Positions 1 through 64,000 are shown, numbered from the stretch's first letter. The stretch: DNA of 64,000 nucleotides from Gloeocapsopsis crepidinum LEGE 06123 (GCF_015207655.1 NZ_JADEWN010000014.1:1-64000), one strand, 5' to 3'. Notes: generated by a model from the letters alone, not told the origin. A program made the numbers and translations.

Positions 1-149
1 CCCCAACTACTGCATTCAGGGTTGATCTTCTCATTGCCACTGCACTCGATTTAATTAATCCCGTGCATTTGAAAAACTGGTTTACTCACTGTTGCTACTG
101 TGCCTCATAAAACTGCAATAGGCTGTAAGCATCTCATTACAACAAAATC

Positions 150-1142
150 ATGACTCAAATTGACATTATTAAAGAATGCCAAATCTGCTCTGAAGTTTCT
201 CAAGCTAATGGTGAAGATCTAATCGGTTCAGCTGGCAACTATGACCATTTTCTCTTTGTGGAAATGGCAGAACCCTGGGCGAGAAATTTCGTTTATGAAC
301 ATCCCCAGCTTGGTGCAATCTATGCAATGGCGGAAGATTTATCTCAAGAGCAAGTGAGTATCAGAGTGATGGCGATCGCACCCGATTACAAAACATCCAA
401 TCAAACTCGCGTATTGCACTATCAACGTCCCACTCAGAAATTTGCCAGATTTGAGAAACGGGAATTTTTGATTCCTCATGAAGAGATGATGTCATTGGCG
501 ATCGCGCTTTTGAAACAATCTGATGAATTATCTCAGTTTAATGCTTACCGACAACAAACTGGTCACATTCGAGACATGATGCTCTGTACGCATGGCAGCT
601 ACGATCTTGCCTGCGGTCGGTTTGGCTATCCGCTTTATCGCCAGATGCGTTCTGAATATGCAGCTAATTGTGACCAATTGCGAGTATGGCGATGCACTCA
701 TCTTGGTCCGCATAACTTTGCGCCTCTGCTTGTTGATTTTCCAGAAGGACGCTACTGGGGACGCCTGAAATCTGAAATTTTACCTCTGTTAGTACAGCGC
801 AATGGTTCAGTTGCTGAACTTTATCATTTCTATGTTGGTTGGGCTGGATTAGGATGGGCTGAACAAATCGTTGAACGCGAGGTCTGGATGCAAGAAGGCT
901 GGGACTGGATTAATTACCACAAGACTGGACAAACACTAGCGATCGACCCTTCCGATGAAGATTATCCTAACTGGGCAGAGGTTCGTATCGACTTTACCTC
1001 ACCGGATGGCACAATATCAGGTGCTTACGAAGCCCGCATTGAAGCGAATCGGACAGTTAAAACGATGTGGACTTCAGGCAAAGATCAACCCCTGTGGGAA
1101 GTGAAGCAGTATCATGTTAGTCGCTTAGATAAAGTTGTTTAG
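150..1142 (+). CDS. Sucrase/ferredoxin-like (thioredoxin-fold 2Fe-2S) protein
   Basis: The 330-residue protein carries the motif pattern of the Suc_Fer-like family, which resembles thioredoxin-fold [2Fe-2S] ferredoxins. Visible are C146-x8-C155 (CTHGSYDLAC, then GRFGYPLY) and a second motif C182-T-H184-L-G-P-H188 followed by NFAPLLVDFPEG. The cysteines and histidines are candidate cluster ligands. No signal peptide or membrane segment is seen, so a cytoplasmic redox role is likely. The ATG at 150 gives a full-length protein. An ABC exporter gene follows on the same strand after 111 bp. As I recall, such pairs occur near siderophore genes in some cyanobacteria, which would suit a ferric-siderophore reductase role, but that is inference. 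Family assignment is fairly sure; the substrate is unknown. Confidence 0.75.
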   Translation: MTQIDIIKECQICSEVSQANGEDLIGSAGNYDHFLFVEMAEPWARNFVYEHPQLGAIYAMAEDLSQEQVSIRVMAIAPDYKTSNQTRVLHYQRPTQKFARFEKREFLIPHEEMMSLAIALLKQSDELSQFNAYRQQTGHIRDMMLCTHGSYDLACGRFGYPLYRQMRSEYAANCDQLRVWRCTHLGPHNFAPLLVDFPEGRYWGRLKSEILPLLVQRNGSVAELYHFYVGWAGLGWAEQIVEREVWMQEGWDWINYHKTGQTLAIDPSDEDYPNWAEVRIDFTSPDGTISGAYEARIEANRTVKTMWTSGKDQPLWEVKQYHVSRLDKVV

Positions 1143-1253
1143 TTACAACTTATAAGTTGACGAGAAAGTGTAAGTCCGCCAATGTCACAAAAATGACATA
1201 CCACTAAACACGATCAAGACGTGAATTGTAGCGATCGCCTTGTCTTTATCTGA

Positions 1254-3068
1254 ATGAAAAACTCTGTTTCTATTTGGCAACTTCTCTGGCGGATGATTCT
1301 TTATGCGCCAAGACTTTATTCAGCAGACACTATACTGTGGCTGTTCATCATGGGATTACCCGCGATTCCAGGCTTACTTGTCCGCGAGTTTTTTGATACT
1401 CTCACTAATAACTCACAACTCAACTTATCTCCTCAAACACTGATTGCATTCTTATTAGCAACAGGGTTAGCGAGAATTGTGGCAATTTTTTCAGGTCGCG
1501 TGACCAAAACTCAGCATCGGTTTACGATGAGTTCTCTGCTACGCCACAATCTTTTAGCACAATTGTTGCAACGTCCAGGGGCACAACCTTTAAGTACAGA
1601 TCGTGAAGTTGATACAGTATCTCCTGGAGAAGTATTGAGTTATTTCCGCGAAGATGCTGCCCAAGTTGAAGATAACGTCGTTGGGACTAATGAAATTTTA
1701 GGCGAAGGAGTTTTCGCACTGATCGCATTGGTGATTCTTTTAAGCGTCAATGTGTGGTTAACTTTGTTTGTGTTTTTGCCATTAGTCGCGATCGCTATTG
1801 TTATTCAACGCGCTGAAACCCGTATTAAACGCTATCGCCGTGCAAGTCGCCAAGCAACGCAAAACGTGACAGGATTAATTGGTGAAATCTTCAGTTCAGT
1901 GCAAGCAATTCAAGTTGCAGGTGCTGAACAACCTGTACTAGCAAAGTTTCGGCAACTCAATCAACAACGGCAGCGCTTAATGGTGCAGGATCAAGTGTTT
2001 ACCGCCATCCTGAATTCAATTTTACAGAATCTTGTCAGCCTCGGCATAGGGTTAATCTTGCTAGTGAGTGCGCTATCAAGAAGTGCAATCGAAATTAGTG
2101 TTGGAGACTTCGCGCTGTTTGTTTACTATCTGTCATTTGTCACTGAGTTTATTAGTTCTTTAGGAAGTTTTCTGGCACTATCCAAGCAAACCAAAGTATC
2201 TTTTGAGCGCATGGGTTCATTGGTACAAGACGATGGCGTACTTGCTGCAACTAATCTCGTTACACCTCAACCGTTGTATTTAGATAATCTCTGGGGACAA
2301 AAGCCCAAGCTACCGTTAGTTGTGCAACCTTACCGCGATGAGCAGAGTTATCTTAATGAGTTGAAGGCAGTTAATTTAACATACTTCTACCCTGGGACAA
2401 ATCGGGGAGTTGTTGATATTAATTTAACAATACAACGCGGTAGTATTACTGTAATTACAGGTCGCATTGGTGCTGGCAAAACGACACTACTACGCGTACT
2501 ACTTGGGTTATTACCTAAACAAGCTGGCACAATTTATTGGAATGGAAAGCTCGTTACAGACCCTGCTAATTTTTTTGTACCCCCTCGAAGTGCTTATACA
2601 CCACAAGTTCCGCAGTTATTTAGCGGTACTCTCAAGGAAAATATCACGCTGGGATTACAACAAGAAAACATAGAACAAGCGATCGCTCTAGCAGCCTTTG
2701 ACCGCGATCTTGCTACCATGCCTGAAGGGGTAGAAACTGTCATTGGAACCAAAGGAATGCGACTTTCTGGAGGACAGTTACAACGCGCAGCAGCAGCACG
2801 GATGTTTGTTCATCAACCAGAGTTACTCGTCTTTGACGATCTTTCCAGTGCGCTTGATATAGAAACTGAACAACTTGTCTGGTCGCGTTTATTTACTACG
2901 AGTACTCAAGATAAAATAGCAAAATCCACTTGGCAACCCACTTGTCTTGCAGTTTCGCACCGTCATGCTGTCCTCCGCCGTGCTGACAATATTATTGTCC
3001 TTGCAGCAGGTAGAATCATCGCAGAGGGAAGCTTTGATGAGATTAAGTCTTTTATTAAAGAGGGGTGA
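1254..3068 (+). CDS. ABC exporter half-transporter with Asp in place of the catalytic Glu
   Basis: The 604-residue protein has an N-terminal six-helix exporter-type membrane domain (about residues 15-320) and a C-terminal ATPase domain (about 365-604). Walker A is GRIGAGKTT with K409, the signature is LSGGQLQR, and the H-loop is AVSHRH. Walker B reads LLVFDDLSSALD: D528 is followed by D529 where most exporters have the catalytic glutamate. The usual length of such half-transporters is about 580-610. It probably works as a homodimer in the inner membrane. An insertion (about 340-365) precedes the nucleotide-binding domain. It lies 111 bp after the sucrase/ferredoxin gene and may be co-transcribed with it. 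The exported substrate is unknown. Confidence 0.85.
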   Translation: MKNSVSIWQLLWRMILYAPRLYSADTILWLFIMGLPAIPGLLVREFFDTLTNNSQLNLSPQTLIAFLLATGLARIVAIFSGRVTKTQHRFTMSSLLRHNLLAQLLQRPGAQPLSTDREVDTVSPGEVLSYFREDAAQVEDNVVGTNEILGEGVFALIALVILLSVNVWLTLFVFLPLVAIAIVIQRAETRIKRYRRASRQATQNVTGLIGEIFSSVQAIQVAGAEQPVLAKFRQLNQQRQRLMVQDQVFTAILNSILQNLVSLGIGLILLVSALSRSAIEISVGDFALFVYYLSFVTEFISSLGSFLALSKQTKVSFERMGSLVQDDGVLAATNLVTPQPLYLDNLWGQKPKLPLVVQPYRDEQSYLNELKAVNLTYFYPGTNRGVVDINLTIQRGSITVITGRIGAGKTTLLRVLLGLLPKQAGTIYWNGKLVTDPANFFVPPRSAYTPQVPQLFSGTLKENITLGLQQENIEQAIALAAFDRDLATMPEGVETVIGTKGMRLSGGQLQRAAAARMFVHQPELLVFDDLSSALDIETEQLVWSRLFTTSTQDKIAKSTWQPTCLAVSHRHAVLRRADNIIVLAAGRIIAEGSFDEIKSFIKEG

Positions 3069-3186
3069 GGAATGAGTGGAAGATTAGGAGAGTGGGAGTG
3101 CAAGAGTGTGGGAGAGATTTAATTATTATTGTTCTTTACTACCCTACTACCCGCCTACCCGCCTACCCACCTACCCTGCTCCTCTG
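3069..3186. repeat. Short tandem repeats between convergent genes
   Basis: The spacer between the convergent ABC exporter and lepA genes holds two compositionally skewed blocks. The left block (about 3069-3118) is purine-rich with GAGTGGGA-like octamers. The right block (3139-3176) has five successive CTACCCNN octamers (NN = TA, GC, GC, AC, then end). This resembles the short tandemly repeated repetitive sequences of cyanobacterial spacers. No terminator hairpin with a T-run was seen. Confidence 0.6.
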
Positions 3187-4998
3187 CTAAGCTTGATCCA
3201 ACCGCAGTACCGCCATAAACGCCTCTTGTGGTACATCTACAGTACCGACAGCTTTCATGCGCTTTTTACCTTTCGCTTGCTTCTGTAAGAGCTTTTTCTT
3301 ACGGCTGATGTCACCACCGTAGCACTTCGCAAGTACATCTTTGCGCAAAGCAGGGATATGTTCGCTGGCAATTACTTTACTACCGATCGCTGCTTGAATT
3401 GGTACTTTAAATTGATGGCGAGGAATAAGTTCTTTGAGTTTTTCTGCCATTGCCCGTCCCACATTGTAGGCTTTGTCACGATGCACAATCATGGCGAGCG
3501 AATCAACAGGATCGCTGTTGATCATAATATCAAGTTTGACCAATGGGTTTTCGCGGTAGCCAATAAGTTGATACTCCATGCTGGCATAACCGCGCGATCG
3601 CGACTTCATCTGATCGAAAAAGTCAGTAACGACTTCTGCGAGTGGTAACTCGTACGTTAGTGTCGTGCGCCCTTGTGTCAAGTACTTCATATCTTTAAAG
3701 ATACCGCGCCGATTTTGACACAATTCCATCAAAGTCCCAACATAGGTTTCTGGGGTAATCATGTCTACTTGGACATACGGTTCTTCAATTTTTTCGCGCT
3801 CGTTGGGTGCAGGTAACGTACTAGGGTTATCAATATACAGCACCTCACCCTTGACAGTTGTGACGCGGTAAACCACAGAAGGGGCGGTAATAATCAGATC
3901 GAGATTATACTCGCGCTCTAAGCGTTCTTGCACAATTTCCATGTGCAGTAATCCCAAAAAGCCGCAACGGAAGCCAAAACCCATTGCACTAGAAGTTTCC
4001 GGTTCAAAATTTAAAGCTGCGTCGTTGAGTTTCAGCTTATCTAACGCATCGCGCAAATCTTCAAACTGATCGGCATCGATGGGAAACATCCCACAGAAAA
4101 CCATTGGCTTGGCTTCGGTGTAACCTGGTAATGGTTCTGCCGCTGGTTGCGGTGCTAAGGTGATTGTGTCGCCTACCCGTGCATCTGCGACTGCTTTAAT
4201 TGCGGCGGCAAGATACCCTACTTCCCCTGCATGAAGTTCGTCAACTTGTTTTTGAGTCGGAGAAAGAACGCCTAATTCGTCAATTTCGTATTCTTTTCGT
4301 GACGCCATTAGACGAATGCGATCGCCTTTTTTGACCGTACCATCCATCACGCGGAAATAAACAATCACGCCTCGGTAACTGTCGTAGTAGCTATCAAAAA
4401 TCAACGCGCGTAAAGGATCTTTAACAGTATCTCTTGGTGGTGGCACCCGCTGGACAATTGCCTCTAAAATTTCCTCAATACCAATGCCTTCTTTTGCAGA
4501 AGCCAGAATTGCCCCACTACAATCAAGCCCAATAATTTCTTCAATTTCCCCAGCAACTCGGTTGGGTTCGGCTCCTGGTAAGTCTATTTTATTTAAAACG
4601 GGGATAATTTCTAGATTATGCTCTAGTGCTAGGTAAACATTGGCTAAAGTTTGGGCTTCTACCCCTTGAGAAGCATCTACTACAAGTAACGCACCTTCAC
4701 ACGCCGCTAAACTGCGAGATACTTCATAAGAAAAGTCAACGTGTCCTGGAGTGTCAATCAGATTTAAGACATAATTTTGACCATCGTGAGCTTGATAGTT
4801 CATTCGAGCCGCTTGCAACTTAATTGTAATGCCGCGCTCCCGTTCTAAGTCCATGTTGTCGAGAAACTGCTCTTTCATTTGCCGGACTTCTACTGTACCA
4901 GTGGTTTGCAGTAAGCGATCGGCAAGGGTAGATTTCCCATGGTCGATGTGAGCAATAATAGAGAAATTACGAATGCGCTCTGCGGGGACGTCAGTCAT
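3187..4998 (-). CDS. lepA: Elongation factor 4 (ribosome back-translocase GTPase LepA)
   Basis: The 603-residue protein matches LepA/EF4 in length and sequence. The N-terminus has the P-loop [10 protein letters not shown] and the switch II region [12 protein letters not shown], with the guanine-specificity motif NKID. Domain II, the EF-G-like domains and the LepA-specific C-terminal domain follow; the tail is rich in lysine ([18 protein letters not shown]), as expected for ribosome binding. It is a cytoplasmic translational GTPase that remodels stalled or mistranslocated ribosomes. The start ATG (complement of 4996-4998) matches the family N-terminus. It is convergent with the upstream ABC gene and stands alone. 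Confidence 0.98.
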
Positions 4999-5449
4999 AT
5001 TTTTTAATTTAGCGGCAAGCGATATTGTTAAGAAATAGGAATCTTTAACGCATTTTAAACTTTTTTGAACTAAGACGCTGCTATTGTACTGCAGGCAATT
5101 GATTTTGGTTCACTCCTCCATCTACGTGCATATTTGTATGGTAACTGTTATGGATTGGGTATATGTAGTAGTAGAGGTCAGGGGTCAGAGGTCAGGGTTA
5201 AATGCTTTTGAGGCAACGACTCTAAGCTTTTAAAATCTCTTAATCATATTGCTCACTGCCATAAACGATAGAAGCTATATTCTGCACTTTATCAGCCTGA
5301 AGCATGAATCTGTATGTTTGCTTTTGAGTATTCTTCATTGAGGGGCGTACAATGGACATTAGCGGGTGGATCTTCTTTTGAATCTGACATGACTTTCGGA
5401 CTAATCAACGCCATCGCAAGTAAAGTTCTTTGTTTTCAACTTTTGATCA
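4999..5449. other. Intergenic region with a heptamer repeat
   Basis: This 451-bp stretch separates the divergent lepA and the small RHH-like gene. At 5176-5196 there are three direct heptamers of GGTCAGR type (GGTCAGG, GGTCAGA, GGTCAGG). The lepA promoter must lie in the left part, but no consensus pair of boxes could be assigned. I see no convincing gene or RNA. Confidence 0.5.
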
Positions 5450-5683
5450 ATGCTTATGAATGAAAATGCTATCGAATCAGAAAGCTTAACCGACAAAGTA
5501 GAAATTGCCATCCATTTAGACCCAGAATTAGTCAAGCAAATTCAGCACTTAACAAACGATCCTAGTAAGGTGATTGAGGTGGCAATTCGACAATGGCTGC
5601 GGGGCGAAACCCAACGTGATGATGAACTCAGCCGGACTTTCAGACGTACCCCTGTACCACCTCGGGGTGAATGGAACGATTAA
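5450..5683 (+). CDS. Small ribbon-helix-helix-like protein
   Basis: The 77-residue protein has a central block, VEIAIHLDPELVKQIQHL, followed by NDPSKVIEVAIRQWL. This pattern, a short beta strand and then two helices, looks like a ribbon-helix-helix DNA-binding fold as in antitoxins such as CcdA. The C-terminus (RRTPVPPRGEWND) is proline/arginine-rich and probably disordered. A second in-frame ATG lies at 5456. No toxin gene follows: the next gene is a sensor kinase. It may be a stand-alone transcriptional regulator or an orphan antitoxin. The fold is inferred from pattern only. Confidence 0.55.
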   Translation: MLMNENAIESESLTDKVEIAIHLDPELVKQIQHLTNDPSKVIEVAIRQWLRGETQRDDELSRTFRRTPVPPRGEWND

Positions 5684-5865
5684 AGCTTCACAACAAACGA
5701 GTGAAACAAAATCAGCTCCAGCATGGCAAGAGTGGATTAACGACTTTTGCCAAACAGTTTTTCTTTAAGCATCAATATTGTCCTAATTTCCTCAAATTTG
5801 TGCCAAACTCAAAACAATTATTGACATAGCGATATTGCTTGCCACTTGTATAATTAGCGCCTGTA

Positions 5866-7590
5866 ATGAGTGTTAACACCAATTATTCCCAACCGTCATC
5901 TGTCTCCAACAATCTAGGATCGCTCGACAGGAGCTTTTCGACTTCGCTATCAGCACTAGGTGCAGAGTTAGCTTTTATACAAGATGTCGAGGGTTGTTAT
6001 TTGTCTTTTTATTGGCAACAAGCAGAAAAGGAATTCGCCCAACAAACAACAGGAACTCTTGAAGAATTTTTTACTCCGGTAGAGCAGAAGACTTATCAAG
6101 CCAAAATTCAGCAAATCTTGCAAAGTCAAGTTCCTGAGCAATGCCATTTGTTGTTTCGTTGTGGACAGAAGCTATTTTATTTAGATGTTATCATTGCTCC
6201 TGTATTTGCAGCTAATACTCAGGCGAAAACAGTTTTAGTCATGGGGCGATCGCGGGAAACATTACAACAGGTAGAAACTGCGAATTCCTCCATGACGACA
6301 TCTTCTGAATTCAAAAAACTGTTGACACAAATTGCCCGCAATATTCGTCGGACGCTAGATTTAGATATTATTTGGCAGCAAGCAGTTGATAGCTTAGGCA
6401 AAGCCCTTGGAGCAACTCAATGCACTATCTATTCTTATCTACCAGAACAAGGCTACCTACGTGCAGTTGCAGAATACGTTTCTGAGCCGACTCCTTCAAT
6501 GTTAGGATTAGAGGTTTTGACCGCGCAAGAACCGAGTTTTCGGCAAGCACTGACAACTTTACAACCCATCGTTATTGAGAAGACGAATCAGCTTACCCGC
6601 ACTCAACAGACACAATTGATTGTTGCTACCTGTTATCAAGATCAACCGAATAGCTTAATTAGCTTACTGTACAACAATCAGCACGAGCAAGATTGTCCGC
6701 GACAGTGGAACGTCACTGAAATAGAACTTGTCGGAGAATTAGCAGATCAAATTGGCACAGCGATCGCTCATGCTACTCTCTACAAAGAACTCGAACAAGC
6801 AAGACAGCAAGCCGAAGAAGCTTCCCGCCTTAAAAGCGAGTTTCTTGCTAATACCTCTCACGAGATCCGCACGCCTCTCAACGGCATGATCGGCTTTTTA
6901 AAGCTAATTCTAGAGGGGATGGCAGACGATCCTCAAGAGCAGCAAGAATTTATCCAAGAGGCATATCGTTCGGCAATTCATTTGCTCGATATCATCAACG
7001 ATATCTTGGATATTGCCAAAATTGAAGCAGGTAAAATGGAGCTAGAATTAGGACCTGTCAAGCTTGATGAACTCTTTGTTGCTGTAGAAGACTTTACCAG
7101 AGCGCAAGCTGAACAGAAAAACTTGAGCTTCCATATTTATCAGCCCGATACCTCAGATGAAATCATCTTGCACGGTAATTATCAACGATTGAAGCAAGTG
7201 CTACTCAACTTAGTCAGCAACGCACTGAAATTTACCCACGAAGGCGGAATTACAATTAGTGCTGATATTGTCCGCAAAAAGTTTACTTTTCAAAATCAGG
7301 AATTTCCAGGAATAGTGAAAGTCCGCGTTGCTGATACAGGAATTGGTGTCTCACTAGACAAACAAGACAAACTCTTTCAATCTTTTAGCCAAGTTGATGG
7401 TTCGCGCACAAGACAGTATGGTGGTACTGGTTTGGGACTAACGATTTCTCAGAAGCTAGTAGAAGCAATGGGAGGGACAGTCAACTTTTACAGTATGGGT
7501 GAAGGACTCGGTTCTACAGTGACATTCACTGTACCGCTGTATCAAGAACCAGTCATGGTATCGACGCCAGCAGAATCTTTTGAGGCGTAG
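5866..7590 (+). CDS. GAF-domain sensor histidine kinase
   Basis: The 574-residue protein has a PAS-like N-terminal region (about 30-140), a GAF domain (about 150-305), a short coiled linker, and a HisKA plus HATPase_c core. The phospho-acceptor is H332 in FLANTSHEIRTPLNGMIGFL. The N-box is NLVSNALKFTHEG, G1 is VADTGIGV and G2 is YGGTGLGLTIS. No transmembrane segment or receiver domain is seen, so it is probably a soluble kinase signalling to an unlinked response regulator. The ATG at 5866 is the only early start; it lies 12 nt after a TATAAT box at 5849-5854, which would leave almost no leader if that box were used. The ligand is unknown. Confidence 0.88.
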   Translation: MSVNTNYSQPSSVSNNLGSLDRSFSTSLSALGAELAFIQDVEGCYLSFYWQQAEKEFAQQTTGTLEEFFTPVEQKTYQAKIQQILQSQVPEQCHLLFRCGQKLFYLDVIIAPVFAANTQAKTVLVMGRSRETLQQVETANSSMTTSSEFKKLLTQIARNIRRTLDLDIIWQQAVDSLGKALGATQCTIYSYLPEQGYLRAVAEYVSEPTPSMLGLEVLTAQEPSFRQALTTLQPIVIEKTNQLTRTQQTQLIVATCYQDQPNSLISLLYNNQHEQDCPRQWNVTEIELVGELADQIGTAIAHATLYKELEQARQQAEEASRLKSEFLANTSHEIRTPLNGMIGFLKLILEGMADDPQEQQEFIQEAYRSAIHLLDIINDILDIAKIEAGKMELELGPVKLDELFVAVEDFTRAQAEQKNLSFHIYQPDTSDEIILHGNYQRLKQVLLNLVSNALKFTHEGGITISADIVRKKFTFQNQEFPGIVKVRVADTGIGVSLDKQDKLFQSFSQVDGSRTRQYGGTGLGLTISQKLVEAMGGTVNFYSMGEGLGSTVTFTVPLYQEPVMVSTPAESFEA

Positions 7591-7597
7591 TGACAAA

Positions 7598-7903
7598 CTA
7601 TTGACTATCCTGGGAACGAGACAAATGCATTGATTGTTTAGAATTATGAGCAGCAAGTATCGAATTCAAAGGCTGTGCAGTTGAATCACTGATAGAAGGT
7701 TGATTTACGGGATTCATTAATGATTGATCGCGTGTTAGCCAGCGTAATCCGCCAAATTTATCATAGTTAGAAGCGATCGCCAAAAATGCTCCGCCTAAAA
7801 TATAAATGGGTAAAGGAAAAGAAAATTGTTTTGCCCATTGGAACAATTCAGCAAGGGCAAATAGTAGGAAAAAACAAGCTAGCCAGACCTTCATAGTTCG
7901 CAC
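7598..7903 (-). CDS. Small membrane protein of unknown function
   Basis: The 101-residue product starts with two hydrophobic segments, about residues 5-22 (WLACFFLLFALAELF) and 29-45 (LPIYILGGAFLAIASNY). A hydrophilic, Ser/Gln/Asn-rich tail of about 50 residues follows and is probably disordered. It lies tail to tail with the sensor kinase, 7 bp after it, on the opposite strand. I do not recognise the family. M1 and M4 are both possible starts. The hydrophobic profile supports a real gene rather than a shadow reading frame. Confidence 0.55.
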   Translation of the reverse strand: MRTMKVWLACFFLLFALAELFQWAKQFSFPLPIYILGGAFLAIASNYDKFGGLRWLTRDQSLMNPVNQPSISDSTAQPLNSILAAHNSKQSMHLSRSQDSQ

Positions 7904-8013
7904 TCGAACGGTTGAACTTCAATTTTGGTATCAATACATAGCAGGATACTTGATGTTTCACAAAAAAACTATTGTTAAGTTATTTTAAAGTCGGTTAATT
8001 ACTTATGATTCAA

Positions 8014-8048
8014 GTGACTAGTGACTAGCGATCAGCAACTAGCCACTA
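8014..8048. repeat. Heptamer tandem repeat (GNNACTA-like, 5 copies)
   Basis: Five consecutive heptamers GTGACTA, GTGACTA, GCGATCA, GCAACTA and GCCACTA lie directly upstream of ligA. It is a degenerate short tandem repeat typical of cyanobacterial spacers. Confidence 0.65.
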
Positions 8049-8066
8049 GCGTGCTGGGAACCTTAG

Positions 8067-10115
<2,049 letters not shown>

Positions 10116-10156
10116 ATCAAGATATTTTCTGTAATTTTTAGCAGGCAAATATAAGA

Positions 10157-11623
10157 ATGATTTCCTCAATAAAGTCTACTCAACTACCATTACTAGCAGA
10201 AACAATTGATGGATTACCTAATATTTCTGGCTGGGAAAATGAAGTTGCAGCAGTAGTACAGCATCAAGAACCGATTTTTTTACCAACAACGAACATTCGA
10301 TTAGAGGAAGTCCAAGCAGCTTTTGCGATCGCACTGCATATGCATCAGCCTACTATCCCTGCTGGAGTTGATGGAAAACTCATAAGCAACCTGCAATATA
10401 TGTTTGAACATCCTCAAGAAGGTGATAATCACAATGCAGGTCCTTTTAGCTACTGTTATAGCCGCATGGCTGATTTTATCCCTGAATTAGTCAGTCAAGG
10501 GCGCAATCCGCGTGTCATGTTAGATTACTCTGGCAATTTGTTGTGGGGCTTGCAACAAATGGGGGGTGGCGATATTTTGGAGAATCTCAAACGCATTACA
10601 TGCGATCGCGCTTACCAACCGTATGTCGAATGGCTAGGAACAATGTGGAGTCATAGCGTTGTTCCTTCAACTCCAATTCCTGATATTAAGTTGCATATTC
10701 AAGCTTGGCAACATCATTTTGCTGCAATTTTTGGTTGGGAAGCCTTAGCAAGAGTGAAAGGTTTTTCTCCTCCAGAAATGCACTTACCTAATCACCCTGA
10801 TACACTGTATCAATTTATCAAAGCGCTTCTTGAATGCGGATATCGTTGGCTCATTGTTCAAGAGCATACTGTAGAAACATTAACTGGAGAACCACTGCAA
10901 TTTAAACATCTTCCACATCGCTTGATTGCGCGTAATTCTAATGGTGAAACTTTAAGTATTACTGCATTAATTAAAACACAAGGCTCTGATACAAAATTAG
11001 TCGGGCAAATGCAACCTTACTACGAAGCAAAAACATTATCTCGGCAAAGTCTAGGTTCAGTTTCTATCCCCCCCCTGGTGACACAAATCGCAGATGGGGA
11101 GAATGGTGGCGTGATGATGAATGAATTTCCCTCAGCGTTTAAAAAAGTATGGTACGAGCAAGAAAGTAGCGTTGTTGGATTAACTGGTACAGAATATTTA
11201 GAACTAATTGCGGCTGCTGGTTGTCAACCTGAAAATTATCCAACGTGTCAAGCTGCAGGTCAACATCAAATTTGGCAAAGAGTGCAAGATAACTTAAATC
11301 CTGATAACGTAGCCAATGCCATTGACGAGATTAAGCGAGCTAACCCAAACTTTCACATTGATGGAGCTTCTTGGACAAATCATATCAGTTGGGTAGCAGG
11401 ATACGAAAATGTTTTGAGTCCAATGAATCAATTGAGTGCTTTATTTCATGAAAAAGTTGATAGCACAGATGTAGATACAAAACAGCCACAATATCGTCAA
11501 GCTTTATTACATAACTTACTTTTGCAAACAAGCTGTTTCCGCTACTGGGGACAAGGAACTTGGACAGATTATGCTCGAACAATTTACAATCAAGGAACAT
11601 CAGTAATCAATACCAATTTTTAG
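10157..11623 (+). CDS. Glycoside hydrolase family 57-like protein
   Basis: The 488-residue protein contains the GH57 N-terminal hallmark HMHQP (H61-P65) in the context AFAIALHMHQP, and further family-like blocks such as CYSRMADFIPELV, GNLLWGLQQMGGGD and FSPPEMHLPNH. GH57 enzymes act on alpha-glucans (alpha-amylase, 4-alpha-glucanotransferase, branching enzyme) or alpha-galactosides with a retaining mechanism. The catalytic Glu/Asp pair could not be assigned, so the specificity is open. No signal peptide is seen, so it is probably cytoplasmic, perhaps in glycogen metabolism. The gene is 41 bp downstream of ligA and may be co-transcribed with it. Confidence 0.8.
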   Translation: MISSIKSTQLPLLAETIDGLPNISGWENEVAAVVQHQEPIFLPTTNIRLEEVQAAFAIALHMHQPTIPAGVDGKLISNLQYMFEHPQEGDNHNAGPFSYCYSRMADFIPELVSQGRNPRVMLDYSGNLLWGLQQMGGGDILENLKRITCDRAYQPYVEWLGTMWSHSVVPSTPIPDIKLHIQAWQHHFAAIFGWEALARVKGFSPPEMHLPNHPDTLYQFIKALLECGYRWLIVQEHTVETLTGEPLQFKHLPHRLIARNSNGETLSITALIKTQGSDTKLVGQMQPYYEAKTLSRQSLGSVSIPPLVTQIADGENGGVMMNEFPSAFKKVWYEQESSVVGLTGTEYLELIAAAGCQPENYPTCQAAGQHQIWQRVQDNLNPDNVANAIDEIKRANPNFHIDGASWTNHISWVAGYENVLSPMNQLSALFHEKVDSTDVDTKQPQYRQALLHNLLLQTSCFRYWGQGTWTDYARTIYNQGTSVINTNF

Positions 11624-11997
11624 TTTGATAGATTGTTAAGTAAGTGGGGGAAATTACGCATAACATTCCTAAATCGTTCGTAAGGCTCTTTTTTCTCTTC
11701 TCTTTGCTACTGTGCATCTACCCTACAGGAAGACTAATTTAATGTAGTTATTTTCCAAAAAATACAACTCAATTAGAGTGCTATGCCAGACTTTTTAATG
11801 TTAGTTTTTGGTTAATAATTGATAGAAAATTATGATTTGAAAAAGCTCGAAACTTAAATAATTTCTAATTTTACTGATATAGATTCAAAACCCAACATTT
11901 AGAACTCTTGATGTGCTTTCAATTTATGTTTATTGTCACTCATTTTTATTGCTAATTACTTATAGTTAAATTCGTTTGTAAGTATTTATAGATAGAT
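11624..11997. other. AT-rich intergenic region
   Basis: 374 bp separate the GH57-like gene and the sensor kinase. The sequence is AT-rich without a clear gene, repeat or hairpin terminator. It presumably carries the promoter of the two-component pair, but no -35/-10 pair could be called with confidence. Confidence 0.4.
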
Positions 11998-13455
11998 ATG
12001 AATTGGCGTCAATTTTTAGTAAGTGCGAAAACACGCATTTTAGCTTGGCTAGCTGTCTTAATGATATTCTCTGTCATTGCTTCTGTCTTAACCATTCGCC
12101 ATATTCTTTATACTTTATTAGAACAACGAGTTGAAGCCTCGCTTTTACAAGAGGTGGAAGAAGTTAATCGATTAGTTGATGGAAGAAACCCAGTTACAGG
12201 AGATCTTTTTGGTGATGATGTAGCAGCGATTTTGCGAGTTTTTTTATCTCGTAATGTTCCAGACGATAATGAATACTTGATTGCGATAATAGACAGAGAG
12301 ATTTATCAGACAAGTCCTGTTACTATTCCAGATGTTTTGTACAAGGAATTAGAGTCAACTCGTTATTTTTTAAATCTAAATCGTCCTAAGCAAAATAGAT
12401 TAGTAACTTCTTCAGGCACGTTTGTTTATTTAGCTCAACCAATCGTCATCAATGGAGGAAAACAGCAAGGTGTATTTGTTGTAGCTAACTTGATTACAAA
12501 TGAGCAACAAGAGGTAAATCAAGCTGTTTTTGTAGCAGCAATAGTGATTATTATTGTACTTTTTGTTGCTTTGTTTTTGGCATGGATGATTACCGGAAAA
12601 GTTTTAGCTCCATTAAAAATACTAACTGAAACTGCTCGCTCAATTACTGATTTCGATCAAAATTTAAGTCAGCGAATTCCAGTTAAAGGAGAAGATGAAA
12701 TTGCCGAATTAACGATGACTTTCAATGAAATGCTCGATCGGCTTGAGGCTTCTTTTACTAGCCAAAGGGATTTTATTAACGATGCTAGTCATGAGTTACA
12801 GACTCCTTTGACAATTATTCAAGGAAATTTAGAACTCTTAAGCGATCGCCCACAAGAACAGCACGAAACACTAGCATTAGTCAGTGATGAACTAAACCGT
12901 ATGAGTCGGTTTGTTGGGGACTTACTCTTACTTGCAAGAGCAGAAAGACTAGATTTTTTGAATGTAGAGTTAGTAGATGTTCAAAAATTTGTAGAAGAAG
13001 TTTATGCAAAAGCAATTGCGTTAGCTAAGCGAAATTGGCATTTAGAAGCAAAAACCTCGATCCGCATTGTTGCAGATCGTCAGCGGCTAACTCAAGTTAT
13101 GATGAATTTAATTAGAAATGCTGTCGAACATACTACAGAGGACGGTTTAATTGAAATTGGAGTATCGCTAGTTGGCGATCGCACTCATTTCTGGGTTCGC
13201 GATACAGGAGTTGGTATCAATCTTGCAGATCAAGAACGTATTCTTAAGCGGTTTGCTCGTGCTACTCATAGTAGAAGGCGTTCTGAAGGAGCTGGGTTAG
13301 GATTATCTATTGTAGAGGCGATCGCTAAAGCACATGGAGGTTACGTAAAACTACACAGTTACCCAGGTGTTGGTTCCACCTTTACCGTTGTTATCCCACT
13401 CGAACCGCCCCAAGAAGTCGTATCAAATGAACCGTATTCTCATCGCCGAAGATGA
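11998..13455 (+). CDS. Membrane sensor histidine kinase (HAMP type)
   Basis: The 485-residue protein has a transmembrane helix at about 12-34, an extracytoplasmic sensor region (about 35-175), a second helix at about 176-200, a HAMP domain (about 200-255), HisKA and HATPase_c. The phospho-acceptor is H265 in DASHELQTPLTI, the N-box is NLIRNAVEHT, G1 is DTGVGI and G2 is EGAGLGLSIVEA. It is an inner-membrane sensor. The gene overlaps the response regulator by 29 nt, so the two form a cognate pair. The glycosyltransferase/ABC operon starts 212 bp after the regulator, which makes it a plausible but unproven target. Confidence 0.93.
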   Translation: MNWRQFLVSAKTRILAWLAVLMIFSVIASVLTIRHILYTLLEQRVEASLLQEVEEVNRLVDGRNPVTGDLFGDDVAAILRVFLSRNVPDDNEYLIAIIDREIYQTSPVTIPDVLYKELESTRYFLNLNRPKQNRLVTSSGTFVYLAQPIVINGGKQQGVFVVANLITNEQQEVNQAVFVAAIVIIIVLFVALFLAWMITGKVLAPLKILTETARSITDFDQNLSQRIPVKGEDEIAELTMTFNEMLDRLEASFTSQRDFINDASHELQTPLTIIQGNLELLSDRPQEQHETLALVSDELNRMSRFVGDLLLLARAERLDFLNVELVDVQKFVEEVYAKAIALAKRNWHLEAKTSIRIVADRQRLTQVMMNLIRNAVEHTTEDGLIEIGVSLVGDRTHFWVRDTGVGINLADQERILKRFARATHSRRRSEGAGLGLSIVEAIAKAHGGYVKLHSYPGVGSTFTVVIPLEPPQEVVSNEPYSHRRR

Positions 13456-14092
13456 ACCGCGAATTTCTGCCTTTCTTAAGAAAGGTTTAGAAGCTAACGG
13501 ATTTGCAACCACTGTTGTAGAAGATGGTAACGGAGCAGCGTATCTAGCTCGCAGCCAAGATTTTGATGTCATGCTACTCGATCTAGTGCTTCCTGGAAAA
13601 CATGGCTTAAAAGTGCTAGAAGAAATTCGCGATCGCGGCGAACAGCTACCTATTATAATTTTGACAGCTTTTGATGATGTCCAAGATAAAGTCGCCGGAC
13701 TTGAAGCTGGTGCCGATGACTATATCACAAAGCCGTTTCGTCTCGAAGAACTGATCGCGCGGGTTAGGGTGCAGTTGCGTAAAACTCACTCGCCACAAAA
13801 AGAGGAAATGCTACTGCAGGTTGGCAATATTGTGCTTGACTTGCGCAAACGTCAGGTGCAAGTTGCAAAGCGCCTCGTTGAGTTACCCATCCGAGAGTTT
13901 ACGTTGCTAGAGATGTTGATGCGTCATCCAGGAGAAGTCATCAGTCGCGAAGATTTACTCAATCATGTTTGGGGCTATGACTACGAGCCTAATTCAAATA
14001 TTGTTGATGTTTATATCGGCTATCTCCGTAAAAAGCTCGGTAACAAATTGATTGAAACCGTTAGAGGAATTGGGTATCGTTTACGAGAATGA
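13427..14092 (+). CDS. OmpR/PhoB-family response regulator
   Basis: The protein is 221 residues from ATG 13427. I chose this start because the receiver domain begins directly with MNRILIAEDEPR; an earlier in-frame ATG at 13367 would add 20 unrelated residues. The receiver (1-115) has acidic residues E8/D9, phospho-acceptor D52 in LLDLVLPG and the conserved lysine in ITKPF. The C-terminal winged helix (about 125-221) has LLEMLMRHPGEVISREDLL and VDVYIGYLRKKL, GIGYRL. It overlaps the upstream kinase gene by 29 nt and is its likely partner. It is a DNA-binding transcription factor with unknown targets. Confidence 0.95.
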   Translation: MNRILIAEDEPRISAFLKKGLEANGFATTVVEDGNGAAYLARSQDFDVMLLDLVLPGKHGLKVLEEIRDRGEQLPIIILTAFDDVQDKVAGLEAGADDYITKPFRLEELIARVRVQLRKTHSPQKEEMLLQVGNIVLDLRKRQVQVAKRLVELPIREFTLLEMLMRHPGEVISREDLLNHVWGYDYEPNSNIVDVYIGYLRKKLGNKLIETVRGIGYRLRE

Positions 14093-14304
14093 GAGCTTTC
14101 TCATCTTTTCTCATCAATATTTCATGCAAAATTAGATACATGAAAGTTATTCTTAATGTGATCTTAAACAGCAAATAATCTTTTTTTAAAGTTGATGACT
14201 CGAGTAAGGATAAGTCTCACAAAACATCTTCCCTGACTTGGTTTCAGGTTGGTAGATGCATTTGACATAAACGCTTCAAGCTCTCATGTGGGGGAGGAAC
14301 AGTT

Positions 14305-15666
14305 ATGAGAATGTCACCTAAGAATAACCGGAAGCGACAGTGGGATAACTATACTATCGGTTCCATCAACAAAGGAATTACGATAAACACCGTAGCTACT
14401 ATCAAGGAAGGTTGTCGGTTAATACCGCTGCAACGCCAAAATTACGACAATCAGCAGGACAATAGCACGAATACACGAAAGCTACACATTGCGCTTTATT
14501 CGCATGACACAATGGGTCTTGGTCACAAGTGCCGTAACTTGCTTATTGCCCAAACTCTCGCAAAATCCTCATTGCAAGCGTCAATTTTGTTGATTACTGG
14601 GATGGGAGAAGCTAGTACCTTTGATATTCCCCCAGGAATCGATTATTTATCACTTCCAGCACTGCGCAAGCAGGTAGATGGCAAGTATCAGTCACGACGG
14701 ATAGAATTGCCATTACAAGATATCATTGCATTGCGCTCTCAAACGATTCGGGCGGCACTCGCAGCATTTAAGCCGGATGTCTTTATTGTAGATAATGTCC
14801 CACGAGGTGCAGTTGGTGAACTGAATTCTGCTTTAGAGTATCTCAAAAGTAGGGAACAGACACACTGCGTACTAGGGTTACGTGATGTTCTAGATGCTCC
14901 AGCAATAGTACACCGCGAATGGCAACGCGCTGCCAACGAAGAAGCTATTTGTAAATATTATGATGCAGTGTGGGTTTACGGAGATCCAACTGTTTACGAT
15001 CCTGTACACGAGTACAACTTTTCTCCTGAAGTTGCCAAAAAAGTTCGCTACACAGGCTATTTTGACCAACGTCAACGCCTTCAGTTTAATCAATCTCAGA
15101 CTGATGAATTACTCGCAAGTCTAGAATTACCACCTGGTCGTTTGGCACTCTGTTTGGTAGGAGGTGGGCAAGATGGAGCTTATCTTGCCAAAGCCTTTGT
15201 CAATGCAATATTACCTCCCAACACAAATGGCATCATTGTCACAGGACCTTTTATGCCGCAACAAGTACGGCAACAACTACATCAGAAAGCACAAATGTGT
15301 CCGCGACTGCGAGTATTAGATGTCGCTGAACCAACTCAACTACTACATCATGCAGATTGTGTCGTTGCGATGGGTGGGTATAACACGACTTGTGAGTTGC
15401 TATCTTTTGGTAAGCGATCGCTCATCGTCCCGCGAGTTCAGCCTCGGACTGAACAACTGATTCGAGCACAACGCCTTTACGAGCTAGGTTTGACCGACTT
15501 ACTTCATCCCAACGATGTCAATCCTCAAGCGATCGCCGCATGGCTGGCACAACATCAGCAACCGCAGCCAAAACAATCGGTCGATCTCAATGGTCTAGAG
15601 CGCTTGCCATATTTATTAAGTGAGCTAGTGACGCGCTCTTCAGAGGCACAAAGCCGAGCTTCGTAA
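14305..15666 (+). CDS. MurG-like GT-B glycosyltransferase
   Basis: The 453-residue protein starts with about 55 basic, low-complexity residues, then a GT-B core. The N-terminal lobe motif is SHDTMGLGHKCRNLL (about 67-81). The C-terminal donor lobe has CLVGGGQDG and VAMGGYNTTCELLSFG, typical of MurG-like and COG4671-type transferases. No membrane helix is seen. The start at 14305 is supported by GGGGGAGG about 6 nt upstream. It opens a tight operon of three glycosyltransferases, an ABC exporter and two APH-like proteins (18-nt gap to the next gene). It probably transfers a sugar from a nucleotide donor to a small or lipid acceptor. Donor and acceptor are unknown. Confidence 0.8.
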   Translation: MRMSPKNNRKRQWDNYTIGSINKGITINTVATIKEGCRLIPLQRQNYDNQQDNSTNTRKLHIALYSHDTMGLGHKCRNLLIAQTLAKSSLQASILLITGMGEASTFDIPPGIDYLSLPALRKQVDGKYQSRRIELPLQDIIALRSQTIRAALAAFKPDVFIVDNVPRGAVGELNSALEYLKSREQTHCVLGLRDVLDAPAIVHREWQRAANEEAICKYYDAVWVYGDPTVYDPVHEYNFSPEVAKKVRYTGYFDQRQRLQFNQSQTDELLASLELPPGRLALCLVGGGQDGAYLAKAFVNAILPPNTNGIIVTGPFMPQQVRQQLHQKAQMCPRLRVLDVAEPTQLLHHADCVVAMGGYNTTCELLSFGKRSLIVPRVQPRTEQLIRAQRLYELGLTDLLHPNDVNPQAIAAWLAQHQQPQPKQSVDLNGLERLPYLLSELVTRSSEAQSRAS

Positions 15667-15684
15667 CAGGAGAATCAATTTAAT

Positions 15685-16914
15685 ATGTCTTTAAATGATA
15701 CTTTTAAGGTAGGGTACGTATTAAAGCGGTATCCTCGTTATTCTGAAACTTTTGTTGTCTCAGAAATCTTAGCACATGAAGCTGCCGGACTAGCAATCGA
15801 AATTCTTGCTTTACGCCCTCCGGTAGATGCATATTTTCAAAACATTATATCTGAAGTAAGAGCACCTGTAAAGTATTTGTTATCGCACGATCTGCGGGGC
15901 AGTACTTTATGGGCAGTGTTAGAACAAGCAAGCGCCGTTTTACCAGATTTATGGAGCAAACTTGCGATCGCGCGGGGCGAAGATGTTCATGACGTACATC
16001 AGGCGATTATGCTTGCCTGTGAAGCGCGGACTAGAGGAATTGCACATCTACACGCACATTTTGGCACTTCAGCAACAACAGTAGCGCGACTTGCTAGTCA
16101 TTTTGCGGAAATTCCTTATACATTCACAGCGCACGCCAAAGATATCTTTCATGAGAGCGTACAACCAGATGATGTGGAACGCAAGCTCAGCGATGCGGCA
16201 GCAGTTGTCACAATCAGCGATTATAATCTCAACTATTTAAACGAAACCTACGGACAAGCAGCAGCAAAAGTTCAACGGATATACAACGGTTTGGATTTAA
16301 ATCAATTTACCTATGCATCGCCTCAAAATCGCCCACTGCGGATTATTGCCATTGGGAGATTGATTGAGAAAAAAGGATTTACCTATTTAATTGAAGCCTG
16401 CGATCTTCTGCGTAGTCGTGGTTATGAGTTTGAGTGTCATATCGTTGGTGCAGGAGATTTAAGAGAAAACTTATCCGCACAAATTGAAGCCTTAAATCTG
16501 CAATCTTATGTAGAATTAATCGGTCCTCGTCCGCAGAGTGAAATCATCGATATTGTGCAATCGGCTGCGGTGTTAGCTGCGCCTTGTGTTGTTGGTACAG
16601 ACAGTAACCGTGACGGCATACCAACTGTATTACTCGAAGCAATGGCTTTAGGTACGCCTTGTATTTCTACAGACGTTACAGGGATTCCCGAAGTACTGCG
16701 GCATCAAGAAACAGGATTGATGGTAGCGCAACATGATGCGATCGCACTTGCCAAGGCACTAGAAAAGTTACTCACTGACGCTCAATTGCGCGTACAACTA
16801 GCCACCCAAGCACGGAAATTAATCGAGGCAAATTTTGATATTCACTGCAATGCTGCACATTTACGCACAATTTTTCGGGCAGCACCCGTTGAAGCAATGC
16901 AGGAGGTAGGATAA
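15685..16914 (+). CDS. GT4-family glycosyltransferase
   Basis: The 409-residue protein has GT-B/GT4 features. The N-terminal motif is VLKRYPRYSETFVVSEIL, then HLHAHFGTSATTVARL and PYTFTAHAKDIF, as in WcaL/AmsK-type exopolysaccharide transferases. The donor lobe has IGRLIEKKGFTYLIEA and the E-x7-E region DGIPTVLLEAMALGTP. It is cytoplasmic or membrane-associated. AGGAG sits about 10 nt before the ATG, 18 nt after the previous stop. Its TAA stop shares one base with the next ATG, indicating translational coupling. The substrate is unknown. Confidence 0.9.
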   Translation: MSLNDTFKVGYVLKRYPRYSETFVVSEILAHEAAGLAIEILALRPPVDAYFQNIISEVRAPVKYLLSHDLRGSTLWAVLEQASAVLPDLWSKLAIARGEDVHDVHQAIMLACEARTRGIAHLHAHFGTSATTVARLASHFAEIPYTFTAHAKDIFHESVQPDDVERKLSDAAAVVTISDYNLNYLNETYGQAAAKVQRIYNGLDLNQFTYASPQNRPLRIIAIGRLIEKKGFTYLIEACDLLRSRGYEFECHIVGAGDLRENLSAQIEALNLQSYVELIGPRPQSEIIDIVQSAAVLAAPCVVGTDSNRDGIPTVLLEAMALGTPCISTDVTGIPEVLRHQETGLMVAQHDAIALAKALEKLLTDAQLRVQLATQARKLIEANFDIHCNAAHLRTIFRAAPVEAMQEVG

Positions 16915-18083
16915 TGCGAATTGCTTATGTTTGTGCCGATCCAGGAGTTCCTGTATTTGGTTGTAAAGGTTGCTCAATTCACGTTCAAGAAGTTATTCGA
17001 GCATTACTTAAACAAGGACATCAAGTCGAGTTATTTACAACGCGCTTAGGTGGAGAACCACCACAAGATTTAGCAAAAGTTACCGTTCATCAATTACCGA
17101 AGTTACCCAAAGGCGATCGCGCGCAACGCGAAACAGCAGCACTCTCAATAAACCTCGACCTACGTTTAGCCCTAGAAAACAGCAGTGAGTTTGACTTATT
17201 TTACGAACGTTACTCGCTGTGGAGTTTTACCGCAATGGAGTACGCCAATGCCGCAAAAATTCCAGGAATATTAGAAGTCAATGCACCATTAATTGAAGAA
17301 CACGCGCAGCATCGGGGATTAGTGAACCATGAAGCCGCGTATGAAGTTGCACAGCGAGTTTTTGGCGCAGCCACCGCTTTGGTTGCAGTCTCGCAAGGAG
17401 TAGCGGATTATTTGGCAAGTTACCCTGTGGCACAAGGACGAATTCATGTTATCCCCAATGGTGTGAATCCTGACCGCTTTCCCGTCAATCTCAATCCATC
17501 ACTTCCGACACCTAATGATGTCTTTACAGTAGGTTTTGTTGGAACAATGAAGCCGTGGCATGGTTTAGAGACGTTGATTGAAGCATTTAATATTTTATAT
17601 GGTGCTGATAATACAACTCGGCTGTTGATTGTTGGAGATGGACCAACAAAAGACGAAGTACTACAAAACCTAGCAACTCGCCGTTTAACTCAAGCAGTCC
17701 ACCTGACAGGCGCTGTTACCGCCGCACAAATTCCAGGATTACTTGCCTCAATGGATGTTGCAGTTGCACCTTATGTCCACCAGTCGCACTTTTACTTTTC
17801 GCCGTTGAAAGTTTATGAATATATGGCAGCAGGACTGCCCATTGTTGCCACTGATATTGGGCAAATCTCGCGCTTGCTTCAAAATCGCGTAAATGGACTT
17901 TTGTGTGCGCCAGGTGATGTATTACAGTTAGCTGCACTTCTTTATCAACTACGACTGCAACCAGAACTGCGATCGCGCTTAGGTCAGGCGGCAAGAAAGA
18001 CTGTATTGGAAAATCATACGTGGGATGTCGTCGTGCAACAGACACTTCGTTTAGTGAGTTCTTCGGTTGTGGAGGTCAGTTAA
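16914..18083 (+). CDS. GT4-family glycosyltransferase
   Basis: This is a second GT4-type enzyme (389 residues). The N-terminus is RIAYVCADPGVPVFGCKGCSIHVQE, where a glycine loop is typical for acceptor binding. The donor lobe has GFVGTMKPWHGLETLIEAF and SPLKVYEYMAAGLPIVATDIG with the E-x7-E pattern. The gene overlaps its predecessor by one base (TAATG) and has AGGAGG upstream. The next gene, an ABC exporter, begins 3 nt after its stop. This arrangement suggests co-synthesis of a glycan or glycoside that the neighbouring transporter moves. Confidence 0.9.
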   Translation: MRIAYVCADPGVPVFGCKGCSIHVQEVIRALLKQGHQVELFTTRLGGEPPQDLAKVTVHQLPKLPKGDRAQRETAALSINLDLRLALENSSEFDLFYERYSLWSFTAMEYANAAKIPGILEVNAPLIEEHAQHRGLVNHEAAYEVAQRVFGAATALVAVSQGVADYLASYPVAQGRIHVIPNGVNPDRFPVNLNPSLPTPNDVFTVGFVGTMKPWHGLETLIEAFNILYGADNTTRLLIVGDGPTKDEVLQNLATRRLTQAVHLTGAVTAAQIPGLLASMDVAVAPYVHQSHFYFSPLKVYEYMAAGLPIVATDIGQISRLLQNRVNGLLCAPGDVLQLAALLYQLRLQPELRSRLGQAARKTVLENHTWDVVVQQTLRLVSSSVVEVS

Positions 18084-18086
18084 TCG

Positions 18087-19931
18087 ATGGGTCGTCCGCA
18101 GAAAATACAAGAAATTGTGCCAGGATTTTGGCAGATTTTACAGCGCTTTCAACCATATATTCAAAAACAGCAAGCGTTAGTGATTGGATCGTTGTTGGCA
18201 CTCCTTGCTGAAGTGGGGTTGCGACTTCTAGAACCTTGGCCCTTGAAGTTCGTGTTTGACCGCGTGATTGATCCTACAGGCGAAGCATCAGGGATTGCTT
18301 GGATTGATAATCTGACGCCAACGACACTGTTATGGCTGTCGGCATTAGGACTTGTGTTAGTGACTGGGCTGCGATCGCTTGCGGCATATGGTAGTACCGT
18401 AGGTTTTGCCTTGACGGGAAACCGCGTTCTCACTGAGGTACGCAATGATTTATATCGCCACTTGCAGAGTTTATCGCTGTCGTTTCACACGAAAGCTAAA
18501 GGTGGCGAACTAACGATTCGAGTCATCAGTGACATTGGCTTACTTAAAGATGTTATTGTCACCGCGTTTTTGCCTCTACTAGGTAATGCGTTGATTTTGG
18601 TGGGAATGGTAGCATTGATGTTCTGGTTGCATCTTGAATTGATGCTGCTGGCACTTCTGACTGTTCCATTGTTCTACATTGCTACAGCAAGGTTAAGTAG
18701 CCGAATTCGCGATGTCTCGCGCAAACAACGTCAACGAGAAGGCGCAATGGCTGCAACTGCTGCTGAATCAATCAGCGCAATTAAAATTGTCAAAACGCTG
18801 TCGTTAGAAGAAACCTTTGCACAGACTTTTTCAGGTCAAAGTCACAAAAGCTTAAAAGATGGCGTGAAAGCTAAGCGGTTAGAAGCAAGTTTAGAACGAA
18901 CCGTCGATCTGTTAATTGCGATCTCAACTGCAATTGTTTTAGGACGCGGTGCGCAATTAGTTTTGAGTAATGCGCTGACGCCTGGTGACTTGCTGGTTTT
19001 CTTATCTTACTTAAAAAACGCTTTTAAACCTGTCAAAGACTTTGCCAAATATACCGGAAGACTCGCCAAAGGAACTGCCGCAGGCGAACGCATTATTGAC
19101 TTACTTGACCAAAAACCCGAAGTTCAAAACCTTCCAGGCGCAAAACCTGCACCGCCATTCCAGGGTTATGTTCAATTTGAAAACATCACGTTTGCCTATG
19201 AACCAGGACACCCCACACTCAAAGATATTGATTTTAGTGTCGCCCCTGGTCAGCAAGTTGCTTTAGTTGGGCATTCTGGAAGTGGCAAATCAACATTAAC
19301 CAGCTTAATCCTGCGGCTTTATGACCCAGATCGCGGTCGCGTACTGATTGATGGACATGATATTCGCGAATATACAGCGACATCACTGCGGGCGCAAGTT
19401 AGTGTGGTGTTGCAAGAGAGTTTGTTATTCGCCGGAAGTATTTGGGAAAACATCGCCTATGGTTCGCCCGATGCTACACCTGAGGAAATCATTACTGCGG
19501 CAAAAGTTGCGAATGCGCATGACTTCATTCAAAATCTCCCGCAAGGCTACGATACTCTAGTAGGCGAACGCGGGGTTACACTTTCTGGCGGACAGCGACA
19601 ACGAATTGCGATCGCCCGCGCAGCTGTGCGTCAAGCACCAATTCTCATTTTGGATGAACCGACAACAGGTTTAGATCAAGAAAATGAGCAAGTTGTTGTC
19701 GAAGCTTTAGAAAGACTGGCTTGGGGTAAAACGACTTTCACGATCGCCCACGATCTTTATCTAGCAGCGCGTGCTGATTTGATTCTTTATGTCGAAAACG
19801 GACGCATTTTAGAACGCGGCACGCATCAAGAACTGATGCAAGCAAACGGTCGCTATGCCGAACTATACAACCTACAAGCCGCACAACGAGATCTCAACAA
19901 TCGTCAGGAGGCAACTCATGTTACCCGCTGA
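18087..19931 (+). CDS. ABC exporter (fused membrane and ATPase domains)
   Basis: The 614-residue half-transporter has six membrane helices (about 30-320) and an ATPase domain (about 350-600). Walker A is GHSGSGKST with K401, the signature is LSGGQRQR, Walker B is ILILDEPTTGLD with catalytic E523, and the H-loop is TIAHD. All catalytic residues are intact, unlike the exporter at 1254. It resembles MsbA/multidrug/lipid-linked exporters and probably forms a homodimer in the inner membrane. GGAGG lies about 12 nt upstream of the ATG. It is embedded in the glycosyltransferase operon and overlaps the next gene by 14 nt, so it likely exports the product of that pathway. Confidence 0.93.
   Translation: MGRPQKIQEIVPGFWQILQRFQPYIQKQQALVIGSLLALLAEVGLRLLEPWPLKFVFDRVIDPTGEASGIAWIDNLTPTTLLWLSALGLVLVTGLRSLAAYGSTVGFALTGNRVLTEVRNDLYRHLQSLSLSFHTKAKGGELTIRVISDIGLLKDVIVTAFLPLLGNALILVGMVALMFWLHLELMLLALLTVPLFYIATARLSSRIRDVSRKQRQREGAMAATAAESISAIKIVKTLSLEETFAQTFSGQSHKSLKDGVKAKRLEASLERTVDLLIAISTAIVLGRGAQLVLSNALTPGDLLVFLSYLKNAFKPVKDFAKYTGRLAKGTAAGERIIDLLDQKPEVQNLPGAKPAPPFQGYVQFENITFAYEPGHPTLKDIDFSVAPGQQVALVGHSGSGKSTLTSLILRLYDPDRGRVLIDGHDIREYTATSLRAQVSVVLQESLLFAGSIWENIAYGSPDATPEEIITAAKVANAHDFIQNLPQGYDTLVGERGVTLSGGQRQRIAIARAAVRQAPILILDEPTTGLDQENEQVVVEALERLAWGKTTFTIAHDLYLAARADLILYVENGRILERGTHQELMQANGRYAELYNLQAAQRDLNNRQEATHVTR
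19906..19911 (+). promoter_or_regulatory. Ribosome binding site AGGAGG that fixes the next start
   Basis: AGGAGG lies 6 nt before ATG 19918, inside the end of the ABC exporter gene. It supports 19918 rather than the upstream in-frame ATG at 19855 as the start of the phosphotransferase-like protein. Confidence 0.8.
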
Positions 19932-21201
19932 TAGCAGCTTAATTCATCGCGATGCTGAATTATCAGGATTAGCGGTATTACTCGATGTTGATGCTTTGGC
20001 AGCTGTACTACAAGCAGAACTACCTGAAATTAACATTCAATCAATCCGCAGTACTTATGTACGGTACAAGCGCGGAACTAACTGTTTAGTTGCTTATGAA
20101 TTGAATGTCGCAGGAACCAAAGTTCCGATTTATGCTAAAGCCTTTGGTGCAAATAGCTGGAATAAATTACAAAAGTTTAGAAATCGAACCAGCGTACCAG
20201 GATCGTTAGGTATTGGTCGGGTGATTTTAGAAGCTTACGGAATTGCAGTGTGTTTTTTCCCCAATGATAAAAATCTCAAACAACTGCCGCAGCTTGTCGA
20301 TCAGCGAACTCGCAAGCATCTGCTAGACAAAATGTCTGCAACTGATTTGTGCAAAACACAACTGTTGAATTTGCGGTATAAACCAGAAAGGCGATATGTA
20401 GGGCAACTGCGTACTGATACTAACATTCAGGCAGTGCTAAAAGCATACACAAAAGAAGATTTCCTGCAAGCTAAAACAAACGCCCAAGCATTTCATTCAG
20501 GTACAGTTTTAAATGTCGCACCAACCTTGGGTTATTCAGATCGCGATCGCCTATTAGCATTTAAATGGATACCACAATTACCATTGCATGAAGCGATCGC
20601 CCAGCCACAATTTAACTATGATACGATTACGCTTACAGGTGCAGCTTTAGCCGAAGTTCACGCCCAAAATCCCGCAAACTTAAATATTCTTAGCCGTAAC
20701 GCTGAAGCACAAAGTTTATTGTCGATTGCTGCCGATTTAAGCTTTATTCATCCTCAAATCGCTGATTTAGCTCAGAATTTAGCACAACAATTTACAGAAC
20801 AATTACTATCACTACCTCAGCTAACAATTCCAATTCATGGTGACTTTAACGCCGAACAAATATTATTAGGAGAAAATAATGTGACCTTTCTCGACTTCGA
20901 TCGGGCAGTTCGCAGCGATCCTGCAGCTGATTTAGGCTCATTTGTTGCTCGATTAGAATATGACAAATTACGCGTTAACTTGCCATCATACCGCTTAGAA
21001 CGTATTAAGGAAGCATTGTTACAAAGCTATCAAGCACCATTCCTACTTAACCGCATCGAGTTATACACAGCGATCGCTTTATTTCGTCTGGCGTGTGAGC
21101 CATTTCGCTATCGCGAACCAAATTGGGATGAAAAAACTGTGATGATTTTACAGCAGGTTGAGACAATTTTACAGCCATTAAGCACACCTCAATCAGCATA
21201 A
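19918..21201 (+). CDS. Phosphotransferase-fold protein (APH-like kinase)
   Basis: The protein is 427 residues from ATG 19918. The C-terminal half carries the kinase-like loop IHGDFNAEQILL, with an HGDxxxxN-like pattern and Asn replaced in spacing, and the metal site VTFLDFDRA, as in aminoglycoside/choline phosphotransferases. The N-terminal half (TYVRYKRGTNCLVAYEL) matches the nucleotide-binding lobe. Such proteins phosphorylate small hydroxylated molecules or sugars; whether this one is an active kinase is not shown. It overlaps the exporter gene by 14 nt and is followed 10 nt later by a second member of the fold. A sugar or glycoside kinase for the operon product is the most natural guess. 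Confidence 0.75.
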   Translation: MLPADSSLIHRDAELSGLAVLLDVDALAAVLQAELPEINIQSIRSTYVRYKRGTNCLVAYELNVAGTKVPIYAKAFGANSWNKLQKFRNRTSVPGSLGIGRVILEAYGIAVCFFPNDKNLKQLPQLVDQRTRKHLLDKMSATDLCKTQLLNLRYKPERRYVGQLRTDTNIQAVLKAYTKEDFLQAKTNAQAFHSGTVLNVAPTLGYSDRDRLLAFKWIPQLPLHEAIAQPQFNYDTITLTGAALAEVHAQNPANLNILSRNAEAQSLLSIAADLSFIHPQIADLAQNLAQQFTEQLLSLPQLTIPIHGDFNAEQILLGENNVTFLDFDRAVRSDPAADLGSFVARLEYDKLRVNLPSYRLERIKEALLQSYQAPFLLNRIELYTAIALFRLACEPFRYREPNWDEKTVMILQQVETILQPLSTPQSA

Positions 21202-21211
21202 CAGGAGGTGT

Positions 21212-22225
21212 ATGAGTACCATTTCAGTTATCGATCCCTTTGATGTTGTCCGTGATGCAAAAATGCCATTTTTAACACAAGCATTGCATCCTGAAGTCGT
21301 CCAACAGCAGTTCGATCGGCTTTCACTGTGGCAAAACACGCACCCGATAAAACTACAAGCGATTCGCGTCATTCGCTATAAGCCAGGGCGTCGGTGTTTG
21401 ATTGAATATGATGTTGTTGAAAATCAATCAGTTGTCACGTTAATTGGCAAAACCCGTGCGAAGGGACTCGATCTTTGTACCTATCGTCTGCTGCAATTAC
21501 TCTGGCACAATGGTTTTGATGCCAAGAGTGGCGATCGCATTTCGGTTCCTGAACCCATCGGGGCAATTCCCCAATTTCAAATGTGGCTACAGCGTAAAGT
21601 TGCTGGTACAGTTGCTACGAATTTACTACTACAACCTGACGGTATTGCCTTATCACAGCACATTGCCCAAGCCGCGCATAAGCTACATCAGGCAAATATT
21701 GTTCCTCGCCGCAGCCATACAATGGCAGATGAACTACAGATTTTGCACGATCGCCTGTTGAAGGTAGTGCAACTATATCCGCATTTGTCACAACGTATCG
21801 AGAGGTTACTTGTAGCTTGCGATCGCCTCGGTACTGCGACGCCAGAGTTAGAAAATAGTGGCATTCATCGCGATTTTTACCCCGATCAAGTTTTAGTTGC
21901 AGGCGATCGCATTTACTTGCTTGATTTGGATCTTTATTGTCTTGGCGATCCGAGTTTGGATATTGGCAACTTTATTGCACATGTAACTGAACAAAGCTTG
22001 CGTACTCTAGGCAATGCAGATGCTTTAATAGATCGAGAAGAAGCGGCGATCGCTGAATTTACTCGTCTATCTAGTACTGCAACTCATGTCGCCATCCAGG
22101 CGTATAAAACCCTGACGTTAGCGCGACATATTTACATTAGTACGCTATTTCCTGAACGGCAAAAATTTACAGAGACACTCTTAGAACTTTGCGAACAAAG
22201 GTCTGTAGCCTCTCATTATGTGTGA
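21212..22225 (+). CDS. Second phosphotransferase-fold protein (APH-like)
   Basis: The 337-residue protein has the same fold as its neighbour. The N-lobe region is IRVIRYKPGRRCLIEYDV, the catalytic loop is GIHRDFYPDQVLV (HRDF replacing HGDF), and the metal motif is IYLLDLDLYCLGDPSLDIGNF. AGGAGG 5 nt upstream gives strong support for the ATG. It follows the first APH-like gene after 10 nt, and the two may act in sequence or as a heterodimer. Both are diverged from each other, so this is not a recent duplication. The substrate is unknown. Confidence 0.75.
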   Translation: MSTISVIDPFDVVRDAKMPFLTQALHPEVVQQQFDRLSLWQNTHPIKLQAIRVIRYKPGRRCLIEYDVVENQSVVTLIGKTRAKGLDLCTYRLLQLLWHNGFDAKSGDRISVPEPIGAIPQFQMWLQRKVAGTVATNLLLQPDGIALSQHIAQAAHKLHQANIVPRRSHTMADELQILHDRLLKVVQLYPHLSQRIERLLVACDRLGTATPELENSGIHRDFYPDQVLVAGDRIYLLDLDLYCLGDPSLDIGNFIAHVTEQSLRTLGNADALIDREEAAIAEFTRLSSTATHVAIQAYKTLTLARHIYISTLFPERQKFTETLLELCEQRSVASHYV

Positions 22226-22235
22226 GAACGGATTA

Positions 22236-23783
22236 ATGACAATAACATCAACCAAAATATTAACACAACTCACCGTATTAGGTGTTTTTTCAATCTTGAC
22301 AAATGCTCCTGTTAGTGCATCAGAAATTTCTAGCACTACCGAGCTACTTGCACAAGTGACATCGGTGTCTCAGTTATCTGATGTAGCACCTAATGATTGG
22401 GCATTTCAATCACTCCGCGCGTTGGTAGAACGCTATGGTTGTGTTGCAGGTTATCCCGATGGAACGTATCGCGGCGATCGCGCTTTAACTCGATATGAGT
22501 TTGCAGCAGGGTTGAATGCTTGTTTAGATCAGATCAATACTTTGATTACTTCTAGCACAACAGGCGCAATTCGTCAAGCAGATCTGGATACCTTACAACG
22601 ATTGCAAGCTGAGTTTGCGCAAGAACTAGCAACGTTACAAGGAAGTGTCGATCAACTTGAAGCCCGTACTGCTGAACTTGAAGCACAACAATTTTCGACA
22701 ACAACACGACTCGAAGGCGAAGTTTTATTTGCGGTGAGTGGCGTTACTGGCGATCGCAAAGCTGATGGTAGCGATGAGGAAATTAATGATAGCATCACAC
22801 TCAACAATCGTGTCCGGCTCAACTTTATTACTAGTTTCTCTGGTTCTGATGCCTTCCGAGTGCGTTTACAAGCGCGTAATATCCCTGAATTAGAAGATGC
22901 GGCAGGTACGCCAATGGCAAATTTGGGGTTTGATGGTAATAGCGAAAATCGCATAGAAGTAAGTCGGATGGATTATGCTTTTCCGCTGGGCGATCGCGCC
23001 CAAGGTTATTTGAGTTTTGTCGGTGGAGGCTTGGGCGATTTTGTCACTAACGTGAATCCGCTATATGGTAGTAGTGGTTCGGGTGCAGTTTCACTGTTTG
23101 CGCGAGAAAATCCAGTGCGACGACAAGGAAGTGCGCCTGGGGCAAGTTTTGCGTATAGCTTTAGTGATGCTGTTACTTTAGAAGTTGGGATTGCAACGAG
23201 TGACGCAACTGATCCAGAAGTAGGTATTTGGCAAAGTCCTTATGCAGCGATCGCGCAGTTAACTGTACAACCCATCGAAACTTTAAATCTCGGTTTAACT
23301 TATGTTCGTTCGTACAACAGCATTAGTACGGGTACAGGTAGCGAATTATCCAACGATCCGTTTGATGGTGATGCAGATGCGATTACGGGAAACTCGTATG
23401 GTGTCGAAGCCGCATTACAAGTGAGTCCTAATTTTACACTTGGTGGTAGAGTTGGTTTGATTCAAGCAACCGCAACTGATCTTGATGACAATCCTTCGGC
23501 AGATATTTTCACTTGGGCTGTGTCGCTTGCTTTCCCTGACTTAGCCGGAGAAGATAATTTAGCGGGTATCATTATTGGTCTACCGCCCAAAGTCGTGAGT
23601 AATCAACTTGATCCAGATTTAGAAGAAGATGATAGTTCCTTACACCTTGAAGCTTTCTACCGCTTTCAAGTTAACGACAACTTAGCAATTACTCCTGGTG
23701 TTTTTATGATTACCAATCCCGAACACGATGCAGATAATGACACGATTTATGTAGGAACTGTCCGCACGACGTTTGAATTTTGA
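22236..23783 (+). CDS. Iron uptake porin (SLH domain plus OprB-type barrel)
   Basis: From ATG 22236 the protein is 515 residues; an ATG at 22218 that overlaps the previous stop would add six residues. I prefer 22236 because MTITSTKILTQLTVLGVFSI looks like a signal peptide, cleaved near VSASE. An SLH domain follows (DVAPNDWAFQSLRALVERYG, YPDGTYRGDRALTRYEFA), then a short coiled coil (about 110-145) and an OprB-like beta barrel ending in TVRTTFEF with a terminal aromatic residue. Cyanobacterial SLH-OprB porins of this kind sit in the outer membrane, bind peptidoglycan through the SLH domain and are linked to iron uptake. It lies at the end of the glycosyltransferase operon but may have its own promoter. 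Confidence 0.88.
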   Translation: MTITSTKILTQLTVLGVFSILTNAPVSASEISSTTELLAQVTSVSQLSDVAPNDWAFQSLRALVERYGCVAGYPDGTYRGDRALTRYEFAAGLNACLDQINTLITSSTTGAIRQADLDTLQRLQAEFAQELATLQGSVDQLEARTAELEAQQFSTTTRLEGEVLFAVSGVTGDRKADGSDEEINDSITLNNRVRLNFITSFSGSDAFRVRLQARNIPELEDAAGTPMANLGFDGNSENRIEVSRMDYAFPLGDRAQGYLSFVGGGLGDFVTNVNPLYGSSGSGAVSLFARENPVRRQGSAPGASFAYSFSDAVTLEVGIATSDATDPEVGIWQSPYAAIAQLTVQPIETLNLGLTYVRSYNSISTGTGSELSNDPFDGDADAITGNSYGVEAALQVSPNFTLGGRVGLIQATATDLDDNPSADIFTWAVSLAFPDLAGEDNLAGIIIGLPPKVVSNQLDPDLEEDDSSLHLEAFYRFQVNDNLAITPGVFMITNPEHDADNDTIYVGTVRTTFEF

Positions 23784-23794
23784 AGTAGAGAAAG

Positions 23795-23815
23795 GGTAAT
23801 AGGTAATTGGTAATC
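23795..23815. repeat. Heptamer tandem repeat (GGTAATN, 3 copies)
   Basis: Three direct heptamers GGTAATA, GGTAATT, GGTAATC follow the porin stop codon by 11 bp. Confidence 0.6.
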
Positions 23816-23909
23816 GGATTTCACTCTATTGCTAGAAGCGTAACTACGGTAAGTTCAAGATATAAATGAATAAACACAAGCTGGTGTAGTTCAGTTTCAT
23901 TAAATACAA

Positions 23910-24833
23910 ATGCGATCGCATCAAACTTCAGGTCGATGGCGTTTAGGTTTAGCCTTGTCGCTATTGACGGTTTTCTTGTGGGGAATTTTACCCATTGCTT
24001 TATCAGTAACACTCCAAGCACTTGATGTTTATACACTTACTTGGTTTCGATTTTTAATTTCCTTTGGGTTACTCGCAATTTATTTAGCTAGCCGCCAGCA
24101 GTTACCCCAATTGCAAAAACTCCGCAGCGCAGGGTTAGGACTTGTTGTCGTTGCTACAGTATTTTTAGGAATAAATTACTTACTCTTCGTACAAGGTTTA
24201 ACGCTAACATCGCCTGCAAATGCCCAAGTCTTAATTCAACTTGCACCAGTATTATTTGGGATAGGTGCGATCGCATTTTTTAAAGAACGCTTTAATCGCT
24301 ATCAATCCATCGGGTTGAGTACCCTTGTGCTTGGTTTAGTGTTGTTCTTTAATGAGCAACTACAGAGTTTACTCACAGCAAATTCTACTTACCTTATCGG
24401 TAGTGGTATTCTTGTACTCGCAGCTGCAGCTTGGGCAGTGTATGCTTTAGCACAGAAACAATTACTGCGATCGCTTTCTTCCGCAAACGTAATGCTACTG
24501 ATCTACGGTGGTTGTGCGCTGCTATTTACGCCTGTGGCGACACCGTCAACAATTCTGACGCTGAGTCTTTTACACTGGGGAACGCTACTATTTTGTGGGT
24601 TAAATACTTTGATTGCCTATGGTGCATTTGCTGAAGCCCTCGAACATTGGGAAGCTTCGCGGGTGAGTGCAGTTCTTGCATTAACTCCAGTTGTAACTTT
24701 GGCATCCGTAGAGATAGTATCATCACTCCTTCCTAAGTGGATTGCCAGCGAACAATTAACATTGTTAGGCTTGATTGGAGCCATTTTAGTTGTGAGTGGT
24801 TCAATGGCGATCGCTTTAGGGAGATCGCGTTAA
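23910..24833 (+). CDS. EamA/DMT-family transporter
   Basis: The 307-residue protein consists almost entirely of ten hydrophobic helices in two repeated halves. Typical EamA signatures are LTVFLWGILPIALS near the start, LTLTSPANAQVLIQLAPVLFGIGAI in the first half, and ALTPVVTLASVEI in the second. Members export metabolites, amino acids or nucleotide sugars. The initiating ATG abuts a HIP1-like octamer. It follows the iron porin gene by 126 bp on the same strand. The substrate cannot be predicted. Confidence 0.88.
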   Translation: MRSHQTSGRWRLGLALSLLTVFLWGILPIALSVTLQALDVYTLTWFRFLISFGLLAIYLASRQQLPQLQKLRSAGLGLVVVATVFLGINYLLFVQGLTLTSPANAQVLIQLAPVLFGIGAIAFFKERFNRYQSIGLSTLVLGLVLFFNEQLQSLLTANSTYLIGSGILVLAAAAWAVYALAQKQLLRSLSSANVMLLIYGGCALLFTPVATPSTILTLSLLHWGTLLFCGLNTLIAYGAFAEALEHWEASRVSAVLALTPVVTLASVEIVSSLLPKWIASEQLTLLGLIGAILVVSGSMAIALGRSR

Positions 24834-24880
24834 ATGCAGTAGCTTGGTAGATATACTTCTTATCTTTACCCCATCTACTT

Positions 24881-25339
24881 ATGAGTAAACAATTAGATGA
24901 AACTGTTTCTAGAGAAATCGCCAATAATATCAAAAGTAAAGCTAAAGACAGCTTTGATAACGCCTATAAAGCAGCCTTAGCCACTGAAGGCGCGCTGTAT
25001 GTTCAAGGCTTTTTAGTTTTAGCAGCAAAACCTTATCGCATCATCGAACACAGCTGGATTGAACTCGAAGAACAAATTATTGATCCGACACTGCCTTTTT
25101 TAAATCACAAAGCACAAGATCTTTACTACTATCCTGCACAGCAACTTACACTAAAGCAACTCAAAGCCGCCATAGAAGAAGCACAAGAAGATTATCCTGA
25201 AGACAATCCCCTGCCAGTTTACGGTGCTGCACCTTATGAATACTATGGTGATGTCATGTTGGGTGGTGCTGAATACTTAGCAGCATATCAAGCCGCCGAA
25301 GCTAAATGGAAAGAGTTAAGCGATCCGCAGTACAATTAG
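24881..25339 (+). CDS. Hypothetical protein
   Basis: This is a 152-residue soluble-looking protein without a signal peptide. The N-terminal third is helical and charged (ETVSREIANNIKSKAKDSF), the middle contains YRIIEHSWIELEEQIIDPTLP, and the C-terminal part is rich in Tyr, Ala and Glu. The composition and codon use resemble its neighbours and no other frame is better, so I take it as a real gene. I do not recognise a family. It lies 47 bp after the EamA transporter and converges with the MFS gene 25 bp later. Confidence 0.6.
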   Translation: MSKQLDETVSREIANNIKSKAKDSFDNAYKAALATEGALYVQGFLVLAAKPYRIIEHSWIELEEQIIDPTLPFLNHKAQDLYYYPAQQLTLKQLKAAIEEAQEDYPEDNPLPVYGAAPYEYYGDVMLGGAEYLAAYQAAEAKWKELSDPQYN

Positions 25340-25364
25340 CGGCGATCGCATTTATGCAGAAATA

Positions 25365-26675
25365 TTAACCCGCATCCTGATCGAGTAGCAAATCTTCGAC
25401 ATTTCGCAGTGAGTGGAACTGATACCCACACAAGCCCACTAAAGACATACACAAAGCACAAATTACGTATAGCACAGATATACCAGCGCCTGTACCCGTG
25501 CCAAATAATCTGCCAAAAAATGGTGTTAGCATACCTCCTGGATGCATTGCAGGTTCAAAAACGTTGTCAGCTAGTAATCCAGCAATCAAGTAGGCAAATG
25601 CCGAGGTTAGTTGTTCAACTAAGGAACGTGCAGCAAACACGCGCCCTTGAATATTAGGATGAACTTTTGTCATCCAAATTGCCGTAGTAGAACTGCCACT
25701 TAAAGGAGCATAGAGTGATGCGCTAAACTGAGCTAACATCCAAATCCAAGGTGATTGACCTAAGCCCAACACAGTTTTACTTAAACCAATTCCAGCCATA
25801 CCAATTAGAACTCCTTTGATCCGGCGCTTGAAACCACCCCAGCGGCTAATGATTAAAGCGCCAATCACACCACCTACACCTGCTGCTGATGCTAAGCTAC
25901 CCAGAACGACAGTATCGTTGCCGCTACGTGACAAAATCATTGGGGTGTAAAGCAAATCGCAGATATCATAGGGTAGCCAAAACAAAAATCCGGCAATAAG
26001 CAGTGCAAGCATCCCTCGACGTGCTCGAATGTAACGCATCCCAAACACAAATTCTCGCCAAATATTCGGATTAATTTGACTTTCGGCTTCATCTGGTAAA
26101 GGTTGAGGAACTTTGACAAGTAAGATACTGCTAATGGCAATCAAAAAAGTCACAATATCAATCACACAAATGCCAGCCAAACCAATTGAATAGTAAAGAT
26201 ATCCTGCTAATGCTGGACCAACAATATTAGCACCATAACCCGATACAAAATCTAGGCTACTTGCACGGGCATAATGCTTTGTTGGAACCATTAATGAAAC
26301 TGATGCAGAGTAGGCAAGCCACTGAATTTGATTAAAAGTTCCCGCGATCGCACCTGTAACATATAAATGCCAAACTTGCAACTGATTGGTGAGATACAAC
26401 AAGACAATCATGACGGTTAGAGTGACAGTAATCGTATCACCCAATACCATCAACAATTTACGATTACATCGATCTACAATTACCCCAGCGATCGGACTAA
26501 ATAAAATACTAGGTAGCAGCGTAAAAAAATCTACTAGCGCTAAAGAAGTCACTTGACCGCTAAATTCCCATGCCCAAATATTAAAGGCGAAGGTACTCAT
26601 TGTACTGCCAATTGTTGAAACTAGCTGACCGCTCCAGACGATAATAAAGTTACGCAGGCTGGGAGAAGGCGACAT
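25365..26675 (-). CDS. MFS transporter, probable siderophore exporter
   Basis: The 436-residue protein has about 12 hydrophobic helices and MFS signatures: the N-terminal FIIVWSGQLVSTIGSTMSTFAF, and the loop 2-3 motif GVIVDRCNRKLLMVLGD. This profile fits the MFS_3/EntS-like branch, whose members include the enterobactin exporter EntS. It is the third gene of the leftward TonB receptor-FecB-MFS group, beside the siderophore assembly line, so export of the siderophore across the inner membrane is the likely role. A 226-bp repeat-containing spacer separates it from the FecB-like gene, so transcription may be separate. Confidence 0.82.
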   Translation of the reverse strand: MSPSPSLRNFIIVWSGQLVSTIGSTMSTFAFNIWAWEFSGQVTSLALVDFFTLLPSILFSPIAGVIVDRCNRKLLMVLGDTITVTLTVMIVLLYLTNQLQVWHLYVTGAIAGTFNQIQWLAYSASVSLMVPTKHYARASSLDFVSGYGANIVGPALAGYLYYSIGLAGICVIDIVTFLIAISSILLVKVPQPLPDEAESQINPNIWREFVFGMRYIRARRGMLALLIAGFLFWLPYDICDLLYTPMILSRSGNDTVVLGSLASAAGVGGVIGALIISRWGGFKRRIKGVLIGMAGIGLSKTVLGLGQSPWIWMLAQFSASLYAPLSGSSTTAIWMTKVHPNIQGRVFAARSLVEQLTSAFAYLIAGLLADNVFEPAMHPGGMLTPFFGRLFGTGTGAGISVLYVICALCMSLVGLCGYQFHSLRNVEDLLLDQDAG

Positions 26676-26693
26676 TTTTTATTTTGGATAAAA

Positions 26694-26845
26694 AGTTTTG
26701 AGTTTTGAGTTCTGGAAAGCGAACAAAGGTGCCGGAGGCAAATATTTTAAGTTTTAAGTTTTGTTAGCGTAGCGGTGCCTTAGCACGTTTTGAATTAGAA
26801 GAACTCTCTTAAACTCAACACTCAACATTCATAACTCATAACTCT
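26694..26845. repeat. Two complementary heptamer repeat blocks
   Basis: The left block, 26694-26712, repeats AGTTTTG twice and then AGTT; AGTTTTAAGTTTTG follows at 26750-26763. The right block, 26812-26844, repeats AACTCAA, CACTCAA, CATTCAT, AACTCAT, AACTC. The two are nearly reverse complements (one mismatch over 11 bases), so a transcript could fold into a long stem-loop. Between them lies GCGTAGCGGTGCCTTAGCAC, similar to dispersed cyanobacterial repeat sequences. Confidence 0.6.
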
Positions 26846-26901
26846 TGCTAGGATAATAGTGACCAATTACCAGTCTTTAAGGTATGTTTATTTTCATCTA
26901 C

Positions 26902-27894
26902 CTATTGACTACTTATTTTTGAACCCGCACCCAGTAGGTATTGAGAAATATCATCTAAAATAGCATTTGCGCATAAGATATTACCAACAATCCAATAACC
27001 TGAATTAACTGTGTAAATACGGTTATTTTTAACAACATTAAGTAATTGCCAAATTTGATTATCGCGATATCTTTTAAAGTTATTTTCCGAACCTGGATCG
27101 AGTGCTACAAACATGACATCAGCATCAAGTAATTCTATACTTTCTAAACCTACCAATACATAACTATCAGCAGGATTGCTGACTTTTTTTTGTGCTTCTG
27201 GTATGGAAAGCCCAACTTCTTCTAAAATTTTAACAGGAAATGAAAATTGATTTTGAAACTGCGTTAGAGGCGAACCCCCATAGAAACGAATAATAGAAAC
27301 TTCAGTATTTTGATGCTTTTGTTCAATAGCTGCCCGCAGTTTTTCTACGCGCTGTTGATATAGGTTTAATGCTTGCGAAGCTTGCGTCTCTCTATTTAGC
27401 ATTTTGCCGAGTAGTTGCAAGGTTTCTTTCCAAGCTGTTTCATCAAATTGTATCGATACTGTTGGAGCTATTTTTGAAAAAATTCCGTAATTTTCTGCAC
27501 CAATTTCTAGCCCTAAGATTAAATCTGGCTGTAATTCCACAATTTTTTCTAGATTAAGCAGGCTCTCTTTACCAATAGAAATTATCCCCTCAATTTTGTT
27601 ACCAAACTGAGGACCTCGACTACCTAAAGCATTCGATTCAGCAGCAGCAATTGGTTTGAATCCTAAGCCAACTACAGCATCTAAAACGGTTTCATCTGTC
27701 ACTATAATTCGTTGGGGATTTGTAGGAATACAACTTTCTCCCAACTGATGTTTTGTAACTTGACATTCTGATGTTGTAAATTGTCCCCTTGGGTTGCCTT
27801 TAGTAGCAATTTGGTTTGAGCAAGCTATCACTAAAAGATAAGTGAAAGTCACAAGTAAAACAAACTGAAAAAAATGATGTATATTTCTCTTCAT
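26902..27894 (-). CDS. Iron-siderophore ABC transporter substrate-binding lipoprotein (FecB-like)
   Basis: The 330-residue protein begins with a hydrophobic signal ending in a lipobox, LVIAC with C25 as lipidated cysteine. The rest is a helical-backbone binding protein of the FecB/FhuD class: PQRIIVTDETVLDAVVGLGFKPIA, LEKIVELQPDLILG, and the C-terminal ANAILDDISQYLLG. It would bind the ferric siderophore in the periplasm and hand it to an inner-membrane permease. It lies 31 bp downstream of the TonB receptor on the same strand and is certainly in its operon. No permease or ATPase gene for this transporter is in the window. Confidence 0.92.
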   Translation of the reverse strand: MKRNIHHFFQFVLLVTFTYLLVIACSNQIATKGNPRGQFTTSECQVTKHQLGESCIPTNPQRIIVTDETVLDAVVGLGFKPIAAAESNALGSRGPQFGNKIEGIISIGKESLLNLEKIVELQPDLILGLEIGAENYGIFSKIAPTVSIQFDETAWKETLQLLGKMLNRETQASQALNLYQQRVEKLRAAIEQKHQNTEVSIIRFYGGSPLTQFQNQFSFPVKILEEVGLSIPEAQKKVSNPADSYVLVGLESIELLDADVMFVALDPGSENNFKRYRDNQIWQLLNVVKNNRIYTVNSGYWIVGNILCANAILDDISQYLLGAGSKISSQ

Positions 27895-27925
27895 CCTGAC
27901 TACCCAAGGGTTAAATTATGATGAA

Positions 27926-30619
27926 TTACCAAGTTATGCGGTAATTGACACTAAGAGTTCTCCCTCGTGCTGGAAACCGATACGAATTACCGAGAAAATC
28001 ACCTTGGAATTGATTGAAAACAGGAGTGTATTGGGTATCGAGTAAATTTTCAATGCCAATATCAATTGTGCCTGCACCAAGTTGAATACTGCTGATGTAG
28101 TCCAAGACGAAATAGCCATCGATTGGTCCATTATCTGAACCAGCTTCAAAACCGCGATCGCGATCGCCAACGTATAACGCTTGCAAACGGTTGCGCCAGC
28201 CAGGGGTTGTTTGATGTTGTAGATAAGCCGTGAGTTTAATCGGCGGGACTTCTGCAGAATTGAGTGCTTGATAATCGCCATCACCCTCAAGATCGTTCTC
28301 ACCTTCTTGCCATGTCAACGAACCTCCCAGTGCAAGTGCTGTTGTTGCTTGCCAATCAATCGCCGCTTCAATACCATAATTTCTTTGGGGTGCGCGTGCT
28401 AAAAGCAAAGTACCAGGTAACTCAGGATTTTCAACTAAAGTTGTTCCCAAATCAGATTGACTGTAGAATCCAGCTAGCGATGCTTGCACTGTGTTCCAGT
28501 TTCCCCGAATACCAATTTCGTAGTTATTCACTTTTTGCGGTTCGGAAATATCAACATCGCGATCAAATCGAAACCCTGTAGTAGCGTTAGAAAAGAGAAT
28601 GCGGGCAATTGGTGCTAGCGAAAAACCTTGCGCAAAGTTAGCATAAACACTGATTGTATCACTTGGTTTAAAGACAACTCCGCTGTTGAATACCACATCG
28701 TCCAAAGTACGATTACCACCCTCGATTGGTTCGAGGAATTGATTAGTAAAGTCGGGGACATCAATTCCAAAGCGTTCGTAGCGCAAGCCACCACTTAACA
28801 ACCATTGTTCGCTGACGTCCCATTGAAGTTGTCCAAATAAACCAAGGTTTTCAATACTAAAACGGGGATAGAATGTGCGAGTTTCAGCAACACGTAAAAC
28901 TCGACCGCCAGTTGCATCAAATTCATCGGCGTCGAAGATTGATAATTCATCTTCTAGATTGGCATTTGAGTAGTCAACTCCCCACAGTAAGTTTGCTGTG
29001 TTAAAGACAGGAGTTTCAACTTGAAATCTTGCTCCCCACTTGTCATCAATCGCGTTGCGGGTTGTAATTCCTAAGGGGTCATCGAAGGGTCTACCATCAA
29101 AGAATGTTGGTACAATGCGCGTGTAGCGGTAGTAAACTTGAGCATTTAATTCACTCCCAAATAAGTTGGCGTGATTGTAGTCAAGCGTTAGGGCATAATT
29201 TAAAGTCCGTGGTGGATCGACTCCGATATATATCGGGTCAAAGGGAATCGCACGGGCTTTACGCTCAAAAGGTAACAAGTCTACGCTGAGGTCAGAGGTG
29301 ATGCTTGGGTCATTGCGATCGCGTGTTAAGTTTGCAGTCAATTGTAAGCGTTGGTTTTCGTCAAAGCGTACCCCGACTTTACCTAATGCTTGCGTTGTTG
29401 CGGTTTCTGCCGTATTTTCATCAAAGGGAATGCGCGAACCTTCAGCATCATAATTAATCCCCGTCGTTCGGCGCGACAACAGCGCAAAAACATCAAAGTT
29501 ACCTTCAGCAATTGAAATTGAATGACTGAAGAAATTGCCAAAACTGTCAGCTGCTAAATTGTCCGCCGCCTCAATACCTACCTGAGTTTCGGAAACTAAT
29601 CTGTCTTCGCTTGGTCTGCGGGTAATAATGTTAATCACCCCTCCTGTTCCACCATCTCCATACACCGCAGAAGGACCGCGGACAACTTCAATTCGTTCTA
29701 CTGCACTCGGTGCAATACTTCTCAGGTCGCGTTGATACCCAACATTACTATCGTTTGAGGTGACTGGAACACCATCGATTAAAACTTGAGGTGGACGACC
29801 GCGTATCGTTGAATTTCTGATAGTTCCTGTTGGTGGACCTGCACCAGGAGTTAATTTACCGATAATATCGTCTAAGCCTCTCGATACTGGAGCTAATTGC
29901 TCAATCTGTTCTCGTTCAATGATTGTTACAGTACGCGGGACATTTTGTAACTCTTCTTCGGTGCGCGTTGCTGTCACGACGAGTTCAATTGCTTCGTCAT
30001 CAGGTAATTGTTCGGATTGAGTTGTGTCTGGCTGGGGTGGCGTTGGTGCTTCTTGTTGAGGTGTAGTTGGTGTTGTTGTATCTGGTTGAGGTGACGCTGG
30101 CGCGCTTGATGTTGTTGCACTTGGCGTTACACCCAAAATTAAACCTTCATCGCTGTCAAATAAATCTAGTGTAGGAACACCTTGCGTGCCTGTAACTACC
30201 AATCGAATTGTTTGGTTATCAAGGTTTGTCAGGGCGATCTCTGCAATTCCTGAAACTGGATTATTTTGACGAAATTCTCCTGATGGTAGACGCAGTTGTG
30301 CTGATTGAACGTCAGCAGTTAATACATTACCTTCACTTACAGGTGTCACTTGCAACTGTTCGCCTTGGGTTGTTTCTAGAATGACTTCCAAACCTTGGTC
30401 GGTTTGTTCAACCCTGACGTTGCTAATCTCTATAATTTGAGGTTGCACCAGCTGTGCTGTCTCGGATGGTTGTCTGTCCCTCAGTAGTGGCTTGGCTAAC
30501 GTTGATACATTTCTATGACTTTGTGCTGAAACCTGTGCCTCTTCACAATTCGCACTAGTCGATAAGACAACAATAATTGAACCTGCTAAAAACAAACTTG
30601 GCAGTAATTTGACATTCAT
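27926..30619 (-). CDS. TonB-dependent siderophore receptor with AMIN domain
   Basis: The 897-residue protein starts with a signal peptide (about 1-25). An AMIN domain follows (about 60-165, EISNVRVEQTDQGLEVILET), then a Pro/Thr/Gln-rich linker (about 170-205). A TonB box-like stretch, IELVVTATR (about 210), leads into the plug domain (LIDGVPVTS, VERIEVVRGPSAVYGDGGTGGVINIITRRP). The remainder is a 22-strand-type barrel ending in a terminal tryptophan. An AMIN domain before the plug is common in cyanobacterial TonB receptors. It imports a ferric siderophore across the outer membrane. It is transcribed divergently from the NRPS/PKS operon, so the self-made siderophore is the likely ligand. Confidence 0.95.
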   Translation of the reverse strand: MNVKLLPSLFLAGSIIVVLSTSANCEEAQVSAQSHRNVSTLAKPLLRDRQPSETAQLVQPQIIEISNVRVEQTDQGLEVILETTQGEQLQVTPVSEGNVLTADVQSAQLRLPSGEFRQNNPVSGIAEIALTNLDNQTIRLVVTGTQGVPTLDLFDSDEGLILGVTPSATTSSAPASPQPDTTTPTTPQQEAPTPPQPDTTQSEQLPDDEAIELVVTATRTEEELQNVPRTVTIIEREQIEQLAPVSRGLDDIIGKLTPGAGPPTGTIRNSTIRGRPPQVLIDGVPVTSNDSNVGYQRDLRSIAPSAVERIEVVRGPSAVYGDGGTGGVINIITRRPSEDRLVSETQVGIEAADNLAADSFGNFFSHSISIAEGNFDVFALLSRRTTGINYDAEGSRIPFDENTAETATTQALGKVGVRFDENQRLQLTANLTRDRNDPSITSDLSVDLLPFERKARAIPFDPIYIGVDPPRTLNYALTLDYNHANLFGSELNAQVYYRYTRIVPTFFDGRPFDDPLGITTRNAIDDKWGARFQVETPVFNTANLLWGVDYSNANLEDELSIFDADEFDATGGRVLRVAETRTFYPRFSIENLGLFGQLQWDVSEQWLLSGGLRYERFGIDVPDFTNQFLEPIEGGNRTLDDVVFNSGVVFKPSDTISVYANFAQGFSLAPIARILFSNATTGFRFDRDVDISEPQKVNNYEIGIRGNWNTVQASLAGFYSQSDLGTTLVENPELPGTLLLARAPQRNYGIEAAIDWQATTALALGGSLTWQEGENDLEGDGDYQALNSAEVPPIKLTAYLQHQTTPGWRNRLQALYVGDRDRGFEAGSDNGPIDGYFVLDYISSIQLGAGTIDIGIENLLDTQYTPVFNQFQGDFLGNSYRFPARGRTLSVNYRITW

Positions 30620-31176
30620 TATTTTTCTTACACCGAATCGCTACCTTCACACCGCAGTTAACAACGCCAAAACTTATCGCTATAGATTTGCACTATTGCT
30701 ATAAACAGCTAACCTTAGATGCAAATAAATTTATACTCTATCTTGGGTTTGTTGAAAATACTTATCATATATTTCTTATCTTAGGTAAGTACCTCATTCA
30801 TCTACAGCTTGTTAATTTTGCTGATATAGCTCACTTAGCAGCTTTGTTTTCACCCTTAAATTTTATACCTCTATCTTAGGATCTAAATACTTATTGATAA
30901 TAATAAGCGATTAATTCTGTAACAAAGATAACAAATTTTTATTCTTTGGGGATTGTAAAAAATAAAAAATTGCATTAAGTGTATAAAGACAGTTGAAATA
31001 AATTCTCATCTATTGCTGCAGGGATTTAAGCGGCGATAGCAACTCCGGTGTTTTTGACAACAGCAATTTATTCTTTGTGTTTGTGGCTCCTCTTTTGATG
31101 GAGTTTTAGTCCTTGCTTCTGTGGTGTAAAGTGCTGTCAACTGTGTAATTCTCTGCATCAAGGTTTTAAAAGTGCA
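30620..31176. other. Divergent regulatory region of the siderophore locus
   Basis: The 557-bp AT-rich spacer separates the leftward TonB receptor operon from the rightward NRPS/PKS operon. It contains the Fur-box-like palindrome at 30890-30907 and direct GATAAG repeats on the minus strand (within 30761-30780). Promoters for both operons must lie here. No convincing gene is seen; a 63-codon frame at 30688-30879 looks like noise. Confidence 0.6.
30890..30908. promoter_or_regulatory. Candidate Fur box
   Basis: CTTATT-N6-AATAAG (30890-30907) is a perfect inverted repeat with 6-base arms. Over 19 bases (30890-30908) it matches the classical Fur consensus GATAATGATAATCATTATC at 13 positions. Its location between divergent uptake and biosynthesis genes fits iron repression. 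No experimental basis is available here. Confidence 0.45.
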
Positions 31177-34100
31177 ATGATTCAGCCTGTTAATGGTTCG
31201 GAATTTCTTTTTGGTCAGTATTCCAGCGTTATAGAAATATTACGGTATCAAAGTGCTACACAACCGGATGCAGAAGCGTTCAGCTTTTTGGTAGATGGAG
31301 AGCAGCAAGCCGTAACGTGGACATATCGAGAATTAGAGTGGCGATCGCGTGCGATCGCAGCACAACTCCAAGCTTTGGGTTTAAGTGGAGAACGCGCCTT
31401 ATTGCTGTATCCACCAGGGTTAGATTATTTAGCGGCTTTCTTCGGATGTTTATCTGCTGGAGTGGTAGCCGTTCCAGCTTATCCACCACGAAATCAACGC
31501 AATACCCCCAGAATCTTATTAATACTGCAAGATGCACAAGCGGCAATTGTTCTGAGTACATCTCAGGCGTTAGGTCAAATACAATCATTATTCGGAACCG
31601 TAAATTATACGTCGCTAAAATGGCTTGCGACCGATAATCTGACACTCGACATTGCCCAAGCATGGCAAGAACCATCGATTAATCAAGACACTCTTGCCTT
31701 TTTACAATACACTTCCGGCTCGACAGGTACGCCCAAGGGTGTGATGCTGACGCATGGCAATTTGCTACATAATGCCGCTTCTACCTACTTATACATGGAG
31801 CATTCACCGAGTAGTAAATTTGTAACTTGGCTACCAATTTATCATGACATGGGCTTGATTGGGGGCGTACTCCAGCCTTTATACGGGGGATTTCCTTGTA
31901 TTATGATGTCACCTGCGTTGTTTCTACAACGCCCGTATCGTTGGTTACACGCAATTTCTCAGTATGGCGGAACGACTAGCGGTGCGCCTAATTTTGCCTA
32001 CGAGTTATGTACTCAAAAAATTACTCCCGAACAGCGCTCAACACTCGATTTGAGTAGCTGGAGTGTCGCTTTTAATGGTGCGGAACCAATTCGCCACGAA
32101 ACTCTAGAACGCTTTGCACAAACTTTTGCCGAATGTGGTTTTCGTTCCGAAGCTTTCTATCCCTGCTATGGAATGGCGGAAGCAACTTTGATGGTGTCGG
32201 GTAGTGTCAAAACTGCCTTACCAAAGGTAAAAACTATCGAAAAGTCTTCATTAGAAAGCAACCACATTGTTGATGCAACTCCTGGTGCAGAGAATTCAGT
32301 GTCTTTAGTCAGTTGCGGTCGTAGTTTACCACAGCAGCAAATCATTATTGCTAACTCCGATTTAACTCGTTGTGCTGCAAATCAAGTTGGTGAAGTTTGG
32401 GTATCTAGCCCTAGCATTGGAAAAGGTTATTGGAATCGTTTAGAGGAAACAGCGCAAACCTTCCAGGCTTACCTGCAAGATACAGCAGAAGGACCATTTT
32501 TGCGGACTGGAGATTTAGGATTTTTGCATCAAGGTGAACTTTTCATCACAGGTAGAGCGAAAGATTTAATTATCATTAGAGGACGCAATCTCTATCCACA
32601 AGATATTGAATTAACAAGTGAAGGTAGTCACTCTGTACTTCGTCAAGGAAGTTCTGCGGCTTTTACGATTGAGATTGATCGTGAAGAACGGCTTGTTATT
32701 GTGCAAGAAGTCGAGTTTCGTGCCAAACCTAATGTCGAGGAAGTCGCTGCTGCGATTCGTCAAGCAGTCACAGAAGAACACGAGGTTCAAGTTTATGGAG
32801 TAGTTTTGATCAAAGCTGGTACTATTCCTAAAACTTCTAGCGGTAAGATTCAGCGCCGTGCGACTAAAGCGCAATTTTTGGCGGGGGGTTTGGAGGTTAT
32901 TGGAAGTAGTATTTTTGATAACTTGCTAGCATTAGGTACAAAGAATTTGACGCGAGAAGAATTGCTGGCTGTCGATTCACCACAAAGGCTAGAACTCGTT
33001 GAATCATATTTACAAAGTTTAGTAGCGCGGATACTACAAATTACACCTCAGCAGTTAAATTTAAAGCAGCCCTTGACTCGTTTTGGGTTAGATTCCCTAA
33101 AAGTTTTTGAGTTAAAAAATCGAGTTGAGGAATTAGGGGTTGTTGTCGCGATCGCTGATTTGTTTGAAGGTATCACGATAACTCAGTTAGCACAGCAGAT
33201 TCTTGAGCAAATGACTTCCGGCAATTCGGTTGTATCAACTATCTCCACAGTTGAAAGGAATCAGCCTCACTATCCCCTTTCTTACGCGCAACAACGCTTG
33301 TGGTTTATCAATCAACTGCAACCAGATAATGTTGCTTATCATATAGCGATCGCTATTAAGATCGAGGGATGTTTAGATGCTTCTGTACTAGTTAGCTGTA
33401 TTCATGAAATTATTAAACGCCACGAAATTTTACGCACCAGCTTCGAGGTGGTTAACGGTGAACCCGCTCAAATCATCTCTTCTAATACCACGATTACTGT
33501 ACCTCAATTAGATTTACGTCATCTGTGCGATCGCGAACAACAAGCTGAACTACAAAAGTTATCACAAGCAGAAATCCAGTTACCCTTTGACTTAGGAAAA
33601 GCTCCATTATTACGGGCAAAGATATTACAGCTTGCTACAGATAATTCAATACTATTACTAACCTTGCATCATATCATTGCTGATGGTTGGTCAGTTAAGG
33701 TTTTGGTTCAAGAGTTATCAATACTCTATCAAGCTTCTATCGGAAAATCCTCTTCACTTCCAGAACTACCAATTCAATATTTAGATTTTACTGCTTGGCA
33801 AAGACAATGGTTGCAAGGCGAAGTTGTCGAAACTCATCTAGCTTATTGGAAACAACAGTTAAGCGGACTTTCTGTTTTAAAGTTACCTACAGATTATCCG
33901 CGACAACCTATCCAAACTTATCGAGGAGCGCAGCAAAAATTTACATTATCTCTAGCTTTAACTAATAATCTCAAACAGTTCGACGGAACTTTATTTATGA
34001 CTTTGTTAGCGGCGTTTAACGTTTTACTTTACCGCTATACAGGTCAAGAAGATATTGTTATTGGCTCGCCAATTGCAAATCGTAATAGTACGCAAATAGA

Positions 34101-36459
34101 AAGCTTAATTGGCTGTTTTATTAATACTTTAGTTTTGCGAACTGAGTTGGATGGTAATCTCAGCTTTCAAGAATTAGTTGGACGAGTAGGTAAGGTAGCA
34201 GTTGATGCTTATATTCATCAAGATTTACCGTTTGAGAAACTCGTAGAAGAATTACAGCTAAGTCGAGATTTGAGTTACCATCCGTTATTTCAGGTAATGT
34301 TTGTTTTACAAAATTCTGATTTAACAAATATTGTTCTACCAGAGTTAAGTTGGAAAACTAGAGAACTAGATACTAGTACAGCTAAGTTTGATCTTTTCCT
34401 ATCAATGATCGACAGTGAAGAAGGGTTAATTGGAACACTGGAATATAATACTGATTTGTTCAAAGCTGATACTATTAGTCGGATGATAGTTCATTTTCAA
34501 ACTTTACTAGAAGCTGTAGTTATTTACCCAAACGAGTGGATTTCTCGGCTACCATTATTAACACCTACTGAACGCCAGACTTTATTACACGACTGGAATA
34601 ATACTCAGATAAATTATCCTCAAAATACCTGTATCCATCATTTATTTGAACAGCAGGTAGCTAAAACTCCAGAAAATATTGCTCTAATATTTGAAGATCG
34701 CCAACTTACCTACCGTGAGTTAAATCAACGTGCTAATAAACTTGCACATTATCTCATCAAACTAGGCATTAAACCAGATGTCATGGTTGGTATTTGTATG
34801 GAACGTTCCATCGAGATGGTAGTAGGAATATTAGGCATCTTGAAAGCTGGTGGTGCTTATGTTCCTTTAGATCCTACTTATCCAAAAGAACGTTTAGCGT
34901 TTATGTTGGCAGATTCCCAAGTATCAGTATTATTAACACAACCCAGCTTGAAGCAATTGCTAGGAAATCGAGCGCAAGTTGTGTGTATCGACACTGAAGA
35001 TACAGTATTTGATAATTGTAGTTCAGACCCAGTTGTTGATGTAAAGTCACAAAATTTAGCTTATGTCATTTATACTTCTGGTTCTACAGGCAAGCCCAAG
35101 GGGGCAATGAATGTGCATCGAGGATTGTGTAATCGCTTGCTATGGATGCAAGAGACTTATCAATTAACTTCATGCGATCGCATTCTGCAAAAAACGCCAT
35201 TCAGCTTTGATGTTTCTGTTTGGGAATTTTTCTTACCTTTAATAACAGGTGCAAGCTTGGTAGTTGCTAAACCAGGCGGACATAAAGATGCTAGCTATCT
35301 TGTCGAACTCATTGCACAGCAAAAGATAACAATACTTCACTTTGTCCCCTCAATGCTGCAAGCTTTTCTGGAGGAACCAGCATTAGAAAAGTGTCAGAGT
35401 ATTGCAAAAGTTATTTGTAGTGGTGAAGCATTGCCCTTTAATTTACAAAAGCGCTTTTTTGAACGGTTAAATGCTGAATTACACAATCTTTATGGACCTA
35501 CAGAAGCATCAATTGATGTTACAGCATGGCAATGTCAAAAAGATAGTCATGATAGAATAGTTCCGATTGGTCGTCCTATTGCTAATACTCAAATATATAT
35601 TTTAGATAAACATTTGCAACCTGTTCCAATTGGAATTTCAGGAGAGTTGTATATTGGTGGTATTGGACTAGCACGAGGTTATTGGAATCGACCTGATTTA
35701 ACCAAAGAAAAGTTTATTTCTAGTCCTTTTGTAGCAGGCGAACGACTTTATAAAACAGGAGATTTAGCACGATTTTGCCCTGATGGAAATATTGAATTTT
35801 TAGGTAGAATTGACTATCAAGTAAAGATTCGCGGTTTTCGGATAGAAATTGGAGAAATTGAAGCCGTACTTCAACAGCATCCACAAGTACGAGAAACTAT
35901 CGTTGTTGCTAGAGACAAATTAAACCAAGATCAAACTTGCTTAGTCGCCTATATAGTTTTGACACAAAAAGCAAACATTTTTGTGAATGAATTGCGAGAC
36001 TTTCTCAAAGAAAAGCTTCCAGAATACATGCTGCCTTCGGCTTTTGTCATATTAGATGAATTTCCCTTAACAGCTAATGGTAAGATTGACCGTTTTGCTT
36101 TACCTTCACCTCAAATAGGATTGGAAATAAGGACAAACTACCAACCACCACAGTCTGAAATTGAAAAGGCGATCGCCCAAGTGTGGCAACAGGTATTGCA
36201 GTTAGAGAAAGTGAGTATTCATGATAACTTTTTTGACTTAGGTGGACACTCAATCATGATGCTTCAGGTCAATAACAAACTGCGTCATATCTTACAGCGA
36301 GATATATCTGTAGTGTCAATGTTTCAACATCCAACAATTCACTCGCTAGCGCAGTCTTTGAATCAACAACTATCGCCACCTATGTTTGGAAAAACTCAAA
36401 ACCGCGCCCAAAAACAAATTGCATCAATGCGTCGGCAATCACTGCGACAAGGTAGATAA
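31177..36459 (+). CDS. FAAL-ACP-C-A(Ser)-PCP hybrid NRPS loading protein
   Basis: The 1760-residue protein starts the assembly line. Residues 1-585 are a fatty acyl-AMP ligase (YTSGSTGTPKG at 178-188; RGRNLYPQDIE before the C-terminal lobe). An ACP follows with phosphopantetheine S640 (FGLDSL). The condensation domain has an intact HHIIADG (831-837). The adenylation domain has YTSGSTGKPKG near 1299 and pocket code D-V-W-H-I-S-L-I-D-K, the serine code. The PCP serine is S1692 (GGHSI). It activates a free fatty acid as acyl-AMP, loads it on the ACP and condenses it with serine. The C-terminus is strongly basic (RAQKQIASMRRQSLRQGR), a docking tail toward the next PKS. It starts 557 bp from the divergent receptor, and the next gene follows after 3 bp. 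Confidence 0.95.
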   Translation: MIQPVNGSEFLFGQYSSVIEILRYQSATQPDAEAFSFLVDGEQQAVTWTYRELEWRSRAIAAQLQALGLSGERALLLYPPGLDYLAAFFGCLSAGVVAVPAYPPRNQRNTPRILLILQDAQAAIVLSTSQALGQIQSLFGTVNYTSLKWLATDNLTLDIAQAWQEPSINQDTLAFLQYTSGSTGTPKGVMLTHGNLLHNAASTYLYMEHSPSSKFVTWLPIYHDMGLIGGVLQPLYGGFPCIMMSPALFLQRPYRWLHAISQYGGTTSGAPNFAYELCTQKITPEQRSTLDLSSWSVAFNGAEPIRHETLERFAQTFAECGFRSEAFYPCYGMAEATLMVSGSVKTALPKVKTIEKSSLESNHIVDATPGAENSVSLVSCGRSLPQQQIIIANSDLTRCAANQVGEVWVSSPSIGKGYWNRLEETAQTFQAYLQDTAEGPFLRTGDLGFLHQGELFITGRAKDLIIIRGRNLYPQDIELTSEGSHSVLRQGSSAAFTIEIDREERLVIVQEVEFRAKPNVEEVAAAIRQAVTEEHEVQVYGVVLIKAGTIPKTSSGKIQRRATKAQFLAGGLEVIGSSIFDNLLALGTKNLTREELLAVDSPQRLELVESYLQSLVARILQITPQQLNLKQPLTRFGLDSLKVFELKNRVEELGVVVAIADLFEGITITQLAQQILEQMTSGNSVVSTISTVERNQPHYPLSYAQQRLWFINQLQPDNVAYHIAIAIKIEGCLDASVLVSCIHEIIKRHEILRTSFEVVNGEPAQIISSNTTITVPQLDLRHLCDREQQAELQKLSQAEIQLPFDLGKAPLLRAKILQLATDNSILLLTLHHIIADGWSVKVLVQELSILYQASIGKSSSLPELPIQYLDFTAWQRQWLQGEVVETHLAYWKQQLSGLSVLKLPTDYPRQPIQTYRGAQQKFTLSLALTNNLKQFDGTLFMTLLAAFNVLLYRYTGQEDIVIGSPIANRNSTQIESLIGCFINTLVLRTELDGNLSFQELVGRVGKVAVDAYIHQDLPFEKLVEELQLSRDLSYHPLFQVMFVLQNSDLTNIVLPELSWKTRELDTSTAKFDLFLSMIDSEEGLIGTLEYNTDLFKADTISRMIVHFQTLLEAVVIYPNEWISRLPLLTPTERQTLLHDWNNTQINYPQNTCIHHLFEQQVAKTPENIALIFEDRQLTYRELNQRANKLAHYLIKLGIKPDVMVGICMERSIEMVVGILGILKAGGAYVPLDPTYPKERLAFMLADSQVSVLLTQPSLKQLLGNRAQVVCIDTEDTVFDNCSSDPVVDVKSQNLAYVIYTSGSTGKPKGAMNVHRGLCNRLLWMQETYQLTSCDRILQKTPFSFDVSVWEFFLPLITGASLVVAKPGGHKDASYLVELIAQQKITILHFVPSMLQAFLEEPALEKCQSIAKVICSGEALPFNLQKRFFERLNAELHNLYGPTEASIDVTAWQCQKDSHDRIVPIGRPIANTQIYILDKHLQPVPIGISGELYIGGIGLARGYWNRPDLTKEKFISSPFVAGERLYKTGDLARFCPDGNIEFLGRIDYQVKIRGFRIEIGEIEAVLQQHPQVRETIVVARDKLNQDQTCLVAYIVLTQKANIFVNELRDFLKEKLPEYMLPSAFVILDEFPLTANGKIDRFALPSPQIGLEIRTNYQPPQSEIEKAIAQVWQQVLQLEKVSIHDNFFDLGGHSIMMLQVNNKLRHILQRDISVVSMFQHPTIHSLAQSLNQQLSPPMFGKTQNRAQKQIASMRRQSLRQGR

Positions 36460-36462
36460 ATA

Positions 36463-39400
36463 ATGAGCGCTACAGATCATGATAGTTTAGAAGGTATTGC
36501 CATCGTTGGTATGGCTGGGCGATTTCCTGGCGCAAAAAATATCACCGAATTTTGGCAAAATTTATGCAATGACGTAGAATCTATTTCTCACTTTCGCGAT
36601 GAGGAATTAATAGCTACTGGAATATCTCCAGCGTTAATCAATCATCCTAATTATGTAAAAGTCGGTGCTTTCTTAGAAGATATTGATTTATTTGATGCAG
36701 CATTTTTTGGGTTTAACCCCAAAGAAGCAGAAATGACTGATCCGCAACACCGATTATTCTTAGAATGTGCTTGGGAAGCCTTAGAAGATGCTGGCTATGA
36801 TTCACTCCGCACTGAAAGTCGAATTGGCGTTTATGCAGGTGCGAGTTTAAGTAACTACTTATCATTTAATTTTAACGACGATCAAATAGGCTCAGCTCAT
36901 AGTTTCCAAAAATTACTGGGGAACGATAAAGATTTTCTGGCTACTCGCGTTTCTTATAAACTAAATTTAACTGGACCAAGCCTCACAGTACAAACTGCTT
37001 GCTCAACATCATTAGTCGCAACATCATTAGCTTGTCAAAGCTTACTCAACTATCAATGCGATATGGCTTTGGCAGGTGGAATTTCGATTCGAGTGCCTCA
37101 AAAAACCGGATATTTGCATCAAGAAGGGGGAATTTTATCTCCTGATGGTCATTGTCGCGCTTTTGATGCCAATGCACAGGGAACGATTATTGGTAATGGC
37201 GTGGGAGTCGTTGTTTTAAAACGGTTATCGGATGCGATCTCTGATGGAGACAACATCTACGCTACAATCCGCAGTACTGCAATTAATAATGATGGTGCTG
37301 GTAAAGTTGGTTATACGGCTCCAAGTGTAAACGGTCAAGCAGAAGCGATTATCGAGGCATTAGCTTTAGCGGGTGTAGAACCTGAGAGTATTAGTTATAT
37401 TGAAGCGCACGGTACGGGAACGGCTTTAGGCGATCCGATTGAAATTTCTGCCTTGACGAATGCTTTTCGTACTAGCACCCAAAAAAATAACTTTTGTGCG
37501 ATCGCTTCGGTGAAAACAAATATTGGGCATTTAGACGCCGCTGCCGGAATCGCTGGTTTAATCAAAACTGCTTTAGCTTTAAAACATCAACTAATACCGC
37601 CTAGTTTAAATTTTTCCCAACCAAATCCTAAAATTGACTTTGCCAATACTCCCTTTTATGTCAATACAGAGTTGAGACAATGGCAAGCAAATGGAACGCC
37701 ACGTCGTGCAGGTGTTAGTTCTCTCGGTATTGGTGGAACGAATGCTCATGCAATTTTAGAAGAAGCGCCAGTGGTTGAAGCATCAAGCCCTGCTCATCCT
37801 TGGCATTTACTCGTTCTTTCTGCTAAGAGTGAAACAGCTTTAGAATCTGCAACAGCCAATTTAGCTGCATATCTCGCACAAAATCCTCATTTAAATCTTG
37901 CTGATGTCGCTTATACCCTCCAAATAGGGCGCAGAGAGTTTAATTATCGTCGGATGGTAGTGTGTCAAAGTATCAGCGATGCGGTGTCTGCTTTGAAGGC
38001 AAAAGAACCACAAAAAGTATTACCACCTACAGAAGCAAACTCGATTACTTTTATGTTTCCTGGGCAAGGTTCGCAGTATGTCAATATGGCGCGGGAACTC
38101 TACGAATATAAGCAATTTCAGGAAGAAGTAGATCGATGTTGTCTCATACTAAAACCGCATTTAGGTTTAGATTTGCGTTCAATCATTTATCCTCGTGAAC
38201 TTGAGAAAGCAGCGATACAACTCAAACAAACATCTTTAGCGCAACCAGCGTTATTCGTTATTGAGTATGCTTTGGCTAAATTGTGGATGTCTTGGGGCAT
38301 TGTTCCGCAAGCGGCGATCGGTCATAGTATTGGGGAATATGTTGCAGCTTGTCTTGCCGGTGTTATATCAATTGAAGATACGCTTGCTTTGGTTGCTTGG
38401 CGCGGAAAACTCATGCAACAAATGCCAGCAGGCGCGATGCTTTCTGTTGCTTTATCAGAAGCAGAACTAAAACCATTACTTCATGAAAACTTATCTTTAG
38501 CTGCTAGTAATGCGCCGAATTTATGCGTTGTCTCCGGAAATTTTAAGTCAGTTGACGCTTTTGAGGAAAAACTCATTAGTTTGGGGGTAAACTGCCGTCG
38601 CTTACATACTTCCCATGCTTTTCATTCTCAAATGATGGAACCTGTGTTGGAACCATTTATCAAGCAATTGAAAAACATCAAATTGAATTCTCCGCAAATT
38701 CCTTTTATCTCAAACCTTACGGGAACCTGGATTACAGCCGAACAAGCAACAGATGTTAACTACTGGGCACAGCATTTACGGCATACAGTACTATTTAATG
38801 CAGGTATTTTGACATTATTGCAAGAAGAAAACCGAATTTTCTTAGAAGTAGGGGCAGGACGAACATTATCTACTTTAGTAAAGCAACATCAATCTCTACA
38901 GCAATTAGTATTACCTTCACTCCGCCATCCCCAGGAAGAGAAATCTGATATTGCTTGCTTGCTTCATACCTTGGGACAACTTTGGTTAGCAGGAGTTGAA
39001 ATTAATTGGTCTGGATTTTATTCTTCGGAAAAACGTCACCGCCTTCCTTTACCAACTTACCCGTTTGAGCGTCAGCGTTATTGGATAGATCAAATCCAAA
39101 CAGAAAGTAACAAACAAAATCAAAAATTAGATCTCAATGACTGGTTTTATGTACCTTCATGGAAGCGAACGATATCGCCTGTATATTTAAATCAGAGTAG
39201 TATAAAGACAAAAAAATCTTGGTTAATATTTCTTGATAATCGTGGTGTGGGTTGCCAAGTTGCAGAAAGACTTAAGCAAGCAAATCAAGAAGTAGTCATT
39301 GTTAGACAGGGAGAAGAATTTGCTAAATGCAATCAACAAGAATATATAATTAATCCTGAAATCAGAGACGATTACGATGTTTTGCTCAAAGAGGTTTGTA

Positions 39401-41025
39401 GTTACAATCAACCCCAACATATTGTTCATTTTTGGAGCGTTACATCTAATGAATGTTTAGAATGGGAAGAAATACAAAAATGTTTCTGGAGTCTATTATT
39501 TTTAGTGCAAGCATTAGGAGAACAAAAAACTGATATCAGTATCGATATCATCTCCAATTACTTACAATACATAAACGATAACGACAATTTGTGTCCAGGG
39601 AAAGCAACAATTCTCGGACTCTGCAAAGTTATTTCTCAAGAATATCCAATTACTTGTCGCAGTATTGATATTGCATTTGATAGTGAGCGATCGCCTCTGG
39701 CGCTGCGCTTCGCGCAATCGCACCAACTAACTGACAGCCTATTTGCAGAAATTACTAGCCCATCTTCAGACTCGATTATTGCATACCGAGGTAGTCAACG
39801 TTGGGTGCAATATTTTGAAAAGTTACCAGTTAAAGACGCAACCTCAAATACTCCTAAGTTACGTCAAGGAGGAGTTTATCTCATTACAGGGGGATTAGGG
39901 AAAATTGGACTAGAAATTGCGCAGTATTTAGCAAAGACAGTAAAAGCTAAATTAGTGTTAATTAATCGTTCAGGATTACCTGTAAAAACTGAATGGCAAG
40001 ATTGGTTATCTCATTATGGTGAAGAAGATCTCATTAGCAGCAAAATCCAGAAAATTCAAATCCTTGAAGAATCGGGTGCTGAAGTTTTAGTGATGCAAGC
40101 TGACGTTGCTAACTGCGAACAAATGCAAGCGGTAGTCAATCAAACCTGTCAGCACTTTGGGACAATTCATGGCGTCATTCATGCTGCGGGAGTTCCTGGG
40201 GAGGGCTTGATTCAATTAAAAAGTCCAGAAACGGCAGAAAAAGTTTTTCTACCAAAGATAAAAGGGACACTTGTATTAGATAATGTTTTACAGGACATTA
40301 ATTTAGATTTCTTTGTTTTATTTTCTTCAATTACTTCGATTTGTGGTGGTTTAGGGCAAGTAGATTATTGTGCTGCGAATGCATTTCTTGATGCTTTTGC
40401 CCAAGCTAATTTTTACAACCGTGATAAATTTACTGTTGCAATTAATTGGGATACGTGGGAAGCAAATAACTGGCAAGACTCACTCACAGCATTTGCTCCA
40501 GATATTCAAGCTTGGTTTCAGCAAATGCGTACCCAATATGGCATAAAATCTTGGGAGGGAGTCAAGGCTTTTGAAAAAGTTCTCTCTTGGCAATTACCAC
40601 AAGTCATTGTCGCGGCACGCAGCATTCAAGATGTTATTGCTCAATATGATAGGTTAAAACTATCCAATTTATTAGAGCAATTAGATAAAAGTTCTAGTAG
40701 AATTACATCAGCACAAAATAATTCAAAAAACAAAGTTGCACCACGAAATTCTATTGAAGCTAAAATTGCAAAGCTTTTTCAAGAAACTTTGGGAATTGAT
40801 AAAGTAGGAATTCATGATAATTTCTTTGATTTAGGTGGTAATTCCTTAATAGGTACTCAACTTGTTTTTCAGTTGCAGCAAGAGTTTCAAACTAACATCT
40901 CTATTAAACTCTTATTTACTGCTCCTTCTATAGCAGAACTAGCCTTAGCAATTGAAGATCAAATGATTGAAGAGTTGAATCAACTCACTGATGAAGAAGC
41001 TGCGGCAATTTTATCAGGTATTTAA
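36463..41025 (+). CDS. Type I PKS module KS-AT-KR-ACP
   Basis: This is a single 1520-residue module. The KS (about 10-435) has C180 in TACSTSL, H316 in EAHGTGT and H356 in NIGHLD. The AT (about 540-850) has S622 in GHSIGE, and HAFH at 718-721, the malonyl-CoA signature. The KR has TGGLGKIG (1142-1149) with S1288/S1289 and Y1302 (VDYCAANAF); the preceding 900-1120 is its structural half. The ACP serine is S1461 (LGGNSL). No DH, ER or MT is present. It extends the acyl-Ser chain by two carbons and reduces the keto group, giving a statine-like gamma-amino-beta-hydroxy acid. The tail LTDEEAAAILSGI is acidic, a docking end for the next NRPS. A palindromic repeat interrupts the KR structural region at 39687-39721. 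Confidence 0.95.
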   Translation: MSATDHDSLEGIAIVGMAGRFPGAKNITEFWQNLCNDVESISHFRDEELIATGISPALINHPNYVKVGAFLEDIDLFDAAFFGFNPKEAEMTDPQHRLFLECAWEALEDAGYDSLRTESRIGVYAGASLSNYLSFNFNDDQIGSAHSFQKLLGNDKDFLATRVSYKLNLTGPSLTVQTACSTSLVATSLACQSLLNYQCDMALAGGISIRVPQKTGYLHQEGGILSPDGHCRAFDANAQGTIIGNGVGVVVLKRLSDAISDGDNIYATIRSTAINNDGAGKVGYTAPSVNGQAEAIIEALALAGVEPESISYIEAHGTGTALGDPIEISALTNAFRTSTQKNNFCAIASVKTNIGHLDAAAGIAGLIKTALALKHQLIPPSLNFSQPNPKIDFANTPFYVNTELRQWQANGTPRRAGVSSLGIGGTNAHAILEEAPVVEASSPAHPWHLLVLSAKSETALESATANLAAYLAQNPHLNLADVAYTLQIGRREFNYRRMVVCQSISDAVSALKAKEPQKVLPPTEANSITFMFPGQGSQYVNMARELYEYKQFQEEVDRCCLILKPHLGLDLRSIIYPRELEKAAIQLKQTSLAQPALFVIEYALAKLWMSWGIVPQAAIGHSIGEYVAACLAGVISIEDTLALVAWRGKLMQQMPAGAMLSVALSEAELKPLLHENLSLAASNAPNLCVVSGNFKSVDAFEEKLISLGVNCRRLHTSHAFHSQMMEPVLEPFIKQLKNIKLNSPQIPFISNLTGTWITAEQATDVNYWAQHLRHTVLFNAGILTLLQEENRIFLEVGAGRTLSTLVKQHQSLQQLVLPSLRHPQEEKSDIACLLHTLGQLWLAGVEINWSGFYSSEKRHRLPLPTYPFERQRYWIDQIQTESNKQNQKLDLNDWFYVPSWKRTISPVYLNQSSIKTKKSWLIFLDNRGVGCQVAERLKQANQEVVIVRQGEEFAKCNQQEYIINPEIRDDYDVLLKEVCSYNQPQHIVHFWSVTSNECLEWEEIQKCFWSLLFLVQALGEQKTDISIDIISNYLQYINDNDNLCPGKATILGLCKVISQEYPITCRSIDIAFDSERSPLALRFAQSHQLTDSLFAEITSPSSDSIIAYRGSQRWVQYFEKLPVKDATSNTPKLRQGGVYLITGGLGKIGLEIAQYLAKTVKAKLVLINRSGLPVKTEWQDWLSHYGEEDLISSKIQKIQILEESGAEVLVMQADVANCEQMQAVVNQTCQHFGTIHGVIHAAGVPGEGLIQLKSPETAEKVFLPKIKGTLVLDNVLQDINLDFFVLFSSITSICGGLGQVDYCAANAFLDAFAQANFYNRDKFTVAINWDTWEANNWQDSLTAFAPDIQAWFQQMRTQYGIKSWEGVKAFEKVLSWQLPQVIVAARSIQDVIAQYDRLKLSNLLEQLDKSSSRITSAQNNSKNKVAPRNSIEAKIAKLFQETLGIDKVGIHDNFFDLGGNSLIGTQLVFQLQQEFQTNISIKLLFTAPSIAELALAIEDQMIEELNQLTDEEAAAILSGI
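39687..39721. repeat. HIP1-linked palindromic repeat inside the PKS gene
   Basis: A 35-base GC-rich insert runs from the HIP1 octamer GCGATCGC to AATCGC and contains a perfect hairpin TGCGC-TTC-GCGCA (39704-39716). It is in frame and encodes the stretch RSPLALRFAQS. Similar GCGATCGCCTCTGGCGCTGCG-type units are dispersed repeats in many cyanobacteria, as I recall. Confidence 0.6.
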
Positions 41026-41096
41026 CAAAATTCTTACTAAATAAACTTTGAAGATTAGTCGATCAAGTATTAAGTGATGACTGGCGGTAATCGAGT

Positions 41097-44000
41097 ATGG
41101 ATAGCAATGAAACAGAATTACAACGGCGATCGCAGCTTTCTCCTGTCAAACAGGCTTTGCTGAAAAAACGCTTACAAAACAAAACTCATTCAGATTCACA
41201 ACTCAATCAAATTCCTCAACGTCCACAAAATTGTGCTATCTTGCTATCTTATGCTCAAGAACGGTTATGGTTAGTTGAAGGGTTATCTGGTGCTGCTATA
41301 TACAATATGTTTAGTAGCATTCTAATTAAAGGAAAGCTTGATATATTTGCATTAGAACGCAGTATTCAAGAAATCGTTCAACGCCATGAAATCTTAAGGA
41401 CATCATTCTCAGCCGTAGAAGGACAACCAATTCAGGTCATTGGTTCTACGTCGTTGACATTACCGCTAGTTGATTTGCGACATTTAGCTGTTGACAAGCA
41501 GCAACAAGAAGTTCAACGCTTAACGATATCTGAACAAACGCAAGCTTTCGACTTAGCAAAAGATCCACTGTTGCGAGTTCAGTTGCTGCATTTGAATGAA
41601 GCAGAATACTTGATGCTATTGACTATTCATCATATTGTTGCTGATGCTTGGTCGCGGGGAATTTTCTTGCAAGAGTTAGCAACGCTTTATACCGCCTTCA
41701 GCCAAGGAAAATCTTCTCCTTTATCAAAATTACCCATTCAATATGCAGATTATGCAGTTTGGCAACGACAGCAACTTCAGGGTGAATTGTTAGAAACGCA
41801 GCTGGCTTACTGGCAAGAGAAATTACAGGGTGAATTACCAATTCTGAATTTACCAACCGATCGCCCTCGACCGCGATCGCAGACATACAAAGGTGCAAGT
41901 CTATGCTTTACGTTACCTCAAACACTCACGAATTCACTGCAAGCCTTGAGCCATCAAGAGAGTGTAACATTGTTTGTCACGTTGTTAGCTGCATTCAAGG
42001 TGCTATTGCATCGCTATACCGGACAGGATGATATTTTAGTTGGTTCTCCGTTTGCTAACCGTAACCGACCGGAAGTAGAAGGGTTGATTGGATTTTTCGT
42101 GAATACTTTGGTGTTGCGTAGCGACTTATCGGGTAATGTGAGTTTTCGAGAATTATTAGGTCGAGTACGCGAGGTGGTATTAGGTGCGATCGCCCATCAA
42201 GATTTACCATTTGAAAAGCTATTGGAATCTTTATCGCAGCGTCGTTCCAGTAGTAAGCCTCCGTTTCAAGTCATGTTCTCGTTGCAAAATCTACCAGATG
42301 TCACGCTGGAATTACCAGGCATCACATTAAGTTTTCCCGAAGTAGAAAATCAAACAGCGTTTTTCGATTTGGTTCTGTCGATTACACAGACCAAGCAAGG
42401 ATTAACTGGTGTCATGGAATACAACACCGATTTATTCAATCGAGATGCGATCGCGCGGATGCTAGAACATTATCAGGTTCTACTCAAAGGTATCGTTGCC
42501 AACCCAGACCAGAGTATCGCAACCTTACCATTACTTACCGCGAAAGAACAGGCAACTTTAGCAACATGGCAACAAATCGAGTGCTATTATCCTCAAGATA
42601 AGTGCTTGCATCAGTTATTTGAAGCCCAAGTAGAACAAACACCAAATGCGGTAGCCGTCGTATTTGAAAATGAGCAACTAACATACCGCGAACTCAATCA
42701 AAAAGCAAATCAACTCGCGCATCATCTCCATAGCTTGGGAATTAAAACTCAAGCCAAAGTTGGGTTATGCGTCGAACGTTCGATTGAAATGGTTGTAGGG
42801 ATATTAGGAATTCTCAAAGCGGGTGCAGCTTACGTACCTATCGATCCCAATTACCCACGGCAGAGGTTGGAGTTTATCTTAGCAGATGCACAAGTAGAAT
42901 TACTTCTAACGCAGAGTCAATTCAAGATTGAATATCCAACGCAATTAGCATTAGACACATTCGCTAGCAATACCCAATCAGTTGAAAATCTTAACTTAGA
43001 AGTTACCGCAGATAACATTGCCTACGTCATTTATACTTCTGGTTCTACAGGGACACCCAAAGGAGTTTTGTGTACGCACTACAACGTCGTCCGTCTGTTT
43101 CAAGCGACGCAAGCGTGGTTCAACTTCAATTCCCGCGATGTCTGGACGCTGTTTCACTCGATCGCCTTTGACTTTTCAGTTTGGGAATTATGGGGTGCGT
43201 TACTTCACGGTGGAAAACTCGCGATCGTTCCTTATTGGGTGAGTCGTTCTCCCGAAGAATTTTATGCGATGTTGTTGCAACACAAGGTGACAGTTCTCAA
43301 CCAAACACCCTCAGCATTTCGTCAGTTAATGCGCGTTGATGCTGAACGCGATCGCCACGATTTAAACTTGCGTTTCGTTATTTTTGGCGGCGAAGCGTTA
43401 GAAATCCAAAGTTTGAAGCCTTGGTTAGAAAAACACGGGCGATCGCCGCAGTTAATCAATATGTACGGAATTACCGAAACAACTGTCCATGTTACCTATC
43501 GTCCCATCACCATCGCCGATATCTCCAATCATTGCGGTAGTGTTATTGGTCGTCCCATACCAGATTTGCAAATTTATCTACTAGATCAAAATCAACAACT
43601 TGTACCCATCGGAATTCCAGGAGAAATCTATGTAGGGGGTGCAGGAGTCGCATCAGGTTATCTCAACCGTACTGAAACCAACTCAAAGTTTATTCCTCAT
43701 CTCTTTAACAATAACTCCTCAGCGCGTCTTTATCGAACAGGCGATCTAGCGCGTTACTTAGCAAACGGTGAGATGGAATACTTAGGGCGAATTGACAATC
43801 AGGTGAAAATTCGCGGTTTCCGCATTGAAATCGGCGAAATCGAAACAGTACTAGCTACCCATCCTGAAGTTGCAGAAGTTGTTGTACTCGTCAGAGAACT
43901 TGAAGACAAGCAGATTATTGCCTACGTTGTACCACGGCAAAAACACAGCAAACTTACAACGAATCTGCGTCAGTTCCTGCAACAAAAACTACCCGATTAC

Positions 44001-44450
44001 ATGTTGCCATCTGCCTTCGTTATCTTAGATACATTACCACTCACATCAAACGGTAAAGTAGACAGACAAGCATTACCCGCACCAGATTGTCACAGAACAG
44101 ATGTTACAACTTCCTTAGTTGCACCACGAACACCGATAGAAAAAGCATTAGCAGCAATCTGGTCAGAATTACTTCATGTTGAATTCATAGGCATTCACGA
44201 GAACTTCTTTGAAATAGGCGGACACTCACTTTTAGTAACACAACTTCTGTCCCGCATTCGCCGACAATTTCAAGTAGATTTACCTTTAAAAGTCATTTTC
44301 ACTGTAGGTTTTACAATTGCAGAATTAGCAAAAATTATTAGAGAATACCAACTTCAGCAAGTAGAAACCGACGATATTGTTGCGCTTCTTCAAGAATTAA
44401 ACGAACTCTCAGATCAAGAAGTGCTAATGACACTCAATCAATTGCAGTGA
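41097..44450 (+). CDS. NRPS module C-A(Thr)-PCP
   Basis: The 1117-residue protein starts with a helical segment SQLSPVKQALLKKRL (N-terminal docking). The condensation domain follows (about 45-480). Its catalytic motif reads HHIVADA (178-184), with Ala in place of the final Gly; both histidines and the aspartate are present. The adenylation domain has YTSGSTGTPKG near 646 and code D-F-W-N-I-G-M-V-H-K, which matches threonine. The PCP serine is S1044 (IGGHSL). The C-terminal tail (LSDQEVLMTLNQLQ) is acidic. It adds Thr to the Ser-ketide unit made by the preceding proteins. The gap to the upstream PKS is 71 bp and to the next gene 91 bp. No epimerase is present. Confidence 0.95.
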   Translation: MDSNETELQRRSQLSPVKQALLKKRLQNKTHSDSQLNQIPQRPQNCAILLSYAQERLWLVEGLSGAAIYNMFSSILIKGKLDIFALERSIQEIVQRHEILRTSFSAVEGQPIQVIGSTSLTLPLVDLRHLAVDKQQQEVQRLTISEQTQAFDLAKDPLLRVQLLHLNEAEYLMLLTIHHIVADAWSRGIFLQELATLYTAFSQGKSSPLSKLPIQYADYAVWQRQQLQGELLETQLAYWQEKLQGELPILNLPTDRPRPRSQTYKGASLCFTLPQTLTNSLQALSHQESVTLFVTLLAAFKVLLHRYTGQDDILVGSPFANRNRPEVEGLIGFFVNTLVLRSDLSGNVSFRELLGRVREVVLGAIAHQDLPFEKLLESLSQRRSSSKPPFQVMFSLQNLPDVTLELPGITLSFPEVENQTAFFDLVLSITQTKQGLTGVMEYNTDLFNRDAIARMLEHYQVLLKGIVANPDQSIATLPLLTAKEQATLATWQQIECYYPQDKCLHQLFEAQVEQTPNAVAVVFENEQLTYRELNQKANQLAHHLHSLGIKTQAKVGLCVERSIEMVVGILGILKAGAAYVPIDPNYPRQRLEFILADAQVELLLTQSQFKIEYPTQLALDTFASNTQSVENLNLEVTADNIAYVIYTSGSTGTPKGVLCTHYNVVRLFQATQAWFNFNSRDVWTLFHSIAFDFSVWELWGALLHGGKLAIVPYWVSRSPEEFYAMLLQHKVTVLNQTPSAFRQLMRVDAERDRHDLNLRFVIFGGEALEIQSLKPWLEKHGRSPQLINMYGITETTVHVTYRPITIADISNHCGSVIGRPIPDLQIYLLDQNQQLVPIGIPGEIYVGGAGVASGYLNRTETNSKFIPHLFNNNSSARLYRTGDLARYLANGEMEYLGRIDNQVKIRGFRIEIGEIETVLATHPEVAEVVVLVRELEDKQIIAYVVPRQKHSKLTTNLRQFLQQKLPDYMLPSAFVILDTLPLTSNGKVDRQALPAPDCHRTDVTTSLVAPRTPIEKALAAIWSELLHVEFIGIHENFFEIGGHSLLVTQLLSRIRRQFQVDLPLKVIFTVGFTIAELAKIIREYQLQQVETDDIVALLQELNELSDQEVLMTLNQLQ

Positions 44451-44541
44451 CTGTTAATATATTTTCCTCTGCGCCTAATTAGGTTCATTTCAATAAAAAC
44501 TTCTTCACACTTCAAAGCAGATTGCTATAGCAACAAGGATT

Positions 44542-47500
44542 ATGGCAAACATCCTACTCACAACACACTGGTCAAACGGAGAAGTCTACCCGTTTATCAA
44601 AATAGGTAAGGAACTGAAAGTGCGGGGGCATAACGTCACCGTCATCACAAACTGCTACTTTGAAAAAGCAGTACAACAAGCAAAGTTAAATTTCCTAGCG
44701 CTAGACACTCCAGAAGAATTTGAGCAGTTAATGACAGAGGGATATTTATTTAATACCCCGCAAGGATTCTTAAAAATTTATCAACAATATGTTTTGCCAA
44801 AAGTAGCCACAGAATATCAATTAATAACTAAACTGTACTCTCCTAAAGAAACTATTTTAGTTGCCCGTTCCACACCAGGAATTGCCGCACGAATCGCCGC
44901 CGAAAAACTAGAAATACCACTCATAGCGGTGATGTCTTCTCCCAGTCATGTATCAACTCAACCGCTAGCCGAAGAAATGATCGGTTCAATTCTGGGTGGT
45001 GAAATTAATCAAATTAGAACAAAAATTGGTCTACCTGTTATAGAAAACTGGTCAGCATGGTTAAGAAATACACCGAGTCAAACAATCGGACTGTGGGCAG
45101 ATTGGTTTTGTGATGCAATTACAGAATCATCTGGAGTCTTGCAAACAGGTTTTATCTGGGACGACGAACCCACAACCAGCGCTATTCCTGCAGATATCCA
45201 AGATTTTTTGCAACAGGAACCACCAATCCTGATTACAGGTGGAACAACATCATTGGCTGGAGAAAAGTTTTTTGAAGTAAGTGCCGCAGCCTGTCAGTTA
45301 CTAGATCGTCCAGGGTTATTAGTAACTCGTCATCAAAAATTGGTTCCTAGCAACCTTCCACAACGTGTGAAGTGGATGAAATACCTGCCATCACTGGCTA
45401 GCTGTATGCCTTACACTAGCGCAATTATCCATCATGGCGGTTTAGTCACAAGCGGTCAAGGCTTAGCAGCAGGGATACCTCAATTAGTTTTAGCGAGTGG
45501 TGCCGATCAACTTTACACTGGTTCTTGTCTGAATCACTTAGGGGTTGGCAAATATCTAACTAGTTCGCAATGGCAACTTGAAGTTGTTGCGCAAAGTCTG
45601 CATCAATTAATCAATTCAGATTTAGTGCGCGATCGCTGTCGAATATTCGCAGATAAGTTTATCGACACTGATCCAGTTGCAACAACTTGTGACGTGATTG
45701 AAGCACAAATATCCCGCCAAAAATCATTCCGCAACGTTTTAGTCGAGGAAGACTTAGAAAACGCATCTCACGCAGCCACAACCAACACCAAACCCCAGAA
45801 AACAACTCACAGCCAACTTCTTGCGCTAGCAGAAAAACTATCTCCCGAAAAACTGGCACTGCTAGAACTAAAGTTGATGCAAAAGGAAAGAAATCCAAAA
45901 ACGATTCCTGCTATTCCCCGCCAACCCGAACTCAATTATTTTCCCCTTTCGTTTGCGCAACAACGCCTGTGGTTTCTCGATCAATTAGAACCAGGCAACC
46001 CTACATATAACATCTCTGGTGCGGTTCAACTTACGGGAAGGCTAAACATTACAGCCCTAGAACAATCGTTTCAGGCATTAGTGCAACGCCATGAAGCGTT
46101 AAGAACGACTTTTGCGATCGTACAAGAACAACCAATGCAAGCGATCGCTGCAAGTTTGCCGTTTGCAATCCCAATAGTAAATCTACAAGAACTTCCCCAA
46201 AGCCAACAGCAACAACAAATTCAATCTCTTATTGCTGAAGAACAAATTCGTCCGTTTGATCTTAACCAAGGTTCATTACTACGAGTTACGTTGCTACAGC
46301 TGAATCCAGAAAACCACGTGATGTTGTTTTCCATGCATCACATTATCTCTGATGGCTGGTCAATGGGAATCTTGATTCGAGAAATTGCTCAATTTTACGA
46401 AGCGTTTTCTACAGGGAAGCTTCCTGCACTTCCCCCATTACCAATTCAGTATGCAGACTTTGCAGTTTGGCAGCGTCAATTGTTGCAAACAGAAGTACTA
46501 AAAACCCAGATGAATTATTGGAAGCGGCAATTAGCAGGCGATCTTCCTGTACTCAATTTAAGCAGCGATAGCCCCCGTCCGCAAGTTACAAGTTGCCAAG
46601 GTGCGACTTATACATTTGCATTACCCACAGATTTATCCCAAAAACTCCAAACGCTTTCTCATCAAGCAGGTGTCACCCTGTTTATGACTTTACTAGCAGC
46701 TTTTAAAACTCTCTTGCACCGCTATACAAACCAAGTAGATATTATTGTTGGTACTGATGTTGCTAACCGTAACCATGCGGAAATTGAAGGATTAATTGGC
46801 TTTTTTATTAACCTATTAGTCTTGCGAACCGATTTATCAGGTAATCCAACTTTTCGCGAACTTTTAGAACGAGTACGCGAGGTAGCCATAGCAGCATACA
46901 CTCATCAAGATCTCCCTTTTGCAAAATTAGTAGAAGAACTGCAACCAGAACGTCATTCACACCCAACTCCGCTATTTCAAATTTTATTTGTTATGCAAAA
47001 TATCCCTATAGCACAGCAGTCATTATTGGGTTTGAACATTAAACAATTTGAAGTTGATATTAAAACGACGAAGTTTGATTTAGCATTATTTATGAGTGAA
47101 ACCGAGCAAGGAATAGTCGGTAACTGGAACTATAATACTGAGTTATTTACTGCTAATAATATTGCTCAGATAACAAGTCATTTTCAAGTTTTGCTGAATA
47201 GCATCGTTATCCAACCCGATGCGCGAATTAGCAGTTTGGAAATTTTTACACAAACAGAAATAAAACAACAAGTTATGCAACAAAGTGAACGTAAAGCTTT
47301 CAAACGAGAAAAGTTTATGAAAGTTGCACCTAAAGCTGTTAATCTATCAACACAATTAGTTAAACTAGATTATCTCCAGCCAGGGCAAACATTACCTTTA
47401 GTCATTAGTCCCGCTAATGATGGAATTAATTTAATCGACTGGACTAAAAATAACAGTAATTTCATCGAGAAAGAATTACTCAAACACGGCGCAATTCTGT

Positions 47501-48321
47501 TTAGAGGTTTTCTAAAATCTGTCTCTGAATTTGAAAGCTTTGCACAAACTATTTGTCCAAACTTGTTTGGAGAATATGGCGATCTACCACGCGAGGGAGT
47601 TAGCGGTAAAGTTTACACCTCGACTCCTTATCCACCAGATAAAGCAATTTTATTCCATAACGAAAGTTCTCATTTACATCGCTTTCCTTTAAAAATTTGG
47701 TTTTTCTGCGTTCAACCAGCAGCACAGGGAGGAGAAACACCACTAGTAGATTGTCGCCAAATATATCAATTACTCGACCCCAAAACCAAAGAAAAGTTTG
47801 CCGATAAAAAGTTATTGTACATTCGTAATTATATAGATGGTTTAGATGTTAGCTGGCAAGAGTTCTTTCATACTACAGAAAAAGCGAAAATTGAGGATTT
47901 TTGTCGTCAATCAGCTACTAATTTTGAATGGCTTACCAATGATAATTTGAAAACTTCAAAAGTATGTCATGCCATAGCACAACACCCAATAACTCATGAA
48001 GCTGTCTTTTTTAACCAAATTCAGTTGCATCATATCGCTTGTTTAGAGCCAGCCGTGCGCGAATCTCTATTCTCTTTATTTGGCAAAGACAAGTTACCGC
48101 GTAATGTTTACTACGGTGATGGTTCGCCAATTGAAGACGCAGTAATAGAAGAAGTTTTGGATGTTTATTCGCAAGCAACAATTAGTTTCCCTTGGCAAAA
48201 AGGCGATGTCTTAATGTTAGATAATATGCTCGTTGCTCACGGACGGAATCCTTATGTTGGACCACGTAAGATTGTGGTAGCGATGGGTGAAATGGTTAAC
48301 AGCGAAGACATTATTAGTTAG
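44542..48321 (+). CDS. Glycosyltransferase-condensation-TauD hydroxylase fusion protein
   Basis: The 1259-residue protein joins three unrelated domains. Residues 1-400 are a GT1/UGT-like glycosyltransferase: N-terminal ILLTTHWSNGEVYPFIKIGKEL, ITGGTTS, and the donor motif HHGG (297-300) with AAGIPQLVLASGADQ. An NRPS docking-like helix with LSPEK (433-437) precedes a condensation domain (about 455-890) with HHIISDG at 599-605. The C-terminus (about 930-1259) is a TauD/TfdA-type Fe(II)/2-oxoglutarate dioxygenase with H1039-x-E1041, distal H1233 and 2-oxoglutarate-binding R1242. It lacks A and PCP domains, so C and TauD must serve the Asp module on the next protein. Beta-hydroxylation of Asp is the predicted reaction. 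The glycosyltransferase may glycosylate the siderophore. No frameshift is visible. Confidence 0.88.
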   Translation: MANILLTTHWSNGEVYPFIKIGKELKVRGHNVTVITNCYFEKAVQQAKLNFLALDTPEEFEQLMTEGYLFNTPQGFLKIYQQYVLPKVATEYQLITKLYSPKETILVARSTPGIAARIAAEKLEIPLIAVMSSPSHVSTQPLAEEMIGSILGGEINQIRTKIGLPVIENWSAWLRNTPSQTIGLWADWFCDAITESSGVLQTGFIWDDEPTTSAIPADIQDFLQQEPPILITGGTTSLAGEKFFEVSAAACQLLDRPGLLVTRHQKLVPSNLPQRVKWMKYLPSLASCMPYTSAIIHHGGLVTSGQGLAAGIPQLVLASGADQLYTGSCLNHLGVGKYLTSSQWQLEVVAQSLHQLINSDLVRDRCRIFADKFIDTDPVATTCDVIEAQISRQKSFRNVLVEEDLENASHAATTNTKPQKTTHSQLLALAEKLSPEKLALLELKLMQKERNPKTIPAIPRQPELNYFPLSFAQQRLWFLDQLEPGNPTYNISGAVQLTGRLNITALEQSFQALVQRHEALRTTFAIVQEQPMQAIAASLPFAIPIVNLQELPQSQQQQQIQSLIAEEQIRPFDLNQGSLLRVTLLQLNPENHVMLFSMHHIISDGWSMGILIREIAQFYEAFSTGKLPALPPLPIQYADFAVWQRQLLQTEVLKTQMNYWKRQLAGDLPVLNLSSDSPRPQVTSCQGATYTFALPTDLSQKLQTLSHQAGVTLFMTLLAAFKTLLHRYTNQVDIIVGTDVANRNHAEIEGLIGFFINLLVLRTDLSGNPTFRELLERVREVAIAAYTHQDLPFAKLVEELQPERHSHPTPLFQILFVMQNIPIAQQSLLGLNIKQFEVDIKTTKFDLALFMSETEQGIVGNWNYNTELFTANNIAQITSHFQVLLNSIVIQPDARISSLEIFTQTEIKQQVMQQSERKAFKREKFMKVAPKAVNLSTQLVKLDYLQPGQTLPLVISPANDGINLIDWTKNNSNFIEKELLKHGAILFRGFLKSVSEFESFAQTICPNLFGEYGDLPREGVSGKVYTSTPYPPDKAILFHNESSHLHRFPLKIWFFCVQPAAQGGETPLVDCRQIYQLLDPKTKEKFADKKLLYIRNYIDGLDVSWQEFFHTTEKAKIEDFCRQSATNFEWLTNDNLKTSKVCHAIAQHPITHEAVFFNQIQLHHIACLEPAVRESLFSLFGKDKLPRNVYYGDGSPIEDAVIEEVLDVYSQATISFPWQKGDVLMLDNMLVAHGRNPYVGPRKIVVAMGEMVNSEDIIS

Positions 48322-48336
48322 AAATTGAGAATTAGA

Positions 48337-51300
48337 ATGCAATCAAATACTATTCAAGGATTTCGGCTTTCTCCTCAACAGAAACGTCTTTGGTCATTAC
48401 AAGCAAATAGTTCAGTTTATAAGACGCAGTGTGCAGTTATTATTGAAGGCAATCTTAATGTTGATTTGTTAAAGAAATCTATAGAAAAAATTACTGATAA
48501 GCATGAAATGCTTCGTACTAGGTTTCACTGCTTATCGGGTATGAAAATGCCGATAATGGTTGTAGAAAACTACAGCTTTCCTATATGGCAAGAGCTAAAT
48601 TGGACAGATTGTAGCCCGCAGGAGCAATTAACAAAATTTGATTTGCTTTTTGATGAGCTAATTTATCAAGATATTAACTGGATTGGCAATTACTTTAATG
48701 TCTATTTAGTTCAATTTACTACAAAAAAGTATATTTTAATTATTAGCTTACCTGCAATTTATGCAGATACCTGGACGCTTGCTAATGTTGTTCAAGAAAT
48801 TAGCAATCTTTATCAAATTTATCTAAAAAATCATCATAATAATCAAGAAGAGGTTGTTCAATACGTACAATTTGCAGAATGGCAAAATCAATTACTCGAA
48901 GAATCAGACGCTGAAGCAGGTAAAAATTATTGGAGTCAGGTTTCATCTTTACCCTTAAATACCTTATTACCCTTTGAAGCTAAAAAGTATCAATATACAT
49001 TTTCACCAGCATCTTTAAGGCTGAGGCTTGCTCCTAATATTACAAATAAATATGCAACTACCGAGATATTTTTACTTACCTGTTGGCAAATATTGCTATG
49101 GCGATTGACAAAGCAAGCAGATATTACAATCGGAATGGTAGCTCGTGGTAGAGAATATGAAGAATTACATGATGCTTTAGGTTTATTTGCTAAAACTTTA
49201 CCAATTCGTTGTCAATTAACTGCTGACTTGTCTTTTACAGATGTGTTGCATTTAGTTGAAAAACAAGTAGCTGACGCGGAAGAGTGGCAAGATTATTTTG
49301 TTGATGAGTGTTTGGGAGAAGATAGCAATCGCATTGCGTTTCCGTTTGGTTTTGAATTTTCGCAATCTCCTATTTTAAGCTCTAGTGCAGCAGTTAATTT
49401 TGCAATTTATCGACAATATACTTGTATCGAACCATTTAAAATAAAATTATCCTGCATCGAAAGTAATAATTTATTCATTGACTTCAGCTACAACCAAGAA
49501 TTATTTACTTTAGAAAGTATTCAACAGATAGCAGCACAATTCCAAACTTTAGTTACTAGCGCTGCTCAAAACCCAGAAACTCCCATTAGTAAGCTAGAAA
49601 TATTAAGTCCTAGCGATCGCCAAAAATTGTTAGTAGATTTTAACAATACTCAAAGAGATTTTCCTCTCAATCGATGCATTCACCAAATTTTTGAAGAACA
49701 AGCTGCAAATCACCCAGACAAAATTGCTGTTGTTTTTGAAGATGAGCAATTAACTTACGCTGAACTCAATCATAAAGCCAACCAACTCGCCCATTATTTA
49801 CGCTCTTTAAAAATCGATTCAGAACAAATTGTCGGAATTTACCTGGAACGTTCCCTAGAAACAATTGTCGCTATTCTAGGTATCCTCAAGGCTGGCTATG
49901 CATATCTTGTTTTTGATGTCAATCTGCCAGCAGAAGCAATAGCAATGCGATCGCACATTGCTGAAGTAGCATTAGTTTTAACTCAAGAGTCTTTAGCGGC
50001 AAAGTTACCAAATAACCTAACGTATCAATGTCTTGATAAAAATATTCTTCAACAAAGTCAAGAAAATCTCTCTATTCAGGTTAGTAGCGATAATTTGGTG
50101 TATGTTGTCTTTACCTCTGGCTCAACGGGTACACCCAAAGGAGTTGCCATTGAGCATCGACAACTGCTCAATTATGTATGGGGTATTTTAGAGAGATTAT
50201 CTTTACCCGCAGGTGCTAGCTTTGCGACTGTTTCCACTTTCGCAGCAGATTTAGGTAACACCGCAGTTTTCTCAGCACTATGTAGCGGAGGCTGTTTGCA
50301 TATAGTTGCCCAACACCGAACTACCGACAGCAAATTACTTGCAGATTACTTTCAGCGTCATTCTGTGGATTGTTTAAAAATAGTTCCTTCGCATTTAGCT
50401 GCGTTGTTAGAGGATGGTGCTAAATCAATATTGCCATTGCAAAGATTAATTTTAGGTGGTGAAGCAGCGAGTTGGAGTTTGATTGAACAGATCCGACAAT
50501 TATCACCACACTGCCATATCATTAATCATTATGGTCCCACGGAAACTACCGTCGGGGTCATGACGTATGCCATCAGCAACGAGCAAACAATTTATACCAC
50601 GGAAACAGTTCCTCTTGGTCGTCCCTTACCAAATATTCAAGCGTACGTCTTAGACGAGCAGTTGCAGCTACTACCAATTGGCGTGCCAGGAGAATTGTAT
50701 ATTGGTGGCGCTGGGTTAGGACGGGGCTATCTCAATTCACCAGAATTAACAAAAGAAAAATTTATTACACATTCCTTTGGTAATTCTCCGCAAAGGCTGT
50801 ATCGTACTGGTGATTTAGTTCGTTATCTGCCTGATGGCAATCTAGAGTTTTTAGGACGCATTGACAATCAGGTAAAAGTACGCGGTTTTCGCATTGAACT
50901 TGAGGAAATTGAAGTTGTTCTTAGCCAACACCACCAAATACAACAAGCTGTTGTTGCCCTCCAGGAAGACAAGCCAGGGGATAAACGCTTAATTGCTTAC
51001 TTAGTCACCAAGCCAAATCAACAACTCAGTATTGATGAACTGCGGCAGTTTTTACAACAGAAATTGCCTGAATATATGCTGCCTTCAGGTTTTGTGTTGC
51101 TGAAAAAGCTACCTCTCACTGCAAATGGTAAAGTCAACCGCCAAGCATTACCCGCGCCAGAACGACAATTAGAATCAGCGACAATTGTTGCTCCTAGAAC
51201 TCCGGTTGAAGAAGTACTGACTGGAATCTGGGCAGAAATCCTCGGTGTCAAACTAGGGATCTATGATAACTTCTTTACATTAGGCGGTCATTCGCTCTTA

Positions 51301-54300
51301 GCAACTCAGGTTATTTCCCGCTTACGCAAAGTTTTTGAGATCGATTTACCTTTACGCCAGTTGTTTGAAACGCCTACAGTTGCAGAGATTGCTACCCATA
51401 TAGAAACAGCCATGCGGGCGGGGGTAACACCAGATACATCACCACTGGTACGAGATCCCAAATTACCCCTCTCCTTTGCCCAGCAACGCTTATGGTTTTT
51501 AGACCAATTCAATCCTCAGAGTCCTTTTTATAGCCTACCTCGTACGGTTCGTCTGACTGGAAACTTAAATGTCGATGCATTTCACGCCAGTATCAACGAG
51601 ATCGTGCGCCGTCATGAAGCTTTGCGGACAAACTTTATCAGCGTTGACGGAGAACCAGTACAGCAGATTGCTGCCTCAATGCACGTACCTTTGCCTATTA
51701 TCGACTTGCGCGAGTTTCCAGAACCAATACGGGAAGAAAAAGCCAAACAACTAGCACTTACCGAAGCTCAAAAAGGATTTGACTTGAGTGCAGATCCTCT
51801 ACTGCGGGTGACTTTATTACGCATGGCAGAGGATGAACATATTTTACTGTTCGCCATGCACCATATCATTTCCGATGGCTGGTCAATTGGGATATTAATT
51901 AATGAGCTAACAACTCTGTATCAAGCCTTCAGTGCAGGTAAACCTTCGCCATTACCTGAACTACTCATTCAGTATGCAGATTTTGCCACCTGGCAACACC
52001 GCTGGCTGCAAACTGAACTTGAGCCACAACTGAATTATTGGCAGCAACAACTCGCAGACATTACACCCCTACAATTGCCTACCGACTTACCTCGCCCAGC
52101 AGTCCAAAGCTTTCGCGGTGCCACCACAACTATATCACTCTCACCTGAACTCACTAGCGCACTCCAAGCCTTAAGCCGTCGTCAAGGCGTGACTCTGTTC
52201 ATGACATTACTCGCGGCGTTCCAGACGTTGCTATATCGCTACAGCGGGCAAAGTGATATTGCTGTTGGTTCACCAATTGCGAATCGTAACCGCGTGGAAA
52301 TTGAGCCATTAATCGGCTTTTTTGCGAACACCTTAGTTTTAAGAAGCAACGTTGTTGGAACTCTTAGCTTTGCAGATTTGCTGCAACAAGTGCGACAAAT
52401 GACGTTAGCAGCGTATACGCATCAAGATTTACCGTTCGAGTACTTAGTCGCGCAACTGCAACCCGATCGCAGCCTCGATCGCAACCCACTATTTCAGGTG
52501 ATGTTTGCACTGCAAAGTGCGGCGGTTGAACTCAACTTACCAGGTTTAAGTGTAAGTGTACTCGAATGCGATCGCACTTCGGCAATCTTCGATTTAAGTC
52601 TATCACTGCAAGAAACTGATTCCGGACTATCGGGCAGTTTAGAATACAACACTGACTTGTTTCATGCGGAAACGATCGCGCGGATGGTGGAACACTTTGA
52701 GATTTTGCTAGAAGAAATTGTGGCAAATCCGCAGCAACACCTGAAGAGTTTACCCCTGCTGAGTCGCGCCGAACAACACCAATTACTCGTCGAGTGGAAC
52801 AACACGCACGTAGATTATCCCCTCAATAAGTGCATTCACGAGTTGTTTGCCGCACAAGTCGAAAAAACACCAGATGCTTTAGCGGTGGTTTGCGGTGAAA
52901 ATCTTAGCTATCGCGAACTCGATCGCCAAGCTAATTGTTTAGCGCAGTATTTACAAACATTAGGTGTTAAACCAGAATTAGTTGGTCTTTGCGTTGAGCG
53001 TTCCTTAGATATGGTTGTGGGGATGATGGCAATCCTCAAAGCAGGTGGGGCTTATGTTCCCTTAGATCCAGCTTATCCTCAAGAACGTCTAGCCTATATT
53101 GTAGAAGATGCAAAGCTGACAGTCATACTGACTCAGACGCACTTACACTCAAAACTACCTCCGCATCAAGCACAGATAATCTGTCTGGATAGTGATGAGA
53201 TAAATTATCAGGCTGACATAGAGTATTCTAGCGATCGCGTTAACGCTGAAAATCTAGCTTATGTTATCTACACTTCTGGTTCCACAGGAAAGCCCAAGGG
53301 AGTTTTAGTTAGTCATCGCGCTTTAGTCAACCATAGCCTTGCAGTCGCGCAAGCTTACCAACTGCAACCGCAGGATCGAGTTTTACAATTTGCTTCAATC
53401 AGTTTTGATGTTGCAGCCGAAGAAATTTTTGCATCTTGGTTGAGTGGCGCAACTGTTGTCATTCGCACTGAACAAATATCAAGTTTTGCCAATTTCCAGC
53501 AATTCTTATCACAGCAAAAACTCTCCGTCCTCAATTTACCAACGGCTTATTGGCACGAGTGGGTATCCTATCTGCAATTTACGAACACTTCCTTACCTTC
53601 TACAGTGCGCTTAGTCATTGTTGGAACCGAACAAGCATCATCAGAAAAACTTGCACTTTGGCAAAAAATTGCAAGTCAAAACGTCCGGTGGTTAAATGCC
53701 TATGGACCAACCGAAGCAACAATTGGCGTGACAGTCTACGAAGCCAATACCTATACAGAGCAAGCTCATGCTTACGTACCCGTTGGTCGTCCAATTGCCA
53801 ACACCCAAATCTATATCCTTGACCAACATCTCAATCCTACACCTGTAGGAATTCCTGGCGAATTATACATCGGTGGTGCTTGTTTGGCAAAGGGTTATCT
53901 CAATCAACCAAAACTGACGCTTGAGAAATTTATTCCCAATCCTTTTAGCCGCGAACCAGATGCTTGTTTGTACAAAACTGGTGATGTCGCTCGCTACCTA
54001 CCCGATGGAAATATTGAACTCATCGGACGCATTGACGATCAAGTAAAAATTCGTGGTTTTCGCATTGAATTAGGAGAGATTCGGGCTGTACTGCAACAGC
54101 ATCCAGATGTATCGGTAGCAGTTGTCCAGCCCCAAGCAGATATTGCTAATGGCAAACGCTTAGTTGCCTACATTGTACCAAACCGAGATATAGATACTGC
54201 TGAATTACGTCGTTATCTGCAACAAAAATTACCCGACTACATGGTTCCGTGGGCATTTGTACTGTTAGACAGTCTACCATTAACACCCAACGGTAAATTA

Positions 54301-57300
54301 GACCTTCAAGCACTGCCAGCACCACAGATAGAACGTAGCTCAACTCTACCCAAAACTGCGGCTGAGGAAGTTGTTGCAGATGTTTGGAAACAAGTTCTCA
54401 ATCTCGAACAAGTGGGCATTCAAGACAACTTTTTTGAGTTAGGCGGACATTCATTACTCGCGACACAAGTCACTTCCCGCCTGAGTAGAATTTTTCAAAT
54501 CGAATTTCCTATCCGTTGCTTGTTTGAGGCTCCTACTATTGAAGGTTTGGTAGAGGCATTAGCAAAACTTGGTAATGGGCAAGATATTGAAAAAATTGCT
54601 CAAACGATCAAAGCCCAACCACAACAAATAGAGACAGCAACACAGATTATTCCCAGGAGAAATACTGATTCTTGTCCACTTTCGTTTGCTCAAGCGCGGC
54701 TCTGGTTTCTTAACCAACTAGGGACAGATAGTGCTTACAACATCTTTGAAGCAGTATGTCTCAAGGGTTGGCTCGATATTGAGATATTACAACAGAGCTT
54801 CAATGAAATCCTCTGCCGTCACGAAGTTTTAAGGACAAGCTTTGCACTTGTTGACGGTCAACCTGTACAGATCATTGCTCCTACTTTAAGCTTAACGATT
54901 TCAGTTGTAGACCTGCGGCATTTACCCAACAGCGAAAAAGCAGCAGAAGTTAAACGCCTTGCAAAATCGGAAGCTCAATGCCCCTTTAATTTAGCGCAAG
55001 CCCCATTGTTGCGAGTAACCCTACTTAAATTGGGTGAAACCGAGCATGTGGTGTTATTAACTATGCACCATATCATTGCAGATGGATGGTCAATTGGGAT
55101 TTTAATTAATGAACTCACAACTCTATATCAAGCCTTCAGTGCAGGTAAACCTTCGCCATTAACTGAACTACCGATTCAGTATGCAGATTTTGCCACCTGG
55201 CAACACCACTGGCTACAAAGTGAACTTGAGCCACAACTGAATTATTGGCAGCAACAACTCGCAGACATCACACCACTGCAACTACCTACCGACTTACCCC
55301 GCCCAGCAGTCCAAAGCTTTCGCGGTGCAACGACAACTGTTTCGCTATCACCCGCACTCACGGCGGCACTCCAAGCCTTAAGTCGTCGTCAAGGCGTAAC
55401 TTTATTCATGACATTACTCGCGGCGTTCCAGACGTTGCTATATCGCTACAGCGGGCAAAGTGATATTGCTGTTGGTTCACCAATTGCGAATCGTAACCGC
55501 GTGGAAATTGAGCCATTAATCGGCTTTTTTGTCAATACCTTGGTGTTGCGCAGTTATCTGACAAGCAACCAAAGCTTTGCAGATTTGCTGCAACAAGTGC
55601 GACAAATGACGTTAGCAGCGTATACGCATCAAGATTTACCGTTCGAGTACTTAGTCGCGCAACTGCAACCCGATCGCAGCCTGGATCGCAATCCACTATT
55701 TCAGGTGATGTTTGCCTTGCAAAATGCAGCGGTTGAACTCAAGTTACCAGATTTGAATTTGAGTGTGCTGGAATGCGATCGCACTTCGGCAATCTTCGAT
55801 TTAAGTCTATCACTGCAAGAAACTGATTCCGGACTACGAGGAGGTTTGCAGTACAATACCGACTTATTCCACGCTGAGACAATTGCGCGGATGGTGGAAC
55901 ACTTTGAGATTTTGTTAGAAGGAATTGTGGCAAATCCGCAGCAAGAGATTAAAAGTTTACCCCTGCTGAGTCGCGCCGAACAACACCGATTACTCGTCGA
56001 GTGGAACGATACGAAAATCGATTATCAACAAAACTCTTGTATTCACGAGTTATTTGCCGCACAAGTCGAACAAACACCCAATGCAGTAGCAGTTATCTTT
56101 GAGAATCAACAATTAACCTACCGAGAACTCAACGAACGTGCCAATCAACTCGCGCACTACTTGCAAAAACTGGGAGTCAAACCAGAGGTTTTAGTTGGCG
56201 TCTGTCTAGAACGTTCCTTAGAAATGGCGATCGCCCTCTTAGGTATCTTGAAAGCGGGTGGCGCTTATGTACCTCTAGACCCTGACTATCCACCAGAACG
56301 CCTAGCTTTTATGCTAGCAGATTCACAAACACCAGTTTTATTAACTCAACAACAACTGCTGACCAGATTTCCCGAACATCATTGTCTTTGTCTAGATACG
56401 GATTGGCAGGCGATCGCACAAGAAAGCTTAGAAAATCCTGTTGCGAGCGTCACCCTCGATAATTTAGCGTATACAATCTATACCTCTGGCTCTACAGGCA
56501 AGCCCAAGGGAGCAATGAATACCCACAAGGGTATCAGTAATCGTTTGTTGTGGATGCAAGCTGCATTGCAATTAACACCCAGCGATCGAGTTTTACAAAA
56601 GACTTCGTTTAGTTTTGATGTTTCTGTTTGGGAATTTTTCTTACCTTTATTAACCGGAGCAAGTCTTGTTTTAGCAAAACCTGGCGGTCATCGCGATAGT
56701 GTTTATCTAGCCGAATTAATTACCCAGCAACAAATTACAACACTTCACTTTGTTCCCTCAATGCTGCAAGTGTTTCTGCAATCAGGATTAGAATGCCATA
56801 GCTTGAAAAATGTCATTTGCAGTGGTGAGGCGCTTGACTATGAACTGCAAGAAAAATTCTTTGAGCATTGCAATGCAAAACTATATAACCTTTATGGTCC
56901 TACTGAAGCATCAATTGATGTTACCTGGTGGATTTGCCAACCAGATCAAATGCGGATTGTTCCTATCGGTTCTCCCATTGCAAATACGCAAATCTATATA
57001 GTCGATCGCTACTTGCAACCTGTTCCGATTGGCGTTCCTGGTGAGTTACACATTGGCGGTGTGGGATTAGCCAGGGGTTATTGGCAACGACCCGATTTAA
57101 CCGCCGAGAAGTTTATTCCCAATCCTTTCAGTACAGAACCAGGTGACTATTTATACAAGACTGGAGATTTGGCTCGCTATCTACCCGATGGCAATATTGA
57201 ATACCTCGGACGAATTGACGATCAGGTAAAAATTCGCGGTTTTCGCATTGAATTAGGAGAAATTGCCGCGCAGTTGAATCAGCATCCGCCAGTGCAGCAG

Positions 57301-57855
57301 GCGATCGCGATCGCTCGACAAGGTGACATCGTTGCCTATGTAGCTTCCCAAACCCACGAGACGCTGACAAGTAAAGAATTGCGTCACTTTTTGCAGGAGA
57401 AGTTACCGCAATATATGCTACCTTCTGCGTTTGTCATTTTACCAGAATTCCCACTCACGCCCAATGGCAAACTCGATCGCAAAGTTTTACCCGCGCCAGA
57501 AGTGAGACGTTCGGATTTAGAAACCTATGTAGTGCCACAAACTGATTGGGAAAAAGCAATTGCCCAAGTGTGGAGAAAAGTTCTGAATCTTGAGCAAATA
57601 AGTATCGATGATAACTTCTTTGAATTGGGAGGTCATTCGTTACTTTTGGCGCAGGTTCATAGCCAATTGCGTGAAATGATTACAGTCGATTTTTCAATAC
57701 TCGATATGTTTAGGTATCCCACAATTAGGTTGCTAGCAGAGTATTTAAATCAAACAACAGTGGAAATCAGGGATATTTCAACTGAAAAAATAGCTGCTGG
57801 TAAAGCACAGCAAAGAAAACGCTTACAAAAAATTAAAAATATTAATTATGAATAA
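48337..57855 (+). CDS. NRPS: interface-A(Asp)-PCP-C-A(?)-PCP-C-A(Ser)-PCP
   Basis: ATG 48337 is preferred to TTG 48325; the product is about 3172 residues. The first domain (1-440) is condensation-like, but its HHxxxDG site reads PAIYADT (139-145), losing both histidines, which resembles the interface domain used with TauD hydroxylases. A1 has code D-L-T-K-I-G-H-V-G-K (Asp) and PCP S986. Module 2 has HHIISDG (1175-1181), code D-V-E-N-I-G-A-I-G-K (no firm assignment; Glu at the third position suggests a basic substrate) and PCP S2039. Module 3 has HHIIADG (2244-2250), code D-V-W-H-I-S-L-I-D-K (Ser) and PCP S3101. The tail is basic (AQQRKRLQKIK), as before a PKS. It overlaps the next gene by 8 bp. 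No E or TE domain is present. Confidence 0.95.
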   Translation: MQSNTIQGFRLSPQQKRLWSLQANSSVYKTQCAVIIEGNLNVDLLKKSIEKITDKHEMLRTRFHCLSGMKMPIMVVENYSFPIWQELNWTDCSPQEQLTKFDLLFDELIYQDINWIGNYFNVYLVQFTTKKYILIISLPAIYADTWTLANVVQEISNLYQIYLKNHHNNQEEVVQYVQFAEWQNQLLEESDAEAGKNYWSQVSSLPLNTLLPFEAKKYQYTFSPASLRLRLAPNITNKYATTEIFLLTCWQILLWRLTKQADITIGMVARGREYEELHDALGLFAKTLPIRCQLTADLSFTDVLHLVEKQVADAEEWQDYFVDECLGEDSNRIAFPFGFEFSQSPILSSSAAVNFAIYRQYTCIEPFKIKLSCIESNNLFIDFSYNQELFTLESIQQIAAQFQTLVTSAAQNPETPISKLEILSPSDRQKLLVDFNNTQRDFPLNRCIHQIFEEQAANHPDKIAVVFEDEQLTYAELNHKANQLAHYLRSLKIDSEQIVGIYLERSLETIVAILGILKAGYAYLVFDVNLPAEAIAMRSHIAEVALVLTQESLAAKLPNNLTYQCLDKNILQQSQENLSIQVSSDNLVYVVFTSGSTGTPKGVAIEHRQLLNYVWGILERLSLPAGASFATVSTFAADLGNTAVFSALCSGGCLHIVAQHRTTDSKLLADYFQRHSVDCLKIVPSHLAALLEDGAKSILPLQRLILGGEAASWSLIEQIRQLSPHCHIINHYGPTETTVGVMTYAISNEQTIYTTETVPLGRPLPNIQAYVLDEQLQLLPIGVPGELYIGGAGLGRGYLNSPELTKEKFITHSFGNSPQRLYRTGDLVRYLPDGNLEFLGRIDNQVKVRGFRIELEEIEVVLSQHHQIQQAVVALQEDKPGDKRLIAYLVTKPNQQLSIDELRQFLQQKLPEYMLPSGFVLLKKLPLTANGKVNRQALPAPERQLESATIVAPRTPVEEVLTGIWAEILGVKLGIYDNFFTLGGHSLLATQVISRLRKVFEIDLPLRQLFETPTVAEIATHIETAMRAGVTPDTSPLVRDPKLPLSFAQQRLWFLDQFNPQSPFYSLPRTVRLTGNLNVDAFHASINEIVRRHEALRTNFISVDGEPVQQIAASMHVPLPIIDLREFPEPIREEKAKQLALTEAQKGFDLSADPLLRVTLLRMAEDEHILLFAMHHIISDGWSIGILINELTTLYQAFSAGKPSPLPELLIQYADFATWQHRWLQTELEPQLNYWQQQLADITPLQLPTDLPRPAVQSFRGATTTISLSPELTSALQALSRRQGVTLFMTLLAAFQTLLYRYSGQSDIAVGSPIANRNRVEIEPLIGFFANTLVLRSNVVGTLSFADLLQQVRQMTLAAYTHQDLPFEYLVAQLQPDRSLDRNPLFQVMFALQSAAVELNLPGLSVSVLECDRTSAIFDLSLSLQETDSGLSGSLEYNTDLFHAETIARMVEHFEILLEEIVANPQQHLKSLPLLSRAEQHQLLVEWNNTHVDYPLNKCIHELFAAQVEKTPDALAVVCGENLSYRELDRQANCLAQYLQTLGVKPELVGLCVERSLDMVVGMMAILKAGGAYVPLDPAYPQERLAYIVEDAKLTVILTQTHLHSKLPPHQAQIICLDSDEINYQADIEYSSDRVNAENLAYVIYTSGSTGKPKGVLVSHRALVNHSLAVAQAYQLQPQDRVLQFASISFDVAAEEIFASWLSGATVVIRTEQISSFANFQQFLSQQKLSVLNLPTAYWHEWVSYLQFTNTSLPSTVRLVIVGTEQASSEKLALWQKIASQNVRWLNAYGPTEATIGVTVYEANTYTEQAHAYVPVGRPIANTQIYILDQHLNPTPVGIPGELYIGGACLAKGYLNQPKLTLEKFIPNPFSREPDACLYKTGDVARYLPDGNIELIGRIDDQVKIRGFRIELGEIRAVLQQHPDVSVAVVQPQADIANGKRLVAYIVPNRDIDTAELRRYLQQKLPDYMVPWAFVLLDSLPLTPNGKLDLQALPAPQIERSSTLPKTAAEEVVADVWKQVLNLEQVGIQDNFFELGGHSLLATQVTSRLSRIFQIEFPIRCLFEAPTIEGLVEALAKLGNGQDIEKIAQTIKAQPQQIETATQIIPRRNTDSCPLSFAQARLWFLNQLGTDSAYNIFEAVCLKGWLDIEILQQSFNEILCRHEVLRTSFALVDGQPVQIIAPTLSLTISVVDLRHLPNSEKAAEVKRLAKSEAQCPFNLAQAPLLRVTLLKLGETEHVVLLTMHHIIADGWSIGILINELTTLYQAFSAGKPSPLTELPIQYADFATWQHHWLQSELEPQLNYWQQQLADITPLQLPTDLPRPAVQSFRGATTTVSLSPALTAALQALSRRQGVTLFMTLLAAFQTLLYRYSGQSDIAVGSPIANRNRVEIEPLIGFFVNTLVLRSYLTSNQSFADLLQQVRQMTLAAYTHQDLPFEYLVAQLQPDRSLDRNPLFQVMFALQNAAVELKLPDLNLSVLECDRTSAIFDLSLSLQETDSGLRGGLQYNTDLFHAETIARMVEHFEILLEGIVANPQQEIKSLPLLSRAEQHRLLVEWNDTKIDYQQNSCIHELFAAQVEQTPNAVAVIFENQQLTYRELNERANQLAHYLQKLGVKPEVLVGVCLERSLEMAIALLGILKAGGAYVPLDPDYPPERLAFMLADSQTPVLLTQQQLLTRFPEHHCLCLDTDWQAIAQESLENPVASVTLDNLAYTIYTSGSTGKPKGAMNTHKGISNRLLWMQAALQLTPSDRVLQKTSFSFDVSVWEFFLPLLTGASLVLAKPGGHRDSVYLAELITQQQITTLHFVPSMLQVFLQSGLECHSLKNVICSGEALDYELQEKFFEHCNAKLYNLYGPTEASIDVTWWICQPDQMRIVPIGSPIANTQIYIVDRYLQPVPIGVPGELHIGGVGLARGYWQRPDLTAEKFIPNPFSTEPGDYLYKTGDLARYLPDGNIEYLGRIDDQVKIRGFRIELGEIAAQLNQHPPVQQAIAIARQGDIVAYVASQTHETLTSKELRHFLQEKLPQYMLPSAFVILPEFPLTPNGKLDRKVLPAPEVRRSDLETYVVPQTDWEKAIAQVWRKVLNLEQISIDDNFFELGGHSLLLAQVHSQLREMITVDFSILDMFRYPTIRLLAEYLNQTTVEIRDISTEKIAAGKAQQRKRLQKIKNINYE

Positions 57856-60800
57856 TTTAACTACTCAATATCATGGCTCCGAAATTGCAATTATCGGCAT
57901 GACGGGTCGCTTTCCAGGGGCTAAAAATGTTGATGAATTTTGGCACAATCTCCAAAATGGTGTCGAGTCAATTTCTTTTTTTAGCGACGCTGAATTACTC
58001 GCCGCAGGAGTCGAACCGGAATTAATTCGCGACCCCAATTTTGTCAAAGCACAAGCTGTATTAAATGACGTTGAATTATTTGATGCTCATTTCTTTGGTT
58101 TTAACCCTAAAGAAGCAGAAATTACAGATCCACAACAGCGATTGTTTTTAGAATGTGCGTGGGAAGCGATCGAAAATGCAGGCTACAACTCCGAGACATA
58201 TCAAGGTGCAGTTGGAGTATATGCGGGTGTCAGCTTCAGCAGTTATTTGCTCAATGTTTATTTAAACCAAGATATCTTTAACTCGGTCGATCATCTGCAA
58301 ATGGCGATCGCTAGCGACAAAGACTATCTCAGCACGCGTGTTTCTTACAAACTTAACCTCACAGGACCAAGTTACACCGTACAAACTGCTTGCTCTACTT
58401 CACTTGTCGCGGTGCATTTAGCGTGCCAAAGTTTACTGAATGGCGAATGCGATATGGCTTTGGCTGGTGGTGTATCTATCAGTGGTTCGCGCAAAAGTGG
58501 CTACATCTATAAACCCGCAGGGATCATGTCGCCCGATGGACACTGTCGCGCCTTTGATGCGCAAGCCCAGGGAACTGTCAGCGGCGAAGGCGTTGGTATT
58601 GTCGTTTTAAAGCGCCTAGAAGACGCCCTAACCGATGGGGATACTATTCATGCTTTGATTAAAGGTTCTGCGATTAACAACGATGGAGCGCGTAAAGTCA
58701 GCTACACTGCGCCTCGAATTGACGGACAAGCTCAAGTCATTAAAACCGCGCAGGCTGTTGCTGAAGTCGAACCCGATACAATTACTTATATAGAAGCTCA
58801 TGGTACAGGAACATCGTTAGGCGATCCTATTGAAATTGCTGCGCTCACTCAAGCCTTTGGTACGAGTAGCGATAAGAAAAGATTTTGTGCAATTGGTTCA
58901 GTTAAAACTAATATCGGACACTTAGATGCAGCCGCTGGGGTAGCAGGTTTAATCAAAACGGTACTAGCGCTGAAACACAAACAAATACCTCCCAGCTTGC
59001 ACTTTAGCCAACCTAATCCTGAAATCGACTTTGCCAATAGTCCTTTTTACGTCAACAAAACACTTGCTGAGTGGTCTAGCGATATTCCCCGTCGTGCTGG
59101 TGTAAGTTCGTTTGGTATTGGCGGGACAAATGCGCATCTCATTCTTGAAGAAGCGCCTGCTGTGGAAGTATCACACCCTTCACGTTCTTGGCATTTACTC
59201 GTTCTTTCTGCCAAAAGTGAGACAGCTTTAGCATCTGCGTCAGCTAATTTAGCTACCTATCTCGCACAAAATCCCCATTTAAATATTGCCGATGTTGCTT
59301 ACACGCTGCAAGTGGGACGACGCGATTTTGACTATCGGCGAATGTGTCTTTGCCAAAACCTTACGGATGCCATCTCTGCACTAAATTCAGCATCAAGTTA
59401 CCAAAAACCATGTCATCGTTCCGTTGTATTTATGTTTTCTCCTCAAGGCGCACAGTATGCCGCAATGGGGCGAGAACTCTATCAAACTGAGCCGATATTC
59501 AAACAAGAAATTGATAGGTGTTGTGCAATTCTCAAGCCACATCTAGGCATCGATTTACGCGATATCCTCTACACAAGTACCGCTTCAGAGCAACTTACGC
59601 AAACTGCAATTACTCAGCCGGCATTATTCATCACCGAGTATGCTTTAGCAAAATTATGGATGTCGTGGGGGATACATCCCGAAGCGACGATCGGTCATAG
59701 TATTGGGGAATACGTCGCTGCTGCGATCGCAGGCGTTTTTAGCCTCGAAGATGCTCTAGCAGTGGTAGCACTGCGCGGACGCTTGATGCAGGAACTTCCG
59801 CGTGGGGCAATGCTCTCGGTACAACTACCAGCATCGGAAGTTAAACCGCTATTAGGAAACACATTATCGCTAGCGGGAATAAATGCACCTTCTTTATGTG
59901 TCGTTGCAGGTACAGTTGAGGCGATCGCAAGCTTAGAGCTTGAGTTGCAAGCCAAAGGTGTTGGTTGTCGGCGACTGCAAACATCCCATGCATTTCATTC
60001 CTCAATGATGGAAGCGATCGTCGAAGTATTTACAACTCAGTTACAAAAATTCCGCTTAAATCCTCCCCAAATTCCCTTTATTTCTAACGTCAGCGGCACT
60101 TGGATAACACCTGCACAAGCGACTGACCCCAACTACTGGGCTACTCATTTGCGGCAACCTGTCTTATTTTCCCCAGGAATGACTGAGTTACTCAAACAAC
60201 CAGAAAGAATATTACTAGAAGTTGGACCAGGGCGGACATTATGTACTTTCGCCTTACAGCATCAGCATGATGGACTGATTGCGCTGTCTTCGTTACGCCA
60301 CCCCCAGGAGCAACATTCGGATGTCACATTTTTATTAAATACTTTGGGGCATCTCTGGCAAGCAGGTATAAAAATTAACTGGTCAGGTTTTTATGCTGAC
60401 GAGCAACGCCGTCATATTCCTTTGCCGACGTATCCTTTTGAACGCCAGCGTTATTGGATTGAACCAACGCGGCAGTTATCTGCAAGAATGAGTGATATTT
60501 GGCAGTCTGTTATTATATCTGGTCATCAACAAGCGAATGCAAGTCTTGCCGAAATTGATACACAGACCTATCTTGAAAAGAAACAGTGTTTAGAACAGCT
60601 TTGTATCGCCTACATTAACCTTACTTTCCAACGTTTAGGAGCTTTTAGCAGTCCGACACGCTACTCCGTAACCCAATTGCAGGAACGCTGTCAAATTATT
60701 CCTCGCTACGAACAATTGCTGCATCGCTGGTTGGATGTATTAGTAGAACGCACTCAACTCCAGCAAGCGCAAGATTTGTTTACTAACTTTGTCCCTTGTT

Positions 60801-63550
60801 CTACCGCAGATTTTGAGGAACTTTCAGCCGAAGTCGAAACTCAATGGGCAGCATCGCAAGTCCCAACCTCTATTCAGTTTTGTGGTGATTTGGCAGATGT
60901 ATTAACAGGGGAAAAAGAACCTTTAAGTTTGTACTTGAGTGCAACTGATAATAAAAATCCAACTCTTGAAAAGCCTGCCAATACTTGCTTAAAATCTATT
61001 CTGCGTAGCTGTTTGGCAGCGGTTGTCAAGGCATTACCCGCAGACAAGCGTTTGAGGATTTTAGAAATTGGTGCGGGACATGGTATTGCAACAACCGAAT
61101 TGCTACCCATCTTGCCACCGAAACAAACAAACTACACCTTTACCGATGTGGGTGCGTGGTTCCTTCAAAAAGCGCAGCAAAAATTTAGTGCTTATCCCTT
61201 TGTTGACTATCGGTTATTAAATATTGAACAACCACCGACAACCCAAGGCTTTACACCCCACAGCTTTGATGTCATTGTGGCGGTTAATGTGCTGCATGTG
61301 ACTCAACACTTAAATGAAACCTTGGATCGTGTACGTTCTTTGCTAGCCCCTGGAGGATTACTGCTACTTTGGGAAATCACCGAACCTCAATTAGAGTTTG
61401 ATATTACCGATGCATTGTTAATGAATCCTTTAGCAGATGCACAACGTAGTCGAGGAAATCCCTTTTTATCAACACAACAGTGGCGAGAAATGCTATCTGC
61501 ACATGGTTTTGCCAAAGTCGAGGCGTTTGATGAAACCGCAGTGTTTGCCGAACAGGTGTTAGTAGCTGAAGCATCACCGAATGGTTCCGCGAGTGCCGCA
61601 TTTACAGCACCATTAGATGAGACGGAGGATACAGCAGATATTAATAATTGGTTCTATCTCCCAACTTGGAAGAGAACTTCACCACTACCACCATTTACAT
61701 CTTACGTATCGCATAATTCACCTGAAACATGGTTAGTGTTTGTTGATGATTGTGGTTTAGGCGATAAACTCGTTCAAAATTTAACACAAGCTGGTCAAGA
61801 GGTCATCGCGGTTAAGGCTGGTTGCGAATTTGGTGATGATTTGTCTTCAGTTAACCAAAATACTCAGCAGAAATACATCCTCAATCCTAAACAACGTTCA
61901 GATTACGATCGCCTTTTTCAAGAATTACGCAGATTGGGTAAAATTCCCAGCAAAGTTATACATCTGTGGAGCGTTACGCCCGATCAACAGCATGAGTCAA
62001 TATCGGAATTAGGTTTTTACAGCTTATTGTTTTTAGCGCAAGCGATTGGAGAGCAAAACTTTAACAATGAGATTGAAATTGGCATTGTCTCTAATCATAT
62101 CCAGGATGTGACAGGTTCAGAGGTGCTGTGTCCTGAAAAAGCCTTAATTCTAGGATTTTGTCGCGTCATGCCGCTAGAATATCCTAATATTACGTGTCGC
62201 AGCATTGACATAGACTTACCCGCAGCAGATTGGCAAGAAAAACAACTGATCGACCATTTACTCACAGAATTAGTTGCCCAAACACCAGATCCTGCGATCG
62301 CCTATCGCGGACATCATCGCTGGTTGCAAACCTTTGAACCAATGCCAATAGATGCTGTAGAAGCACCTTGCTTAAGACAAGGAGGAGTCTATCTGATTAC
62401 AGGTGGTTTGGGTGGTATTGGTTTAGCGTTGGCTGAGTATCTCGCCCAAACTGTAAAAGCAAAATTAGTTTTGGTTGGGCGATCGCATTTTCCCCATCGC
62501 GAGGAGTGGGAACTATTGACTCACACTCAAGATCCTTTCAGTGAAAAAATCCGCAAACTGCAAGCAATTGAAGCACTAGGTGCAGAAATCACGATCCACA
62601 GTGCCGATGTTGCAGATTATCAACAAATGGCTGTCGTCGTGCAGCAAGCAAAACAAAAGTTTGGTGCAATTCATGGAGTCATTCATGCTGCCGCAGTTCC
62701 TGGAGGAGGTATGATTCAACTCAAGACACCTGCGGATGTTGCGCAAGCCTTTGCCCCAAAAGTACAAGGAACGCGAGTACTTGATGCTTTGTTCCAAGAT
62801 ACTCACCTCGATTTCTTCGTACTTTGCTCATCACTCAGTTCATTTACTGGCACTCCAGGAATGGTAGACTATACTGCTGAAAATGCCTTCCTTGATGCTT
62901 TTGCCCACTACAACACAAACCAAAATCGCCCCACAATCTCAATTAACTGGGATAGATGGGATATCGGTATGGCGATCGCTGTAGAAGCACGACACAAACA
63001 GCTTACAGGTCAGAACTTAAGCCCAGCAATGAGTACATCTGAAGGAATTGCAGCCTTTCGCCGGATTCTTGCCACAAGTCAAACTCCTCAAATTCTCGTC
63101 TACACCCAAAACATCCAAAACTTAATTCAGCCCAAAACCTCCAAGCAGTCATGGGACGCACAATTATCATTACGTAATTCTCAACCAATTCACCCGCGTC
63201 CGCAATTAATAAATCCTTATGTTGCCCCCACAAATGAAATTGAGCAAAACCTTGTTCAGATTTGGCAACAACTTCTAGGTATCGATCAAATTGGCATTCA
63301 CGACAACTTCTTTGAATTAGGCGGAGATTCATTATTTGCCACCCAACTTGTAGCCCAGATCTGTAAAAACTTCCAAATTGAATTGCCTTACAAAAGTTTC
63401 TTCAACGCTCCAACAATCGCACAATTATCTGTAGAAATCTTACAACAATTAACTCAACTCACCGACGAAGAAGAACTCGCAAAAGCTTTAGCTGAAATCG
63501 AACAGCTTTCAAACGACGAAGCCCAAGTAATGCTTGCTTTGCAAGAATAA
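57848..63550 (+). CDS. Type I PKS module KS-AT-cMT-KR-ACP
   Basis: This is a 1900-residue single module. The KS has C182 (TACSTSL). The AT has S618 (GHSIGE) and HAFH at 714-717, indicating malonyl-CoA. A C-methyltransferase domain lies at about 1000-1215, with SAM motif LEIGAGHG (1072-1079). The KR has TGGLGGIG (1518-1525) and Y1675 in VDYTAENAF. The ACP serine is S1828 (GGDSL). No DH or ER is present. It extends the Ser-bound chain by malonyl, adds an alpha-methyl group from SAM and reduces the keto group, giving an alpha-methyl-beta-hydroxy-gamma-amino acid. Its acidic tail (LSNDEAQVMLALQE) suits docking to the NRPS that follows. It overlaps the upstream NRPS by 8 bp. Confidence 0.95.
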   Translation: MNNLTTQYHGSEIAIIGMTGRFPGAKNVDEFWHNLQNGVESISFFSDAELLAAGVEPELIRDPNFVKAQAVLNDVELFDAHFFGFNPKEAEITDPQQRLFLECAWEAIENAGYNSETYQGAVGVYAGVSFSSYLLNVYLNQDIFNSVDHLQMAIASDKDYLSTRVSYKLNLTGPSYTVQTACSTSLVAVHLACQSLLNGECDMALAGGVSISGSRKSGYIYKPAGIMSPDGHCRAFDAQAQGTVSGEGVGIVVLKRLEDALTDGDTIHALIKGSAINNDGARKVSYTAPRIDGQAQVIKTAQAVAEVEPDTITYIEAHGTGTSLGDPIEIAALTQAFGTSSDKKRFCAIGSVKTNIGHLDAAAGVAGLIKTVLALKHKQIPPSLHFSQPNPEIDFANSPFYVNKTLAEWSSDIPRRAGVSSFGIGGTNAHLILEEAPAVEVSHPSRSWHLLVLSAKSETALASASANLATYLAQNPHLNIADVAYTLQVGRRDFDYRRMCLCQNLTDAISALNSASSYQKPCHRSVVFMFSPQGAQYAAMGRELYQTEPIFKQEIDRCCAILKPHLGIDLRDILYTSTASEQLTQTAITQPALFITEYALAKLWMSWGIHPEATIGHSIGEYVAAAIAGVFSLEDALAVVALRGRLMQELPRGAMLSVQLPASEVKPLLGNTLSLAGINAPSLCVVAGTVEAIASLELELQAKGVGCRRLQTSHAFHSSMMEAIVEVFTTQLQKFRLNPPQIPFISNVSGTWITPAQATDPNYWATHLRQPVLFSPGMTELLKQPERILLEVGPGRTLCTFALQHQHDGLIALSSLRHPQEQHSDVTFLLNTLGHLWQAGIKINWSGFYADEQRRHIPLPTYPFERQRYWIEPTRQLSARMSDIWQSVIISGHQQANASLAEIDTQTYLEKKQCLEQLCIAYINLTFQRLGAFSSPTRYSVTQLQERCQIIPRYEQLLHRWLDVLVERTQLQQAQDLFTNFVPCSTADFEELSAEVETQWAASQVPTSIQFCGDLADVLTGEKEPLSLYLSATDNKNPTLEKPANTCLKSILRSCLAAVVKALPADKRLRILEIGAGHGIATTELLPILPPKQTNYTFTDVGAWFLQKAQQKFSAYPFVDYRLLNIEQPPTTQGFTPHSFDVIVAVNVLHVTQHLNETLDRVRSLLAPGGLLLLWEITEPQLEFDITDALLMNPLADAQRSRGNPFLSTQQWREMLSAHGFAKVEAFDETAVFAEQVLVAEASPNGSASAAFTAPLDETEDTADINNWFYLPTWKRTSPLPPFTSYVSHNSPETWLVFVDDCGLGDKLVQNLTQAGQEVIAVKAGCEFGDDLSSVNQNTQQKYILNPKQRSDYDRLFQELRRLGKIPSKVIHLWSVTPDQQHESISELGFYSLLFLAQAIGEQNFNNEIEIGIVSNHIQDVTGSEVLCPEKALILGFCRVMPLEYPNITCRSIDIDLPAADWQEKQLIDHLLTELVAQTPDPAIAYRGHHRWLQTFEPMPIDAVEAPCLRQGGVYLITGGLGGIGLALAEYLAQTVKAKLVLVGRSHFPHREEWELLTHTQDPFSEKIRKLQAIEALGAEITIHSADVADYQQMAVVVQQAKQKFGAIHGVIHAAAVPGGGMIQLKTPADVAQAFAPKVQGTRVLDALFQDTHLDFFVLCSSLSSFTGTPGMVDYTAENAFLDAFAHYNTNQNRPTISINWDRWDIGMAIAVEARHKQLTGQNLSPAMSTSEGIAAFRRILATSQTPQILVYTQNIQNLIQPKTSKQSWDAQLSLRNSQPIHPRPQLINPYVAPTNEIEQNLVQIWQQLLGIDQIGIHDNFFELGGDSLFATQLVAQICKNFQIELPYKSFFNAPTIAQLSVEILQQLTQLTDEEELAKALAEIEQLSNDEAQVMLALQE

Positions 63551-63641
63551 TTTGTAACATTTAAACTCTTTTTGCAGAGGAAGAATAGCTTTGCAACGTG
63601 TCTTCTCTACTCCTTTGCAAGTCAATCACTTTAGAATTTAT

Positions 63642-64000
63642 ATGAATGATATTTCAGCCCGAATTGCGGCGCTTTCTCCAGAAAAACGCAAGCTACTATT
63701 GCAAAGTTTAAATAATAAAAAAGCTAGTGTTTCACCTCAAATCATCAAATCGCATCGAGAAAAAAATCGCTTTCCCCTTTCTTTTGCTCAACAAAGATTA
63801 TGGTTTCTCGATCAATTGCAACCAGGAAACCCAGCATTGAATATTTTCTTACCAATGCGCTTAACAGGACAATTAAATTTAGAGGCATTAAAACGTAGTT
63901 TCAACGAAGTCATCAACCGTCATGAAGCACTACGAACTCAGTTTATTCTTGTGAATGGAGAACCGTTTCAAGTCATTATTTCCAATCTAGAATTAAACAT
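63642..64000 (+). CDS. NRPS, N-terminal condensation domain (cut by window edge)
   Basis: The reading frame is open from ATG 63642 to the end of the window (119 complete codons). It starts with the docking-like helix ALSPEKRKLLLQSLNNKK and continues into the first part of a condensation domain: FPLSFAQQRLWFLDQLQPGNP and HEALRTQFILVNGEPFQ. The HHxxxDG motif lies beyond the edge. It follows the PKS by 91 bp and continues the assembly line. By analogy with related siderophores it could carry a second Asp module or the release domain, but that part is not visible. Confidence 0.9.
   Translation, partial: MNDISARIAALSPEKRKLLLQSLNNKKASVSPQIIKSHREKNRFPLSFAQQRLWFLDQLQPGNPALNIFLPMRLTGQLNLEALKRSFNEVINRHEALRTQFILVNGEPFQVIISNLELN

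Follow-up and report, generated by a model that had tools for sequence, protein, structure and literature searches.

In the cyanobacterium Gloeocapsopsis crepidinum LEGE 06123, one reading frame joins a glycosyltransferase (GT), a condensation (C) domain and a TauD-type hydroxylase, and on balance we favor the view that the resulting GT-C-TauD protein belongs, as a three-domain accessory subunit, to an assembly line for a cyanochelin-type lipopeptide siderophore, with the GT adding a sugar. The frame lies within a 64,000-nucleotide stretch of DNA (GCF_015207655.1 NZ_JADEWN010000014.1:1-64000), the whole of which we refer to as the window.

Three domains in one frame

The open reading frame (44542..48321, + strand) begins with ATG, contains no internal stops and encodes 1259 aa. 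A Shine-Dalgarno-like AAGGA lies just 5' of the ATG at 44542. The next NRPS gene follows closely: its TTG lies 3 bases, and an ATG close by 15 bases, beyond the stop codon. Pfam calls Glyco_transf_28 (aa 4-127; marginal, at 26.4 bits against a cut-off of 26.2), EryCIII-like_C (aa 269-370, E 2.6e-12), Condensation (aa 467-909, E 8e-120) and TauD (aa 961-1247, E 3e-43). HHGG is found at aa 297, HHIISDG at 599, FHNE at 1038 and AHGR at 1232, and the H-N-E...H...R motif of the TauD domain is intact. Frame, Pfam calls and motif positions thus bear out the preliminary description of three domains with intact motifs in one uninterrupted frame.

44542..48321, + strand: GT-C-TauD subunit, 1259 aa (ORF; Pfam; frame matched in the congener G001, Desmonostoc vinosum and Hydrococcus rivularis)
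44542..45726, + strand: N-terminal domain, aa 1-395, predicted GT-B (GT1/MGT-like) (Pfam PF03033 and PF06722; model; structural matches; dN/dS)
44566..44592, + strand: HWSNGEVYP, acceptor-side catalytic base position (E14; in relatives D in GDV) (alignments)
45430..45456, + strand: HHGGLVTSG, donor-phosphate loop, compared with HHGGxGTTA (alignments; identical in 4/4 fused GTs)
45499..45510, + strand: GADQ, donor-sugar contact motif (GADR in Hydrococcus) (alignment)
45727..45939, + strand: linker with the NRPS-subunit N-terminal leader LSPEKLALLELKLM (dN/dS 0.66; leader kept in 4/4 fusions)
45940..47268, + strand: condensation domain, HHIISDG at 46336-46356 (Pfam; alignment)
47422..48282, + strand: TauD-type Fe(II)/alpha-ketoglutarate dioxygenase, Asp beta-hydroxylase clade (Pfam; motif alignment; tree)

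Neither Pfam nor the domain profiles find an A or PCP domain in the 1259-aa protein. This part of the preliminary description stands; its corollary, that the protein acts wholly in trans, does not hold in that general form, C-TauD being half of a split module with a fixed neighbor (see below).

Recurrence of the fusion in four genomes

GT, C and TauD occur in one frame in four genomes belonging to three cyanobacterial families. Besides the window strain, these are a second species of the genus, in which the fusion is 92% identical overall, Desmonostoc vinosum HA7617-LM4 (GT 67% identical to the window GT) and Hydrococcus rivularis NIES-593 (62%); in the latter two the per-domain identity is 62-73% and Pfam calls the same four families. 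Because the same frame is present in four separate assemblies, with GT identity down to 62%, we take it to be genuine. The leader LSPEKLALLELKLM, which marks a subunit start and yet lies within the linker, would be expected if separate GT and C-TauD genes had been merged by a sequencing error; the uninterrupted frame in four separate assemblies, whose GTs have diverged to 62% identity, leaves such an artefact with a negligible probability, and we ruled out sequencing and assembly error on that ground. A missed stop between the GT and C parts, which the preliminary description had allowed for, is likewise very unlikely, as the frame is intact in three other genomes. Between the window strain and its congener, dN/dS is 0.18 for the GT, 0.15 for C, 0.10 for TauD and 0.66 for the GT-C linker; this pattern fits functional domains with a loose linker between them, and by this measure purifying selection acts on the GT domain.

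Queries with the GT domain or with an alignment returned the fusion only in the window genome, the congener and Desmonostoc; Hydrococcus was added by an alignment-based scan of genome contigs, and a scan of genome contigs with the window GT as sole query gave zero matches. No further fusion was found by GT search in the samples of the order, class and phylum and in one family. In these genome samples, which overlap and cover part of the species, the fusion was found in four genomes only, and a widespread architecture was dismissed. Among the PF06722 matches listed for 215 genomes of the order, no EryCIII-type GT was fused to another megasynthase. The sole very long frame among these matches, sorted by E-value, encodes 1615 aa (G045, L046:7339-12183) and combines an H-type lectin region with an EryCIII-type GT, with no NRPS.

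The siderophore locus

The fusion gene is embedded in the following set of genes, whose residue assignments (Ser, Thr, Asp, Asp/Asn-like, Orn-like) we presume from general knowledge of A-domain codes.

25365..26675, - strand: MFS transporter, possible exporter (annotation)
26902..27894, - strand: iron-siderophore periplasmic binding protein (annotation)
27926..30619, - strand: TonB-dependent siderophore receptor with N-terminal AMIN domain (annotation)
31177..36459, + strand: FAAL-ACP-C-A(Ser)-PCP loading subunit (domain annotation; A code)
36463..41025, + strand: PKS KS-AT-KR-ACP, adding a ketide hydroxyl, a possible acceptor (domain annotation)
41097..44450, + strand: C-A(Thr, DFWNIGMVH)-PCP, upstream of the fusion, Thr being a candidate acceptor (Pfam; A code)
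48325..57855, + strand: I-A(Asp, DLTKIGHVG)-PCP-C-A(DVENIGAIG)-PCP-C-A(Ser)-PCP, downstream partner (domain profiles; A codes; alignment)
57848..63550, + strand: PKS KS-AT-cMT-KR-ACP (Pfam)

Beyond the window (L020) follow, in order, a lone C, a lone TauD and I-A(DLTKVGEVG, Asp/Asn-like)-PCP, and then C-A(DVGEIGSID, Orn-like)-PCP-reductase, an aminotransferase, a type II thioesterase and a penicillin-amidase-type acylase. The features of a cyanochelin-type cluster are present, namely a FAAL start, a PKS/NRPS hybrid line, uptake genes nearby (TonB receptor and iron-siderophore binding protein) and two Asp-type modules each with a TauD, fused for the first (DLTKIGHVG) and free-standing for the second (DLTKVGEVG). 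The TonB receptor, the binding protein and the two Asp-hydroxylase modules support the siderophore setting proposed earlier, and to judge from their annotation the receptor, the binding protein and the MFS gene complete a siderophore locus.

C-TauD as half of a split module

In 28 of the 28 clusters with a readable next gene (the window cluster and 27 others; domain profiles built from the window), I-A(Asp-like)-PCP comes next after each C plus TauD pair, whether the two are fused or lie side by side. Here, I denotes a C-like domain with SLPAxxAD or a similar sequence in place of HHxxxDG. The interface-like domain that opens the 48325 ORF has SLPAIYADT at this position, and the histidines of HHxxxDG are gone in all aligned I domains and kept in all C domains adjoining TauD. 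That C-TauD is followed by I-A-PCP in every readable cluster argues for one split beta-OH-Asp module, and the constancy of I-A(Asp)-PCP in the next gene argues that C-TauD works in trans on a fixed neighbor. With high confidence, we thus assign C-TauD as the predicted condensation and Asp beta-hydroxylase half of a split cyanochelin-type module.

C-TauD fusions are already known. In the cyanochelin B cluster of Leptolyngbya sp. NIES-3755 (AP017310.1), the C-TauD of CcsFGH is followed by CcsI, the Asp module; experiments have established threo beta-OH-Asp in cyanochelin B, and the authors assign L-threo-beta-OH-Asp to the CcsI position (PMC12628792). The C-TauD parts of CcsFGH and of the window protein are 55% identical. 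Both lines have C-TauD followed by an interface-like C-A(Asp)-PCP, a FAAL/PKS/NRPS hybrid layout, a terminal reductase and two beta-OH-Asp units (predicted here), with one hydroxylase fused and one free-standing. Unlike in the window fusion, however, the C-TauD of CcsFGH stands behind two full NRPS modules, with Gly upstream and no GT. Potashchelin PtcB is likewise a TauD hydroxylase fused to C, proposed to act on the Asp of the adjacent module (PMC7100376); it has C and TauD in common with the window fusion but is proteobacterial, with no GT mentioned. For such hydroxylases and interface domains, profiles exist in antiSMASH 8 (PMC12230676), and the beta-hydroxylase groups CyanoBH_Asp1/2 comprise TauD-family Asp hydroxylases, fused or free (PMC12971057). 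The preliminary description had considered that the whole architecture might prove common and characterized: this applies to the C-TauD part, which is common and described (CcsFGH, PtcB), whereas the N-terminal GT, found in four genomes, is what is unusual. The window TauD resembles the siderophore beta-hydroxylase/interface systems in being an apparent Asp hydroxylase working with a C-like interface domain; siderophore beta-hydroxylases are said to act with interface domains (reportedly by Reitz et al. 2019).

Origin of the fusion

Most relatives have the PCP of the preceding module ahead of C-TauD, while in a few (G007 and G015) C-TauD is a free ORF with nothing ahead of C; in the four fusion genomes, the GT stands where relatives have the upstream PCP. 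The four GT-bearing C domains form one clade in the C-domain tree (support 100/99), as do the four GT-bearing sequences in the C-TauD tree (99/99), from which it follows that the GT joined once. Because the linker keeps the NRPS leader LSPEKLALLELKLM, the GT appears to have been placed in front of a pre-existing subunit that already started with C. In the TauD-only tree, the TauD domain of the Desmonostoc fusion (L043:10001-13768) groups with Nostoc, its C domain grouping with the GT fusions, and a single history for the whole subunit was rejected on this account. The same grouping suggests that the TauD part was exchanged later, probably by recombination inside the Desmonostoc subunit gene.

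Proposed working of the subunit

The three-domain architecture, the division of the module between two genes and the conservation of both are directly observed, and three steps can be proposed for them. First, the C domain would accept the acyl-Ser-ketide-Thr chain, which the upstream subunit (41097-44450) would carry on its Thr-loaded PCP, and condense it with the Asp loaded on the first PCP of 48325-57855, whose C-like domain is without catalytic histidines. Second, TauD, docked via the interface-like domain, would beta-hydroxylate the PCP-bound Asp to give the iron-binding beta-OH-Asp, probably of L-threo configuration as for CcsFGH. For these two steps, family membership and context give us high confidence. 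Third, and with moderate confidence, we propose that the N-terminal GT-B domain would use a nucleotide-sugar as donor and glycosylate a hydroxyl, either on the chain or on the finished product.

The GT domain

The AlphaFold model of the GT (pLDDT 75, pTM 0.74) finds its best structural match in CalG1 (Z 30.9, rmsd 3.7, 352 residues), with CalG2, UGT51 and GtfD as other near structures over the whole domain, and as modeled the domain has a GT-B fold. The fused GT resembles the GT1/MGT-like antibiotic glycosyltransferases CalG1, GtfD and OleD and the sterol enzyme UGT51 in HHGG, in DQ and in a fold that matches along the entire domain (best Z 31); these enzymes, however, are free-standing with a canonical GxGT loop, which reads GLVT in the fused GT. 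Within the donor motif HxGxGT...DQ, HHGG, T303 and D322-Q323 are present, the second G of GxGT is V302, and Hydrococcus has D-R. At the catalytic-base position, which is H or D in GT1/MGT-like enzymes, 4/4 fused GTs have E14 and free relatives D. Since the donor loop departs from HHGGxGTT, activity could be altered or lost, and the deviant HHGGLVTSG may accordingly reflect a different donor specificity or a loss of activity.

If activity were lost, a dead GT-B fold could serve a structural role, replacing the PCP-C link and docking the upstream Thr-PCP subunit on C, with no sugar added. Such a role would be in keeping with HHGGLVTSG instead of HHGGxGTTA at the donor phosphate, with E rather than D at the base position, with the covalently linked PCP that relatives hold at that place, and with the marginal N-terminal Pfam match (26.4 bits versus 26.2). 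We nevertheless consider it unlikely, given that 4/4 fused GTs keep HHGG, T303, D322 and, at the base position, an acidic residue, and that these GTs are conserved over their whole length at 62-67% identity. Moreover, a lost PCP-C link is normally served elsewhere in NRPSs by short docking segments, not by a 395-aa enzyme.

The Desmonostoc cluster includes another GT (L025:5809-7143), which is free-standing, has the canonical loop HHGGIGT and is encoded between the FAAL protein and the first PKS.

Acceptor, donor and timing

In all four fusion clusters, the A domain immediately preceding the GT has the code DFWNIGMVH, which denotes Thr; clusters lacking a GT mostly have Gly at this place, the one clear case of Thr being Nostoc sp. 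UHCC 0926. Because a Thr module is directly upstream in 4/4 and the GT occupies the PCP position, the Thr side chain is plausibly the leading acceptor, with the Ser and ketide hydroxyls as alternatives. However, the Nostoc cluster has Thr upstream without a GT, so that Thr may simply be ancestral, and since the clusters share ancestry the association of Thr with the GT is correlative and does not amount to a test. The cluster showed no genes for sugar biosynthesis, which would point to a housekeeping nucleotide-sugar as donor. The best reading of the locus is that the product would be a glycosylated cyanochelin-like siderophore, with a lipopeptide predicted to run acyl-Ser-ketide-Thr-OHAsp-X-Ser-methylketide-OHAsp/Asn-terminal residue.

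When the sugar would be attached is a separate matter. One tentative possibility, which we would not call likely, is that the GT, sitting at the PCP-to-C junction, sugars the PCP-bound Thr just before C passes the chain to Asp; were this so, sugar attachment, peptide bond formation and beta-hydroxylation would be performed by one polypeptide. Alternatively, and as a sub-case of the favored explanation with regard to timing, the GT could act on the released siderophore, or on an intermediate in self-protection or export, the fusion then serving co-expression only. GT1/MGT-type relatives such as CalG, GtfA and OleD act on released aglycones, and the Desmonostoc cluster contains a second, free GT gene, both of which are compatible with such late action; fusion to one specific subunit and junction, kept in 4/4 genomes, and the adjacency of Thr in 4/4 argue in the opposite direction, and we regard this alternative as possible, if somewhat doubtful. 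Enterobactin offers an example of such late action, being glycosylated by the free-standing GT IroB.

Significance

What is new here is a conserved, single-origin N-terminal GT on a known C-hydroxylase half-module. In the open-licence literature searched, we found no report of a siderophore pathway whose GT is fused to an NRPS, no account of an NRPS subunit with a built-in GT, no glycosylated beta-OH-Asp siderophore and no mention of a GT on the same chain as a siderophore beta-hydroxylase; the domain order GT1-C-TauD, which the preliminary description had called undescribed, is indeed absent from these papers. Sugars on siderophores alter their solubility, their affinity for membranes and how competitors recognize them, glucosylated enterobactin being an example. 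The GT-C-TauD order offers a sequence handle for finding producers, and glycosylation during or after assembly could be told apart using just the GT domain and the Thr PCP, both of them small proteins.

Neighboring genes and modules

The second hydroxylated module (L020:2227-5385; contig 66227-69385) has the code DLTKVGEVG, which is nearer to Asn than to Asp. The same code occurs in the congener, and DLTKIGEVG in Desmonostoc and Nostoc UHCC 0926; this module may therefore yield beta-OH-Asn or have a relaxed code. The penicillin-amidase-type (PvdQ-like) acylase adjoins the cluster downstream of the window (L020:12676-14817; contig 76676-78817), is also found beside the Desmonostoc cluster (L027:14718-16826), and has a counterpart annotated as acylase in the same place in Leptolyngbya boryana (L038:19251-21392). 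PvdQ trims the acyl tail of pyoverdine, and by analogy this acylase might do the same to the fatty-acyl tail here. A separate operon (14305-22222), which adjoins a two-component system and lies upstream of the siderophore locus, encodes three glycosyltransferases, an ABC transporter and two APH-type kinases.
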